Source of the DNA: Mesostigma viride
Taxonomy: Eukaryota > Streptophyta > Mesostigmatophyceae > Mesostigmatales > Mesostigmataceae
DNA length: 64,000 nucleotides
Direction of reading: 5' to 3'
Assembly: GCA_009746045.1 (NCBI GenBank)
Contig: RPFO01000068.1
Coordinates: forward strand, 49,088 to 113,087
Shown here one piece after another: positions 1 to 64,000 of the stretch (position 1 is the stretch's first letter; each line of letters opens with the position of its first letter). The position numbers and the translations under genes are program-made. The notes beneath the pieces were generated by a model. That model was not told the origin of the DNA, ran no database searches, and was given only the letters and a program-made list of their open reading frames with translations.

Positions 1-154
1 GGGGGTCATGCGACAACAAGGGAGGTCGTGAAAGGGGGGTCATGCGACAACAAGGGAGGTCGTGAAAGGGGGGTCATGCGACAACAAGGGAGGTCGTGAA
101 ACGGGGGTCATGCGACAACAAGGGAGGTCGTGAAAGGGGGGTCATGCGACAACA
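1..154. repeat. 34-bp tandem repeat, about 4.5 copies
   Basis: The GTCATGCGACAACAAGG core recurs at positions 5, 39, 73, 107 and 141, an exact 34-bp period with almost no divergence. The array runs off the left edge. No coding function is apparent. Confidence 0.95.
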
Positions 155-1136
155 TATGTTAGCAGAGGGTGTATTGCGGGAGAGGGTGAAGTGTGGTATC
201 CCATTTTGGGGGTGCAGTGCATTCGCAATGTCCGCAAACATGTGGGGCTGAAACAGAGGGTGCGAAAATGGAGAAGAGGACGCCCGTGGGCGCATGGGTT
301 CTTGCAACACAGGCGCACAGTCGCACAGAGAGGCACACCAGCAACTCTGTAACTATACAAAACACAGGAGAGATGTAACGGACAGGCCCCTCACATGCGG
401 CACAGGAACCGTTGCGTCTGGCTACGTAGGCGAGGTCATGGGCGACACGTGGCCATGTATGAAAAGCACAAGCACCAACAGAAGAGCTGCAGAAGAAGGG
501 TATCCGGTACCACCGTGCTGACTCGCAATACAACACATCATGTTAGTGTGACGTCTCTTTCTTAGGATATTGGCTTTCTTTTGCGTGTCTGTACCTGTGA
601 AGCATGCATGCACTCATGCTAAACACGGTATAGCGTAGTAGCTGCTGTAACTAGCAAACAAATGTCTAGTCCCGTGGAGAAATTTTCTGTGATACACCAA
701 ACATTAGGAGGAGCACTATGACCAGGAATAGACTTGGGCTAGCCTATTCTATCATCAAAATAAGAATACCACGAAAACTTTCGCAGCTATGGCGTCTACA
801 CGGGGCCATCCATTCGCGCTGCTCGCAGCAGCCACAGACGGAGATGCGCACATCAAGGGTAGAGGCTGCTGTAGAGACGGCCCCTGGCAGAAGCCCTAGC
901 GTCGCAGGGTCCCAGCACCCTGTGCGCAAACTGGCTGGGCACTCACACAAATTCCACGACGCACTTTTATAAATACGCACAGATCGATCTAGAAGAAGCA
1001 CAGCTTCATCACAGCTTCATCACTTAGCTGACACCAAGAGATAATGATCACAAGTCCAGCACAGAAGCTTGGCTGGTGACGTTGGGCGGTAGCTAACAAA
1101 AGGGAGGGAGCACATTACAGGAAAAGCACGCCTCAC
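155..1136. other. gene-poor stretch, probably intron or 3' part of the M18 gene
   Basis: No convincing coding exon is seen. The minus strand at about 190-240 reads FADIANALHPQNG, which resembles the M18 motif SADMAHALHPNY, but splice phase does not join it to the upstream exon and the first histidine is lost. The true last exons of the aminopeptidase may lie left of the window. Confidence 0.4.
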
Positions 1137-1254
1137 CCAGGAAGCTCTTCCGGAGCGCCCTCTGCAGCACGCCCTCCCCCACCTCCTTGTCCCGCTCGGC
1201 AAAGAGGGTCGTCAGCCGCGTGATGGTATCCAACAGGATCGGGGCGCCTGCACC
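1137..1254 (-). CDS. DNPEP: M18 exon after the EEVGS exon
   Basis: Encodes [20 protein letters not shown] then [19 protein letters not shown]. It follows SAE in frame, as SAxGA does in the family. Acceptor GGCAG and donor GG|GTGAGG are canonical. It ends in phase 1 just before the expected V/I-SADMAH motif, which was not found downstream. Confidence 0.9.
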
Positions 1255-4200
1255 CTGCCAGGGTGAGTAGACAAGAACAAGTGTTTGAACAGCCGCAAAG
1301 ATCCCAGTGCAAACACGACAGAAGGGGTATAAGACAGCCAGTCGATGCCTGCGTTTCTTGTGAATTCAAAGTAGGCAGCCGATACTACCCCCGACATGAA
1401 CACAGCACCCATTAGCGTACAACCACCCGACACGAACACAGCACCCACTAGCGTACAACCACCCGACATGAACACAGCACCCACTAGCGTACAACCACCC
1501 GACATGAACACAGCACCCACTAGCGTACAACCACCCGACACGAACACAGCAGCCACTAGCGTACAACCACCCGACATGAACACAGCACCCACTAGTGTAC
1601 AACCACCCGACACGAACACAGCACCCACTAGCGTACAACCACCCGACACGAACACAGCACCCACTAGCGTACAACCACCCGACATGAACACAGCACCCAC
1701 TAGCGTACAACCACCCGACACGAACACAGCACCCACTAGCGTACAACCACCCGACACGAACACAGCACCCACTAGCGTACAACCACCCGACATGAACACA
1801 GCACCCACTAGCGTACAACCACCCGACATGAACACAGCACCCACTAGCGTACAACCACCCGACATGAACACAGCACCCACTAGCGTACAACCACCCGACA
1901 CAGCACCCACTAGCGTACAACCACCCGACACGAACACAGCACCCACTAGCGTACAACCACCCGACATGAACACAGCACCCACTAGCGTACAACCACCCGA
2001 CATGAACCCAGCAGCCACTAGCGTACAACCACCCGACATGAACACAGCACCCACTAGCGTACAACCACCCGACACGAACACAGCACCCACTAGCGTACAA
2101 CCACCCGACACAGCACCCACTAGCGTACAACCACCCGACATGAACACAGCAGCCACTAGTATACAACCACCCGACATGAACACAGCACCCACTAGCGTAC
2201 AACCACCCGACATGAACACAGCACCCACTAGTGTACAACCACCCGACATGAACACAGCACCCACTAGTGTACAACCACCCGACATGAACACAGCAGCCAC
2301 TAGCGTACAACCACCCGACATGAACACAGCAGCACCACTAGTATACAACCACCCGACACGAACACAGCACCCACTAGCGTACAACCACCCGACATGAACA
2401 CAGCACCCACTAGCGTACAACCACCCGACATGAACACAGCACCCACTAGCGTACAACCACCCGACATGAACACAGCACCCACTAGTGTACAACCACCCGA
2501 CATGAACACAGCGCCCACTAGCGTACAACCACCCGACATGAACACAGCACCCACTAGCGTACAACCACCCGACACGAACACAGCACCCACTAGCGTACAA
2601 CCACCCGACACGAACCCAGCACCCACTAGCGTACAACCACCCGACAGCACCCACTAGCGTACAACCACCCGACATGAACACAGCAGCCACTAGCGTACAA
2701 CCACCCGACACGAACACAGCACCCACTAGCGTACAACCACCCGACATGAACACAGCACCCACTAGCGTACAACCACCCGACATGAACACAGCACCCACTA
2801 GCGTACAACCACCCGACACGAACACAGCACCCACTAGCGTACAACCACCCGACACGAACACAGCACCCACTAGCGTACAACCACCCGACACGAACACAGC
2901 AGCCACTAGCGTACAACCACCCGACACGAACACAGCACCCACTAGCGTACAACCACCCGACACGAACCCAGCACCCACTAGCGTACAACCACCCGACAGC
3001 ACCCACTAGCGTACAACCACCCGACATGAACACAGCAGCCACTAGCGTACAACCACCCGACACGAACACAGCACCCACTAGCGTACAACCACCCGACACG
3101 AACACAGCACCCACTAGCGTACAACCACCCGACATGAACACAGCACCCACTAGCGTACAACCACCCGACACGAACACAGCACCCACTAGCGTACAACCAC
3201 CCGACACGAACACAGCACCCACTAGCGTACAACCACCCGACACGAACACAGCAGCCACTAGCGTACAACCACCCGACATGAACACAGCACCCACTAGCGT
3301 ACAACCACCCGACATGAACACAGCACCCACTAGCGTACAACCACCCGACATGAACACAGCACCCACTAGCGTACAACCACCCGACACAGCACCCACTAGC
3401 GTACAACCACCCGACATGAACACAGCACCCACTAGCGTACAACCACCCGACATGAACACAGCACCCACTAGCGTACAACCACCCGACACAGCACCCACTA
3501 GCGTACAACCACCCGACATGAACACAGCACCCACTAGCGTACAACCACCCGACATGAACACAGCACCCACTAGCGTACAACCACCCGACATGAACACAGC
3601 ACCCATTAGCGTACAACCACCCGACAGCACCCACTAGCGTACAACCACCCGACATGAACACAGCACCCACTAGCGTACAACCACCCGACATGAACACAGC
3701 ACCCACTAGCGTACAACCACCCGACATGAACACAGCACCCACTAGCGTACAACCACCCGACATGAACACAGCACCCACTAGAGTACAACCACCCGACATG
3801 AACACAGCACCCACTAGTGTACAACCACCCGACATGAACACAGCACCCACTAGCGTACAACCACCCGACATGAACACAGCACCCACTAGCGTACAACCAC
3901 CCGACATGAACACAGCACCCACTAGTGTACAACCACCCGACAGCACCCACTAGCGTACAACCACCCGACATGAACACAGCACCCACTAGCGTACAACCAC
4001 CCGACATGAACACAGCACCCACTAGTGTACAACCACCCGACATGAACACAGCACCCACTAGCGTACAACCACCCGACACGAACACAGCAGCCACTAGCGT
4101 ACAACCACCCGACATGAACACAGCACCCACTAGCGTACAACCACCCGACATGAACACAGCACCCACTAGCGTACAACCACCCGACATGAACACAGCACCC

Positions 4201-7200
4201 ACTAGCGTACAACCACCCGACACAGCACCCACTAGCGTACAACCACCCGACATGAACACAGCACCCACTAGCGTACAACCACCCGACACGAACACAGCAC
4301 CCACTAGCGTACAACCACCCGCCATGAACACAGCACCCACTAGCGTACAACCACCCGACATGAACACAGCACCCACTAGCGTACAACCACCCGACATGAA
4401 CACAGCAGCCACTAGCGTACAACCACCCGACATGAACACAGCACCCACTAGCGTACAACCACCCGACATGAACACAGCACCCACTAGCGTACAACCACCC
4501 GACATGAACACAGCACCCACTAGCGTACAACCACCCGACATGAACACAGCACCCATTAGCGTACAACCACCCGACATGAACACAGCACCCACTAGCGTAC
4601 AACCACCCGACACAGCACCCACTAGCGTACAACCACCCGACACGAACACAGCACCCACTAGCGTACAACCACCCGACATGAACACAGCACCCACTAGCGT
4701 ACAACCACCCGACATGAACACAGCAGCCACTAGCGTACAACCACCCGACATGAACACAGCACCCACTAGCGTACAACCACCCGACACGAACACAGCACCC
4801 ACTAGCGTACAACCACCCGACATGAACACAGCAGCAGCGTACTAGTGCACAACCACCATGACAAACATTTACCCCTGCCGAGTTGGATCCGACCTCTTCA
4901 TCATCTAACAGCCACACCACGCGGTTGAGGTATACTACTGTACATGCAGTGGTGCTTTACTGCTGTCAGGGGAAAAGGCCATACCTCTGCCGAGTTGGAC
5001 CCGACCTCCTCGTGGTCAAACAGGCACACCATGCGGCACGACTCCTCGTCATCCCCCCCTGGGATGGCACCATCTCCCCCATTTGCGCCCGAGGTGGTGT
5101 CCACTAGCGCCCGCAACGCCGCGTACGAGCTGGCGAGGTTGTCGAGCCGGCCCGAGAAGATGAACTCCTGGAACGCACCCCCCAGGGCGCTGGGCTGCAC
5201 GTCGCACACGTTGAGCTCAAAGTCGACGATGTCCTCGGGCGCGCAGTCGAGCTCGTGCGCCAGCAGCTGGTTGTGATGGGGTGGGTGGGTGGGCGGGCAG
5301 CATTTATTATTGGGGGGGCGATGGACCACGTTTGGTGTGGTTGGTGAGATCACATCTGGTTGTGCGAGGGTGGGGGTGGCGGGGACAAGGTTTAGTGGGC
5401 GGGTGGGTGGGTGGGTGGGGGGGGGTGGGGGGGGGGGGCGGGAAGGGGGGGCGACGCCGTGGTGTGTGTATAAAAAATCTCAAGTGGTTGCAAGCATGTT
5501 TGGTGGGCGAGCATCAGAAAACTGGTGGAAGGATAGAAGGACAGGAAATGGGGCAAGCAAACTGGCCCAGGTCTTGTGGCCAGCAGCCCAGCTGGAGGGA
5601 TGAGCGTTTGTTTGGATCGCGGCTCATCTCGTCTGCCCTTGCATGCGCAACAGCAAGCCAGTGAGCGCAGCTCTCCTCCAGCACACAAGAGAAATGAAGG
5701 GGATGGACCAGTAGGAGTGCAGGCAAGTGCCGAGGAGATATGTGGCACAGCATGGTGACTGCCAGCAGGCAGGATCCCACCGCGCGGTTGAACCCTAAAC
5801 AGATCCGGTCATGGTGGGGGGGCGTCCAGAGAACTTGTTCGCTGTTGGGGTGCAAATGTCCGGACATTGTCCATGCACTTGCTTCCATCCTACGTTGATA
5901 TATTCGCACACAGCCTATCGCACGTAGCCTATCTCACATAACCATTGATAGATTCGCACATTAGGTTCGCACATGGCCTGTGATCCGGGGGCCCATGTGG
6001 TGCCCTTCGTTCCAGTCTCACTCGATCCGGCGCTCCGCCGTCCTTGATCGCGATTGGCCCTGGGTGCTCTGGGCACCCACCCTGCAGGGAGCCTGGAGAT
6101 GCCCCCTTCCATGCAAGGCCACTTTCTCAGAATGACTTTCGCAAATCCACCACATGTTATTAGGCAAGGGCTACCTGGCCAGGGCTCACCGTGAGCAGCA
6201 CCATACTGGCCTCCCCACACTAAGTTACGCCGGTACCAGGCCGTCACTCACCCCCACGGTGAGCAGCATGCAGTGCTCGTTCACACTCACTCGATACATC
6301 CTGAACAGGCCAACCCCACGGCGCGCCTCCCACCTTGAGCAGTACTGGGTGGTGCGGCGGTTTCTTGCTCCTGGCCCCCTTCTTCTTGGGAGGTGCCTCC
6401 GCTCCTGCGCCCCCAGCCGTCCCCGCAGCACCCCCCTGCGCCGCTGCTGGCGAAATGCTGGGCTCCGCCCCCTGGTCCAGTTCCTCCTCGATCAGCGTGG
6501 CCAGCACGGGCGCGAGGTGGGTCTCCATGTTGGGCTTAAAGCCGGCCTCGTTGACCGTGCTGCATTTGGGTTTACATCGGTGTATTGGTGGTTTGGAGCA
6601 GGAACATATTTGCAAGGATGTTTTTGGTGTAGCCGGTGGGGTGGGTTAAGGGACCCGGAAAAAGCCGGCCTCGTCGACCGCGCAGACAGTCCACGAAGGT
6701 GCCGTCGACAGCAGGAGAAGGGGGAGGTTGGGGGGGCGGGGCAGTTGGGTTTGGATTTGGATGGGGGCAGGGAGAAGGAGGTATGTATGTGTGTCTTAGA
6801 GTGGAGGTTTTTTGGGAGACAAATGTACAGGTCAAGGGAAAGGACCAAGGTGCATCGAGGGTGGGGCATGGTCGGGGGGGGGAGATGCGTATTGAGGGGG
6901 GGGGCCATGTACACACCGGTGGCGGGCAGGACAAAACACGCATGAATCACGCTGCCTGTCATGCTGACCGTGACAGGCTGATGCTACCTACCCGCCATTA
7001 CAAACCACGCGGGCGCTGGTTGATGCCTAACGAGCTTCCCTATCCAGACGTGACACTACCATAACAAACAACTCGTTAGTAGGGCATAGTGCGTCAACCA
7101 TCTGGGTAGCTGCCAAAAGCATGGAGAGGCCCAGGCTGTTCCCGATGGAGATGCCCAGCACCGCGGCACAGCCGCGGCAAACAACAGATCGCTAGCCACA

Positions 7201-10200
7201 ATTCGTGGCCACATTTATAGTAAACAAAAGCATAGCCAGCAGCAGCCAACCGCTGTTGACTCATCGGCCCAGGTGGCACACGCCTACCACCACTACCAGC
7301 AAGGGCATGCACACGAGTGGGCGTGCAATCTCCACCAGCTGAGTCATGCAACACACTAGTGTACCAGGTCGTACATACAAGCCGCACACGCACCGGTCCA
7401 GGTGGATAGCCAGTGAGGGGATGCGCATGACCGGGCGCGCGATCTTGACCAGTCGGTGGCTCCACTGCTGGCCCCCACCGCTGGCGCCCCCCTGCTTGAC
7501 CAGCACGCGCCCCGCCACGCTTAGGTCCCGGTCGAACCAGGTGTACCACAGCCCGCCGCCGTACGTCTGCACGCCCACGCCGATGTAGTCGCCCTGATGA
7601 TCGGACCGGTGGCGCGCAAACAGGCATCGAGACAGTGCATTGAGGCTACATGGCGGGACCCTTTGGGGCCCCTTTCGGGCATCACGCGGCATGCGGCACG
7701 CGGCCTCGTAAGGCAACCGCTTCGTTGGCTTGCGATAATGCTGGGCATCGGCACGCATGCTAGCGTGATGGTAGCCTCCGTAGGTGGAAGGTGAACCCGC
7801 ATCAAGGCTGCAGAAAGTGCTGGAATCCGTCCATAAAGTGGCAGACTTGAGCAAGTGGCAGAATATATTTGGGCTTCTCAGACCCCGCTGAAGCGCTCCA
7901 GAAGTATTCGACAGTTTATATACTTATCTTATCTGGATTTAATTTATATACTTATCTTATCTGGATTTAATTTATATACTTATCTCATCTGGACTTTCAA
8001 ATTTGTTTGGACGTCGAAGACCCCGCTGAACAGCTTTATAAGTAAGCCATAAGGTATTCCGTACAAAAGCTGGGAGTTTTCGCACCCACCGGGTTCTGTG
8101 TCGGCCGCCTCTACTGCACAGCCACACCACTACACAACCCTGGTATGGGACGAGAGCCATGCGAAGAGTTGGCACGGTCAGTCCCCCTTGAGCAAGAAAA
8201 GGGCATGTCACCATGACCTTGACCAACAGGCTGCGTGGTGACACGGCCACACAAACTGGAGCTTACCTTTGAATTGGGAGGAGGCGGGCTTGTGCCTCTC
8301 ACCCGCCCACCTTTCTGTACGGCGGATGAACGACCCATTTGTGGTGCCGCCGTACCTTGACGAGGGAGGAGACAGGCTTGAGCTTGGGGCACGGGCTGTC
8401 AGTGTGGGCGGCGATGATGTTGAAACCGTTGCCCGCTTTGAACCTGCGCACCGGACAAGCGGTCAGCGAGACAGACAAGGGTCATGGAGTGAGGTCAGGG
8501 ATGAAAGGAAGGCAGAGGGGGGTGGCAGGGTGCGCGCAAGGCCAGGGATGCGTGGGGGGGGCGTTGGCCCCCTGGAACGCGAGTCACCGCATGACGAGTG
8601 GGGAGTATCGTTCGTTGTTTGCATCTCATAAGTTTGTGTGTTCAACAGCATTTGGGTTTTTGTTTTACTTTCCATTTTTTTCCCCGCCATCCATAGCCAA
8701 TGTGTTTCCATGATTTTCACAATTTGCCTGAGAGTGCTGCTTGCTAAAGCAAACATTTTTCACTGGACTGAGCCATGTTTGTCACCTAATGAATGCATTG
8801 ATGCTGCTCCTGTGCAATCATCGTCTCTACTGGAACCCCCAAGGCATTCCAAAGGCTCGCTTCCGCCTGAGTGCAAACACACACATAAGCGTGGCATGCA
8901 TGTTGCGATGGGATGAAGCAGCCACCCATTATGCATCCGGAACTAGTATTGCCACTGGAGGGGTCCACCCCCTGCCAAGTGCGAGTACAGCGATGGTAGA
9001 CGCGTTAGGGTGGGACGAGCGAGCGAGGGATGCGTGAACACACAAGCGAGGGAGCGCGGATAGGGAGCAGCGAGCGAGGGATGCGTGAACACACGAGCGA
9101 GGGAGCGCGGATAGGGAACAGCGAGCGAGGGATGCGTGAACACACAAGCGAGGGAGCGCGGATAGGGAACAGCGAAATGAGGTTGCATTAGATCGTGCTG
9201 CTAAGGCGCCCACCTGCTGCCCAGCGCGAGCGCGGACAGGGTTCCGCGTTTCGAGGGACAAGACAGCCCCACGCAAGCGGTCACGCGCGCAGTTTGGCCG
9301 GCGTCCAACTATGACGATAACCTGTATAACCATATATAGCGTTCCATTACTCGCCTGCTGCCGAGTGCGAACGCGACAATGGTGGACATGTTGCGCGTGA
9401 AGAAGTACTTGCCGCCGGCACGCACGTCCCAGGGCGCCGACTCGGATAGCGGCTGGTAGCCGGCACGCAGCAGCAGCTGCTTGGCCTCGTCTGTTGCGGG
9501 TGCGGTGATAGCATTGAGGGCAACCGCGGCAGAGGGCGACGAGGGTGGGCATGTGGTGAGACATGATATGATGTGGGTGAGCTAGAGGGTATGATAAAGT
9601 GACCGTAACACTAGCACGCCCACGCCCTCGTGCACCAATGAGCTATGTATGCCATGGTGTACGGTCGCCTGCTACCGCAGGTTGTCGCCTGTACATATGA
9701 GTCCCATTCCTACCTCTGGCCTTGGGACGATGGAGTGGCCTCAGACCAATCCCCTCACCCAATCCCCTCACACCATCCCCTCACCGCACCACCTTGCATC
9801 GCATCACGTCACCACATCACCTGTTCTTGCGCTTCATGAGGTATTCTTGCGCCGGCACTAATTGCCAGACGCTCCCATGCAGTGAGGGATTTAGTTGAGC
9901 TGGGGCTTGCTTTACAATGCCTGGGGCTCGGCTTCCCATGAACGAAGGAAGAAAGGAAGGAGAGGGCATGAGAGAAGGCCATGAGACAAGGCCAATTCCT
10001 TCCGAATTATAAGGAATAAAGTCCTGCCCCTTGCTTGTTGTGTATCAATTAGGGATGGCAGGTCAACGAATGGAACCCCATGACTGCCTCAAGAAGAGGG
10101 AGGGAGGGAGGGAGGGAGGGAGGGAGGGAGGAGGGAGGGAGGGAGGGAGGGAGGGAGGAGGGAGGGAGGGAGGGAGGGAGGGAGGGAGGGAGGGAGGGAG

Positions 10201-11672
10201 GGAGGGAGGGAGGGAGGGAGGAGGGGGAGGGAGGGAGGGAGGGAGGGAGGGAGGGAGGGAGGGAGGGAGGAGGGAGGGGAGGGAGGGAGGGGGAGGGAGG
10301 GAGGGAGGGGGAGGGAGGGAGGAGGGAGGGAGGGAGGGAGGAGGGGGAGGGAGGGGAGGGAGGGAGGGAGGGAGGGAGGGAGGGAGGGAGGAGGAGGGAG
10401 GGAGGGAGGGAGGGAGGGAGGGAGGGAGGGAGGGAGGGAGGGAGGGAGGGAGGAGGGAGGGAGGGAGGGAGGGGGAGGGAGGGAGGGAGGGAGGGAGGGA
10501 GGGAGGAGGGAGGAGGGAGGGAGGGAGGGAGGGAGGGAGGGAGGAGGGAGGGAGGAGGGAGGGAGGGAGGGAGGGAGGAGGAGGGAGGGAGGAGGGAGGG
10601 AGGGAGGGAGGGAGGGAGGGAGGGAGGGAGGGAGGGAGGGAGGGAGGGAGGGAGGGAGGGAGGGAGGGAGGAGGAGGGAGGGAGGGAGGGAGGAGGGAGG
10701 GAGGGAGGGAGGGAGGGAGGGAGGAGGGAGGGAGGGAGGAGGGAGGGAGGGAGGGAGGGAGGGAGGGAGGGAGGGAGGGAGGGAGGAGGGAGGGAGGAGG
10801 GAGGGAGGGAGGGAGGGAGGAGGGAGGAGGGAGGGAGGGAGGGAGGGAGGGAGGGAGGGAGGGAGGAGGGAGGGAGGGAGGGAGGGAGGGAGGGAGGGAG
10901 AGGAGGGAGGAGGGAGGGAGGGAGGGAGGGAGGGAGGAGGGAGGGAGGGAGGGAGGGAGGAGGGAGGGAGGGAGGGAGGGAGGGAGGGAGGAGGGAGGGA
11001 GGAGGAGGGAGGGAGGGAGGGAGGGAGGAGGGAGGGAGGGAGGGAGGAGGAGGGAGGGAGGGAGGGAGGGAGGGAGGAGGGAGGGAGGGAGGGAGGGAGG
11101 GAGGGAGGGAGGGAGGAGGAGGGAGGGAGGGAGGGAGGAGGGAGGGAGGGAGGGAGGGAGGGAGGAGGGAGGGAGGGAGGGAGGGAGGAGGGAGGGAGGA
11201 GGGAGGGAGGGAGGGAGGGAGGGAGGGAGGGAGGGAGGGAGGGAGGGAGGGAGGGAGGGAGGGAGGGAGGGAGGGAGGGAGGGAGGGAGGGAGGAGGAGG
11301 GAGGGAGGGAGGGAGGGAGGGAGGGAGGGAGGGAGGGAGGGAGGGAGGGAGGGAGGGAGGGAGGGAGGGAGGGAGGGAGGGAGGGAGGAGGGAGGGAGGG
11401 AGGGAGGGAGGGAGGGAGGGAGGGAGGGAGGGAGGGAGGGAGGGAGGGAGGGAGAAATGGCATATGTTACGATGGGGCATGGGGAAGCAGCATTTGACAC
11501 TATTGGCTGCTGTGTGCTCCACTATTGGACTGCTACAGTAGCTTCAACATAGAGGGTAGGTGACCAGCGTGCCTGTGGCGTGGAAGGGTGTCCAGGCCGC
11601 GTTCAGAAAGTCGACCAGATCCGTCACCAAGGGAGGCACCGGACGGCGGCGACCACTGGACTTGGCTGCAGC
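1137..11672 (-). CDS. DNPEP: M18 aspartyl aminopeptidase gene (DNPEP-like), 3' end missing
   Basis: This is a zinc metallopeptidase that removes N-terminal Asp/Glu; the family forms dodecamers in cytosol or vacuole. Seven exons are seen on the minus strand: 11672-11573, 9490-9355, 8443-8356, 7593-7394, 6559-6334, 5266-4985 and 1254-1137. Their phases join without a break. Family motifs appear in order: [44 protein letters not shown] (zinc His), [33 protein letters not shown] (zinc Asp), [14 protein letters not shown] (catalytic and zinc Glu) and [14 protein letters not shown]. The C-terminal ADMAHAxHPN zinc-histidine segment and roughly the last 150 residues are absent. The introns are very large because of repeat expansion. 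The first exon's upstream boundary (an AG at 11673-11674) and the start codon are uncertain. Family assignment is strong; activity cannot be judged. Confidence 0.93.
1396..4845. repeat. 36-bp minisatellite, about 95 copies, inside an M18 intron
   Basis: The unit reads ATGAACACAGCACCCACTAG then CGTACAACCACCCGAC. Single-base variants (ATG/ACG, ACCC/AGCC, GCG/GTG) are shared between neighbours. Shorter 30-bp units occur (for example near 1898, 2110 and 3382). Four 28-bp units near 2643, 2996, 3624 and 3941 mark larger duplicated blocks. The period is a multiple of three with no stop in several frames, so long open frames appear on both strands; these are not genes. The array sits between the M18 exons at 1254 and 4985. 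Confidence 0.97.
4872..4924 (-). pseudogene. duplicated end fragment of the M18 EEVGS exon
   Basis: The segment is a diverged copy of 4982-5036: the minus strand reads [17 protein letters not shown] where the real exon has [17 protein letters not shown]. It lies between the real exon and the minisatellite, with no matching acceptor, so it is a local duplication and not an alternative exon. Confidence 0.7.
4985..5266 (-). CDS. DNPEP: M18 exon with RLDN and EEVGS active-site motifs
   Basis: Encodes 94 residues from [20 protein letters not shown] to [14 protein letters not shown]. It contains zinc Asp in GRLDNLASS and the Glu-Glu pair of HEEVGS. A Gly/Asp-rich loop ([17 protein letters not shown]) is inserted between them. 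Acceptor CCAG and donor GAG|GTATGG are canonical. Confidence 0.95.
5281..5450. repeat. G-rich GGTGGGTGGGC tract in an intron
   Basis: Runs of GGTGGGTGGG and a longer G tract around 5417-5440 just upstream of the acceptor of the EEVGS exon. On the minus (transcribed) strand this is a C-rich pyrimidine tract. Some lengths may be unreliable because of the homopolymers. Confidence 0.7.
6334..6559 (-). CDS. DNPEP: M18 exon with low-complexity insert
   Basis: Encodes [20 protein letters not shown] then [20 protein letters not shown]. An Ala/Gly/Lys-rich insert follows before HHPVLLK. The flanks match the family; the insert of about 40 residues ([20 protein letters not shown]) is lineage-specific. 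The donor is AAG|GTGGGA in phase 0. Confidence 0.93.
7394..7593 (-). CDS. DNPEP: M18 exon, dimerisation/central region
   Basis: Encodes [20 protein letters not shown], then [16 protein letters not shown] and [31 protein letters not shown] is an M18 signature. The exon starts in phase 0 and ends in phase 2 (CG|GTGCGT), and an arginine codon is completed by the next exon. Confidence 0.94.
7915..7996. repeat. 28-bp AT-rich tandem repeat, about 3 copies
   Basis: Unit TACTTATCTTATCTGGATTT plus AATTTATA repeats at 7921, 7949 and 7977. It lies in the intron between M18 exons 8356 and 7593. No function is evident. Confidence 0.85.
8356..8443 (-). CDS. DNPEP: M18 exon with HTDSP zinc motif
   Basis: Encodes [20 protein letters not shown] then LKPVSSLVK. 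The histidine of AHTDSP is a zinc ligand in the family. Acceptor GCGCAG and donor GTACGG are canonical, and the phases fit the flanking exons. Confidence 0.93.
9012..9175. repeat. 51-bp tandem repeat, about 3.2 copies
   Basis: GAGCGAGGGATGCGTGAACA recurs at 9021, 9072 and 9123 with near identity. It lies within the intron between M18 exons 9355 and 8443. Confidence 0.92.
9355..9490 (-). CDS. DNPEP: M18 exon with FFTRN motif
   Basis: Encodes [20 protein letters not shown], then [20 protein letters not shown] and FALGSR, the N-terminal domain of M18 peptidases. The splice phase matches both neighbours. The donor reads AG|GCGAGT, giving a GC-AG intron; the shared arginine codon is completed by the first base of the next exon. 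Confidence 0.92.
9500..10096. other. intron sequence of the M18 gene, no other feature
   Basis: No coding potential is visible. A short CCCCTCACC-type repeat lies near 9750-9790. The stretch belongs to the intron between the exons at 11573 and 9490. Confidence 0.5.
10097..11454. repeat. (GGGA)n/(GGGAGGA) microsatellite, 1.36 kb
   Basis: An uninterrupted purine-only tract on the plus strand, made of GGGA units with interspersed GGGAGGA. It lies inside the first recognised M18 intron. Every four consecutive GGG runs with one-base loops fit the G-quadruplex consensus, and the strand asymmetry also suits triplex formation. The six open frames across it are artefacts. The true length is uncertain in any assembly. 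Confidence 0.97.
11573..11672 (-). CDS. DNPEP: M18 exon, N-terminal helix segment
   Basis: Encodes [10 protein letters not shown] followed by [20 protein letters not shown] and HAT. The DFLNAA-TPFHA stretch is the usual start of the M18 catalytic domain. The exon ends in phase 1 at ACAG, and the only phase-compatible donor is a GC dinucleotide at 11572-11571. The open frame continues upstream to about 11888, so the acceptor proposed at 11673 is an inference and the real first exon may be longer. Confidence 0.8.
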
Positions 11673-12602
11673 CTGCGGGGCCACAGGATAGGACACCGCG
11701 CCACGAGCTCCGTCGGGAAGTGAGAAAGGCTCAATAAACAGGGAAACCCCACTTAAACAGGTAAAAGTTTGGCGAATGCAACAGTCTTGCCACACAGTGC
11801 CCGCCTTGCAACTGAATCCTAATTGAAGAAATACAAGAAGGCACCCTTCGGTAGGCTCTTCGAAAAGCACGCAGGGGCGCTGTCTCATTCAGATTGCGGT
11901 TAAGCGGGTAACTAACCCTACCAGTGCCTGCCCCTACGCTTCACTTTCTGAGAATAAGCTGTCATTGAACTTGCGGAAACATCGGACCGCTGTCTGGAGC
12001 TCCAAATATAAGTGTGCATTCGCCTCTTACCTCTCCACTTGAGCAGCATACTTGAGAAAAGGACTTGCGGTGGGCGTTTCTGGTTTCTCCAATTGCTGTT
12101 GTTCGTCCATTGTCCAACCATCGTACTCCTGCCCGGAATGCTTGAGAAAGCCGGGATTTGCGGGGCAGGAGTTTGCGGGAACCGAGAAAGGAGGGCACTA
12201 ACACTCCAGCCTGTCGAGCACTCGAGGCCGCAAAAGTCTGCAACGGCAGAACCAACTGGCAAGCTCCAACAGGATGCGCCATTTTTCCGCAGTTAGGCTT
12301 TTAACGCAATGCACGAAGCTCACGCCTCGAGATGTCAACGTATATGCGCTGGTAGCTTATTGTATCAACCGCGGGATCTGTTGAAAGATTGCATTTTCAA
12401 GGCTATCGTGATACAACGAGAAAATTTTCTAGCTGTCCAACTGGATTTAATTGGTAGTGCGCCTCTCGCTTGCTTGAGGCCACGAACTCACATTTTCCTA
12501 ATCTCCATGGCTGTGTAGTCTGCAATGACCGCCACGTGTCTCCCTGCACCTTTCCGTCAAGCGGCGGGGGCAAGGATGAAGGATGTGCTGTCTACCGTAC
12601 TG

Positions 12603-12610
12603 TTTATATA
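12603..12610 (+). promoter_or_regulatory. TATA-like element upstream of the 5S gene
   Basis: TTATATAG-type sequence (within TGTTTATATAGC) lies about 25 bp upstream of the 5S start, the usual place for the TATA-like element of plant and algal 5S genes. It is conserved in the inverted copy. Confidence 0.55.
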
Positions 12611-12630
12611 GCTTGGATACTGCGCGGTAG

Positions 12631-12754
12631 GTATGATTCGTTCATACCAGGCAGAACACACCGCATCCCATCAGACCTGCGAAGTTAAGCTGCCTTGGGC
12701 CAGTTTAGTAGTGTGATCGGTGACGGCACGCGAATCCCTGGTGACGAATTGTAC
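12631..12754 (+). rRNA. 5S ribosomal RNA gene, copy 1
   Basis: Conserved eukaryotic 5S segments are present in order: CATACCAGG, ACCGCATCCCATCAGACC, GCGAAGTTAAGC, CCTTGGGC, GTTTAGTAGTG, GATCGGTGAC and AATCCCTGGTG. The first 11 bases (GTATGATTCGT) can pair with the last 11 (ACGAATTGTAC) to make helix I, with two G-U pairs. The length is 124 nt. The box A-like AGTTAAGCTGCCTTGGGC and a downstream TTTT complete a Pol III unit. Identification is by recognised sequence and helix I pairing; covariance-model scoring was not possible. Confidence 0.9.
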
Positions 12755-12756
12755 TC

Positions 12757-12760
12757 TTTT
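12757..12760 (+). terminator. Pol III TTTT terminator of 5S copy 1
   Basis: A T4 run begins two bases after the predicted 3' end of the 5S gene, as expected for RNA polymerase III termination. Confidence 0.6.
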
Positions 12761-12983
12761 GAATGCCTTTTCGGCAATTTCCAACCCATTTTGACTGATT
12801 TTGCTTGCTGCAGTCAACATGGGTCACAAGTTTTTACAATCCTATCTGCGAACAAAGAAAAAAAATCGTTCTTGACTCTTTATGCACTCATCTGTTCCCT
12901 CTAGTTACTATATCAAGGAGACAACCTTATAAAGGAGATATCAAGTAACGTGCGTGTTTGCAACTTGCCAGTTGAAACTCTAG

Positions 12984-13167
12984 GGCGGAGCCAATTTTGG
13001 GAAAAACCTCACCCATTGCTTGCAAATTAGGGACAAATTCGGTGGATGGATGGATGGATTGACGGATTTTCATCCCCTATTCCTAGGAATGTTTTCTCAC
13101 GTGTACGGCCTTATAAGCTTCGCCAATTCTGGCGAACCTAACGATTCTTCCGAAAATTGGCTCCGCC
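12984..13167. repeat. foldback/MITE-like element with 20-bp inverted ends
   Basis: GGCGGAGCCAATTTTGGGAA at the left and TTCCGAAAATTGGCTCCGCC at the right are inverted repeats with one mismatch. The 184-bp interior has no coding potential. No clear target duplication was found. Confidence 0.5.
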
Positions 13168-13262
13168 AGATAAATAAACTCGTGCTCCCGTTGGCGGGGG
13201 AGTCACGGAGCATTCCTATCGGTCTAAGTTGTCTACAAAACAATCCTATTCTATCTAATCTA
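13168..13262 (-). mobile_element. LINE 3'-end fragment, minus orientation
   Basis: Contains the imperfect hairpin CTCGTGCTCCCGTTGG...GGGGAGTCACGGAG at 13179-13212 and the reverse complement of the LINE 3' UTR motif TAGACCGGTAGGATTG. The same combination lies at the LINE 3' end near 16975-17205. Confidence 0.45.
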
Positions 13263-13461
13263 CAGTCGACACGCCGGCGACCCCAAACACGACGGAGACG
13301 ACGCATATCCGCCCGGAAAGAAAGACTCCATGCGTTGACAAGCATGAACCCCAATCGCCACCCTCCCCCTCCCCCACCCCACCCCACCCCCACCCCCACC
13401 TCCAACACTACCGTCGTCCACCCCCACCCCCACCCCCACCCCCCCGCTAATAGGGCAACTG

Positions 13462-14586
13462 CCCATTCTTGGTATTGCAAGCTTTGATGTGCGCACCCTC
13501 CCTGCAGATCCTTCTACGAGCGGCGACACCCCAGCACGCCACCGCGTCGACGAGCTGATCGCCTTGTGCGCCCACAACAAGAATGCTGTCCCCGGGGTCC
13601 AAGAGCACCGACGCACCGTCGACCCTCAGCAAGGGGTCAATGGTCTCCTGGTCGACGACCTTCGTGCGGGCTGGCGGTTCAATTATGGTGGAGGCGACGC
13701 GCCGGGTCAAGGTGGTGTGGGCCTCTTGTGCTCGCCGGCAGCATCAGAGCACCTCCAGTCCATCGTGCTGCGATCCCCGCGTGTGCTACTAGTGGCCACT
13801 TTTTCGGCCACTGAGGGCCATTCACACCACACGCTAACCGTTATCGTGGGATATGCACCACTATGCGGGTCGAGCTCAGGCGGAACGTGAGGCCTTCTTC
13901 AGCGCCCTCAAGGAGGAGGAGGCCAACATCCCAGCTCGGCACTTCCTGGTTATGCTGCTCGACGCCAACGCCAGGCTGCCAGTTGGCACTGGGGGCGCTC
14001 AGTACTCCCCACCCAACACGACAGCCAACGGTAACACGGCTTTATTTGTGAATCTGCTGGCAGAATCTGCGCTGGCTGCATGCAATGCTTCTTTCGCACG
14101 CCCCGCTGAGCAGCTTGCCACCTTTTTTGGGCCGTCGGATCGGGTGGTGTGCCTTGACTATATATGCGTACGCCGGGCTCAGCGCCCCTCAGTTGTCGAT
14201 GCTGGCGTGCTGCAAGATTCTGTCAGCACGGTGGAATCTGATCACCGTCTCGTGCTCGCTCGCATCAGATTGCGGTTTCCTGGGGTGAAACCGTTGCGAC
14301 AGCTGGCGCCTCATCCAGATCTCAAGGTGCTCCGGATTGTGCTGAAGGATTCCGACAAGATGTCAGCAGAAGAGCAGGCCGCTATGTCGCACCGGGACGA
14401 CTTTTTGGCAGTCTTCGACGCCAGGGGCAGTCGCCAACAATTACACGCCATTCCGCCGCCGGGTGATATTTCAGTGATCCTCCGCGGTATCGCTGCCAAG
14501 TACAGTCTGGCTGCCCGCACCCTCCCCTCCTTGCCTCCGCGCCGACAGCAGTTGCTGTCCACCGCGCCACGCACCGACAGTGGTCT
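13462..14586 (+). pseudogene. LINE ORF2, endonuclease domain (frameshifted)
   Basis: Begins with ILGIASFDVRTL and RVDELIALCAHNKNAVPGVQ, typical of the exonuclease-endonuclease-phosphatase fold that nicks target DNA for target-primed reverse transcription. The catalytic Glu of VQEHR, LLDANA (D-x-N) and the C-terminal SDHR (Asp-His) are visible. The frame changes near 13860, between IVGYAP and YAGRAQAEREAFFSALKEEE. The ORF is then interrupted by the foldback element at 14587. Confidence 0.85.
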
Positions 14587-14736
14587 CAGTTAGGTTAATA
14601 TTGTGCGGAAACCTTTTGCCACTTGGGCTTCTCAGGTTCCGCGAATATTACCGGCGAGTGGTCATCGCCGGTAATATTGTGCGGAACCTGAGAAGCCCAA
14701 GTGGCAAAAGGTTTCCGCACAATATTAACCTAACTG
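14587..14736. mobile_element. 150-bp foldback MITE inside LINE copy A
   Basis: The two halves are near-perfect inverted repeats of about 70 bp around a 7-base loop, starting CAGTTAGGTTAATATTGTGC. A TCT trinucleotide flanks both ends (14584-14586 and 14737-14739), a 3-bp target-site duplication. It has no coding capacity, so it would depend on a transposase in trans. The terminal sequence and 3-bp duplication suit PIF/Harbinger- or CACTA-type mobilisation, but this is not decided. Confidence 0.85.
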
Positions 14737-15309
14737 TCTCCCGCTCAGCAGATGCTCCGCCGCAACAGGGACCCGACCGCCAAGCCTGGGCTGCACGCGG
14801 CTTTGCGGGTTGCCTACGAGCAGGCTGAGAAGGCAGACGCTCAGCAGATGGTCAAGGACCAGCGCAGCTGCCAGCAGAAGCACAACGGCAAGGGGGCCTA
14901 GTTCTGGTACATGCGCCTCGGGCACTCGGACGGCCTCGGCCGGCCCCACCGCCACGACATTCCTGGCGCGGTGGCGCCCCAGCCAAGCGGCTTCGTACCT
15001 GGGCCGCGGCCACGGCCGAGGTCGTGGGGACAGCTGCGCCGCCCCCGCCCCTGCTCCCAGCCGCCGCCGCCCGCCCGGCTGCCCTAGCTGGCCGGCCCCG
15101 CTGCCCCCGGCCCCGCCCAGGTCAGCGGCGGTCGGCGGACAACCTATATAGTTCCCCCGCTGATCGGCCCACTTGGCGACCCCTCAGACATGCCTCCTTT
15201 CACCGTCTCGCGAGGTCACGGAGGCGGTCCAGCGTCTGCGTTATGACACAGCCACCGGCTCCGACGATAATCAGGACTGCCGTAGTTGTGAAACTTGCAG
15301 CAGAATTTG

Positions 15310-16881
15310 AGGACTGACCGGTGTTATGCTGCTCTTCCCGGATATCTGCAACCGCCTTCTGCTGTCGTCGCAACCGCCTCCAGCGGCCTGGCAACACAGT
15401 TTTCGCACGATGCTGTACAAGAACAAGGGGTCGCCAGCCGACCCCGGCAACTACAGAGGGGTGTGCATCCAAAGTGCCCCCCTCAAGCTTCTTATGCGGC
15501 TCATCTTGAACCGCCTGCGCACGGCCCTGGACGGTCACCTCAGCGAGACTCAGCACGGCTTCCGTTCAGGTCGCAACACATTACACGCGCTCTTCGCTAC
15601 TCGCCGACTTGTGGAGGAACTGCAACGCCTTCAGCCTGGTGAGTCCCCTTTGCACCTTGTGCTGGTGGACTTCATCAAAGCCTTTGATTCGGTTTTCTGG
15701 CCTGCGCTATGGGACATCCTCGAGCTGTTCCGGATCCCCCGCCCCCTTATTGCTGTCATCCGCAACGTGTATGAGGGCCGGTCCACCACTTCGGTGCGCA
15801 CTTCTTACGGGACCATGCCACCATGTACAAAAGGGTGTGTGGCAGGGCTGCGTGTTGTCGCCCTACCTATTCATTATTGTGGTTGAATACGTAATAGTGA
15901 TTCAGGCGCGCAAGCGATTTGCCCGCAATGATCGTGGGTAGGGAACCAGGGGTGCAGGTTGCCAACCACTTCTGGCATGGCGGAGCGGAAACGGAGATTC
16001 GGCTGGCGGACATCATCTACGCAGACGACACCACCCTCTTCGAGGACACTGGGCACGTGCAGACATGGCTTGATTGCCTGGCTATCGAAGCCCGTGCAAT
16101 GGGGCTTGAGGTTAGCAAGAAGACAGAGGCCCTGGCGATTGGGCTCACCCACCCACCGCCATGCACCCCTCTATCTCCTTGACGGCTCTTGAGTCCTAGC
16201 TTTATTGGGACCGCGTCAAGCTGCTGGGCAGCCTGCTTCCCAGCTGCGAGACTGATGTGGACCACCGCATCTCCCTCGCCTGGCACGCTTTATGCCATTA
16301 CCGGGCGCGGCCTGTGGCGCAAGCCCCTTGGCAAGATCGACAAACAGGACCTGTCCTCGTCCTTCCTGTTCTTACGTATGGGGCCGAGACGTGGACCTTC
16401 ACCGCCGACCTGGCCCGCAAGCTGGACGGCGCGGTCACCAACATGCTGCGATCCATTTTCAGAGTAGGATATGCTGCTCATGTCCGCAATGAGAATTACT
16501 TTACCTTGGCATGCCATATATCACCATCACCATTAAGCAGCGGCGCCTACAGCTGAGCAGCTCGTAGGGCACCTAGTAGCTCGCACCAACCAGGCCGTAT
16601 AGACACCTCACGTGGCCCCCCCGCTGGACTGCGACCAGCTCAGTCAGCCTTGCCGGCACCTCCTGACGTGGGCCGGGCCCCGTGATGTTAGACGCCGCAA
16701 GGCCGGCACCTTCAAAGAACAGCTAGTAGAGGACATGGGGGGCCTAGGCCTCTCCGTGATTTGGAAGAAGATGATGGACAAGACAAGGCCAAGTGGGCCC
16801 AGGTCATATAGGACAACGAGCCCCCCCCCGTGGGGAAGCGCCCGCGTGTGCAAACCCGCGGGAGGCACGGCACACTTGTAG
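15310..16881 (+). pseudogene. LINE ORF2, reverse transcriptase domain (frameshifted)
   Basis: RT blocks are seen: SFRTMLYKNKGSPADPGNYR, GVCIQSAPLKLLMRL, SETQHGFRSGRNT, LVLVDFIKAFDSVFW, then IIYADDTTLFED with the YADD catalytic pair near 16017. The region downstream of the RT (LTYGAETWTFTADLARKLDG) follows near 16370. The fragments are in different frames, with breaks near 15820, 15890, 16190 and 16490. It is related to the copies at 23.97-25.1, 26.2 and 45.2-47.2 kb, but is a distinct subfamily (ending DKTRPSGP instead of the DKTRW ending). Confidence 0.85.
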
Positions 16882-17172
16882 GTCCCCTAGGGGAGCGTGA
16901 TGTTGTTTAGATAGATGTTGTAGTTAGTGGTGTTGTTTAGATAGATGTTGTAGGTAGCTGATGTAGATAGATTAGACCGGTAGGACTGTTTGCATCCATC
17001 CATCCATCCATCGGGGTGGGGGGTCTTATTGCACCCACAGTTTGCCGGATCGTTAGCCTGTCCTTTTAGCTAGCCGCGCCCGATTGCAGCTGTGGCATGC
17101 CTTTGGCATGAAGGAGACTGGGGGTCTCTGCCCTTTCTCCTGTAGTGCACACACAGGGATTAAAAGCACTTC

Positions 17173-17274
17173 GGTGCTCCGTGACTCCCCAACGGGAGCA
17201 CGAGTTTAATTAATTAATTAATTAATCGGGGTGGGATGGATGGATGCTCCGTGACTCCCCAACGGGAGCACGAG
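17173..17274. repeat. two copies of the LINE-end hairpin with TTAA tails
   Basis: GCTCCGTGACTCCCCAACGG followed by GAGCACGAG occurs at about 17175-17204 and 17245-17274. Each can fold as an imperfect hairpin (CTCGTG-CTCCC with GGGAG-CACGGAG). Both are followed by (TTAA)n. The motif recurs at 13179, 19154 and 32620, with variants near 23600, 23860, 26085 and 47290. Confidence 0.7.
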
Positions 17275-17370
17275 TCTAATTAATTGATTAATTAATTAAT
17301 TAATCTACAAATACATTCCTAATAATGTTCTATCTATCAAGGAGACAACCACCGCAGGCCAGAAATCGGG

Positions 17371-17812
17371 AGAATCCAGACCATGGTAGCTTGAGCCTGC
17401 CGTTATCTTGTCCGCGTGTTCGAGTCGTTCAGGATGATGAAGATGAATGGTGATGGAAATGTGTAGCCTTGTGCATTGAAATTATGGCTGGCTTACGTGT
17501 AGAGCGACTAGATGACCTAGACGGTGGGGCGCCGGAAACACTTGGCTTGCTTGATCAGGGTGTGCATGTGTTTCGAGCCTCTGGCCGGGAGTGTCTAGGG
17601 GTAAGCACCATTGCTGCGATCGCACTCCCACCATTTACGAGGAAATACACGCAAATGGGAAACCACTGAAAAGGTCTAGCTAGTCAGTCATTACGTTATA
17701 GCCATGCCATGATTCCAAACGTCCAAGAACTGCACACGGTGCAAAGGCAAAAAGCCGTCCGGAGGACAGCACTTTCAAATGTGCGGCGGGAACCAAAAGC
17801 CCGCGTATGCCA
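17371..17812 (+). repeat. left arm of inner inverted repeat
   Basis: Matches the reverse complement of about 18360-18830, sharing TGCCGTTATCTTGTCCGCGT, GGCTGGCTTACGTGTAGAGC and CGTCCAAGAACTGCACACGG. A third diverged copy of its first half lies at 32375-32560 inside the CACTA element, so the unit is a dispersed repeat. No protein was recognised. Confidence 0.85.
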
Positions 17813-18170
17813 GAAAACTGAAATATCGTGTTGCTGCAGCGACGGGACAATGTGGGCAACGAATCCCGTTCCAGGCTCGAAACGGCCGCAAAGGAGATCT
17901 GGCACCACAGGGTTCAGATGTGCGGAGATACTACGCGATCCAGCCGGTCCACGACCTGTTTGTACAGCTTGTGCCAAGGGGCAGCACCGAACAGCTAGAT
18001 GTGGGTGACGTTGCAAAAAACACCGGACTTAACGGAGCATAATGTCTCGGTCATAGTCTTTGACCAACAAACGATGCAAGAGTTCAACAAGCGTCGTGAT
18101 GAAATCGACACGATAATAACAAAGACGGAAAAAAAAATCTATGATGCTCGCGCGACCCTCTAGAGGGGTC
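17813..18170. other. spacer of the inner inverted repeat, no gene seen
   Basis: Open frames of 60-100 codons exist, but none shows a recognisable domain. Nothing further can be supported. Confidence 0.3.
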
Positions 18171-18300
18171 ATCTCGGCTGGCATGCCACCCTCGTTTGCA
18201 AACACGCTCCTTCCCCACTGCAGGGGGGTTGTTGGCCTCGATGACCTGGGCCCACTTGGCCTTGTCCATCATCTTTTTCCAAAGCACGGAGAGGTAGATT
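18170..18300 (-). mobile_element. LINE 3'-end coding fragment
   Basis: On the minus strand it matches the end of LINE copy A (SVLWKKMMDKAKWAQVIEAN against SVIWKKMMDKTRPSGP near 16755-16800). It is a short 5'-truncated remnant. Confidence 0.6.
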
Positions 18301-18359
18301 AATGAATTCGTCCAGCCCATTGGGGAGTCACGGAGCATTACGGAGAGGTAGATATTATA

Positions 18360-18830
18360 GATCACCATACGCGGGCTTTTCAGTTCCCGCCGCACATTTG
18401 AAAGTGCTGTCCTCCGGACGGCTTTTTGCCTTTGCACCGTGTGCAGTTCTTGGACGTTTGGAATCATGGCATTAATTACGTGACTGCGTTTGGAATCATG
18501 GCATGGCTATAACGTAATGACTGACTAGCTAGACCTTATCAGTGGTTTTCCATTTGCGGGTATTTCCTCGTAAATGGTGGGAGAGCGATCGCAGCAATGG
18601 TGCTCACCACTAGACACTCCCGGCCAGTTAGGCTCGAAACACACGCCCTGATCAAGCAAGTTGTTTCCGGCCCCACCGTCTAGGTCATCTAGTCGCTCTA
18701 CACGTAAGCCAGCCATAATTTCAATGCACAAGGCTGCACATTTCCATCACCATTCATCTTCATCATCCTGAACGACTCGAACACGCGGACAAGATAACGG
18801 CACGCTCGAGCTACCATGGTCCGGGTTCTC
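18360..18830 (-). repeat. right arm of inner inverted repeat
   Basis: Reverse complement of 17371-17812 with small indels, for example a shortened GGTGGGGCCGGAAAC segment. Together with the outer 5S arms it gives a nested palindromic layout of 12.1-20.0 kb. Confidence 0.85.
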
Positions 18831-18884
18831 CCGAATTCTGGCATGCGCTGGTTGTCTCCTTGATAGATAGAGGGTGGTGCACGG

Positions 18885-19190
18885 AGGGCACCATAGATAT
18901 AGAGTTGGCTTGTTTTTGTAGATAGCTTAGACCGGTAGGATTAATAAATGGCTTAGACCGGTAGGATTGCGTGTACCCATCCACCCATCCATTAGGGTTA
19001 ATTTTCTGATTTGGCACGCCGCTAAGGAAAACCATTTGCGTTCAGTGCCGGTCCGCGGAAAACGCGGAAAACGCGATCTGCAAATGAATCCGACCGGAAT
19101 CAAACTGGGGACCTCTCGCACCAACTCTCGCCGACTATAGGACGGACGTGTTAATGCTCCGTGACTCCCTCGCCAACGGGAGCACGAGTT
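18885..19190 (+). mobile_element. LINE 3' UTR remnants with end hairpin
   Basis: Two copies of CTTAGACCGGTAGGATT (near 18925 and 18952) and CCATCCACCCATCC follow the pattern at the end of LINE copy A. The hairpin GCTCCGTGACTCCCTCGCCA...GAGCACGAG lies at 19154-19188. Confidence 0.5.
19089..19147 (-). other. possible tRNA-like Pol III promoter (SINE-like)
   Basis: On the minus strand TAGTCGGCGAGAGTTGG resembles a box A/D-arm and CAGTTTGATTCCGG resembles a box B/T-arm, about 35 bases apart. No cloverleaf acceptor stem was found, so it is at most a tRNA-derived relic. Confidence 0.2.
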
Positions 19191-19352
19191 TACTGATTTA
19201 TATAATCACTAGAGGGAATAGATGAATGCATAAAGAGTCAAGAACGAGTTTTTTTCTTTGTTCGCAGACAGGATTGTAAAAACTTGTGACCCATGCTGAC
19301 TGCAGCAAGCAAAATCAGTCAAAATGGGTTGGAAATTGCCGAAAAGGCATTC

Positions 19353-19356
19353 AAAA
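19353..19356 (-). terminator. Pol III TTTT terminator of 5S copy 2
   Basis: A T4 run on the minus strand, two bases after the predicted 3' end of copy 2. Confidence 0.6.
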
Positions 19357-19358
19357 GG

Positions 19359-19482
19359 GTACAATTCGTCACCAGGGATTCGCGTGCCGTCACCGATCAC
19401 ACTACTAAACTGGCCCAAGGCAGCTTAACTTCGCAGGTCTGATGGGATGCGGTGTGTTCTGCCTGGTATGAACGAATCATGC
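19359..19482 (-). rRNA. 5S ribosomal RNA gene, copy 2 (inverted)
   Basis: Near-identical to copy 1 throughout, including CATACCAGG, GCGAAGTTAAGC and the internal control region. The second base is C where copy 1 has T, giving a C-A mismatch near the end of helix I, so this copy may be slightly degenerate. A TATA-like TTTATATA at 19503-19510 and the TTTT terminator are kept. Confidence 0.88.
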
Positions 19483-19502
19483 CTATCGCGCAGTACCCAA
19501 GC

Positions 19503-19510
19503 TATATAAA
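19503..19510 (-). promoter_or_regulatory. TATA-like element upstream of 5S copy 2
   Basis: TTTATATA on the minus strand about 21-28 bp before the 5S start, conserved with copy 1. Confidence 0.55.
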
Positions 19511-20018
19511 CAGTACGGTAGACAGCACATCCTTCATCCTTGCCCCCGCCGCTTGACGGAAAGGTGCAGGGAGACACGTGGCGGTCATTGCAGACTACAC
19601 AGCCATGGAGATTAGGAAAATGTGAGTTCGTGGCCTCAAGCAAGCGAGAGGCGCACTACCAATTAAATCCAGTTGGACAGCTGGAAAATTTTCTCGTTGT
19701 ATCACGATAGCCTTGAAAATGCAATCTTTCAACAGATCTCGCGGTTGATACAATAAGCTACCAGCGTATATACGTTGACATCTCGAGGCGTGAGCTTCGT
19801 GCATTGCGTTAAAAGCCTAACTGCGGAAAAATGGCGCATCCTGTTGGAGCTTGCCAGTTGGTTCTGCCGTTGCAGACTTTTGCGGCCTCGAGTGCTCGAC
19901 AGGCTGGAGTGTTAGTGCCCTCCTTTCTCGGTTCCCGCAAACTCCTGCCCCGCAAATCCCGGCTTTCTCAAGCATTCCGGGCAGGAGTACGATGCATGGG
20001 TGGACAATGGACGAACAA

Positions 20019-22935
20019 TCCTTCTTATTATATGTAATGGTAAGATGATGGTCATGTTCCCGCACACAACGGTCCGAGCCCCGCTAAAAACGACCATCTT
20101 ATTCCGTCACCAAATTGGCGCGAGATCCCGAAAATCTGGTGTGCGGGATGGTGCCGACGAGGCCAAAAGTCACGCAGCACCCATGGCGGCCGTGAAAATC
20201 CTAGTGACGTTGAGAACACATTAAGGAAGCGAATGCACTTTAAGCCTTCATAACTCATCTACTTCACGTAGATATTTTTTCCTAAAGAAATCGGCCCATT
20301 TTTTCAGGAAACAGAAAAAGGCGGGCATTTCGCGGGTCGGGTCAGGTCCGCTGCATTTTTTTTCAGCGGACCCCTAAAAAGTCTCACCGGAAACTTATCG
20401 AACATGGCGATGAATTAGCTCGAGGTAAGCCGCTCGCACGATTCTGTGACTAATTAAAAAAAAAATTTCCGAAAAACTTTTTGTTAAAACGACTGCCATT
20501 GTAAATGCCTCGTTGCCGCAGCAGTTCGCGTGCGGGGCTGATCATGGCAACGCACGTAAAAACATGTCACTCCCTCGTTTCTTTCATTTTTGTCATCCCA
20601 TTTGCGCAGGGCGTCTCAACAACTTCTAGAGCGAAGCCCAGCCTGATTTTTTGCTGGCTCTGTAGTGTAGACCTGCGCTCATCACTAAATATTGCCTGCG
20701 ATCGTTGCGGAATGAAGCATGAATACGCATCGCGCTGGTTGAGTCGACGCTGTACAGTGGAACCTGCTTTTTCGGCATCCCGATTCAAGGTAGGGTGAAG
20801 CCAGCCCCGTTTGCCATCCAGATTTTCTGCCTGTCTCTTTCCTCGAGGCTCGTGAAAGCGCCTCGTTCATGTTACGCCGGACGCCTCGTCAAGCATCGCT
20901 GCTTGAGAGGGAGACGTAAGCCATGGCCAGCCTCCCCAAACAGCGTGATGTTCGCCTGTTCATTCTTCCAAGTGTAATTCATGGCGTAGTGAAGCTGAGC
21001 CTGAACACAAACAAAAGGTACATGTCCTGTATTCAACAGTCAGCACATATAGGTGTGTTGATGTGCAACCCTGGAGCTTATCCAGCTTTCACAGGCCATA
21101 CAACACGCTGCTGGGGCTCCACTTTAGCGGACCTGTTGGTAAGTATTTCAACCTCTTTCCTTGGCCAGATTATAATGCACCATGTTTATCAATGATGGGC
21201 GGCGTGTTCTGATCTGGGGCTGGGAGGCACGAAGAAACCAGGGGGGAGCCCAGGTATGTGAAGTGCGCAGATGTTGTTGCTGCCTTGGGAAACCCAGGAT
21301 TCATTGCCCTTGTTACATTCAGATATGTTGAAGCAGGCTGAGAATTAAGTACTATACATGGAAGGGGGCTGATTTGTCTTTGATATGGTTGCTGCCTATG
21401 ATGATGAATATTGTTGCGGGCACAACAGAGTGCACAATGGGCTTACAGCATTGCGTAAGAGGCATGAATCTCACCAGGACACCTTCTACGGGCTCACAAC
21501 AACATCACAATAACGATTACCAAAGTGCTTGCTGCCACACCACTGCCACATCACTCCCCACCACCCCAACACACCTACCACTGTTACGCCGTTGTTAGCA
21601 GTGCCACGATTGCATAGCAATACCAACATTCCTGTCGTTAGCATGGAGGACCACCAGGTGCATCGTGTGCGCATACCCATGTGACAGATATTATAGACTC
21701 CCACCAGGAGCAACGTCCACCACCATGAGTCTCGCCTGTTGGTGTAACTGCTGGCAGTGTCCCTACAACTCAGTATGGAATCTGCCATTAACGATAACGC
21801 CAGGCCCTGCACCATTGCTGCCACAATCTGCCATATTGACTTCGCCCATCGCAGCCTTGATCGTGATTGCAGCCACAAGTTCCTGCCCTCTTCATCTCTT
21901 CTATCGTAGCACCAGAAACTGGGGCCACATTTAGCAGCATCGGCAGCTGACATAGCTGGCACCTGGCACAACAGATAATGCCAGTAGTATCAAAGAAGGC
22001 ACCCTACTGCTCACCATTGCTATCAATCACTGGCATGATCAATCTGTCACTACCACTTGCCAGCACCACAGAATATCATGACCTGGTGTGTTGCCACGGA
22101 AATCTGAATGGAGAGCTTTCACCACAAGCCCACCCCAATGAGTTGGTTTGCACACTACACCACTGTTGGCTGTACCGTGCCACCTGCCACATAAATTTCC
22201 CTTCCATCATGCAGCAGTAGCAACATAACCTCAAGGCTAGACCATAACGTCTATCTGCATAACGATAGCCTTCATGATCGCTGCCTCGTGCCACTGGCCA
22301 TACTACTGCCATCTGCATTACTTTCTACCACATGTGCCACTCTCTTCTGCATCACTAGATCCCACTACTGCTGCCTGACCTGCCTGCTGCCAGCACCTTC
22401 GCTGGCATCTGCTCATGGCATGCCCATGGCCACATCCTCCATCTGCCGTGCATAGCCCATGCTTCACTAGGATTGGTAGTCCAGGGTGCACGATGAACAA
22501 CACATAAAAAAATGCCCATGCACCTTTAGAAGATTGTTTGGCATGCGAGCTAGCTGGCTAGTTAATGTGCTAGAGATGTTAGATAGCAACTGCAAGCAAA
22601 TGTAGTGTGCAGCCATGTTTGCTTCGAACCACTATTTGACTTGCCAACTAGTTGCTCTCTCTCAACACGCCCCACCATTGGAATGTTGGTAGTTAATACT
22701 ATTGATGTATCAAAGAGACAACTGTTCATGTATTTCCATGATGAAGTGCATGCCACATGTATGGGTGGAGATAACCAAGTTGGAGTTCAACCTTACCTCA
22801 GCTCGTACTGTTATGGGGTATGAACTTGTAAGGAAATATTATATGATGTTGGCTGCTGTCACGTGTCACTGTGACACGTCGTCATCTGTGGTGCGACTGA
22901 GGTAATACTTGCCAATCATGTTCAGCATGCTCTTT
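20019..22935. other. 2.9 kb without a recognisable gene
   Basis: Only short unrelated open frames are seen. A plus-strand frame at 20505-20798 has spaced Cys pairs (CWLC and CDRCG), which could be part of a zinc-binding exon, but no family is recognised. The 21480-22480 part is rich in CCAC/TGCC and has no coding bias I can see. No RNA gene was found. Confidence 0.4.
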
Positions 22936-22939
22936 TTAA

Positions 22940-23460
22940 ATTGCATTAAAAATTTCAGCTCTGTCTGAACTCATTTGCGCTACCTGTGGTGCATTATATA
23001 TCCAAATTTTGCGCGAGAGTGACGCGTGACAGCAGAATCATGTAACTAGTTGGTGTTCAATCAAGGTGCAACTTTGCAGCCAGCCTGCAGATGTTGCAAG
23101 TAAAGTGTTTGCTTACTTCCAGGTTAATCTGAGCTCATTTGCATTGTTGGGTGCATTTAATGATCCATAAAATGCTCCAAATGACCGTGTTTGTGACGGT
23201 TGATAGCATAATTTCTTGCCATCCCATCTCTATTAGGGGTGCAACTTGGTACTTGAGCTGCATATGTTATATTTAATGTGTCTGCCCATTTCCAGGTCAA
23301 ACCGACATTAATTGTGTTGCTTGTGGAATTAATTATGAATAAAATTGGGAATTTTGGCGTTTTTTATGCTTCTGGACGTCACCATTCTGTGAGCACCAAG
23401 TGGCCAATTAACCAAGGTGTGACTTGGCACAGTCAATCTGGGTACCATGGGGAAGCCAGC
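22940..23460. repeat. diverged tandem repeat, period about 165-175 bp
   Basis: Three loosely similar units each carry TTCCAGGT-like, CTCATTTGC/ATTAATTGTG and GGTGCAACTTGG/GGTGTGACTTGG segments (cores near 22967, 23131 and 23302). Divergence is high, so this is an old array. Confidence 0.45.
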
Positions 23461-23671
23461 CACCAAGTTTGACCATCATCCGAATATTAGTGCAGCTAGG
23501 AGGAATAAGAATGTCTTTTTTTGGCACTATCAGACCGTTGTGATATATAGATACTATAGATCACCATTACATTTAAATTAAATTATAACATGACTCCGTT
23601 GGGAGATCATGGAGCACATATTCCCTTGCTGGATGGATGGAGGTGGGCGAATCCGCGAAACCGAACTAATC

Positions 23672-23764
23672 TAACTCTAATTAATTAATTAATTAGTTAA
23701 TTAATTAATTAATTAATTAATTAATTAATTAATTAATTAATTAATTAATTAATTAATTAATTAA
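23672..23764. repeat. (TTAA)n microsatellite next to a LINE end
   Basis: About 85 bases of ATTAATTA repeats. Flanking copies of CATGACTCCGTTGGGAGATC at about 23590 and 23850 are variants of the LINE-end hairpin, and (AAATT)n runs accompany them. Confidence 0.85.
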
Positions 23765-23965
23765 TAGACACGTGACTGCGTCACGTGAGCATAAGTCCTC
23801 AGTGGGATCGAGGGGAACATGGGATGGAATGGATTAAATTAAATTAAATTAAATTATAACATGACTCCGTTGGGAGATCATGTAGCACATATTCCCATGG
23901 ATGGATGGAGGGGGGGGCAAAGCCGCGAAACCGAACTAATCTAACTCTAAGCTAATCTAATCTAG

Positions 23966-25135
23966 AAAACCCTATACTTATTCTACTCAGCAAAGCGCCC
24001 CTTCCGCTTGGGGGGAGGGGGTTTGCCCACAGGGGCGGGCGTATGAGCCTGGACAATGGTTGTCCACCTCCTCTTGTCCTGCATAGCAGTCCAAGCAAGA
24101 GAGAGGGAGTGAATGCGATTTTCAACTGCGCTGCATGGACCACTAGGTCAGCCATCAACTGCTGTGGGTAGGTCATGACATGTTTGCCTACCTTCTGAAT
24201 GTCCTTAGGGCCAGGCCAGGTCAGGATATGCCGTCCTGGCTGGCCAAGCCGCTGTGGGCCGGCCAGACCGAGGGCGGTGTCTACCTGGCTGGTGCGAGCA
24301 AGATGTCCTACGAATGCTATCCTACGCTGTCTAATCTCGTCCGAAATGCGAGGCATGCCCTGGTACAAAGATTCTAGATGCCTACGCGTGTCAAACCCTA
24401 CATTCAGGGCCTGACGGATCATCCTGGTTACCGTGCCGTTTAGCTTGGCCGCCAGCGTGTCCGTGAGCGTCCATGCCTCGGCGCCATACGTGAGCACCGT
24501 GAGGACCAGGACCTTGAGGAGCATGCGCTTGCGGTGCTCGCCGAGGACCTTCGAGTGCCAGTAGGTTTTCAGCAAACGATGCCGAGCCTAGGCCAGGCCG
24601 ATGCGGGTGTCCACATCGGCGGCGGTGTCAGGAAGTGCTGCTCATGCTTCCCAGCAGTTTAAAGCGATCACGAAACGGGACCTCCGTCCCGTCTAGTGCT
24701 CAGCCATGGTAGCGGCGGGCGACTGGAAGCCCCAATCACCATAGCCTCCGGTTTTGACACTAATCTCCAACCCCACCGCCCGCGCCTCCAAGCCCAGACA
24801 GTCCATCCAGGTCTGAATGTGCTCGGGGCGCGCGATGAGGGTGGTGTCGTCCGCATAAATCAAGTCGGCCAGGCGGTAACCAGGTTTAACCCCGCCGTGC
24901 GCGCTGTCGTTAAGGATGTCCAAGCCAGGCTCGAACCCCTTAATTAAGAGCCGGAGTAAAGCGCGCACGTGCCCGGCGCATGACGTGATCAACGACAATA
25001 ATGAACAGATATATATGGGGACAGGACACAACCTTGCCACACCCCGTGGTGAAGGGGGAATGGTGGGGTGGTGCCTTCCGCAGTCCACACTACTGCCTGT
25101 GAGCCCTCATACAGTCGGCGAATGGCAGCAATAAA
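23966..25135 (-). mobile_element. LINE copy B, 5'-truncated, minus strand
   Basis: On the minus strand: YRLADLIYADDTTLIARPEH (YADD near 24860), MDCLGLEARAVGLEISVKT, then VLVLTVLTYGAEAWTLTDTL and PRISDEIRQRRIAFVGHLAR. The last residues end near 23990 in VGKPPPPKRKGRF. It lacks the endonuclease and most of the RT palm, so it is a 5' truncation. Frames break near 24600 and 24680. Confidence 0.88.
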
Positions 25136-25182
25136 CGCAGGTGGCACTCGACACCACACATGGAATGGATGGTATAAGCTAT

Positions 25183-26035
25183 CTAGGTCCTAGTTACAGG
25201 GGTGTGGGCACCGCGGCCCGAATCGCTATGAATGCCATACTTGGTCACACGCGGAGCCCCCACAGGCTTGGGGGTGGTCTCCTTCATCACTACTTGCCAT
25301 CTATCCTTGCGCACCATCTGCCTCCATATTACAGACAAACCAGGAGGCTGCCCGGGGGTGAGCCCGTCACGTCTAGTGTAGCACATGTCCATGCCGAGTC
25401 TATCACGAAAAGTCCACGGGTGGCGGCCCTGCCGCGCGCGGCCGGGGGCACGCCAGGTGAGGACATATCGCCCAGGCAGGGCGGGCTTGGTGCCAGCTAG
25501 TCTATCTGAGGTATCTACCTGATCTGCATGTGCGGGCCAGGTGCCCGGCTAGGCCCAGGCGCCTGTGCCTAATAATGTGGGAAACATAGGGCAAATCAGC
25601 GTACAAATCCTCATTACTAATGTGCAAACCAAAGCATCCCCATGAAGACAACAAACCAGTTGTTAGGGAGAGAAACGAGCCGGCCAATGCAACGACCTCC
25701 ATGGCCGAGGCTCATTCCCTGTAGCTACACCGTCCGCATTGGTGCGTAGATTTACTAAATAGTTATGAGGCTAAGCGCCGACCACCTGCATGCAAACGAT
25801 AAATAAAACAAAAGATGTTCAAATAATCTATTCCCGAGTGTATTCCCCTTGTGGTTTTTCTAGCTACCAAACAAACAAAGAAAGTATATAAAATGAAAGC
25901 GCCCCTTCCTCTTGCATGGGGGGGGGGGGCTTGCCCACAGGGGCTGGTGTATGAGCCTGGACAATCGTCTTCCACCTCGATCGAAGTTCTTGTTCTGCAT
26001 AGCAGTCGAAGTGCCTTGCATATGAAGTAGCCTAG
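25183..26035 (-). mobile_element. LINE fragments, minus strand
   Basis: 25183-25392 reads GLSVIWRQMVRKDRWQVVMK, the C-terminal segment after the RT. 25500-25620 reads LPYVSHIIRHRRLGLAGHLA. 25890-26000 repeats the C-terminal VGK-P-P-basic tail. They are separate remnants of related LINEs. A 70-bp segment at 25640-25710 (TTAGGGAGAGAAACGAGC) resembles 28410-28470. Confidence 0.6.
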
Positions 26036-26184
26036 AATGTATTAAAAGCCATATGCCCCTCCTCAGGGATATGTGCTACATTTACTCCCAACGGAGTGCA
26101 TGATGTTCCTAATTAATTAATTAATTAACTATGGTGCCCTCCGTGCACCGCCCTCCATCTATGGTGATCTACATCCGAGCGCGA

Positions 26185-26570
26185 ACACGGCGGTGTTGTC
26201 CCCGGCTACCGCCTGTCCGACCTGCTTTATGCGGATGATACCACCCTCATCACGCGCCCCGAGCACATTCAGACCTGGCTGGACTGTCTGGGCTTGGAGG
26301 CGAGGGCGGTGGGGACGTTGGAGATTAGTGTCAAAACTGAGGCCATGGTGATTGGGGCTTCCAGTCACCCGCCTCTGGCCGCGGCTGCTAGACGGGACGG
26401 AGGTTCCGTTCCGTGATCGCTTCAAACTGCTGGGGAGCATGCTCCCTGACACCGCCGACGATGTGGGCACCCGCATCGGCCTGGCCTGGGCTCGGCATCG
26501 TGTCGCGTACTCGTGCCGAACTCCCTGCACTGACAGTAGCCCACGACCTAGTTGGCCCTCATGAGGTATG
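26185..26570 (+). mobile_element. LINE RT fragment, plus strand
   Basis: Encodes LLYADDTTLITRPEHIQTWL and DCLGLEARAVGTLEISVKTE, the YADD-containing part of the RT, then LLDGTEVPFRDRFKLLGSML. It has no start or end of its own and is broken by frameshifts. Confidence 0.75.
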
Positions 26571-26643
26571 GCTGCATGGGTGATCGATGGGCCACATGCT
26601 AGCCTTACCCCACTAGTGCTGCCCACTTTTCTCCCCCCCCTCG

Positions 26644-27430
26644 CTACCAAGTCCTTTGCTGGGTAGCGAGCAACAAAGTGGCAGTAGCTGCTTGAATCGC
26701 ATGGGTGGTGAACCCCGCAGCAATGCACACAGGGCTAAACCAGGAACCCTCAGGTACCTGAGACAGAGGGGGTTGAAGGCAGTGAAGATGCCAGCCGCAG
26801 TTGCAGTGATCACACAGCAACATGACCTCAGGCTCAGGGTCGACCCGGTGACAAATTTGACACTGCGCATCGCGGATGCGCCTAGCGGTGTGCGGCTGGA
26901 TGCTCCGTGCCAGGTGGGGCATGGAGCAAGGAGACAGGTTCGACACATTGTCGGTGGTCTTACTACCATCCGCACCTTCGAGGACGGCCACCCCCGAAGG
27001 CTTAATCTCCACAATGCGAAGGATGGTGGGCCCGGCCGTGACGTCCAGCGTGTGTTGGGGTTGAGTCCGCAGAAACACATACTGGCCGGGGTGGAACTGC
27101 AGCCGCCTGGCCATATACTTGCCACCCCGTCGCTGGGCGTACCGCAGTGTGTCGCGGTGCTGCGCGATCAACAGATTGTTCATCGCGATGGGCATCACCT
27201 TCTTAAATGTGGCGGCGCGCGCCACAACCTCCCGCAGCCACTCATTGGCGTCATTCCATTGAATCGGCTGGGGGTGAGCTTCCTGCACCTCAGAGGGCAA
27301 CAATGGTGCCCGACCAAAGAGCAGAAAATAGGGGGAGAACTGCATGGGCGAGGGATTCTTGTGGGCCGGCTCATCCGGTAGCCCATGGCGATCCAGGGGA
27401 GTTCCCTATCCCTGGCAGGTGGCCACACTG
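26644..27430 (-). CDS. integrase C-terminal part with PHD finger (frameshifted)
   Basis: The first part reads DRELPWIAMGYRMSRPTR, the end of the integrase core. After a frame change near 27345, SPYFLLFGRAPLLPSEVQEA and a basic C-terminal domain (FHPGQYVFLRTQP) follow. The last 60 residues hold CQICHRVDPEPEVMLLCDHC, then GWHLHCLQPPL and GSWFSPVC. This is the C4HC3 spacing of a PHD finger, a histone-tail reader. A chromatin reader fused to integrase could direct insertion to marked nucleosomes; that role is an inference. Confidence 0.8.
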
Positions 27431-28940
27431 TCGCGTTTGCGTGCCATTATATCCTGGACTGATCATTACCGCTACTTGAATGCATCCACTATCAGCAGTA
27501 ATCATGTGTGTGATATGCCACCTCCCCCCCCACTCTTTAGCTCACAACAACTTGAGAGCAAAAAGTGAAAGAAAGGCAGCTCACACAACCGAAGGAAGCC
27601 CAAAGAGGGCGTCATTCCAGGCAGCAGCAAAAAGGAAAAAAAAAAATCCAGCTGCTCAAAGATGCTTTTCCAGGATCAGCAACAACCTTAACATGCATGC
27701 TTTTAATTAAAGGCTTAGCAATAACCCCTTCAATGGCTTTTTACAGGGAAAAGCCTAACCTCTTCAGATGCTTTTGAAGGCTAAGCAATAACCTCTTCCT
27801 TGTGCTTCCCTGGGTGAAGCAGGAGGAACCCCAGGCTGGCCGGACTGAACCCATCATGGGTTGTTCGCTCGTTAAATATCCAGTGAGATGCAGGTCACGG
27901 ACATACTTGGCCGCCGACCTCATGACAGGCAATTCCGTAGCCAGCCAGCTGTAGAATAAACCATGATGCTTTATATATTTGGAAAGTAACCAAAACATTC
28001 ACATTTAATTTCAAAAGACATCGACAAGGATACAAGTGTTGTCTAGTCGTATAATTAATGTCGTACTTGTGCGTCACTGTCCAAATAAGGCCAAGCGGTT
28101 AATTCTTGATAACCTAGCAGGCCTCGGGTGACGCCACACTGCTCCGCTTGGCTTACGGCTGGCAGTGTCCTTTAGCGCCCCCTATCCTGTCTACCTATCC
28201 CGAACTGCTTACCCCAGCTATGGCTCACTGCAGTCTGCAGTGCATGGCCAACGACGACCGGGTTCCTTCCCGAGTCTCGCCCACAATACACACATCATCT
28301 TGACGAAACCAAACAGTTATCACTTCCGTTAACCAATCTCATGACAATTACTCATTGCAACCACTCTCGGGGGCTGCTCCGGATTGTTCCACTATTAAAC
28401 CCCTTGACGACAACACCAAGTTGTGAGGGAGAGTAACGAGCGAACAACGACCACCATGGCCGCTGCTGTGCTCCTAAATACCTCCAAAAATCCTGGCATC
28501 CATGCGCTGTCGCATTTGCCAGCAAGCCGCCTGACGTGCAGTTAGACTGCCAGCAAAATGCAGGGCAAGTCTGTTCGACAGCCACGTGCGAGCCAGCACA
28601 CCGCACACTACGATCTGCGTATCTAGCTTTGTCAGATGGACTGAACATCATTCCGTCTGGACAATACAAAAGATTCATAACTGCCAAATGTCACGCACCG
28701 GAATATTGCGCAAGCCACCAAGGCTTTGCGCCCCAAAGTCTTGCGCCCGAACCTAAGTCAGGTCACCTAAGACTGTCACTCTAGAAATTCAGGCCTTTCC
28801 GGCGCGGCGCTCCACACCGGCCCAAGGAACAAAGCCTGCGGCCTATACTGAATCGGAACCAACCAAACGTCGGATGCCAACGATTCCGATTACGGCAATC
28901 GCGTAACTTCTTGAGTGCACGGACGTAAATGATCACGGAC
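27431..28940. other. 1.5-kb insertion within the integrase gene, no gene seen
   Basis: The integrase sequence stops after KWALQAAHVVTSVIIYVRAL (near 28920) and resumes near 27430. The DNA between has no recognised coding region. 28410-28470 resembles 25640-25710, suggesting a dispersed repeat. The limits and any target duplication are not resolved. Confidence 0.5.
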
Positions 28941-29750
28941 GTGACAACATGTGCTGCTTGCAACGCCCATTTGCGCAGCGCCTGTTTGACTGTCTGAACC
29001 AAACGCTCAGCCAGTCCATTGGCCTGAGGGTGCTCCCGCGACGTGTGCCGATGATCGATGGAGCAGGAATCCAATAGCTCTTGGAATTCCCCACGAAATT
29101 CCCCGCCTTGGTCTGAAACCACCTCCGCCGGTGCCCCATACCGAGCAATAACATCCAGGAAGTAGGTGGCTGTGGTGGCGGCGTGCTTGTCGGGTAGGGG
29201 AATCAGTTCCAGCCACTTGCTGAACGATTCCACACACACCATGACGTAACGGTTGCCGGAAGTGCTGAGCTCAAAGGGCCCACACAAGTCGACGTGCCAC
29301 CGGTAGAACAAGCCCCGGATGGGCAAGCTCATGAGCTCCTTGTCATGATGGTCCAGGTTGAAACGCGCTTTCGCGCGAGCACACTCAGCACAACTGGCTA
29401 CCTGCCGTGCTATGGCATGCTTCATGCCTGCCCACCAATAGACCCCACGCACCCTGCATGGCACCTGTGCGGTGTGCACCCATGTGCCCGAACCGCTCAT
29501 GGTAATGTGCATTGACGAGGGCAGCACGCTTGTCAGGGGGCGGCACGACCAGCTTGCGGCGCCCCACAAGCTTGTAGACCTGGTTGCCCTCCCAGGTATA
29601 ATTCACAGCCCGGCGCTCCACGCGCTCTTGCTCGGCTTGCCTCTGCGTCGGTGTCCAGTCAGCAGGGGCTGGAGAGGCAGGCAAACCCTGCACCCGCTCT
29701 TGAAAGATCGAACCCTCCCATCCAGCCACACGTCCCCAGCTCAGCACTCC
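28941..29750 (-). CDS. retrotransposon integrase, zinc-binding and catalytic core
   Basis: The HHCC zinc module is visible as HYHERFGHMGAHR and, after a frame change near 29465, CAECARAKARF. The DDE core follows: WHVDLCGPFE (first Asp), APAEVVSDQGGEFRGEF (second Asp) and HPQANGLAERLVQTVKQAL (Glu). The enzyme inserts the cDNA into the host genome. The core ends at the 1.5-kb insertion. Confidence 0.9.
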
Positions 29751-30403
29751 ACCGCAATGGCGTGACTAGCGGCAGCATGCAGCACCACACAGCCCATGCT
29801 CGCCGGATCCACCGGCTGCGCAAGCGTGTCTTCAGCCAAAGGAAGAAATATCACGCCCTGGGATCGTGGCGTGAAAGCCGCTGGCCGTACGGGATTCGCG
29901 TAGCACGCAAACTCCGCCATGGCATCACTGCAGGAAAGCCATCGCGACTCGGAATCGCATGGCCCGGCTGCGTTGACAAAGACGACTGAGCCCTGTGGTC
30001 CCTCCGTGCCCTGCGCTCGCGCCCCTGTCCGGTCCTCTGAGGTTGCCAAAGCATAGCGTGATAAGACATCGGCATTGGAATGGTCCACCCCAGCACGGTG
30101 TACAATGGTCATGTTATATTCTTGAATAATCATGGCCCAGCGCGCCAGCTTGCCTGTCAGATTAGCACTTGTCATCAACCACTGCAGTGGCTGATGGTCG
30201 GTGACCAGCGTGAACTGACGCCCGAACAAGTATGGCCGAAAATGTTTGATGGCCCACACCACGGCCAGAGCCTTGCCCTCATACGATGAGTACTTGGCCT
30301 CAGCCGTGTTGTTGCTCCTGCTGGCATACGCCACCACATGTTCCTTGCCATATATGCACGTCCTTCTAGTGCCAACACAGCACCAAGTCCAACCCTGGAC
30401 CAA
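29741..30403 (-). CDS. retrotransposon RNase H and connection to integrase
   Basis: Encodes VVAYASRSNNTAEAKYSSYE, GKALAVVWAIKHFRPYLFGR and TLVTDHQPLQWL, then ADVLSRYA: the Ty3/gypsy RNase H motifs with Glu and Asp residues that cut the RNA strand of the hybrid. The first Asp (VLYTDWSRVGLG) is in the preceding frame; the frame changes near 30350. Confidence 0.9.
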   Translation of the reverse strand: MVQGWTWCCVGTRRTCIYGKEHVVAYASRSNNTAEAKYSSYEGKALAVVWAIKHFRPYLFGRQFTLVTDHQPLQWLMTSANLTGKLARWAMIIQEYNMTIVHRAGVDHSNADVLSRYALATSEDRTGARAQGTEGPQGSVVFVNAAGPCDSESRWLSCSDAMAEFACYANPVRPAAFTPRSQGVIFLPLAEDTLAQPVDPASMGCVVLHAAASHAIAVEC

Positions 30404-31925
30404 TCCGTGTATAGCACAAATGGCTGGGCATAGTCGGGCTGACGGAGTATCGGCGCTGAGGTGAGCTCTGCCTTGATGGTCTCAATGGCGCGTTGCTGCG
30501 CCGGACCCCATGCCCAGACTGCACCTTTCTTCAACAGCTCCGTCAGTGGCTTAACCTTGGTGCTGAAGTTGGGGATATAACCTCGGTAATACCCCGCCAG
30601 CCCCAGGTAAGCCCGCACACCCGCCACATCCGTGGGCGTTGCCGCGTTGACGATCGCTTCCACCTTGGCCGCTTGTGGAGTTCTGCCGCCAGGAATGATC
30701 TGGTGTCCGAGGAAGTCGAGGCTCCGCTGCGCAAACCGACACTTCTCGGGATGCAGCTTTAGGTTGGCTCGCGCCAGTGCCATGCGCACCTGCTCAAGGT
30801 GCTGGAGGTGTTGCTCAAATGTCTCACTGAAGATGATCACATCATCAATGTAACACGCAGCGAATGGCATGCCATTCAACACTTGATCCATGGCACGCTG
30901 AAAGATGGCACTCGCATTCCTATGCCCGAAAGGCATCCTGACCCACTCATAGAGTCGGTGGCCCCCCCAGAACGCGAGCTTGCGTTGGTCACCCTCCGCC
31001 ACTTGGATTTGGTGAAACCCACTGCGGAGGTCTAGGGATGAGATGAACTGCACGCGTGGCGATATCCGGTCAAGCACATCGTCCACTCGCGGCATGGGGT
31101 ACCTGTCCATCGGGGTGTGTGCGTTGAGTTGCCGCAGGTCCGTCGCCATGCGCATCCCAGTCCATTCACCTGTCACCGCATCCTTCTTGGGCGCCACGAC
31201 GGTCGCGGCCGCATAGTTGGATGTGGATGACCGAATGATGCCAGCAGCCTCCAGCTCCTCGCATTGTTGCTGCACAAACTCCAGCTCAGCTTGACTCAGC
31301 CGGTGTTGTCGGCGAAACAGTGGCTGATCGGTGTCCAGCGGGACCCGCATCTGCCCACCATTGTAGCATCCCAGCTCTTGACTGCTGAATGCAAACGCGT
31401 TGCGCGCACCTTCCAGCCACTTGAGCAGCCTCGCGCGTTGCTCAGCTGTGAGGTGCTCACAGACGCTCCATTGATGGTTTGCTGCCGGGTCGCTTGCGCT
31501 CGAGACATTGTGCACAGCCACCGTGGGACCGCGCACGGCCGCCGACTGAAACAGCATGTATGCCGCCGCTCCCGGCGTAATGCCTCGCTCTCCCATGCAC
31601 CTGCCGTTGTGCCTTCGCCACGAGGAACTGAAAGGCCGGAGCCGCCGAGAACACACAGCTGGTGAGGAGCGCAGTCATGAGGATGACTGACCATACCTGG
31701 CGCCAGGTGTAGGACCACCCTTGGCCCCTGCTGCCTGCACGCTCCGCCAATTACTGTAGGCACACCAGCCGGCGCAGCACCGGTGGGTGGAGAAGTGTCA
31801 CTCTGCGCCTGTGCAGTCGCAGCATGGACGGGGAGTGCAACCCGCTGCACCCTCCGCACACCTTGCGCTGCTAGCAAGGTGTCCACACCTGCCAGGCTGA
31901 CATGGCCTGGCCAACGAGCGACCAT
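30350..31925 (-). CDS. retrotransposon reverse transcriptase
   Basis: RT motifs in order: PLFRRQHRLSQAELEFVQQQ, AAATVVAPKKDAVTGEWTGM, MATDLRQLNAHTPMDRYPMP, FISSLDLRSGFHQIQ (first catalytic Asp), RMPFGHRNASAIFQRAMDQV and CYIDDVIIFSETFEQHLQHL (YIDD, near 30850), then GYYRGYIPNF. The palm appears intact from about 31500 to 30500. The N-terminal part changes frame near 31600. The upstream end is at the CACTA insertion (31937). Confidence 0.95.
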
Positions 31926-31936
31926 CGCTCCACCTC

Positions 31937-32370
31937 CACTAGAAAAGGAGATGACCGGGCGGTAACACGCCCGGTAACACGAACGAACCCGGTAACATGC
32001 CCGGTAACATGGGTCCGTTCATGTTACCGGGCCAGTTCGTGTTACCGGGCCGGTTACCGGGTTCCGGCGTTCGTGTTACCGGGCGTGTTACCGGGCACGT
32101 TCATGCTACGATGCCTGTTACCGGGCATGTTCATGTTACCGGGCCAGTTCGTGTTACCGGGCCGGTTACCGGGCATGTTCCGGCGTGTTACCGGGCGTGT
32201 TACCGGGTACGTTCATGTTACGATGCCTGTTACCGGGCATGTTCATGTTACCGGGCTAGTGCGTGTTACCGGGCCGGTTACCGGGCATGTTCAGTGTTAC
32301 TGGGCGTGTTACCGGGCACGTTCATGGTACGTTGCCGGTTACCGGGCATGTTCATGTTACTCTATGCACG
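31937..32370 (+). repeat. left terminal inverted repeat and subterminal GTTACCGGG array
   Basis: About 60 bp of terminal inverted repeat are followed by some 25 copies of GTTACCGGG/CCCGGTAAC in alternating contexts (GTTACCGGGCATGTTCATGT and variants). Such arrays are the usual transposase-binding sites of CACTA elements. Confidence 0.85.
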
Positions 32371-32374
32371 TTAG

Positions 32375-32650
32375 CCAGCCATAATGTCAACGCATGTAAG
32401 GCTACACATGTCCATCTCCATTCATATTCGTCATCATGAACCGGACTCGCCAACGCGGACAAGATAACGGCAGGCTCGAGCTACCATGGTCCGGATTTTC
32501 CGATTTCTGGCCTGCGCTGGTTGTCTCCTTGATAAATGACATGTCGGTGCTGCATGGTTGACTCTCTTTGATATTACATAATTAAACTCGTTATTAATTG
32601 AACTCGTTATTAATTACACTCGTGCTCTCGTTAGGGAGTCATGGAGCATA
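32375..32650 (-). repeat. copy of the 5S-locus dispersed repeat plus LINE-end hairpin
   Basis: GGACAAGATAACGGCAGGCT, TCGAGCTACCATGGTCCGG and GGTTGTCTCCTTGATA match 18720-18865. The hairpin variant CTCGTGCTCTCGTTAGGGAG then TCATGGAGC lies near 32620-32650. Confidence 0.7.
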
Positions 32651-34199
32651 TTAATTAACATCTTGCGTTCGTTGCCTATGTACGGGATACTAGACAGTGT
32701 CCTTCCAGTCCGTTTTGCTTGCCGTACGTTGCACCGTTCAGTACGAGGCACATTGATGTACGGTTCGAAGCACAGATATGTACTGCGCGTACTAACGCCT
32801 GGCACAAAACTTTCGCCGCGCGGATTTCAAATTTGGGGAACGGGTTGTTACCTCCAAAGAAAGACGTTAGAAGACCAGGGGCGGGGATGGCGGTCGGCGG
32901 ACACGGAACTGACGAAAGCCATGAATGGCGACGGGCGGAAACATTATCGCCGCTGGCCAGTACGCCAGCGCTTGTGACAGTGCTGGCTCGGGACAAGATA
33001 GGGTTGACATGGCAGAATTCGTCTGGCAGGAATGGTGGACTGTTAAGGTCGGGAAAAGAAGGATTGCCAGCACGGAAAACTCTCAGCGAAGTTCAGAGAG
33101 TTTCCACATACAGTTTAGATGTAGGTCCGTAACCGAGTATGCCTGGAGAAATTCGATGTTATTCTGGTTGTTTTTTCAATGCGGCCTGGCAGTTTGTCAA
33201 GAATTGCTCAAATGAGCTAAGGATGGTGATTCCCACTACGTACACAGTGCCTCTTGTTAGGTAGCTAGGACGTCAGCCGCGGTTGTATTTCCACGACAGC
33301 ACCGACGAGGAGCCAATCCTGGAGGCCTCTCCCGAATCCGGCAGTATGCAGGGGTAGCAATTCAAGAGAACGCGAGCGGTAAATGGAGCGATGAGCTGCA
33401 GTGCAGACCGCATGGCAGCAGGGGTGGCAGCGAGAACCGCACTAGAAGCGGTTCTAGTAGCGACGACATGTGAGTGACATAAGTAACGAAGAATAAGCAG
33501 AGCGAGATTCTGGAGCTATCCAAAACCTACAAGGCCGTCATGGACAGGCTGTGATCGAAGAGGAATGGAGCTGGGAAAATGAGCAACGGCGTAGCTGAGC
33601 AAGGATACTTATGAGAATGGCTTGGCAGGTTGCATTGGAAGGCCCATAGACCGCAAAAGCGGCATTCTGAGCAAAAGCTGGTTTCTTAGTATAGCATGAA
33701 CTCTGAATTCTTGATTTCTTTTCCTCTTACATGCGTGGTCAATTTCATGAAGATGACCATCATGAAGTACCGTCCTTCGGCATTTTCGTGTGTAATGCCC
33801 GTTTGTTGTCAAAGCACGTCCATGCAGACCTGAATCCCATGCAGGCCCCAAGCGTCAATTGCGACTATCTTTGCAAAGGAAAAGCATCTAGACGTGTTCT
33901 GATGAAGCCAGTAAGGTCAAATGTTTCATGGTGCTTCCTCATTAGCCACATAGTTGATTAGATACTAACTTGGTTGGTCCATGCGTGAGTATGTGCGTGT
34001 TGTCATCAGTTTGCTACCTACTTTTAATTACCTTACCTACTTACTAGCTTTGTTATTGAAGGTATTTTCCTAATTTTGCACTGGAATTCATTCCTCACAT
34101 CACCACTATTCTTTCACCCCTTTGCAATCGCAACAGGAGGGACGGAGTGTTATCTTCTCCGCGGTCATGAGTTTGTCCCTTCTGCGTGGTAAGTGTCAT
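32651..34199. other. CACTA interior, no recognised gene
   Basis: Open frames up to 137 codons exist (for example 32719-33132 plus), but none contains a recognised transposase or DDE motif. No RNA gene is seen. Confidence 0.4.
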
Positions 34200-34920
34200 A
34201 AAGTTGATTAGTCCCTTGGTCCCTCACTTGCTCCTTGCTTCCTTGCATGCTTGCTTGCTTGCTGAGTTCGATAAAGCCCTTGCTTCCTTGCATGCTTGTT
34301 TCCGTCTTTGCATGCTTGCCTGCTTCTTTGCGTGGTTGCTTTCTTCCTTGATTAGGCCCTTGCTTCGTTGTATAGCCGCTTGCTGAATTTGATTAATTCC
34401 TTTCTTTATTCCCTTGCTTCCTTGCATGCGTGCTTCCTGAATGTAATCAGTCCCTTGCTTCCTTGGTTATTCCCATGCTTCCTTTGTCAGCCACTCTTCC
34501 TTGCATGCTTGCTGAATTTAATTAATGCCTTGCTTCCTTTGATATGACCCTGCCTACTTGGTTAGGCCGTTCCTTCCCTGCATGCTTGACCACTTGCTGA
34601 ATGGAAGCAGTCCCCTGATTCCTTTGTTAGGCCGTTGCTTCCTTTGTTAGCCCCTCTTCCTTGCATGCTTGCAATTGCTTGCTTGCTGAATTTCATTAGT
34701 CCCTTGATTCCTTTGTTAGGCCCTTGCTTCCTTTTTTAGCCACTCTCTTCCTTGCGCGCATGTACGCTTGCTTGCTGAATTCAATTAGTCCCTTGCTTCC
34801 TTGGTTAGGCCCTTGCTTCCTTGGTTAGCCACTCTTGCTTGCTTGCTGAATTTAATTAGTCCCTTGCTTCCTCGGTTAGTCCGGCCTTGCTTCCTTGCAT
34901 GCTTGCTTGGTGAATTTTAG
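34200..34920. repeat. diverged tandem repeat of CCCTTGCTTCCTTGCATGCT type
   Basis: Irregular units built from CTTGCTTCCTTGCATGCTTG, CTTGCTGAATTTAATTAGT and TTGGTTAGGCC recur across 700 bp with variable spacing. It is inside the CACTA element. Confidence 0.8.
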
Positions 34921-34924
34921 TAGC

Positions 34925-35995
34925 CCTCTCTCCCCCCTCTCTCTCCCCTCTCTCTCTCCTCTCTCTCCCCTCTCTCCCCCTCGCTCCCCCTCGCTCCCCC
35001 TCGCCCCCCTCGCTCCCCTCGCCCCCCTCGCCCCCCTCGCCCCCTCGCTCCCCTCGCCCCCCTCGCTCCCCTCGCTGCCCCTCCTCCCCCTCGCTCCCCT
35101 CGCTCCCCCTCGCTCCCCTCGCTCGTCCCCCTCGCTCCCCTCGCTCCCCCTCGCTCCCCCTCGCTCCCCCTCGCTCCCCCTCGCTCCCCTCGCTCCCCTC
35201 GCTCCCCCTCGCTCCCCTCGCTCCCCTCGCTCCCCCTCGCTCCCCCTCGCTCCCCTCGCTCCCCCTCGCTCCCCCTCGCTCCCCTCGCTCCCCCCCGCCC
35301 CCTCGCCCCCCTCGCCCCCTCGCTCCCCTCGCTCCCCCTCGCCCCCCTCGCTCCCCTCGCTCCCCCTCGCTCCCCTCGCTCCCCCTCGCTCCCCTCGCTC
35401 CCCTCGCTCCCCTCGCTCCCCCTCGCTCCCCCGCCCCCCTCTCTCCCCTCTCTCTCCCCTCTCTCTCCTCTCTCTCCCCCTCTCTCCCCTCTCTCCCCCT
35501 CGCTCCCCCTCGCTCCCCCTCGCTCCCCCTCGCTCCCCCTCGCTCCCCCTCGCCCCCCTCGCTCCCCCTCGCGCCCCTCGCCCCCCTCCCCCCTCGCTCC
35601 CCCTCGCTCCCCCTCGCCCCCCTCCCCCCCCTCGCTCCCCCTCGCCCCCCTCGCCACCCTCGCCCCCCTCGCCCACCCTCGCCCCCCTCGCCCACCCTCG
35701 CCCACCCTCGCCCACCCTCGCCCACCCTCGCCCCCCTCGCCCACCCTCGCCCCCCTCGCCCCCCTCGCCCACCCTCGCCCACCCTCGCCCACCCTCGCCC
35801 CCCTCGCCCCCCTCGCCCCCCTCGCCCCCTTCGCCCCCCTCGCTCCCCCTCGCTCCCCTCGCCCCCCTCGCCCCCCTCGCTCCCCCTCGCTCCCCCTCGC
35901 TCCCCCTCGCTCCCCCTCGCTGCCCCTCGCTCCCCCTCGCTCCCCTCTCTCCCCCTCTCTCTCCTCTCTCTCCCTCTCTCTCCCCCTTCCCACCC
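34925..35995. repeat. pyrimidine tract (CCCCCTCGCT)n, 1.07 kb
   Basis: An almost pure C/T strand with only G in CTCG units; the units CTCCCCCTCG, CGCCCCCCTCG and CTCTCTCCCC vary in blocks. The long glutamate/arginine/glycine or serine/proline frames on both strands are artefacts of this composition. Confidence 0.95.
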
Positions 35996-36569
35996 CCCGC
36001 TCTCTTGTTCCTCCCGCACCCCTCCTCTCTCTTTCCCTTTCCCTTGGCTGTTGAGAAGGACTGGGGTGAAAACTCCATACCGTTGGTGGCTGCCTTCAAG
36101 CAGGAAGTTTCAAGGATCAACAAGTTTTTGTGAGCTGTCTGATATGGTCACTGCTGCGACAAAGGTGAGTTGTCTCGTTTTTCATGCAATTTTTTTGTTG
36201 TTGCTAGGTAAGCCGGCCATTTTGTACTCCCCTGTTTTTGCTCTCACGATTTATCCTTGTTGTGGTTTGTATGGTCCCGTAAAGTGGCATGCATTATCAC
36301 TATCCACATTAGTGCTGGAAACCATCCGCAGTGTTTTTGCTGCCGCCACCTCTGCTATTACCAACGTTAAAGCATTCTTGCTTTCTAAGCACTCTTTTTC
36401 CATCAACTGCAGTGACAAACACAAGGGTAGACATAGGCAACGACAAATTCCTTGCATGCGTGCCTTGCTCTTCACCGGCTGGCTCGTTTGCTGGTTGTCT
36501 AACAGTTTCTACGGATAAACTGCACATGCAATTGTAAGGTCTGCCTTGCTACCATGCTAGTGGGTAGCA

Positions 36570-36845
36570 GGGTGATCGTGCTTGTTCCTTGTCAAGGGAG
36601 GGATGCATGTGGAGTAGGTGGGTGGGTGTGCTTGTTCCTTGCCAAGGGAGGGATGCACAAAGGTTAGGTAGGTGCACGTGCTTGTTTCTTGTCAAGGGAG
36701 GGATGCACGAAGGGTAGGTGGGGGCACATGGTTGTGCCTCGTCAAGGGCGGGATGGACGAAGGGTAGGTGGGGGCATGTGGTTGGTCCTCGTCAAGGGAG
36801 GGAGGCACGAAGGCTAGGTGGGTGCATGTGCTTGGTCCTTGTCTT
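36570..36845. repeat. 50-bp tandem repeat, about 5 copies
   Basis: CAAGGGAGGGATGCA-like cores at 36593, 36643, 36693, 36743 and 36793 give an exact 50-bp period. It lies near the right end of the CACTA element. Confidence 0.93.
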
Positions 36846-37554
36846 TTCACCGCCCAAGCGATGGCGATGTAGCATGCATTATACATTGATTCGTGCATTA
36901 AAAATCACTTTCCTTACAAGCGGCCTTTGCCGGCTCCATCTGCCGTTGCCATTTCTCCGTATTGCTTTGTCCGGACACGGTTTTTGTGTCGCAGGTCTTC
37001 CCCCGTAAAGGCACAAGCTGCCTGCGCGCGGAATTCTGTGGAGACACCTCGGTTTCCAACACGACGGCCTCCCGTACATATCGAGCTCTGGATGTACAAC
37101 ATCTTCCCCCGGCGCACTTGCTCCCGGATGGAGCTTCTGTGCGGTGCCGACATCCCCGGATCTGTCCTAAGCACCGCATGGAAACAGTATTTCAAGCCAC
37201 GAAGAGAAGCCACGAATTTGATGTTGACTTGATATGCTTCTTTCTGTGAAGGCGTTGGATTTTTGTGCATGACATGTAATCCTGCATGTAATAATGAAAT
37301 GTTTTATGAAAATGAATCTCGTCTTGCATGAGCCTTGCTGCAAATCCCATTCATTTTTTTTTTCCCCCGGGTAAATGGGTGTTAGGGGTTAGGTTGACCG
37401 AAATGCTAAGTGAAACTCTAAGTGACATCCTGGTGACTGCAATTCAGAACGACATAACGACATGATTGTAGTACCGGTAGTGTACGCGAGAAGCATACGA
37501 CGTCGTAACCTACGGGACGAATACCGGGATCGTACAGTAAACGGACCCCATAAC
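36846..37554. other. CACTA interior, unassigned open frames
   Basis: Overlapping frames of 70-118 codons occur on both strands at 36890-37270, where the sequence is less repetitive than elsewhere in the element. No domain is recognised; it could be captured host sequence. Confidence 0.3.
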
Positions 37555-37897
37555 CTGACCGGTAACCTGAACGTTTACCGGGCGGTAACCTGAACCAGCC
37601 CGGTAACAAGGCCTTGTTACCGGGCAATAACGTGAACGTGGCCTCGTTCCGGTTACCGGGCGGTAACCTGAACCGGCCCGATAACAAGGCCTTGTTACCG
37701 GGCTTGTTCTGGTTATTGCCCGGTAACCCGAACGTGGCCACGTTCACGTTACCGGGCACGTTCCGGTAACTGCGGCCGTAACCGGAACGGACCCTGTTAC
37801 CGGCCGGTAACATGGGTCCGTGCATGTTACCGGCCCCGTTACCGGGTTCGTTCGTGTTACCGGGCGTGTTACCGCCCGGTCATATGCTTTTCTAGTG
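37555..37897 (-). repeat. right terminal inverted repeat and subterminal repeats
   Basis: Reverse complement of the left end for about 60 bp, preceded by GGTAACCTGAAC and GTTACCGGGC repeats. The outermost bases read CTTTTCTAGTG. Confidence 0.85.
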
Positions 37898-37943
37898 TCC
37901 AGGAGCCCTGGGGCGGCGGATGCACCTTCGGCAAAGCCCATGC

Positions 37944-39180
37944 TTAGTTCACGAAACCCCGCGGGTGGCTGAACCAAGAGACCTGTGGCACGCTCCCACA
38001 CAAGCCCCTTGCCCCGATCACGATATAAGCCTGGGACCCTTGGTAACTGACAAGGGTGGGCAGTGCTCGCATGGGGGCGCCTGCCTTGTTGACGGGCGCG
38101 TAGGGTGCCTGATCATCGTGCTCCACATACTGCGCCGTGAGTTGACTGGGCAACACGACATCGACCGGTGGCAGCTCAATGTGGCTAGCGACATGCTGCA
38201 TCACCGCCTGCGTAGAACCTTGGCCAGCGATGTTGGTCCAGAACGCGCGCAGCCGATGGGTATTCCCTCCCAGCCCGGCATTGTCCGACACCACGGTTTC
38301 CCCCAAAATACCCACAATGGTGCCCCAATCCTCCCGAACAGTGGGGCTGGGACTGTCCACCGCCACTACGTTTTCAAATAAGTAGGCGGGTGGCACCTGC
38401 TGCAGCTGCTGGAGCTCGCCCACAATGCGCAGCATGTCCCAAAATAGGCCGCTCCTGCTGTCGGCAAGGCCCCGGCCATGCCCAGCCTGGCTCATGCCTT
38501 GGCACTCCCAGCCAGCAATGACCAACCCTACCTCGCCATGTTGTGAGATGAGGCGGCGCAGCTGCTGCCGCCCAAGGAAGCGCACGTCATGAGTCACTGC
38601 CCTCGCCGAAGACATCAGCCCAGGCGGATGGAGGAAATTGTGCTGGGTATGCTTGCGACAAGATAGCGCAGTGGTGCAAATATGCCGCCCTGGCTGTGAG
38701 CGATGCCTCCACCGCAATTAATGAGCTTGCTGCATACCCCCCCGCTGCTCAGGAAACCGGCTATGCCGCCACCCATACCTGCGAACAGCTCCAGCATGAC
38801 GGTGGCACGCCCGAAGTCCGGGATGCGTTCCAGCACCTCTGAGCTAAAGCCGGGGTACGGCGTGACGGCACCCGGCTGGCGCCGCTTCCCCCCAGCACCC
38901 TTGGGCAGTGCCTGACATGCCGCCATCACCCGTGCGCGCACATCGCGCAGGCGTGGCAGGGGCGCAACCTGGGCAAGCCAACTTTGCCTCTGCGCATCCC
39001 GCGCTGGCAACGCCGCAGGCAGCACACAACGGTGCCTATCGCGCGCGCGCTTGTCGCTAGCCGCTTGCGCCATGTGCACCGCTTGCGCGTCCGGCCACAC
39101 GCCCCCCCCCCCAGTTCTCAGCCGCATCCCCTGGCTCCACCTCTATGCTGGCGGGCGACACCACTGCAGCCACACACGCG
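37944..39180 (-). CDS. C5 cytosine DNA methyltransferase inside the retrotransposon (frameshifted)
   Basis: Motif I reads RATVMLELFAGMGGGIAGFL (AdoMet binding). After a frame change in a G7 run near 38740, SLIAVEASLTARAAYLHHCA fits motif II. After a second change near 38610 come THDVRFLGRQQLRRLI, motif IV VIAGWECQGMSQAG and SRSGLFWDMLRIVGELQ. AYLFENVV (motif VI) and THRLRAFWTNI (motif VIII) complete the set. The catalytic Cys is kept, but the usual Pro before it is Glu (ECQ for PCQ). ENVV and HR-R-FW-N recall DNMT3/DRM-type enzymes. A further frame change lies in the G run near 39100. It sits between protease and RT. Whether it is active cannot be judged. Confidence 0.85.
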
Positions 39181-39181
39181 T

Positions 39182-40030
39182 CTAGCTCGACACCACCCCC
39201 TGCGGGTTAGGCTCCGGGTCGCTGCTGCACTGAATGGGAAGAAGCGCCTTTTGCTTCCCCTCCCCGGCCTGCCGGCAATCACGGCGGTAGGTCGCAACCT
39301 CCAGCCAAGGGTCAATTATGAGCCCGAGGCGATACATGACGTCCATCCCGATAAGGGCTGCATACCCACACCTGTCGACCACCAAGGCCGGCACAGCCAC
39401 GCAGGCCATCCGCTTTGGGTCCGTGGGGTTGAGGATGACGTTGATCAGCATGGAAGTCATTGCATCGGGTCGCGCCGCTGGCCCTTTCCATCCCTCCACG
39501 AGAACGGTGCTGTCTATGAGCCCGCCGTTCTCACGGGTCGCACCACACATCTTGGCCAGCTCCATCGTGATCACGAGCGGCCCGGCTCCGCCATCCAGCT
39601 TGGTGACGGACTTTGCGCTGGGGCACACCATAGGGCCCCAACAAGTGCCGTCCTCGCTTATTGCCTGGAAAGCGATAGCCGGGGACCCATCAGGGTGCTT
39701 TGCCACCGTGACTGTCCTCGGCACCCGTGACATCCGCTCCTCGCGGGTTGCTTCCCGGGGCATGGTTGGTGCTGGGACGTCTGCCGGGGTTGCCGGAGTA
39801 ACTGGCATGGTGACCCGCCGCGCAGTTTCCGCCACCGGCAATTGCGTGTTGCCCGAGAAAAACATTGGGATGTTGTCCATCTCAAAGGACTTCGGCAGCT
39901 GGTTATGCGGCGTGACGATATACTGCTGGTGCAGCCAAGTCTTATATTTCCAATAGGCTTGGTTGATGTCAACAAGCCCACCGTCAGCAGTATACCTGTC
40001 CTTCAGCTCCACCTGCGCTTGCACCGGCAT
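39182..40030 (-). CDS. gag-pol segment with retropepsin-like protease
   Basis: The 282-codon frame starts MPVQAQVELKDRYTADGGLV and includes ALIGMDVMYRLGLIID, resembling the end of retroviral-type aspartic proteases (ILGMDFL...). The canonical D-S/T-G active site is not obvious: GGLIDSTVLVEG (DST) is the nearest candidate, which is unusual. The protein continues in frames upstream (gag) and downstream (methyltransferase) after single-base shifts near 40030 and 39180. Confidence 0.6.
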   Translation of the reverse strand: MPVQAQVELKDRYTADGGLVDINQAYWKYKTWLHQQYIVTPHNQLPKSFEMDNIPMFFSGNTQLPVAETARRVTMPVTPATPADVPAPTMPREATREERMSRVPRTVTVAKHPDGSPAIAFQAISEDGTCWGPMVCPSAKSVTKLDGGAGPLVITMELAKMCGATRENGGLIDSTVLVEGWKGPAARPDAMTSMLINVILNPTDPKRMACVAVPALVVDRCGYAALIGMDVMYRLGLIIDPWLEVATYRRDCRQAGEGKQKALLPIQCSSDPEPNPQGVVSS

Positions 40031-40243
40031 TCCCAGTTTCCCACCTTGGATCCCTCAATTGGCGACCCATTGCAGCCCACCGGCAAGCTTGGCGTCCTTG
40101 GTAGAGTAGCCACAAACCTCGGCTCCAGCCCATAGCCTCGTTCCACCGTGTATGGACTGCCTCGCTGCAATCCCGGAATGATGCCTGGCCGCACCCACGG
40201 TGTTTGTGCCCCAAACTCACATGTCCTCAATTGAGGACAAAAT
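40031..40243 (-). CDS. gag-pol segment downstream of the 2.2-kb insertion
   Basis: The frame reads FCPQLRTCEFGAQTPWVRPG, then LQRGSPYTVERGYGLEPRFV and LPVGCNGSPIEGSKVGNW. Its first residues FCPQLRT repeat those at 42403, showing where the coding sequence was split and duplicated. Confidence 0.6.
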
Positions 40244-42402
40244 CCTCCCAATAAGGACAGCACCTTCAGCAGCAGGTATTGGCGTGAAACCTTGGTCCCA
40301 ACGGTCATCTGACCCTTTTCCCGCGAAAATGGACTCCGTACCCGGCGCGGCGCGGTACTGGGGTCGACAGGACCCGTCCGTACCTGTAAATTATGTGGTG
40401 GAGAAAAGTACCTATTTTGGTGGGAACGTTGCAATGCGTGCGTGCGTTCCCGCAAATTGCGGCTATGGGGTCGAGCCAGGTCCGAGGCTTGCCTGAACTA
40501 TACAGGCGATCGTTTTGCCCCGGACCAAGACAGAATTATAGATCAACATCTAGAGCTTCCGCCCAAGCTGTTTTTGGGGGGCAGTCGCTTTTGATTCTCT
40601 AAAAAATTCTTTGATAAACGGAATTTGTCTAGTTTGCAGAAAAACGGGAGGCGACGTAGATTGCATGACAAGCCGGTGCACTGCTCTGTGATGCGCGCTT
40701 TTTTCTTGACATTAGCAACGGATACCGTGAGGGTGGGTATTGTTACGCTTTCGGGTTCAAGGGCGAGTTCTGGGTACAAGTTTTTTGGGCGGTTGGAAGC
40801 GTTAAATATACCCAGTTTTTATGTCTTCAGATCGTCGTTGCGCCTGGCGACGACGGCGGTGGGCGCGAGCCATAGATTTCATTTGCCGCAAGGCTGGGTG
40901 CTGCCCACGCGTCCCCATGCTTTCTTTTATAATTTTCGAGCCTTTCCGCGCATCTGGCCGGCTGGGAGCACGTCGAGAAGCCGTCTCCGGACATCATCCG
41001 CATCCGTTTCTTCATATAAATTACGACAACACATGTCGTAGGTTGTTATTCGATTACATTGTATGATTTCGATTGTGTATTATGCCCAGCCCCTGAAGGT
41101 CATTTTCATGCCGCTGTTGAATGGGGAGAGGCGAGTGTCAGCTGGCCACCGTTTTTTCCTTCCGTTCCGTCAATGCAAAGGTAATCGTTATCTGCATGGC
41201 CAACGCTGGCGTTAGAAGCAATGCCTTGCTTGCTATGGTAAGCGTACGTGTGGATAGTTTCTTGTTGCTGCCTTGTTGCTGAAAGTTTTTCCCAGGCTTT
41301 CTGGGATCTTGCCTATTTGGTTTCTGACATATTACCCTTTTTTCTAGAGGGAGCTAGGTAGAGGAGTTGACCTTGTCATGTTGGCATTCTGCTGCTGTGA
41401 TAGCCTCTTCGTCTTTGCGATACCTATAATGAGCCCTTTATATTGCATGCATGGCTCTACTTAGGGTGCTAAAGCACAATGGTGTCACCTAAGCGTCCTA
41501 CGAAGACCTAGGACCTTACTCGGCCACTGAAAACCTGTCCTTACCCTAGTTTGGCATAGCTAGCTTTCCTTGTGCTCTGCCAAAAGCAGCTGCTCGTATC
41601 GGGTTCCTGGCCATATATGTTAAAAATATAATTACTTACAGCAGAGTGAAATCACTCAAACCAAAGCAAACGCCCAGCTATAAACCTATATACAGAGCCA
41701 TGTCAAAGCTCTATACTACGATAAGACCAATGGAAACGCCTAACGGGAGGAACCTAATAGCCCTGCTGCACCGCAAAATCAGCCCGCGTACGGCGGAGCA
41801 TGATGTCAGCCATGGCCCGAGTCAGCGCCACCGACAAGCGCTGACGCCAATATGACGTCCAGGTCCGCGCCGACCATGGGGCCCGCTGGCCCTCCAGGTC
41901 CAGCCGGTCCTCCCGGAGCCGGCAACACTCCTTGAAGAAGGCGGAGGTCAGGGGCCCCATGGCACCAAACTCCTCCAGGACAAAGGGCACCACCCGATGG
42001 TGCCCGACGTCGCCGTAGGCCAGGAGCTTGGCCCGCTCCGCCCGGTCCGCCGTGTAACCTGGCCATATATGTCATAGCTGGACATCCGTGGGGTGGCCAA
42101 GCATGGGCAGCCCCGGGGTGGCTGCCACATGTTAGGGAGGTGTCCTATGGGTTTGGTGACCACTTGTGGTCCTTTGAAGCATGGTCTTTGTGTCTCATTC
42201 TCTCGTGCATTATAGTGGAGGGTTTTCCTTGGTTGCCGATGCAGGCCCCCCTGCACGTAACAATTCATAATTAAATAGGATATGCGCGCATATGGATGAT
42301 GTTAAGCATTGGAATTACTCTCAAACACATCATAAATGATCATGGTTCAAAGCCCCATATTTAATTTTTTTTGTGTGTGAGAGTTATTAACAGCATTGCA
42401 CT
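40244..42402. mobile_element. 2.16-kb insertion flanked by a 21-bp target duplication
   Basis: TTGTCCTCAATTGAGGACAA is contained at both ends (near 40222-40243 and 42403-42424); the shared 21 bp include a perfect 18-bp palindrome. On the minus strand near 42055-41760, AKLLAYGDVGHHRVVPFVLE and EEFGAMGPLTSAFFKE resemble the C-terminal tail of some retrotransposon RTs. A long target duplication and a residual RT tail suit a 5'-truncated non-LTR element. The rest has no recognised gene. Confidence 0.65.
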
Positions 42403-43238
42403 GTCCTCAATTGAGGACAAAACTGTTGGGTGTGAGCCATTTGTAGCCGTGGCGTCGCTGGGTTTGTTGGTGCCGGCGCATGCGGCACGCCAAAAGAAAA
42501 CCCAGTTTGTGCACTAGGCATCCCAGGCACATGCTGCCGCGATGCCTGCATCTGTGGCACTTGCGCCTGTGGCTGCACGGATGGTGCCTGCGACATTAAA
42601 GGCACCTGCGACTGCAACACCTGCGCTTGGGGCTGCCAAACTTGCGCCTGCGGCTGCAACACTTGCGGCTGTGGTAGGTGCGGCGCTGGTGTCAGCGTTG
42701 CTTGCGCGGTCCACGTCGCGTGCAGACTTGCAATCTGCGCCGCCATGCAACTGCGCCGTCTGCTGCTGCTGCAACTGCATATGAGCCTGCTGTTGCTGCT
42801 GCATATCTGTTGTTGGGATTGTGCTACATGTTGCAAAATCTGCTGCAACACATCCGCACCCACCCCCTGGCTGGCACTTGGCCCCGGCGCTAGCCCGGTG
42901 CCTGCCATTGAACCCGCTGAGCTGTATCTGCGATGATGGTGTGATGGGAAGTACTGTTCCATCTTGAGGACCTGCCGCGCTGCCACCCAGCCCTCCGTTG
43001 ACGACCGATGTGTCACCACCACCACCACCAACGCCACCACTCCGATCGGCGACCCCCCCCCAATTGCCCATCCCGGAACCCGAGGCTGCTGGTGGGACGA
43101 GTGGCCCATTGCCGTTGTCGCCAGTTGGCAAGGATGCCTGCGTGCCTGCAGCATCACCCTGCCGCGGTGCGCCATCCACCACCGTGCCTTGCATGGTTGG
43201 GACTTGGGGTTGGCGCCCCCTTGATGTTCAATGACCAT
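42403..43238 (-). CDS. gag region of the retrotransposon, Gln/Ala/Pro-rich
   Basis: An open frame ending in ATPRLQMAHTQQFCPQLRT. It is dominated by QPQAQVLQ-type repeats and Gln-rich stretches in neighbouring frames. No CCHC knuckle or matrix/capsid domain is recognised, so gag is inferred from position upstream of the protease. The start codon is uncertain. Confidence 0.45.
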
Positions 43239-44600
43239 CTTGGTCTGCCATCAAGCTTCGTGCTTGTGCTCTCGTGAGCACCGTTTCTGCAACCAATCAC
43301 TGGGCTACAGAGTGAGCAGACGTAGTGCAAAATCAGTATGCACCACAGGGGCCACCACTTGGCCCCTTCAACTTGCTGGCACCACACCAGATGCACAGGG
43401 CAAGGAGAAAGAAAACAATTGCCTGAAAGCTGAAAACCAATGCTGCTTCAGGACCTGCTTGCAAGCTGCCTGCCTTGACAGCCTTGCACAGCCAGCTTTA
43501 CCTCTATTCCTATGTAGTATTCAGGAAGAGGCCTCAGCCTTGACCAATCTTACCTAGTAACCAACTCTCAGTTAGCTCTGTGTGGATAAGACGAGAAGCT
43601 AGTGCCAACTGCACTTCTCAAAAAGGTGAGACCTGAGAGTGAGGTATGACTAGGTTAGGCTTCACACTGGGTTCTTTGTTGCAAATGAAATGAACGTTTT
43701 TATTACCAATACTCTACCTAACTAGCTTGGCAGCTCTGTTTCAGCAATAGCTGGGCTCAATGAAAGAAAGGAGGGCTGGCCACACTTGCCACGCACCACC
43801 ATGACCAAGACAGAGTTCAAAGATCCACACAGAGCTACATCCAACGCCCTGGTGGAAACACACACTTATCCCAATGAATGCCTCACACTTACGCAATATC
43901 TTGCGTCAGCCTTACCTCGTAGCCACGCTCAGTATCTGATCCTGACGACAACCGCTTTGTCGTCCATACTGCTTCAATTACACCAAAGCTACTCCGTGGC
44001 ACTCGGCTTTGGTCAGCACCAAGACCTAAAAGTACACAAAATCCTAAGTCGTTGTCTGCAACGACTCCCTGTTCCGCATATGAAACATATCATCTAGCAC
44101 TTTCTCTTTATATACGATAAAATCAACTAGACAACCTGGGTAGGCCAGAAATCCCAGACGACAAAATGCCCTTGTCGCAGAGCACTCCAGTGTCGACTTG
44201 CCGACCCTGAGCTTGCCAAACAACTATATCACCAACCAAGCATGTACGACAACTAGCTGGCCCTGACGAGAAAAGCTGCCTCGTCGCATTCACAAAAGCG
44301 GCTTGCCAGCCTGCCGAATATCAATGCCAATATTGCACGACATTATCTACCTGCAGCGGACAGTTCTCGAGATCAATAACGCGCCAGCTTGCGTGCACGT
44401 GCATGTTCAGCCTGCACAATCCGCATAATTGCCAGGCTGGCAGCCTAGCTTGGTCCGTGTTGTAGTCCAGCAGCCAGTGCGTGCTGCTTGCCAGCGTTGG
44501 CACTGACCTCCTGGTGACTCATGGCAGTACCGCTGTCAACTCCCAGTGCTGCGCGTCGCGCTACGGCGCATGCGTTGCTCCCGTAAGGCCCAAATGCCAA
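43239..44600. other. 1.36 kb upstream of the retrotransposon coding region
   Basis: This is where a 5' LTR and leader should be, but no sequence pair with the region left of 26644 was found by eye. No gene or RNA was recognised. Confidence 0.35.
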
Positions 44601-44609
44601 AGGCGTAAC

Positions 44610-45180
44610 AACTCGCACACGCGCAATGCCTACTAAGCTGCCTCGCCTCGTCCCCCGGGCCGGCCGCGTGGCGGCCCCGCGTAAAGCCAATACTCGTGCG
44701 AATCGGAACGGCGCGCGACATGCAATCGTTCGCTCAAAACCTACAGGCACTCGAAGGCCCTCGGCGAGCACCGCAAACACATGCTCGTCAAGGTCCTGGT
44801 CCTCACGGTGCTCACCTACGGCGCCGAGGCATGGACACTCACGGACAAGCTGGCCGCCAAGCTATAGACGGCACGGTAACCAGGATGCTCCGTCAGGCCC
44901 TGAATGTAGGGTTTTCCACGCAGATCTTTAGAATCTTTGTACCAGGGCATGCCTCGCCTTTCGGACGAGATTAGACAATGTAGGATAGCATTCGTAGGAC
45001 ATCTTGCTCGCACCAGCCATGCAGGTAGACACCGACCTCGGTCTGGCCGGCCCCTAGCGGCTTGGCCAGCCAGGGCGGCATATCTTGACCTGGCCTGGCC
45101 CCAAGGACATACCTAAGAAGGTAGGCAAACATGTCATGACCTACCCCCAGCAGTTGCTGGCCGACCTAGTAGTGGTCCCA
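44610..45180 (+). mobile_element. LINE 3' coding fragment (copy D)
   Basis: Reads VLVLTVLTYGAEAWTLTDKL near 44790-44860, then after frame changes VGFSTQIF, and MTYPQQLLADLV near 45135. It is the post-RT part of the same LINE family as copy B. Copy E follows directly, so the two may be nested or tandem. Confidence 0.75.
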
Positions 45181-45184
45181 GCCC

Positions 45185-47330
45185 CATTTGAACATCGCAT
45201 TCACTCCCTCCAGGGCAAGGACATGTGGTACCACCTCGACCGGCTCGGCGGCCGGCGGCAGCACACCCCGGCATGGAGCACACGGGGGACGACACGGCGC
45301 CGGTCAGCCTTGACCGCTGGTTGGCCCACAATGTTTCCAGGCTTGACCGGTGGGGCTCGCGCCCCCCCTCCGCCGCTTCACCCCGAGACGGCCGCCCGCT
45401 CGGTGTTGCCGGACCCCCGCCGCCGCCAGCGCCCCCCTCCTCGGCCGCGGACTACCAAGTCCCGGCCTTGCAGGAGGGCTGCCTTGCCACTGAGGACGTC
45501 CCCTTCACTTTGAAGGAACTGGACGGCGCCCTTGCTCGCCTGCGGTACGATGCGGCGGTCGGTGCTGACCACCTTTCTGCTGAGCTGCTGAAGACCCCTG
45601 ATCCGGCGGTTAGGGATCTTCTGCTGGCGTTCTGCAACCGTGTCCTGCTTTCTGACGAGCCTCCGCCTGCTGAGTGGCAGACGGCCATCCGCGTCATGCT
45701 GTACAAGAAGGGCTCTGCTGCTGACCCCGGTAACTACCGGGGTGTCTGCCTCCAGAGCGCCGCGCTGAAGGTCTTCATGCGCATGATGCTGCACAGGCTC
45801 CGCGCCGCGCTGGACCCACACCTGGGTGAGTCTCAGATGGGTTTCCGTCGTGGTCGTAACACTGTCATGGCTGTGTTTGTCGCGCGCCGGTTGATGGAGG
45901 AGGTGCGTCGCCTTCCCCCTCACAGTTTGCCGCTGGTCTTCATTTTTGTTGACTATATCAAGGCCTTTGACACGGTCCTCTGGGAGGCTCTTTGGGCCAT
46001 CCTAGCTCTGGATCGGGTGCCACCTGCGTTTATTGCTGCCATTCGCCGACTGTATGAGGGCTCACAGGCAGTAGTGCGGACTGCGGAAGGCACCACCCCA
46101 CCATTCCCCCTTCACCACGGGGTGTGGCAAGGTTGTGTCCTGTCCCCATACCTGTTCATTATTGTCGTGGATCACGTCATGCGCAGGGCACGTGCGCGCT
46201 TTACTGCTCTTAAGGGGTTCGAGCCAGGCTTGGACATCCTTAACGACAGCGCGCACGGCGGGGTTAGACCTGGTTATACCGCCTTGCCGACCTGATTTAT
46301 GCGGATGACACCACCCTCATCGAGAGCCCCGAGCACATTCAGACCTGGCTGGACTGTCTGGGCCTGGAGGCGCGGGCGGTGGGGTTGGAGATTAGTGTCA
46401 AAACTGAGGCGATGGTGATTGGGGCCTCCAGTACACCACCGCTGCCGCGCCTGCTCGATGGGACGGAGGTCCCGTTCCGCGACCGCTTCAAGCTGTTGGG
46501 GAGCTGGCTTCCTGACACTGCCGACGATGTGGACACCCGCATCGGCCTGGCCTGGGCCAAGCTCCGTTCGCTCAAACCCTACTGGCGCTCGAAGGGCCTG
46601 GGCGAGCACCGCAAGCGTGATGCTCTTCAAGGTCCTCGTCCTCACGGTGCTCACGTATACATGGCGCAGATATATATATACATACATGGCGCAGAGGCGT
46701 GGACAATCCCACTCAAACTGGCAGCTAGGCTAGACGGCACGGTTTACAGGATGCTCCGACAGGTCCTTAACGTAGGGTTTTCCGAGCGTCCGTCATCAGA
46801 GTCTTTGTATCATGGCATGCCCCGTATTTCGGACGAGATTAGGCAGCGTAGGATAGCATTTGTAGGACACCTGGCCCGCACCAGCCAGGTCGACACCGCC
46901 CTTGGTCTGGCCGGCCCCCAGCGGCTTGGCCAGCCAGGGCGACACATTCTGACCTGGCCTGGCCCCGAGGGCATTCCCAAAAGGGTATAGGGAAACCTGT
47001 CACGACCTACGTCCAGATGTTGCTGGACGACCTAGTCGGGTCCCAGCCCAGTTTGAGCACCGCATCCACTGACTCTCTCCCGTCTTTGGACTGCCATGCA
47101 GGACAAGACGCGGTGGAAGAGGATTGTCAAGGCGCACACGCCCGACCCTGTGGGCAAGCCCCCTCCCCCCAAGCGGAGGCGGCGTTTGGATGAGTAGTGT
47201 AGTTAGGATTTTCTAGACTAGATAGCTAGGAGTTAGGATAGTTCGATTACGCGGCTTCCTCCACCCCATCCATCATGGAATATATGTGCTCATGATCTCC
47301 CAACGGAGGCATGTTATATAATTTAATTTA
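45185..47330 (+). mobile_element. LINE copy E, RT nearly complete
   Basis: Contains the longest LINE RT in the window and the 3' tail with the hairpin variant (near 47285-47320) and (AATTT)n. The endonuclease is missing, so it is 5'-truncated. Confidence 0.9.
45225..47195 (+). CDS. LINE reverse transcriptase, C-terminal to the endonuclease (frameshifted)
   Basis: The first frame (45225-46295) holds TAIRVMLYKKGSAADPGNYR, GVCLQSAALKVFMRMMLHRL, LGESQMGFRRGRNTVMAVF, FIFVDYIKAFDTVLWEALWA and HHGVWQGCVLSPYLFIIVVD. One base shift near 46280 separates it from YADDTTLIESPEHIQTWLDC, the catalytic YADD (near 46299). The next part has PRISDEIRQRRIAFVGHLAR and ends at 47195 in DPVGKPPPPKRRRRFDE. A short AT-rich insert near 46655-46695 (IYIYIH) interrupts the post-RT segment. 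The enzyme copies LINE RNA into DNA at the target site. Confidence 0.9.
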
Positions 47331-47339
47331 ACCCTTAGT

Positions 47340-47378
47340 CCGTTAACCCCCCGACCTGTCGGGGGGTTTGACTAACGG
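47340..47378. repeat. perfect 11-bp hairpin within a longer foldback
   Basis: AACCCCCCGAC, a 2-base loop and GTCGGGGGGTT form a perfect stem; CCGTTA and TAACGG outside extend it. It looks like an intrinsic terminator but lies in eukaryotic DNA after the LINE end, so a cruciform or a transposon end is more likely. Confidence 0.7.
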
Positions 47379-48983
47379 TCGAATTTCGCGCCGCGCCGAG
47401 AGCGCCGCGCCACTTGTGACGGATGTCAGTGGTCCGGTGGGTCCGGGAACACTTAGGGACGAAGGTGATGCATAGGTTTGGGGGTAATATTCGCCATAGC
47501 CTGGTAATTACAACGTGCATTGAGAATGTATCACGTGACTTTGGCGGGAAATTTTCGCTCGCGCGCGCGCGTAATGAGATATGGCTGCCAACGTGCCGCT
47601 GTTACGAAATGTTTGCGTCTCACGGCTTGAAACGGTTCAGAATGTTGCTCAGAATGACGATGCATGATTTTCGTAGGTCAGGCACGGCCAGATTTATAGG
47701 GTTGGGAAAATACAGGTAGGAAAATATAACTTTCCTGGTCGTCAGTTCCAGATGAGTCATAGCTTATCATAGGTCGATTTCCTCCCTATGGCCGGGCAAT
47801 CTGCGCCAGCCCGGGCATCCAGTTTGGGTATGGGACGTCAGCTGCAGCGTTTGCTGAGAATGCGGACTAGTTTAGTAGCCATCTTTGCACGGAACATCGA
47901 CCTGGTAGTCATGGCGGATCATGAAGTATGCGGCTATGGCGGCCTTTGCATGTAGAGCATCAGTATGTGTGAGATATGAGGGTCCCGGCCAGCGGAATCC
48001 GGGTAGGGCATGAACGAGCCAGGTACGACAACGTATTTGCGTGTTGTTTGCAGCGGAATACGTATCCCATGCATTATAAATGACGATTTTATCCATGCAT
48101 ATTTCAGCAAGTTCCATGCCTGTTGTAAAGAGTGGTATTAGCCCTGAAAGTGCCCAGTTTTTGGCATTTCTTTGGAGTATACCACTCCGTCAGTGCCGGT
48201 AGGCAACGTGTTTGTATTCCAGCACTTTTGGCAGCCTTTGATAGCTTGTTATAATGCATTATTGTGTTGCATGTCATAGATAGCTGTTTACACGCGCGTA
48301 ACCCACACACATGTATGAGCACGTTATATAGGGGTAATGGGTTATCCGGGTGGTCTGACCCAAGGAAACCACCATTGGACTATCCAACTAAGTTGTCCAA
48401 TGTTGGTATTGAGATTCCCTGCCCTCCCTGGGAAGTTAGGGTGGGGTAGACTTTTCCTTGGGGAAAAAAGATCGTCTTTTGGCCAACTTTGACTGGAGCT
48501 ATCATCCAAATGCTTTGATAAAGCCAAGGTATTATTGCATATTCTGAAAGCCCTTGAAGTGTAGATACTCCTAGCATCTTAATTAATTAATAAGCACGTG
48601 ACTGCGTCACGTGGGTGCCAATACAGAGTAAAGGAACCTTCAACCCTATATACACAGTGAGAAGGAGGGAGGGCGCCCTAGCTTCTCTCACTGCCGCAGG
48701 TGGGCAGGCCACAGAGCGCTCTCTCCACGGCATGGTGCCGGGGCGCAACACTGTGGGTGCAATACAACCAGTGCAATACCATAGGTAGGCTGACGCATAG
48801 CTTATGCTACAAATGTGAGGTGGGCTCAAGACGTCGGCTAATTAAGGCGCAAGCTGATGGCCACAAGGTGCCAGAGCTAATTGAAGGTACTATAACGCTG
48901 TGCGCTAATATCGTTTCAAGTGCTGTAATGCCTAAGCTATCCCATCATCGATTGCCCCCATCTAGACAACTAGCTGGAGTGCT
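47379..48983. other. 1.6 kb without a recognisable gene
   Basis: No coding region or RNA gene is recognised. CACGTGACTGCGTCACGTG at about 48595-48613 is a palindromic motif also seen near 23768-23788, next to TTAATTAA repeats. Confidence 0.4.
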
Positions 48984-50432
48984 CTATCCCGGGGAAGCCC
49001 GGGGGGGCTTCCACAGTTTCTTGTTGACGTAGAGGTCCCCGCCCCGCCAGTACACTTGGGGCTTCTCGGGGTTGGTCTTGTGGCGGATGTAGTCGGGCCA
49101 CTGATCGCGGCGTTGCTGCTGCTGGGCTGGCGTCAGGTCGTCGTCAAGCGACCAGGAGGTGTCCACCAGCTTCTTGCGGCGAGAGAGGAACCGAACTCGG
49201 GCTGTGATGTCGCTGAAGGTGAGGACCACTGGAGGGGGCCCAGCCTTGGCCCGTGGATGGGGCAGGCGGTAGGCGCCCTGCAGTATCGCACCTGGCAGCT
49301 GCATGCGCGCCAAGAGCTGTTTCTTCAGCTCGTCGAGAAGAGAGTCTGGGGTCTCCTCCGGCAGCATGTCGAAGCGCCTGAGGATGACCCGGCAGCGGCG
49401 ACGGTCGCGGTCAGCGGCCTCGCGGCGCGTGTCTTCCAGCTCCTGGAGCTTGGTGGTGATGGCGGTCGTGGTAGAGGATGCCTGGCTCTTGAGCAGGTCC
49501 GCCCAGGAGGCGCGAGTCGAGGGGTCATCACTAGCCCTACCAGCAGGTTGGGCGGCGATGGTGGCCGTTCGCTCGGCGATCTCGGGGACCTGCGTGGCCA
49601 GGGCGTCTACCTTGGCGGCAACTGCCTCAAGTTTCACGGTGCCTTGGCCGACTCGGCCTTCCACCTGGTTAAGGCGGGTGGTCACAGTGGCTGTGGCCTC
49701 GGAAACTTTGGTGGCAATGTGCTCTTGCGTAGCAGTAAACTGAGGCTGGAGCTTAAGGGCGACTCTGGCTTCAATGTTGTTGACCTTGGCCGAGAGAGTG
49801 TTGAGTGGGCCGTCAGGCGCGTTCAGGGCGGCGAGCTGCTCAGCCATCGGCGCCAGCTGCTCCGCCACTGCAGCTCGGATGGAGTCCGTGCTGGGGGAGG
49901 TGCTGCTCTGCGGGGATGCTGCAGCTGCTGTGGCTGCCCGTCTGCGCTCATGCAGGAGGCTCCTGAGGCCAGCGTAGCCAATCTGGGTGATGTCGTGGGC
50001 GTCGCAGCGCAGGTAGCTGCACATGATGACTGCCTTCAAGTACGCCTCCGGTTCTTGAAGCAGCCATTCCCAGGCGGGCTTGGTGACCTTGTCGCCAGGG
50101 GTAGGCAGGAAAAGTTCGTCATGGCGGGCCAGGAACTTGATAACATCGTCACATTGTTCCTTCGTGAGCGTAAAGATTTCCAAGATGCAAAAATCCCGCT
50201 GGCCGGCGCCGAAGCGGCGGACGTCCCATTTGGTATGGGAAGTTCGGGTTTTCTTGGGAATGGGCGACGAATTTGGCGTAGAGCACTGCGTCGAGGGAGG
50301 CAGACCGGGGGGGAGAGCTTCGATCAGCGCAAAAAGGTTGGCGTCCGCAGGAGTTGATGTCGCACGTGCTGCTGTCGACGGGAATGCCGACGACAGCTCA
50401 AAATGTTTGTCAAGGCTGCGTTTTGGTGGCAT
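48984..50432 (-). CDS. LINE ORF1p-like protein, intact 482-aa frame
   Basis: An uninterrupted frame starting MPPKRSLDKHFELSS. Residues about 185-330 are heptad-like (AEQLAALNAPDGPLNTLSAK, LNQVEGRVGQGTVKLEAVAA), consistent with a trimeric coiled coil. RRCRVILRRFDMLPEETPDS begins an RRM-like domain. It ends in PPVVLTFSDITARVRFLSRR, SLDDDLTPAQQQQRRDQWPD and VYWRGGDLYVNKKLW, the layout of L1-type ORF1 RNA-binding chaperones. No ORF2 follows downstream. The opposite strand is also open, a composition shadow. A domesticated gene or a recent 3'-truncated insertion are both possible. Confidence 0.75.
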   Translation of the reverse strand: MPPKRSLDKHFELSSAFPSTAARATSTPADANLFALIEALPPGLPPSTQCSTPNSSPIPKKTRTSHTKWDVRRFGAGQRDFCILEIFTLTKEQCDDVIKFLARHDELFLPTPGDKVTKPAWEWLLQEPEAYLKAVIMCSYLRCDAHDITQIGYAGLRSLLHERRRAATAAAASPQSSTSPSTDSIRAAVAEQLAPMAEQLAALNAPDGPLNTLSAKVNNIEARVALKLQPQFTATQEHIATKVSEATATVTTRLNQVEGRVGQGTVKLEAVAAKVDALATQVPEIAERTATIAAQPAGRASDDPSTRASWADLLKSQASSTTTAITTKLQELEDTRREAADRDRRRCRVILRRFDMLPEETPDSLLDELKKQLLARMQLPGAILQGAYRLPHPRAKAGPPPVVLTFSDITARVRFLSRRKKLVDTSWSLDDDLTPAQQQQRRDQWPDYIRHKTNPEKPQVYWRGGDLYVNKKLWKPPRASPG

Positions 50433-50472
50433 TTGCAAAATACTGCGTTACAGCCGTAACCGATTATACTAG

Positions 50473-50499
50473 CAGATGCGTCTTGAAAAGACGCATCTG
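50473..50499. repeat. perfect 12-bp hairpin upstream of the ORF1p gene
   Basis: CAGATGCGTCTT, loop GAA, AAGACGCATCTG. It lies about 40 bp upstream of the ORF1p start codon on the minus strand, in what would be its 5' leader. Confidence 0.75.
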
Positions 50500-50747
50500 A
50501 TGCAAGTAGCCTGACTGAATTTGGGGCTCAGACGCAAAAGTTCTGAGCTCCGCCGTCAGCCATGTCCGCTCGTGGCTCGTGGCTCGTGCCAGAGATGTCC
50601 TAGCATCTTGGTTGGGGGTATTTGGAGTTGTGGCCTGTGAGTTATGATTTTTTTCATTTTCAGGGGTATGAAAGTGCCAAAAATGGGTCAGCGGACTATG
50701 GGTTAATTTAATTTAATTCACTCCCTCTCTCTTGCTTCGACTGCTAT

Positions 50748-50784
50748 TATTAATTAATTAATTAATTAATTAATTAATTAATTA
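50748..50784. repeat. (TTAA)n microsatellite
   Basis: A run of TAAT/TTAA repeats of about 37 bp, with (AATTT) repeats just before it at 50703-50719. Confidence 0.9.
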
Positions 50785-50910
50785 AGTAGCTTCCATCATC
50801 ATTCCGTCATCATTCCGTCATCGCGGCTCACAGAATGGCACCAGCCTTATGCTGGCATCTGCCACCCCTATAGTGACCCTATAGTGACCGCGGCCTGGGG
50901 TGGGGTATCA

Positions 50911-50993
50911 CCCTAAACCCTAAACCCTAAACCCTAAACCCTAAACCCTAAACCCTAAACCCTAAACCCTAAACCCTAAACCCTAAACCCTAA
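50911..50993. repeat. interstitial telomere repeat (CCCTAAA)n, about 12 copies
   Basis: Eleven perfect CCCTAAA units plus a partial one, with no mismatches. This is the plant/green-algal (TTTAGGG)n telomere sequence. The C-rich strand reads left to right, as at the left end of a chromosome whose body lies to the right. It is followed by 162-bp repeats. The sequence left of it (50850-50900, TTATGCTGGCATC and TATAGTGACC) resembles those repeats. Confidence 0.95.
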
Positions 50994-51047
50994 CACCGTC
51001 TCCAGACACCCACGGCATCCCCCCACCCTGGCTATCACCCTCCCACT

Positions 51048-51465
51048 GTGACTAAATTTACTAAGTTTACTATGGGTTTTTGGTTTTTTTTCTAGGAAAT
51101 TCAAGCCAGCTGCCATGAGGTCAAGGTGCTACAGGTGCTGTGTGGTACAGGGTAGCTATAGTGACCTTATAGTGACCATGGTGGTAGACTCTTATGCTGG
51201 CATCCCAGGGTGACTAAATTTACTAAGTTTACTATGGGTTTTTGGTTTTTTTTCTAGGAAATTCAAGCCAGCTGCCATGAGGTCAAGGTGCTACAGGTGC
51301 TGTGTGGTACAGGGTAGCTATAGTGACCTTATAGTGACCATGGTGGTAGACTCTTATGCTGGCATCCCAGGGTGACTAAATTTACTAAGTTTACTATGGG
51401 TTTTGGGTTTTTTTTCTAGGAAATTCAAGCCACCTGCCATGAGGTCAAGGGTGTGACATCCAGTC
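51048..51465. repeat. 162-bp subtelomeric tandem repeat, about 2.6 copies
   Basis: GTGACTAAATTTACTAAGTT starts at 51048, 51210 and 51372, an exact 162-bp period with nearly identical units. Location beside the telomere array suggests a subtelomeric satellite. Confidence 0.93.
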
Positions 51466-51520
51466 CCACCATGCCATAAGAGGGTGAGGCGTGTGGGATA
51501 TGGGACTAAGTCATTTCCCG

Positions 51521-51665
51521 TGGGAGACTATGTTTACTAAGTTTACTATGGGTTTTGGGTTTTATTCCTAGGAAATTAATTCAGGTGTGCACCACCAAAA
51601 AAACACCTGAATTTCCCAAAAAAAGAACCCCCAAAAAACTTAGTAAATATAGTCTCCCACGACAA
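51521..51665. repeat. imperfect palindrome derived from the 162-bp repeat
   Basis: The left arm runs GGAGACTATGTTTACTAAGT to ATTCAGGTGT; the right arm is its diverged reverse complement, ACACCTGAAT to TAGTCTCCCA. The central AATTCAGGTGT/ACACCTGAATT arms (51578-51588 and 51603-51613) are perfect. Confidence 0.7.
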
Positions 51666-52306
51666 ATGGTCATGAAAACGTAGTTTCCCACGGCAAAATG
51701 ACCAATAAATCCATCTCCCACGGAAAAGGCCATGGGGGCCGGCCAGCGGGGGTGCAGCGGAGGGGCGCGGACTGCCAAGCAGTGGCGGACTGCCAGGTGG
51801 TGGTGGGCCTCGGTTGTGAGGGCTTGCTGTGTTTTCTCGTGGTAAACTATATTTACTACTAAATTGATATTTTCAGTTGGAAATGGAGGTTTTATTCGAT
51901 GTGAGTGAGAGTGCATGCACAGGCTTGCATAATTTCCCGCAGACAAAACCCAAAACCTGTAGTTAGCTTAGTAAATTTAGTAAGGTGCTGGAGGGTCGAG
52001 CAGTGCGTGGGAGTTGGCGGACCCGGCGAGGGCCGCGCGGCGGGGTGTGCAGAGTGTTAGGGTATATTACCCTGGAAACTCGGACGATCTATGCAAGAAT
52101 CCCAGACAACCTGCGTCGATGCATGAGAGGTTTAACCCATAGTTAGAACTGCAATTCGAGACGAAATGAAAATTGTTTTCAGCATACATTGACGCGTTTT
52201 ATACTGCATAAACGAATTCATTAAAAAATATAACACGTTTACATTCGTTATCAGCTCGACAAGAGCGAAATGGCAAGCTCGTTGCCGTCGTCAACAAGAC
52301 GACACT
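51666..52306. other. subtelomere/virus boundary region, no gene seen
   Basis: A 121-codon minus frame at 51581-51946 has no recognised domain and overlaps repeat sequence. The viral block's left end should lie between about 51970 and 52250, where the sequence becomes AT-rich; no terminal inverted repeat could be recognised from one end only. Confidence 0.35.
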
Positions 52307-52879
52307 CTACTCCTTGTCCTTGGAGTGTCCAGTCAGGCTCTTCACGTACGAGGCGGAGTTCTTCTTGTCGCCATGGCCGTGGGAGCTTGACGCTCCCTCG
52401 CGGCTCCTCTTCCTGCCATTGGAAGTGGCGGTCTTTGCGTCCTCGAAACCCTTCTTTGCCTCCTCCCATGCCTTGTAGAGGGTAACGGGGGAAATGCCTG
52501 GCTGGCGCTTGGACTTGGAGAAGCCATCGAGGAATTCGTCGACCATCTTAACGCATCCGTCGGCTTGGTCGAGGCGAATCCACTCGCAACGGTCCTCGAC
52601 CTTCCTCGGCTTTGCCGCGTTCCTCTCGTAGACCCACTCGACGCAAATTTTTGGCGTCTTGCGGTCGACATCGTCATATCCGGCGTCGTGAATCTTGAAG
52701 ACCTCGCAGGTAGGTCCGGTGCCTCCAACAGCACCTTCGTTTCCGGAAAGAAGGGAGACCTTGTGCGTCAGGTGTGCGAGCTGGTCAGATATCTTTGTCT
52801 GGCCGTCCTCGAGACCATCGAGGATTTTTCCAAGCATTGCCAACGCCTTCTCGCAAGGCCCTGCGTTTCGGGAAGCCAT
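52307..52879 (-). CDS. unknown viral protein, 190 aa
   Basis: Starts MASRNAGPCEKALAMLGKIL; this ATG is preferred over one 99 bases upstream because the extension lacks viral-like features. The N-terminal 45 residues look helical (GLEDGQTKISDQLAHLTHKV). The middle holds KICVEWVYERNAAKPRKVED. The C-terminus is charged with a possible nuclear localisation signal (GRKRSREG) and a Ser/His/Lys tail. No family is recognised. It is the last gene of the minus-strand structural block. Confidence 0.7.
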   Translation of the reverse strand: MASRNAGPCEKALAMLGKILDGLEDGQTKISDQLAHLTHKVSLLSGNEGAVGGTGPTCEVFKIHDAGYDDVDRKTPKICVEWVYERNAAKPRKVEDRCEWIRLDQADGCVKMVDEFLDGFSKSKRQPGISPVTLYKAWEEAKKGFEDAKTATSNGRKRSREGASSSHGHGDKKNSASYVKSLTGHSKDKE

Positions 52880-53222
52880 GGCTACCGGCAGAGAGCTTGG
52901 CAACGTGAGATGCGTGACTTGCACGTGATTTTGCCTATTTGTGCACAATGTGCCAAGGTCCGTTACGTCTGCTGGCACGGCCTGGACAGGACGCGAAGGT
53001 GGCTGGACTTGTACAAGTGTCGAACTTGGCTAAATTTCGGAGCGATGCAAGTCTAAGGTGGCCTCTACCACGTGGCGAGTTCTGGGACGTGAATTTAGGT
53101 AAAAAGACTCGTAAGCATGCGAGTAATCAACTGGGTCACTTGTCAATCGCCTGAACGAGGTTTCTAAGGTATCCACGCAGGTAAATTTTCCGAAGCAACC
53201 ACCCATATATATTTCGTAGAAA

Positions 53223-53732
53223 TTACTTGCCATGACAATTGCACTTGTTGAACCCGCGAATCTTTTCAAAACGTAGGATGCATACAAAACCACCCGTCTG
53301 CACCGGTGGGAATTGAGTCTCGTTTCCGTCAAGTCTGTCAATGTACGACGCTCCTACCGTAATATGTCCTCCGTTTCTGAACAGGTGTGGGTTCTTTAGG
53401 TTAAAAAATGCGTGTTCGTTGATCATGGCGTAAGAAAGGATGTCCCCGTCTGTTCCACCCATGACAGTCTCGTTGCATAAAACAATGCAATCCTGTTGGT
53501 TATGCTCACCACCGGAGAAACTCGGGGAAACAAGCCCGACAATAGCACGGTCCTCATCAACAGGCACTGCGTCAACGTAGGCATAATGCACACCACCGCG
53601 CCATGTACTGTCAATGATGGGCGCCCTCGGGTCTGGTTTGATTCTAAATTGACGTAACCCGGTGGTGGAGTCAATCACGTTTTCAGAGGCCTTGGAATCT
53701 AGCACTATTTGATAATAAGTTGGGTATTCCAT
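53223..53732 (-). CDS. unknown viral protein, 169 aa
   Basis: A complete frame starting MEYPTYYQIVLDSKASENVI, with TYYQIVLDS-type beta-strand patterns and Gly/Asp loops (MGGTDGDILSYAMINEH, FRNGGHITVGASYIDRL). The composition is that of a small beta-rich virion protein. It ends GFNKCNCHGK. No family is recognised. It lies directly downstream of the adhesin gene, 33 bp away, so cotranscription is likely. Confidence 0.75.
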   Translation of the reverse strand: MEYPTYYQIVLDSKASENVIDSTTGLRQFRIKPDPRAPIIDSTWRGGVHYAYVDAVPVDEDRAIVGLVSPSFSGGEHNQQDCIVLCNETVMGGTDGDILSYAMINEHAFFNLKNPHLFRNGGHITVGASYIDRLDGNETQFPPVQTGGFVCILRFEKIRGFNKCNCHGK

Positions 53733-53765
53733 TGCTTTATTACAAATTGGAAGAGATAATAGTTT

Positions 53766-55454
53766 CTACGCTGGGATGGTGGCGGGAGTGCCCCACTTGG
53801 CAACAAGATACCCGCGGATCCGTTCAAGTTCCGCTGACGTCTTGGCGGTGTTGTAGATAAGGATCTCGCCAATCCACCCATCAAAAGCACGACTCGCGTT
53901 GGCCGTGTCTCCTCCAATAGCGAGATTTCCCGAACCAGTTGTAGGGTCCGATCCCACTCTGTCATAACCGGGTCGTCCGTCGAAGCGGGTGAGAAAGGCG
54001 TTTGTACTGCTGTTGCATGAAAGCGCCAGGACGTGTGCCTTGTTGTCAAAGAACTGAGCCCTGGTGCTCACGGTTTCGTATACAGAACCGGGAGCGAATA
54101 GGATAACGGTCTGTGCCTGTGACTGATAAGACATGAGATAACAATTGCCGTTCGACGATCCAAGCATATAACCTCTAATACCCGTAAAACTCCCTATTTC
54201 TGGATACGTTGCAGTCGTTAGCTGTTTGGCGACTATAAAAACACTCGCACTTACCCCGACCGCGTTCCAGAAATTGTTCACGGACTCCAACAAGCCAGAC
54301 CGCGAGTTAATAAAACGGAGGGACCGTTTCGAGTTCAGCTCCGCCGTATCCAGTGTCGGGCACTTGGCGGAAGTTGCCTGCGTCACGTGGTACCCGTTCG
54401 GCCCTTGTCGTTCACGCGCATCACGTTCCCACCTGTCGTGTTTTGCTGGGTTGTGCCCGACGTGTCGCTGAACACCGTGGCGCTGTCGGACGGATCGTAC
54501 CACGCGAACAGATTGGGGTCTGTTGCCGGGTTGTAATAGTACGTGAATGACAGCGTGTTGGATGATGCATTTCCAAGCCCTGACGTTGCGCCCGTCACGG
54601 CGCCCGCGCCCACGCTTACCGTCGTCGTGAAGTCCGACATGGTAGTGGTCACATCGAATGTGTACGTGGCACCGCTTCCCAGCAAGTTGGACACGGTTCC
54701 GTTGGTCACGGCGATGTCGCCCAACGTGAACCCAGTGACCGATGTGCTAAAAGTGGCCGTGATCGGATAAACAGCACCCGTCGGAGTTCCGGACGCAAGA
54801 GTCACCGACGGATTTGCCGAGTACGTGAACGACAGTGTGTTAGATGCCGCGTTGGCGTTCCCTGTCGATGCGTCCACAACAGCGCCCGCGCCAACGCTAA
54901 CGTTTGTGGTAGAATTGGCGATGGTTGGCGTCACTTGGAAGGCGTACGACGCCCCACTTCCGGTCAGGTTGGCGGCGGTCCCGTTGGTCACGGTGATGTC
55001 GCCCAACGCGAACCCCGTCACCGACCTGCTGAACGTGGCTGTCACGTCCACGGGTGATGAGGATGGCGTCAAGCCCGCGGTCGTCGCGAGGGTTACCGTT
55101 GGAGGTGGCGAATACGTGAAGACTAACGGAGTTGCTGCGGTGTTGCCGGTTCCTAGCACGCTGCTTGCTGCGTTCCTCCAACAGTGACTGTTGTCAGTGA
55201 ATAAGCTACAGCTGGAGTCACAGAGAATGTGTAAGAGGCGCCGCTACCCGTTAAACCAGATGCAGTACCATTTATGACAACGATATCACCCAAGGTGAAC
55301 CCGGTGACTGTTTCGCTGAATGCTGCTGTCATTGTAATCGGTACCGCGCTAGGATACAGTCCGTGTGTAGTTGTTAACGTGATTGACGGCGCTGTCCTTG
55401 CCGTTTGCGCTTCTTGCGAATCAAAGCAGGACAAATACCATAATCAAACGACAT
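53766..55454 (-). CDS. adhesin/fibre-like protein: Ig-like repeats plus LamG domain (frameshifted)
   Basis: Three bacterial-type Ig-like repeats are seen, each with an ITATFSTSVTGFTLGDIAVT pattern followed by NGTxSNLxGSGAxYTF. A C-terminal LamG/ConA-like domain follows: DPNLFAWYDPSDSATVFSD, then VGVSASVFIVAKQLT and AFDGWIGEILIYN. Such proteins bind host surface glycans or proteins. The frame changes near 55430, 55185 and 54395; each break would be closed by one missing base. The ATG at 55454 is chosen because no ATG lies in the second segment's own frame. It is next to the major capsid gene, so a virion spike or fibre role is likely. About 560 residues in total. Confidence 0.75.
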
Positions 55455-55679
55455 GGAGCTAATATAATATCATCGTCACATTATTTTTTAGAGTTTGGTA
55501 GCGGATACTTGAAGGTGGGGAGAAGGGGCAATGCTCGTCTAGCTGGCATTGTCATGGACAGACCAGAATCTGCCATTTCAGGAATGTCAAAAATCAACTT
55601 CAACCTGTTAAACGGATTAGCTGTGATGCTAGGGTCTCGAAAGTAGTCCATCGTTTGTCATTACACACGTATATATTTT

Positions 55680-56989
55680 TTAGAGGTACACGGCTGCCTG
55701 CCTGCCTGCAGCGATGTCCATCTTCGATTCGCATTCCGTGAAGAGGTAGGAAATGCAGTCCGTTGCTCCCTTCTCGACTCGCAGCGTGACCACCGATGCC
55801 GTGCCACGAAGGTCAAGGCCGCTCATGTACTCTGGACCGGCACATGGCATATTAAGGTGACACGCCATCGTGAAGTTGTTGTTTAGCCACGTGGTAGGAG
55901 TCATGCCCTCACGGACACAGGACAAAACATTCCCTTGGTCACCGAACGCAGACAACAGATTGATCCACGCCTCCGTTGCGTTCGTACGGTATCCAGGCGC
56001 TAGGTTGGATCCGTTGATGTCGTATTGGTAGGAAGTCATACCATCCGCGATGTGATTGAACATCGTATTGCCAGATGCGTTGGTCACGTCCGCGCCGGCA
56101 GCAACCTGAATCGCCAGGAGTTTGCTGGCGGACGCGGAAGACAGCGACGCCTTGATGGCATAGGGAGTGCGAGTCCCGAGCGACTGTTTGGTGGACTGCC
56201 ACGTCCGCCACTTGAAGGAGAGAGTTCCACCCTCGGCAAGCCTGGACGAGAAAATCTGGCCCACGATATCTTCTTGGAACCTGTACGTGTCGATGCTAAA
56301 GTGGATGTTGCTCAGTTCGAAACCAACACCTGTCGCTGCTGGAACGGCCACGATGCCATCGCCACCAGCAGCTGCTTGCGCCACGCTAGGAAGCATCACC
56401 CCTCCGTCCATGAGTGTGATTCGGATCTCGATGGGGGGAAGAGACTCAGATCCACGATCCGAGGCTCGCCACTCAGGAATCCCAAAAAGTGGTCAATGAC
56501 GCCGTCCACTGCGGTGTTTGCCTTCACGTTGTTTGTGAGAGCGCCAGCCGCATCAGCAATGACGATGTTGTTATTCTTCGACCAACCAGCGGGAGCCTGC
56601 GCGAGATTGTACTCGACACCGCCGTGCACCGAGAGCAGCGTATGGAACAGCTGGGAGTAGTCGTTGATGCTGTCGACGGTCTGACCTCCTGCCAGTACCT
56701 CGAGGCGCCTGATGATGGAGGACGTGTACGCGGGGAACTTTGCGAACCCCGCCGTGGTCGTGGGGGTCCCCGTGAAAAACATTGCGAAGGAGTGCAAGTC
56801 CACGAACCCGGACGTGGGGAGGCGGACCGCGACCACAGACCCTTGTTTGATGCCGTCGCTTGCTGAGAGGGTGCTGAGATGGACTCGTTGAGTCGTGTGC
56901 TGACCCAGCGCCTTCACGAGGTATTGCATGGACTTGGGGATAGCGCGCGAGTACCAGGAATTGTCCGAAGCCATAGATTGTGTATACAT
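55680..56989 (-). CDS. major capsid protein, double jelly-roll type (one frameshift)
   Basis: The N-terminal frame starts MYTQSMASDNSWYSRAIPKS (a second ATG is at 56974) and has TTQRVHLSTLSASDG and FVDLHSFAMFFTG. It ends near LSLFPP. The second frame carries IEIRITLMDGGVMLPS and VGFELSNIHFSIDTYRFQED, with a long C-terminal beta-rich part (YMSGLDLRGTASVVTLRVEK). The two join at a C6 run (56433-56438 on the plus strand) where one more C would restore the frame. About 436 residues, short for this family. Position beside penton-like and pVI-like genes supports the call; a structure prediction would settle it. Confidence 0.75.
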
Positions 56990-57004
56990 TCGAATGAGAT
57001 ATTT

Positions 57005-57361
57005 TTACTGAAGAAGCTGGCCGAGTATGGGATTTTTTACCTTCGCTCCATCAACCCGTCTTTCGAGGTTGGACAAGGCGCTCAGACCAGTGTTTGCGAC
57101 CGAGTACGCTTTCCCGAGCAGCGTACTCTTCGCGATCATGTTGGATGGGATGTGTCCGAGCGCGGAATCGACAATGCCCGCCGCCTGTTTGGCAGCCCGC
57201 GCCCCGTCGCCAATTTTTGAGATGACTTCGCCAGCGACGTGCCCGGCTTTCTTGACAGCTGACACGATGGCCGCCCCGTCGCCGACCCTCTTGATAGCGT
57301 TGCCGGCAAACTCTCCCACGCGTCTAGCCACGTTTCCGATTGCTCCAAAATTAACTTTCAT
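57005..57361 (-). CDS. pVI-like small virion protein, 118 aa
   Basis: Starts MKVNFGAIGNVARRVGEFAG. It is Ala/Gly-rich with amphipathic stretches (NAIKRVGDGAAIVSAVKKAG, VISKIGDGARAAKQAAGIVD), recalling adenovirus protein VI-like membrane-active proteins of polinton-like elements. Its start codon overlaps the end of the penton-like gene by 11 bases. It lies 16 bp before the capsid gene's ATG region on the same strand. The role is inferred from composition and gene order. Confidence 0.65.
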   Translation of the reverse strand: MKVNFGAIGNVARRVGEFAGNAIKRVGDGAAIVSAVKKAGHVAGEVISKIGDGARAAKQAAGIVDSALGHIPSNMIAKSTLLGKAYSVANTGLSALSNLERRVDGAKVKNPILGQLLQ

Positions 57362-58214
57362 CGTCCTCGATAGTACTAGATGGCTGAGAAATAAATCTGG
57401 TTTGTGGCTGGACGGTCCTGTCAAGGGCCATATACTTCAAAACGCTCCCGATCTTCCTCGCCTCTATTCCCATCGCCTTCTGAGGGCTTATGCGGAAGGA
57501 GAGCTGAAGAGCCCAATCCGAGTAGACAGTTATAGGAGCGTCGTCCTCGTCGAGCAGTCGGATCGTGATGTTGCTGGGAGAGTCCTTGAGATGCTGCCAC
57601 AAAGGGGTCGCTGCCTGCCAAACAATGGGTTCTAAGAACTGCGACATGTTGGGACAGACGGCCAAAAGGCCTCCATATCCCGTGCCTGTCGACGATGATA
57701 TCACGTTTCCTCGAACGATGTCGCTGTATACATACACCATTCTCAGTCTCCCATTCGTTGCTGGCCGGTTGCTAGCGAGGACACCTGTGAAAGGATATGA
57801 TCCTTCCATGAGCCCCAACACCCGGCCCGTGGGCTCATCCACCGCGACAGAGAACTCGGTGGCATTTGTCACGGTAAAAAGACTAGTCGCCCTGTTGTAC
57901 GTGACCGAGAACCCAGGATCTACCGCCTTCAAAGCTTCCTCTATGTTTTTTCGGTTTTCGATAGTCGTGTACGAGCCGAGCGGCAAGGTCACCTTCGTAG
58001 GGGACTCGCTGCCAGACAAACGGACAGTGAAGTATCGGTTTCCTTCGCTGATGTGAGTCTGTTCAAACGGGATGGTCATGAGGGTAAGCCCGACGTCGTG
58101 ATAATCGTCAAGGAGTCCCGCCGGGATGTCCCATACCGGATCCACTAGCGTCCCGCGAGTTCGGTTCTCCGTGCGAAGAGTGAGTGTCAGCGTTTCCTGG
58201 ATGAACTCCTTCAT
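57351..58214 (-). CDS. penton-like minor capsid protein, 287 aa
   Basis: Starts MKEFIQETLTLTLRTENRTR; an upstream ATG at 58286 is less likely because it overlaps another frame. The part LRMVYVYSDIVRGNVISSST then GGLLAVCPNM and TIRLLDEDDAPITVYSDWAL resembles minor capsid (penton) proteins of polinton-like viruses. There YVY-DI and a final ITI-DD-G-PV strand are typical. Single jelly-roll fold is expected. It forms a tight unit with the pVI-like and major capsid genes. Confidence 0.7.
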   Translation of the reverse strand: MKEFIQETLTLTLRTENRTRGTLVDPVWDIPAGLLDDYHDVGLTLMTIPFEQTHISEGNRYFTVRLSGSESPTKVTLPLGSYTTIENRKNIEEALKAVDPGFSVTYNRATSLFTVTNATEFSVAVDEPTGRVLGLMEGSYPFTGVLASNRPATNGRLRMVYVYSDIVRGNVISSSTGTGYGGLLAVCPNMSQFLEPIVWQAATPLWQHLKDSPSNITIRLLDEDDAPITVYSDWALQLSFRISPQKAMGIEARKIGSVLKYMALDRTVQPQTRFISQPSSTIEDDES

Positions 58215-58304
58215 CGGCCACTTCTTCTGACAATAGCTCAGAAGTAATTTCGTTTGTCCCAAAAACCTTGACGACGCCTTCCTCAATTTTCGCCGATGCC
58301 CTTT

Positions 58305-58451
58305 TCATGGCGCGCTTGTCTTCCCTGTGAGTGGCTTCTTCTTACAGTAGAGCATGGCTGCCTCAATGAACTCTCGCGGGACATTTGGATGGAGGGTCAT
58401 CCATTGAGAGATCTCGAGCATCTCGGCGTCAGTGAACAGCGGGCTGCTCAT
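58305..58451 (-). CDS. small viral ORF, 48 aa
   Basis: MSSPLFTDAEMLEISQWMTL then HPNVPREFIEAAMLYCKKKP. It fills the gap between the zinc-finger and penton-like genes. Its stop overlaps an ATG (ATGA) of a second short frame, 58308-58108 (66 codons, MKRASAKIEEGVVKVFGTNE), which overlaps the penton start. The spacing suggests real genes, but neither is recognised. Confidence 0.45.
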   Translation of the reverse strand: MSSPLFTDAEMLEISQWMTLHPNVPREFIEAAMLYCKKKPLTGKTSAP

Positions 58452-58453
58452 GT

Positions 58454-58957
58454 TTACTCTTCTGTGAGATTTTTTTCAGCGCCTTCTTTTGGAATTCCCA
58501 CGACCGTGTTGTGGACCCTCCTGAGATGCAGCAGGAGGTTTTTTTCGTTTGCGAACGTGCTCTTACACCCGGGTTGTGGGCATTTCCACCTCGCGCCTCC
58601 CACCTGGACTCGTTTCCCGACAGGTACACCCGCAGGCTCCGGGGGTGCCGCCACTGCTTCATCGACGACAACCGGTTCGGGAGCCGGCGCGACAGGGGCC
58701 GGTTGGGCATACGCGGACAACGGGGGGTACGCGACCGGTCTAGAGTTCGCCATCACTGACGCCATGAGAAGGGCATCCTTGAACCCTCGCGCCTCTGCGA
58801 CCTTCCCTTTGTTCACCGCTCTTCGGACCGGCGCGCTGTGGATGACAATGGTGTTGGTCGATGAAGCGGTCACCTGCGACTGGGGTGCGACCTTACGCTT
58901 CGGTTTTCCCCTTTTACTTGAAGGACGGCGCCGTGCTGATTTCTGACGCCTTGCCAT
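58454..58957 (-). CDS. basic C2H2 zinc-finger protein, 167 aa
   Basis: The N-terminus is highly basic (MARRQKSARRRPSSKRGKPK). A Pro/Ala/Val linker (residues 73-113) follows. One zinc finger uses C126, C131, H144 and H149 (WKCPQPGCKSTFANEKNLLL, then HLRRVH), a C-x4-C-x12-H-x4-H pattern. A nucleic-acid-binding core or packaging protein, or a late regulator, is plausible. It lies directly downstream of the 1103-aa gene. Confidence 0.75.
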   Translation of the reverse strand: MARRQKSARRRPSSKRGKPKRKVAPQSQVTASSTNTIVIHSAPVRRAVNKGKVAEARGFKDALLMASVMANSRPVAYPPLSAYAQPAPVAPAPEPVVVDEAVAAPPEPAGVPVGKRVQVGGARWKCPQPGCKSTFANEKNLLLHLRRVHNTVVGIPKEGAEKNLTEE

Positions 58958-58979
58958 TTCTGCATATAATCATAGATTT

Positions 58980-61900
58980 TTATAACGTCCAAGTGAGGGT
59001 CTTGTTAGTCGACACGGCCATTTTTCCAGCGCGCGACTTGCAAAACGCCGTAGAGAGTGCTATGTTTGTTGACGTGTCAGTGGTGATGCGAGGAATCCGC
59101 AATGCGATTTCAAACACCCCGTCATCCTCCTCGTATCCTGAAACAACATTCCAGTTGCTGCCAATTATAACGTTTACCGGCCAGACGGACAGGCCGCTAG
59201 CCGTTAAGCGATATGGGTTTGATATGTCGAGAATCGTTGGTGGGTTGTTATCAAATGTTAACCTGACAAGGATATTGGTCAACGCGGTCGGAAGAGTTAG
59301 TTCCGATTGTGTGGCCGGGTCGTGGAAAGACATCACGGCCACAGGGGCGCCGTGCCAAAATTGCGGAAGCGGGTAGTCGTATATGGGCTGCCTCAGACCG
59401 ACCAAAGAATCTGCTTCCAATATCGTGTGCGATATACGCCTAGTTTCTCGGACATCTTCATACAGGGCCACGTCCATCCCGTGATTGCCGCCAATTGACG
59501 ACAGGCTTGAACCATAATAGTAGCTTAGGCTAGAAGCAAATAAAAGCGGGGTCGGGCCAGATACTGTTGGATCTAATACCTGGAACGTCACGGTCGCCAA
59601 ATGGATCATACCAGTAACTGGAGGATCAACCAGTGAAATATGATCACAGGTTATGTCAACGTACGACGAGGATTTTGATATTGTCGTTGTAGAAAAACCG
59701 CCAGTCCACGCTTCTCCAACGACTACGCTGATAAGCAACGGATCATTGCTCAACTTGGTGTTTGAAAATCCAAGTCTTACATAAAACTTCCTTACCGACT
59801 GACGAGCTGGTAGAATCCCATATATTTTGGCAGTATATTGGTTCATTTGCACGCCGTATTGAACATCGGGACACTTAACAACCGTGCGGATGACACTCTC
59901 ATTCGTGAGTGTTAGCTCCTTAAACCAAGTATCCGCCACACCCGGTACGGGTTTTGTGACGCTATATTTGCCAAAAATGCTACAATTCCTCGACGAGGTG
60001 GACCTGTGACGCAGCTCCAACACGTCTCCGACGGCTGTGTACGATCCGGATGGGTTGTTGGTTTTTAGAGAGTCGAACTCTATGTCTTGTAGGTCATCTT
60101 TGATTGGCCAGACATACGCGCCGTGGTACTCTCCGCTCAAGTGGAAGACTGGTCGGAGGGGCATCGGAATGTACGGGTCAAGAATGTCTGTAGGAGTGGT
60201 TGTAAATATACCGGACGAGTTTGAGATTTTAGTCATGTCACTAAGTTCTTGAGGAGTTGTTTTGGATATATAACGCTCCACCTTCCCATCCGATTTTCTT
60301 CGAAATGCCACCCAGTAGCTGTTTTGTTGTCTCCATGATGAGTTTAACGTGTATCGAACCTTCGACTTCAGATTGTCAAACAGGTCGAGTGCATAGTCAC
60401 TATGGTGCAGATTGATACCCAGCATACCCCAATGCGTCGTAGCCGCATTTCTCCAATTCTGATGGGCATCTGTCGTGGCCGGGTGATATTTATTCGTCAA
60501 AGACATAGTATTTTCTGCAAACGAGACGAAAGCATCGTTGCTGCCCAAATATAGCCGAAAACACAATAGAAATGGGCCGTCGATGAGCTGCTCTGAAAAA
60601 ACAACACATTTGCTTGGTGCCGGAGTGGCTGTTTTTACAAAAAAGAATTTTTCGGGAGACCCTTCAAAGTAGTATTTCGAAGCTTCTGCTTGCAGCGTGG
60701 TCACGGAGTGGCGCGAGAATGATTCTAGAGAATGGAGCGTCGTAGCGGGGCCGTCTATCTCCACGGTCTCTCCTGACAGGTTTGGCGAGTCCTTTACGGT
60801 TACGATCCTGTATCTGAGTTCTACATCATCGCCTTCGGATGGATTTTGAAACGTCGTTGTCTTCAACGTCCCATCCAAGGCCCCTTGAGATACTCCGTTC
60901 GCCAACAGATGAAAACCGGTGAGAGGAGGCAACGACTTTCCCCACCCCACATCATGGTCCGCGTAGACGCCGTTGATCGCGATTTTTACAGGATTTAGAT
61001 ATGAAATGTAGGAACTTGGTGTCCGGATGCCGGAGTGCAGTTGGCTCATTTTTGAAACGCATACCATCACCCCTCCTTTGTGGGTGGTGTAGGAGGTGAG
61101 GGTCGAGTCGTTGTAGACGTCTATCTCGTAGTTCATATACTTGTTACTATCTGCCGCGACTGGCGCGGTGATTACGGCGTCTTCCCCGCGCAGTCCCCCG
61201 TTTTGCGAGAGGGAGACTCCGCCGATGGTCGGAGTGGTCGGCGTGAGCTGGGTGGAATTCATGTACCACCTGATGGGGAGTTTGCGTTGGTATGCGAAGG
61301 GGGTCGTCATCTTTATGCCCTGTTTGAGGGTCGTTCCCTCTACGACCTCCCAATTAGCGGTGGTTGGATTGGTGCTCCAGTAGAGTGCGTTCACAGGGTC
61401 AATCGGACCCATTCGCCAGTCCGTCAGTGGCGAGTATGTACGCGTGATGGTGAAGGATCTCCCAGTTAGTGGAAGGCGGCGGTTGTCGTCGCGAATCGTG
61501 GCGAAAGACAACAACTCCACGCGGAGAGGGAGGCCGTTAAATCGAGATCCGCCGAGACCATAGAAAGAGTCGGAAAAGTATGGATATCCTACCTCTCCGT
61601 CCACAACGCTCTCCCCCGTGCGCGCCTGGGTCGTGTGGTAGTCGCGATAGGTAAACTTACAGATTCCACTCGCGTCGCCATTCGTAACGTTGTAGGGCAG
61701 CTGGACTCGCACATCCTGGTCATTGATGACGTTGAACGCGTTTTGGTGCGACACGGTCGTCCCGTCTTCGAGATGGAGGACGAAATCCCCGTTCAAGTTA
61801 GCTATCGACGTTTTGCCTACCCCGTGTTGGTCAAAAAGGTAGTCCAATTGCGCGCGGGTCAGGACTCTGCCACCAGGGTCTAGCAACGTATCAGGGCTAA

Positions 61901-62291
61901 AGTCGAAGACGTGGTACTGGGTCGCTCCCACTTTCGCCGTAAGGTAAGGTTCATTTAGAGTGAGATCGTCGACTAAAGTAGTCCCTGATTTAAAATAGGA
62001 ATACCCATTCACGACGAGACTGTAAGCAAGTTCCGATGGGTCGCTTGCGGTCTCGTCGTCGTAATTGTCTCCGAGTCGCACATTTGTCGGCTGGCTCGGG
62101 TAGAAAATTTTGAATCCGTCGACAACGAGTGACTCATCGAATGGATGTGAAATGCCAAGAAGTAACGTCACGCTAGCTTGAAGCCCATCTATGTCTGTTT
62201 CGATGTTAGAAACACGCTCCTCCATTTCAGGGTCGAGCGTTAACCCGGTGGCGAGATTGGTCGGTCTGCTCAATGTTGTTAGAACGACCAT
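58980..62291 (-). CDS. large virion-like protein of unknown family, 1103 aa
   Basis: The longest intact non-repeat frame in the window. The start MVVLTTLSRPTNLATGLTLD lies next to a divergent promoter. Residues 21-45 may form a coiled coil (PEMEERVSNIETDIDGLQAS). The rest is rich in Thr, Ser, Asp and Tyr with alternating beta-strand patterns, many Gly turns, and no signal or membrane segment. Fibre, tail-like or surface-decorating protein is the best guess from size, composition and first position in a structural block. No enzymatic motif was found. Confidence 0.8.
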   Translation of the reverse strand: MVVLTTLSRPTNLATGLTLDPEMEERVSNIETDIDGLQASVTLLLGISHPFDESLVVDGFKIFYPSQPTNVRLGDNYDDETASDPSELAYSLVVNGYSYFKSGTTLVDDLTLNEPYLTAKVGATQYHVFDFSPDTLLDPGGRVLTRAQLDYLFDQHGVGKTSIANLNGDFVLHLEDGTTVSHQNAFNVINDQDVRVQLPYNVTNGDASGICKFTYRDYHTTQARTGESVVDGEVGYPYFSDSFYGLGGSRFNGLPLRVELLSFATIRDDNRRLPLTGRSFTITRTYSPLTDWRMGPIDPVNALYWSTNPTTANWEVVEGTTLKQGIKMTTPFAYQRKLPIRWYMNSTQLTPTTPTIGGVSLSQNGGLRGEDAVITAPVAADSNKYMNYEIDVYNDSTLTSYTTHKGGVMVCVSKMSQLHSGIRTPSSYISYLNPVKIAINGVYADHDVGWGKSLPPLTGFHLLANGVSQGALDGTLKTTTFQNPSEGDDVELRYRIVTVKDSPNLSGETVEIDGPATTLHSLESFSRHSVTTLQAEASKYYFEGSPEKFFFVKTATPAPSKCVVFSEQLIDGPFLLCFRLYLGSNDAFVSFAENTMSLTNKYHPATTDAHQNWRNAATTHWGMLGINLHHSDYALDLFDNLKSKVRYTLNSSWRQQNSYWVAFRRKSDGKVERYISKTTPQELSDMTKISNSSGIFTTTPTDILDPYIPMPLRPVFHLSGEYHGAYVWPIKDDLQDIEFDSLKTNNPSGSYTAVGDVLELRHRSTSSRNCSIFGKYSVTKPVPGVADTWFKELTLTNESVIRTVVKCPDVQYGVQMNQYTAKIYGILPARQSVRKFYVRLGFSNTKLSNDPLLISVVVGEAWTGGFSTTTISKSSSYVDITCDHISLVDPPVTGMIHLATVTFQVLDPTVSGPTPLLFASSLSYYYGSSLSSIGGNHGMDVALYEDVRETRRISHTILEADSLVGLRQPIYDYPLPQFWHGAPVAVMSFHDPATQSELTLPTALTNILVRLTFDNNPPTILDISNPYRLTASGLSVWPVNVIIGSNWNVVSGYEEDDGVFEIALRIPRITTDTSTNIALSTAFCKSRAGKMAVSTNKTLTWTL

Positions 62292-62315
62292 TTATTATCT
62301 ACCTAGAATATAAAC
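62292..62315. promoter_or_regulatory. 24-bp divergent promoter between the two viral blocks
   Basis: Only TTATTATCTACCTAGAATAT and AAAC separate the start codons of the two oppositely directed genes. Both strands contain TATA-like A/T runs (TATAAAC on plus, ATAATAAATGG on minus). Both transcripts must start within or beyond these bases, so leaders are very short or the promoter elements overlap the coding sequences. Confidence 0.55.
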
Positions 62316-62842
62316 ATGGCCTCTGAGGCTTCAGAGACCCCAACGAGCTACCAAGACGAAACCTTCGCCGAGACGCGGGAAGAGCAGGTTGACCTGGTCA
62401 AGACAATTCGAAAGGGACAACCGCTGAATGATGAACAGAAAAAAGCCCTTCGCGACAAAATGAGGGTTTACCAGCAACGCGCAAAAGCCGAGAGGGAGAA
62501 GAGACGAAACGAAGAAAAGGAGGCAGAGATAACGAAACGAAAGGTCCTTGCAAAGGAATTGGAGATTCAGCGGCAAAGGCTAGTCGAACTCGAGCTGCAA
62601 GAAGCCGTAACAAATCGCGGATTGAACGCCTTCTCGCTGAAGATTCCGTCGCCTCAACCCCCGCCGACACGCCAAAACCAAGACGGGGTCGAAAGCCCAA
62701 GGAGACAGAGCCGGACTCTCCGCCACCCCCGATCAAGACCCGACAGCTCCCACCTCCACCACCGCCACCTGTCGCGATGACGCCATACGAGATGCGCATG
62801 GCCGCCATCCGCGCGTCTCTCCTTGCTAGTCTGGACGATTAA
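62316..62842 (+). CDS. coiled-coil protein with AT-hook-like motif (one frameshift)
   Basis: Starts MASEASETPTSYQDETFAET. Residues about 30-95 are a charged coiled coil (KALRDKMRVYQQRAKAEREK, ELEIQRQRLVELELQ). After a one-base break near 62602 the natural continuation, in the other frame, is NKSRIERLLAEDSVASTPAD, KPRRGRKPKE (AT-hook-like), a proline run, and YEMRMAAIRASLLASLDD, stopping at 62842. A DNA-binding or scaffold role is possible. It is 12 bp upstream of the ATPase gene. Confidence 0.65.
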
Positions 62843-62854
62843 AATGTCTTCAGA

Positions 62855-63738
62855 ATGATAATGGCTATCATCGAAGAGCGACGAATTCATTCACTTGAGA
62901 ACAAAGACATCAAGCAACGATACGCCCCACAGCGTCCTGCTCCACCGAATATGCCGAGTCTTCATTTCATCGCAAACTTCTGCGGAGCTCGACGGTCTGG
63001 GAAAACTACATCGGCAGTCAACATGGCGAAGGCTTACTTTGCTAACAACTCATTCGACAAGCTGTACCTCATTTCAGGGAGTGCCCACACGGAGCCGAAA
63101 TACAAGGAGCTCCCGGAACCAGCTATGACGATGGAAGTCTACTCTAACCTGGCATTCGATGGGATGATAGATCATATAAAGTCTGACCTCCACGAATACG
63201 AGAGGTACAAGGACGATCTCAAGGTCTGGGAAACGTTCAAACGCGAATACGTGGATGGGAAAAAAACGCAGAACTCATGGACCTCTCCATGTACCTACGC
63301 CTTGATGCAATGAACTGGGATAAACCTGCGACAAGGTTCGAGCACGGTCCTCCTTCGTCGCTCATTCTGATAGACGACATGCAAGGCAGTGCCCTCTATC
63401 AGAGCTCTAGCAAAAACGCTGTTGCGGCTTTCGCGTTCAAACACAGACACTTCCTCACGAGCATGATTTTCCTGACACAGGCGTACACAAGCGGTGGCGT
63501 ACCACGAGCAGTGCGAGCGAATATATCGTTTCTTGCGCTGTTCAGAACGAAGGACCATCGAGCCGCGCGACAGATCGCGGAAGAGAGCGCGGGGGCTGTG
63601 GCGCCGGACGAGTTTCTCGCGCTATGGGACCACGCCGTCAAGGACGATCCTCACGACTTCTTCGCTGTCGACTTCGACCAGCGCGACCCGAAAAAAATGT
63701 TTCGTCGAAACTTCAATACATTTCTCTCGATAAAATAA
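62855..63738 (+). CDS. A32/FtsK-HerA-type genome packaging ATPase (one frameshift)
   Basis: Walker A is FCGARRSGKTTSAVNMAKAY (residues 44-51, GARRSGKT); Walker B is SSLILIDDMQGSALYQSSSK. A sensor-like segment reads SMIFLTQAYTSGGVPRAVRA. The first frame (to 63313) and second frame (63277-63738) join at an A7 run at 63257-63263, where one additional A would give a single frame of about 294 residues. The family pumps viral DNA into preformed capsids and is a hallmark of polinton-like, virophage and giant viruses. Start M62855 or M62861. Confidence 0.88.
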
Positions 63739-63760
63739 TTTTCTCTGAACATGATATACT

Positions 63761-64000
63761 ATGGATATTCCGTCCATCAAACGATACGCAGGCGCCGAGA
63801 AGGAGTACGTGTTGGACACCCAAGCACTCCTCCGATATTGTTCGGGTTCTCGACTGGGGCAGAAAACTCTAGAACGTGTCGTCAGGATCCTTCAAGAAGC
63901 AGGCCACCACGACACGATTCCGTCCACCTGTCACGACATGAGCCCCGAAATCCGATTGGCCATCCTCGCCTTGGTGGGCGATCGCGAGGCGTCCATAAAA
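63761..64000 (+). CDS. unknown viral gene, 5' part (cut by window end)
   Basis: An open frame from MDIPSIKRYAGAEKEYVLDT through LLRYCSGSRLGQKTLERVVR continues past 64000 (80 codons visible). It begins 22 bp after the ATPase stop on the same strand. The family is not recognised. Confidence 0.6.
   Translation, partial: MDIPSIKRYAGAEKEYVLDTQALLRYCSGSRLGQKTLERVVRILQEAGHHDTIPSTCHDMSPEIRLAILALVGDREASIK

Follow-up and report, generated by a model that had tools for sequence, protein, structure and literature searches.

The early-branching charophyte Mesostigma viride (Streptophyta, class Mesostigmatophyceae) harbors Gypsy-order retrotransposons with a Dnmt3-type cytosine methyltransferase and a C-terminal PHD finger in pol, and on balance we think that these elements mark their own new DNA. 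The window (the whole stretch of 64,000 nucleotides that was analysed) contains a dead, defective copy of such an apparently recently active retrotransposon.

The methyltransferase had been predicted from its motifs in two minus-strand open reading frames, 39142-38615 and 38717-37944, both of which are present. Frame 38717-37944 matches the DNA_methylase profile PF00145 (E 1.4e-9; 38.3 bits, cutoff 22), the check that had been proposed, and frame 39142-38615 scanned alone matched no Pfam family. Alignment of intact copies with relatives bore out motif I as well as motifs IV, VI and VIII, which read ECQ, ENV and HRLR, and revealed IX-like and X-like stretches in the methyltransferase of both element families (A and B, below). 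The real domain is larger than the span first given for the methyltransferase and is broken into two parts by a 6 kb insertion (Table 1), with frame changes near 38720, 38590 and 38025.

A search of the 440 Mb genome with the methyltransferase frame revealed at least 148 matching places, the window included; these are the places scored among 523 candidates, all at E 2.7e-70 or lower, and more distant families may therefore have escaped notice. By hand count among the 148 scored places, a frame of 1642 aa is kept at at least six (family A) and one of 2074 aa at at least 29 (family B), and L015, of family B-like similarity, has a single frame of 2671 aa. The domain scan of one copy per family, L009 (1642-aa frame) and L011 (2074-aa frame), gave the Pfam order methyltransferase, reverse transcriptase (RT), RNase H, H2C2 and rve integrase, and PHD finger, with methyltransferase and RT in the same frame. 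The original prediction had placed the methyltransferase between the protease and RT of a gypsy-like element, and in many copies of a Gypsy-order element it does lie after protease-like sequence and before RT, the order being checked in L009 and L011; in the window the RT lies downstream of the methyltransferase, past the 6 kb insertion. Two EukProt proteins of M. viride match the window methyltransferase frame (98% over 61% and 96% over 51%). Other methylases were noted as well. L047 (G000:C47:641500-648500) and nine more places carry an equal-scoring 364-aa C5 methylase frame, whose neighbors at L047 are an aminotransferase of class V, NifS-like by eye, and a long frame that matched no Pfam family; our guess is that these places are a repeated virus-derived insert. 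A further 16 places at 148.7 bits have a 313-aa frame with a strong PF00145 score (e.g., G000:C67:20746-21285) and belong to another repeated C5 methylase family.

Alignment of the window copy to the intact L009 revealed an element interrupted by three nested insertions and one deletion, the latter adjoining the gag continuation and removing the counterpart of L009 2497-3766 (Table 1). The protease call is based on a motif read by eye, LDGGA in the window and LDSGA in family B, and the stretch around it (about 39.2-39.8 kb) gave no match in a Pfam scan. On the 5' side, four extra nucleotides lie between the CGAT target duplication and the element, and the insertion site is a LINE.

Table 1. 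Features of the methyltransferase retrotransposon copy in the window.
Feature	Position	Strand	Basis or remark
Family A element, whole copy, short form A1-coding-B1	26501..44720	-	blastn against intact L009, pieces 95-98% identity
A1 repeat, begins TGTCGC	43590..44720	-	inner boundary approximate, offset from L009/L017
gag, 5' part	42441..43153	-	tblastn of L009 gag
Nested insertion 1, 2.2 kb	40208..42439	.	gap in L009 alignment
gag continuation	39842..40206	-	L009 alignment and tblastn
gag-pro region past deletion, protease-like motif LDGGA	39188..39841	-	tblastn; motif by eye
Dnmt3-type methyltransferase, main part, ECQ at motif IV, frameshifted	37898..38830	-	Pfam, L009 alignment, tblastn
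Nested insertion 2, 6 kb, CACTA-like ends CACTAG...CTAGTG, interrupts methyltransferase	31939..37897	.	L009 alignment
Methyltransferase, last part	31938 to about 31868	-	end coordinate is an offset from L009
Reverse transcriptase	30643..31332	-	tblastn, 100% aa identity to L009 over 230 aa
RNase H	30098..30552	-	tblastn
Integrase, first part, H2C2 and core	28940..29561	-	tblastn
Nested insertion 3, 1.5 kb, ends TGTCAC...GCGACA like family B	27429..28940	.	4-bp duplication, one mismatch
Integrase, remaining part	27136..27410	-	tblastn
PHD finger	26698..26895	-	tblastn; PF00628 in L009 and L011
B1 repeat, ends GCGACA	26501..26632	-	sequence reading
Target duplication CGAT, 3' side	26497..26500	.	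5' side at 44725-44728

Other features of the window were recorded alongside. A LINE-type reverse transcriptase frame lies at 45192-46295 (RVT_1, E 1.4e-20), and pieces of this LINE are repeated nearby, one of them hosting the methyltransferase element. In the 6 kb CACTA-ended insertion, sequence of low complexity runs for a long stretch at about 34.9-36.1 kb; the insertion also has inverted arms of 75 nt and palindromic repeats rich in GGTAAC. The 1.5 kb insertion had no blastn match to the repeats tested and is perhaps a non-autonomous user of a similar integrase. Two 5S rRNA genes of equal score lie in opposite orientation 6.6 kb apart, at 12634-12752 (+) and 19361-19479 (-).

When the PDB was searched with a profile of three retrotransposon methyltransferases (retro-DNMTs), DNMT3A was the best match (E 2.8e-15), followed by 3C, 3B, DRM and HhaI. 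Likewise, the structure predicted for P0006, an environmental relative, matches DNMT3A along the domain (top match TM 0.80 on the target); the fold is that of the relative rather than of the window protein, and the model has high confidence in the methyltransferase part and poor confidence at the ends. By profile and by the predicted fold of P0006, the retrotransposon enzyme is of Dnmt3 type. Comparison of families A and B gave pN/pS values of 0.31 for the DNMT, 0.15 for RT-RNase H, 0.23 for integrase and 0.35 for the PHD part, and of 0.49-0.70 for two spacers and the stretch preceding the DNMT, all of them rough values since pS is near saturation between the families. By this rough sequence measure, the DNMT domain is under constraint between families A and B.

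At motif IV, the window copy and 14 of the 14 other Mesostigma copies read have ECQ (15 further loci, with L002 and L013 being one copy and L001 the window itself). Among the environmental relatives, ECQ is found in eight of 13 and PCQ in five of 13, and a fourteenth, P0013, is without motif IV. The original prediction had noted ECQ in place of PCQ and left activity open on that account; ECQ was confirmed, but its retention in the other copies and in most relatives means that it is no local defect. ECQ also stands in place of the Dnmt3 hallmark PCN. A tree with 17 retro-DNMT rows and 12 rows of other C5 methylases unites the former in one group (support 100/100) containing three groups (Mesostigma, ECQ-environmental and PCQ-environmental rows); host Dnmt3 is not among the rows, so that one capture and several are indistinguishable in it. 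From this distribution over copies, relatives and tree, ECQ looks old and retained, a kept variant rather than decay, and its retention across distant relatives raises the question of the role of the motif IV proline.

The relatives also differ in where the domain sits. Metagenomic pol P0003 (1668 aa) comprises RT, RNase H, integrase and PHD finger with a DNMT between RNase H and integrase, which scores 11.8 bits in Pfam, below the cutoff, and is 35% identical to family A along the domain. RNase H likewise precedes the DNMT in P0004, whereas in P0008 and P0015 protease-like sequence precedes it, by eye, as in Mesostigma; hence the position of related DNMTs in pol appears to be one of two. A bacterial or phage source was considered and set aside, as no relative was confirmed by pattern scans of IMG/VR and GTDB contigs, for which two peptide patterns were used in each case; phage matches cover 39-44% of the query at 31-34% identity.

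Self-methylation of new cDNA is our best functional guess. The methyltransferase would travel with the RT and integrase and methylate CG sites in newly made element DNA, a new copy would thereby arrive bearing the host's mark, and the PHD finger may steer integration through reading histone H3. Relative to L009, taken as a reference and not as a proven ancestor, C-to-T type changes in the window copy affect 18 of 1202 bases in CpG and 10 of 4006 other C/G (Fisher P 3.6e-6), and in L013 10 of 991 and 8 of 3257 (P 0.003); L003 has no CpG excess (1 of 514 versus 6 of 1558) and L010 no C-to-T type change. The CpG observed/expected ratio of the whole window is 0.82; a family A stretch has 0.78 and two stretches of family B have 0.85-0.88. 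These changes fit CG methylation of some copies, by whichever enzyme. Against self-methylation, CpG decay is equally attributable to host enzymes, and L003, one of three old copies compared, is without the excess. The departure of ECQ from PCN/PCQ also counts against methylation as far as sequence can indicate, as does, by analogy, the Klebsormidium DNMT, which gave no methylation in yeast, a result called inconclusive by its authors in the main text of PMC5890265.

Other readings of the domain were weighed against these data. It could be a catalytically dead, DNA- or chromatin-binding part of the polyprotein, for which DNMT3L, catalytically dead and with such binding, is the model. The invariant ECQ of the Mesostigma copies would suit this, but the cysteine, motif I, ENV of motif VI and HRLR of motif VIII are kept in families A and B and the PCQ relatives fall in the same tree group, and we regard a dead domain as rather improbable. 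Still less probable is an enzyme acting on RNA (element RNA or the tRNA primer) in place of DNA: the idea was raised for a LINE-type element by the authors of PMC5890265, yet profile and fold both give DNMT3 first. That a host gene was inserted by chance into the window copy alone, the outcome named beforehand as refuting capture, is ruled out by copy number and open frames; no support for it was found, at least 35 further places share the two main frame lengths, the order is given by Pfam in L009 and L011, and a metagenomic pol carries its own DNMT, leaving this the most improbable reading by far. Of these readings, we retain self-methylation.

Ordinary LTRs, the plain identical repeats at both ends of Gypsy elements, were not found, and the repeats are instead split (A-coding-B-A-B). 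Family A has the layout A1 (1127 bp), coding region, B1 (136 bp), gc, A2, B2, family B follows the same plan, and short copies end at B1 (C1579, C1835 and the window copy). Elements begin TGTC and end GACA, and in family A the joint B-gc-A is a perfect palindrome, GCGACAGCTGTCGC. Target duplications of 4 bp flank 14 of the 14 copies readable at both ends (six of family A, two of them short forms, and eight of family B), a count that leaves out the window copy with its four extra bases and the copies dropped for an unreadable end, namely C1690a, C1690b, C1690c, C1657 and C1813 of 11 family A copies, C1558 of the first three family B copies, all of a further ten family A copies, and C1646, C473, C1657 and C224 of a further ten family B copies. 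These short duplications, the TG...CA ends and the pol order protease-RT-RNase H-integrase with an rve core (L009 and L011; protease by motif) are those of Gypsy elements. The split direct repeats are those of DIRS elements; however, no tyrosine recombinase family was found in Pfam at E ≤ 0.1 in four frames scanned, rve was present in both pol frames among them, and membership in DIRS was rejected on the lack of this recombinase and the presence of 4-bp duplications. A1 and A2 have identities of 100, 100, 99.6, 99.8, 99.6 and 99.8% in six copies, one of them compared over 913 bases, and of 100% in a seventh, over 292 bases, seven of 13 copies having given a pair and six not; in an eighth, C1558, the A repeats are 94.7% identical in an alignment of 510 columns that includes gaps, or 99.7% across 331 bases. 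The families were apparently recently active, their copies being young in appearance and numerous.

Immediately before B1 lies a purine-rich run, GCGAGGGGGGG, alike in both families. The A2/B2 junction takes six forms in eight family A copies, in which A stops at its normal end, two or four bases beyond it, or 139 bases short, and B starts within about a base of the end of the purine run; in family B, eight of ten junctions are alike and two of ten differ. Left out of the junction count are family A copies whose A2/B2 could not be read, as well as C1468, a family A copy in which no A repeat precedes B. A search by eye for a tRNA primer site showed a TGG near the A end of family A and none near the A end of family B. 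B-gc precedes none of the 23 element starts read. Integration of one-repeat circles was considered as the origin of the short form A-coding-B and rejected, as recombination between B1 and B2 would explain it more simply.

The variable A2/B2 junction in family A, with B starting at the end of the purine run, suggests end-joined cDNA integrating via the internal palindrome. The purine run would prime and B-gc-A serve as the repeat, giving linear cDNA that ends in the B start and the A end; this cDNA, with B-gc-A at each end, would be joined end to end, imprecisely, and integrase would then act at the gc of the palindrome inside the repeat, giving the observed layout. A permuted life cycle of this kind, with end-joined circles, the palindrome as attachment site of the DDE integrase, and Dnmt3 and PHD marking and steering the circle, is a tentative and rather doubtful proposal. 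It is weakened by the uniformity of most family B junctions and leaves unexplained why no element start is preceded by B-gc, a constant direction that speaks against free choice between two gc sites. These same observations favor DIRS-like replication, in which A-B-A-B is copied from RNA via an internal bridge without end-joining, as does the layout shared with KnitGypsy-Dnmt3, called DIRS-like by its authors (PMC5890265). DIRS-like replication is nonetheless also on the unlikely side, given a DDE integrase instead of the tyrosine recombinase, the 4-bp target duplications and the variable junctions of family A. The junction data offer a route to explaining the odd A-B-A-B repeats, and if integration of end-joined circles is true, the DIRS-like repeats of methyltransferase Gypsy elements would be a trace of it.

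Elements of this kind are already known. As stated in the original prediction, methyltransferase capture has precedents in dinoflagellates and a charophyte, Klebsormidium: Dnmt3 is reported in pol of Symbiodinium elements and of a Gypsy element of Klebsormidium whose repeats are DIRS-like (main text of PMC5890265), and PMC6338049 refers in general terms to methylase-carrying Gypsy and DIRS elements in green algae and charophytes, among other groups. The literature covered by title and abstract start does not name the Mesostigma element, and open-access titles gave nothing relevant on a PHD finger in methyltransferase elements; the main text of PMC12344493 does not name Mesostigma, and that of the Mesostigma genome paper contains neither "gypsy" nor "dnmt" (PMC6947507). 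The latter reports genome-wide CG methylation, so that with young-looking, numerous copies the pre-marking of an element's own DNA is testable in this alga. The few retrotransposons known to carry a cytosine methyltransferase of their own are joined by those of an early-branching streptophyte and of environmental organisms.

The closest known system by description is KnitGypsy-Dnmt3 of Klebsormidium nitens, which shares the charophyte host, the Dnmt3-type DNMT in a Gypsy-order pol, the domain constraint and the A-coding-B-A-B repeats (PMC5890265). The main text of that paper mentions neither a PHD finger nor target duplications, both present in the Mesostigma elements, and gives fewer copies than in Symbiodinium, against at least 148 places in Mesostigma; protein and metagenome searches for relatives with the Mesostigma methyltransferase or pol gave no match labelled Klebsormidium. 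SymbioDIRS-Dnmt3 of Symbiodinium shares Dnmt3 in pol, split repeats and a domain order that varies from family to family, but has a tyrosine recombinase where the Mesostigma elements have a DDE integrase and 4-bp duplications; according to PMC5890265, de novo CG activity was seen for the Symbiodinium DIRS enzymes only. The catalytic domain of vertebrate DNMT3A/3B is the best profile and fold match along the domain, with 18-24% identity among the 50 Foldseek matches listed, and differs in having PCN; no partner domain adjoins the Mesostigma DNMT, its PHD finger lying at the far end of pol. In chromodomain Gypsy elements a chromatin reader is fused after the integrase, and the Mesostigma elements have a reader in the same place, a PHD finger instead of the chromodomain, which PMC6338049 names as a known accessory domain.
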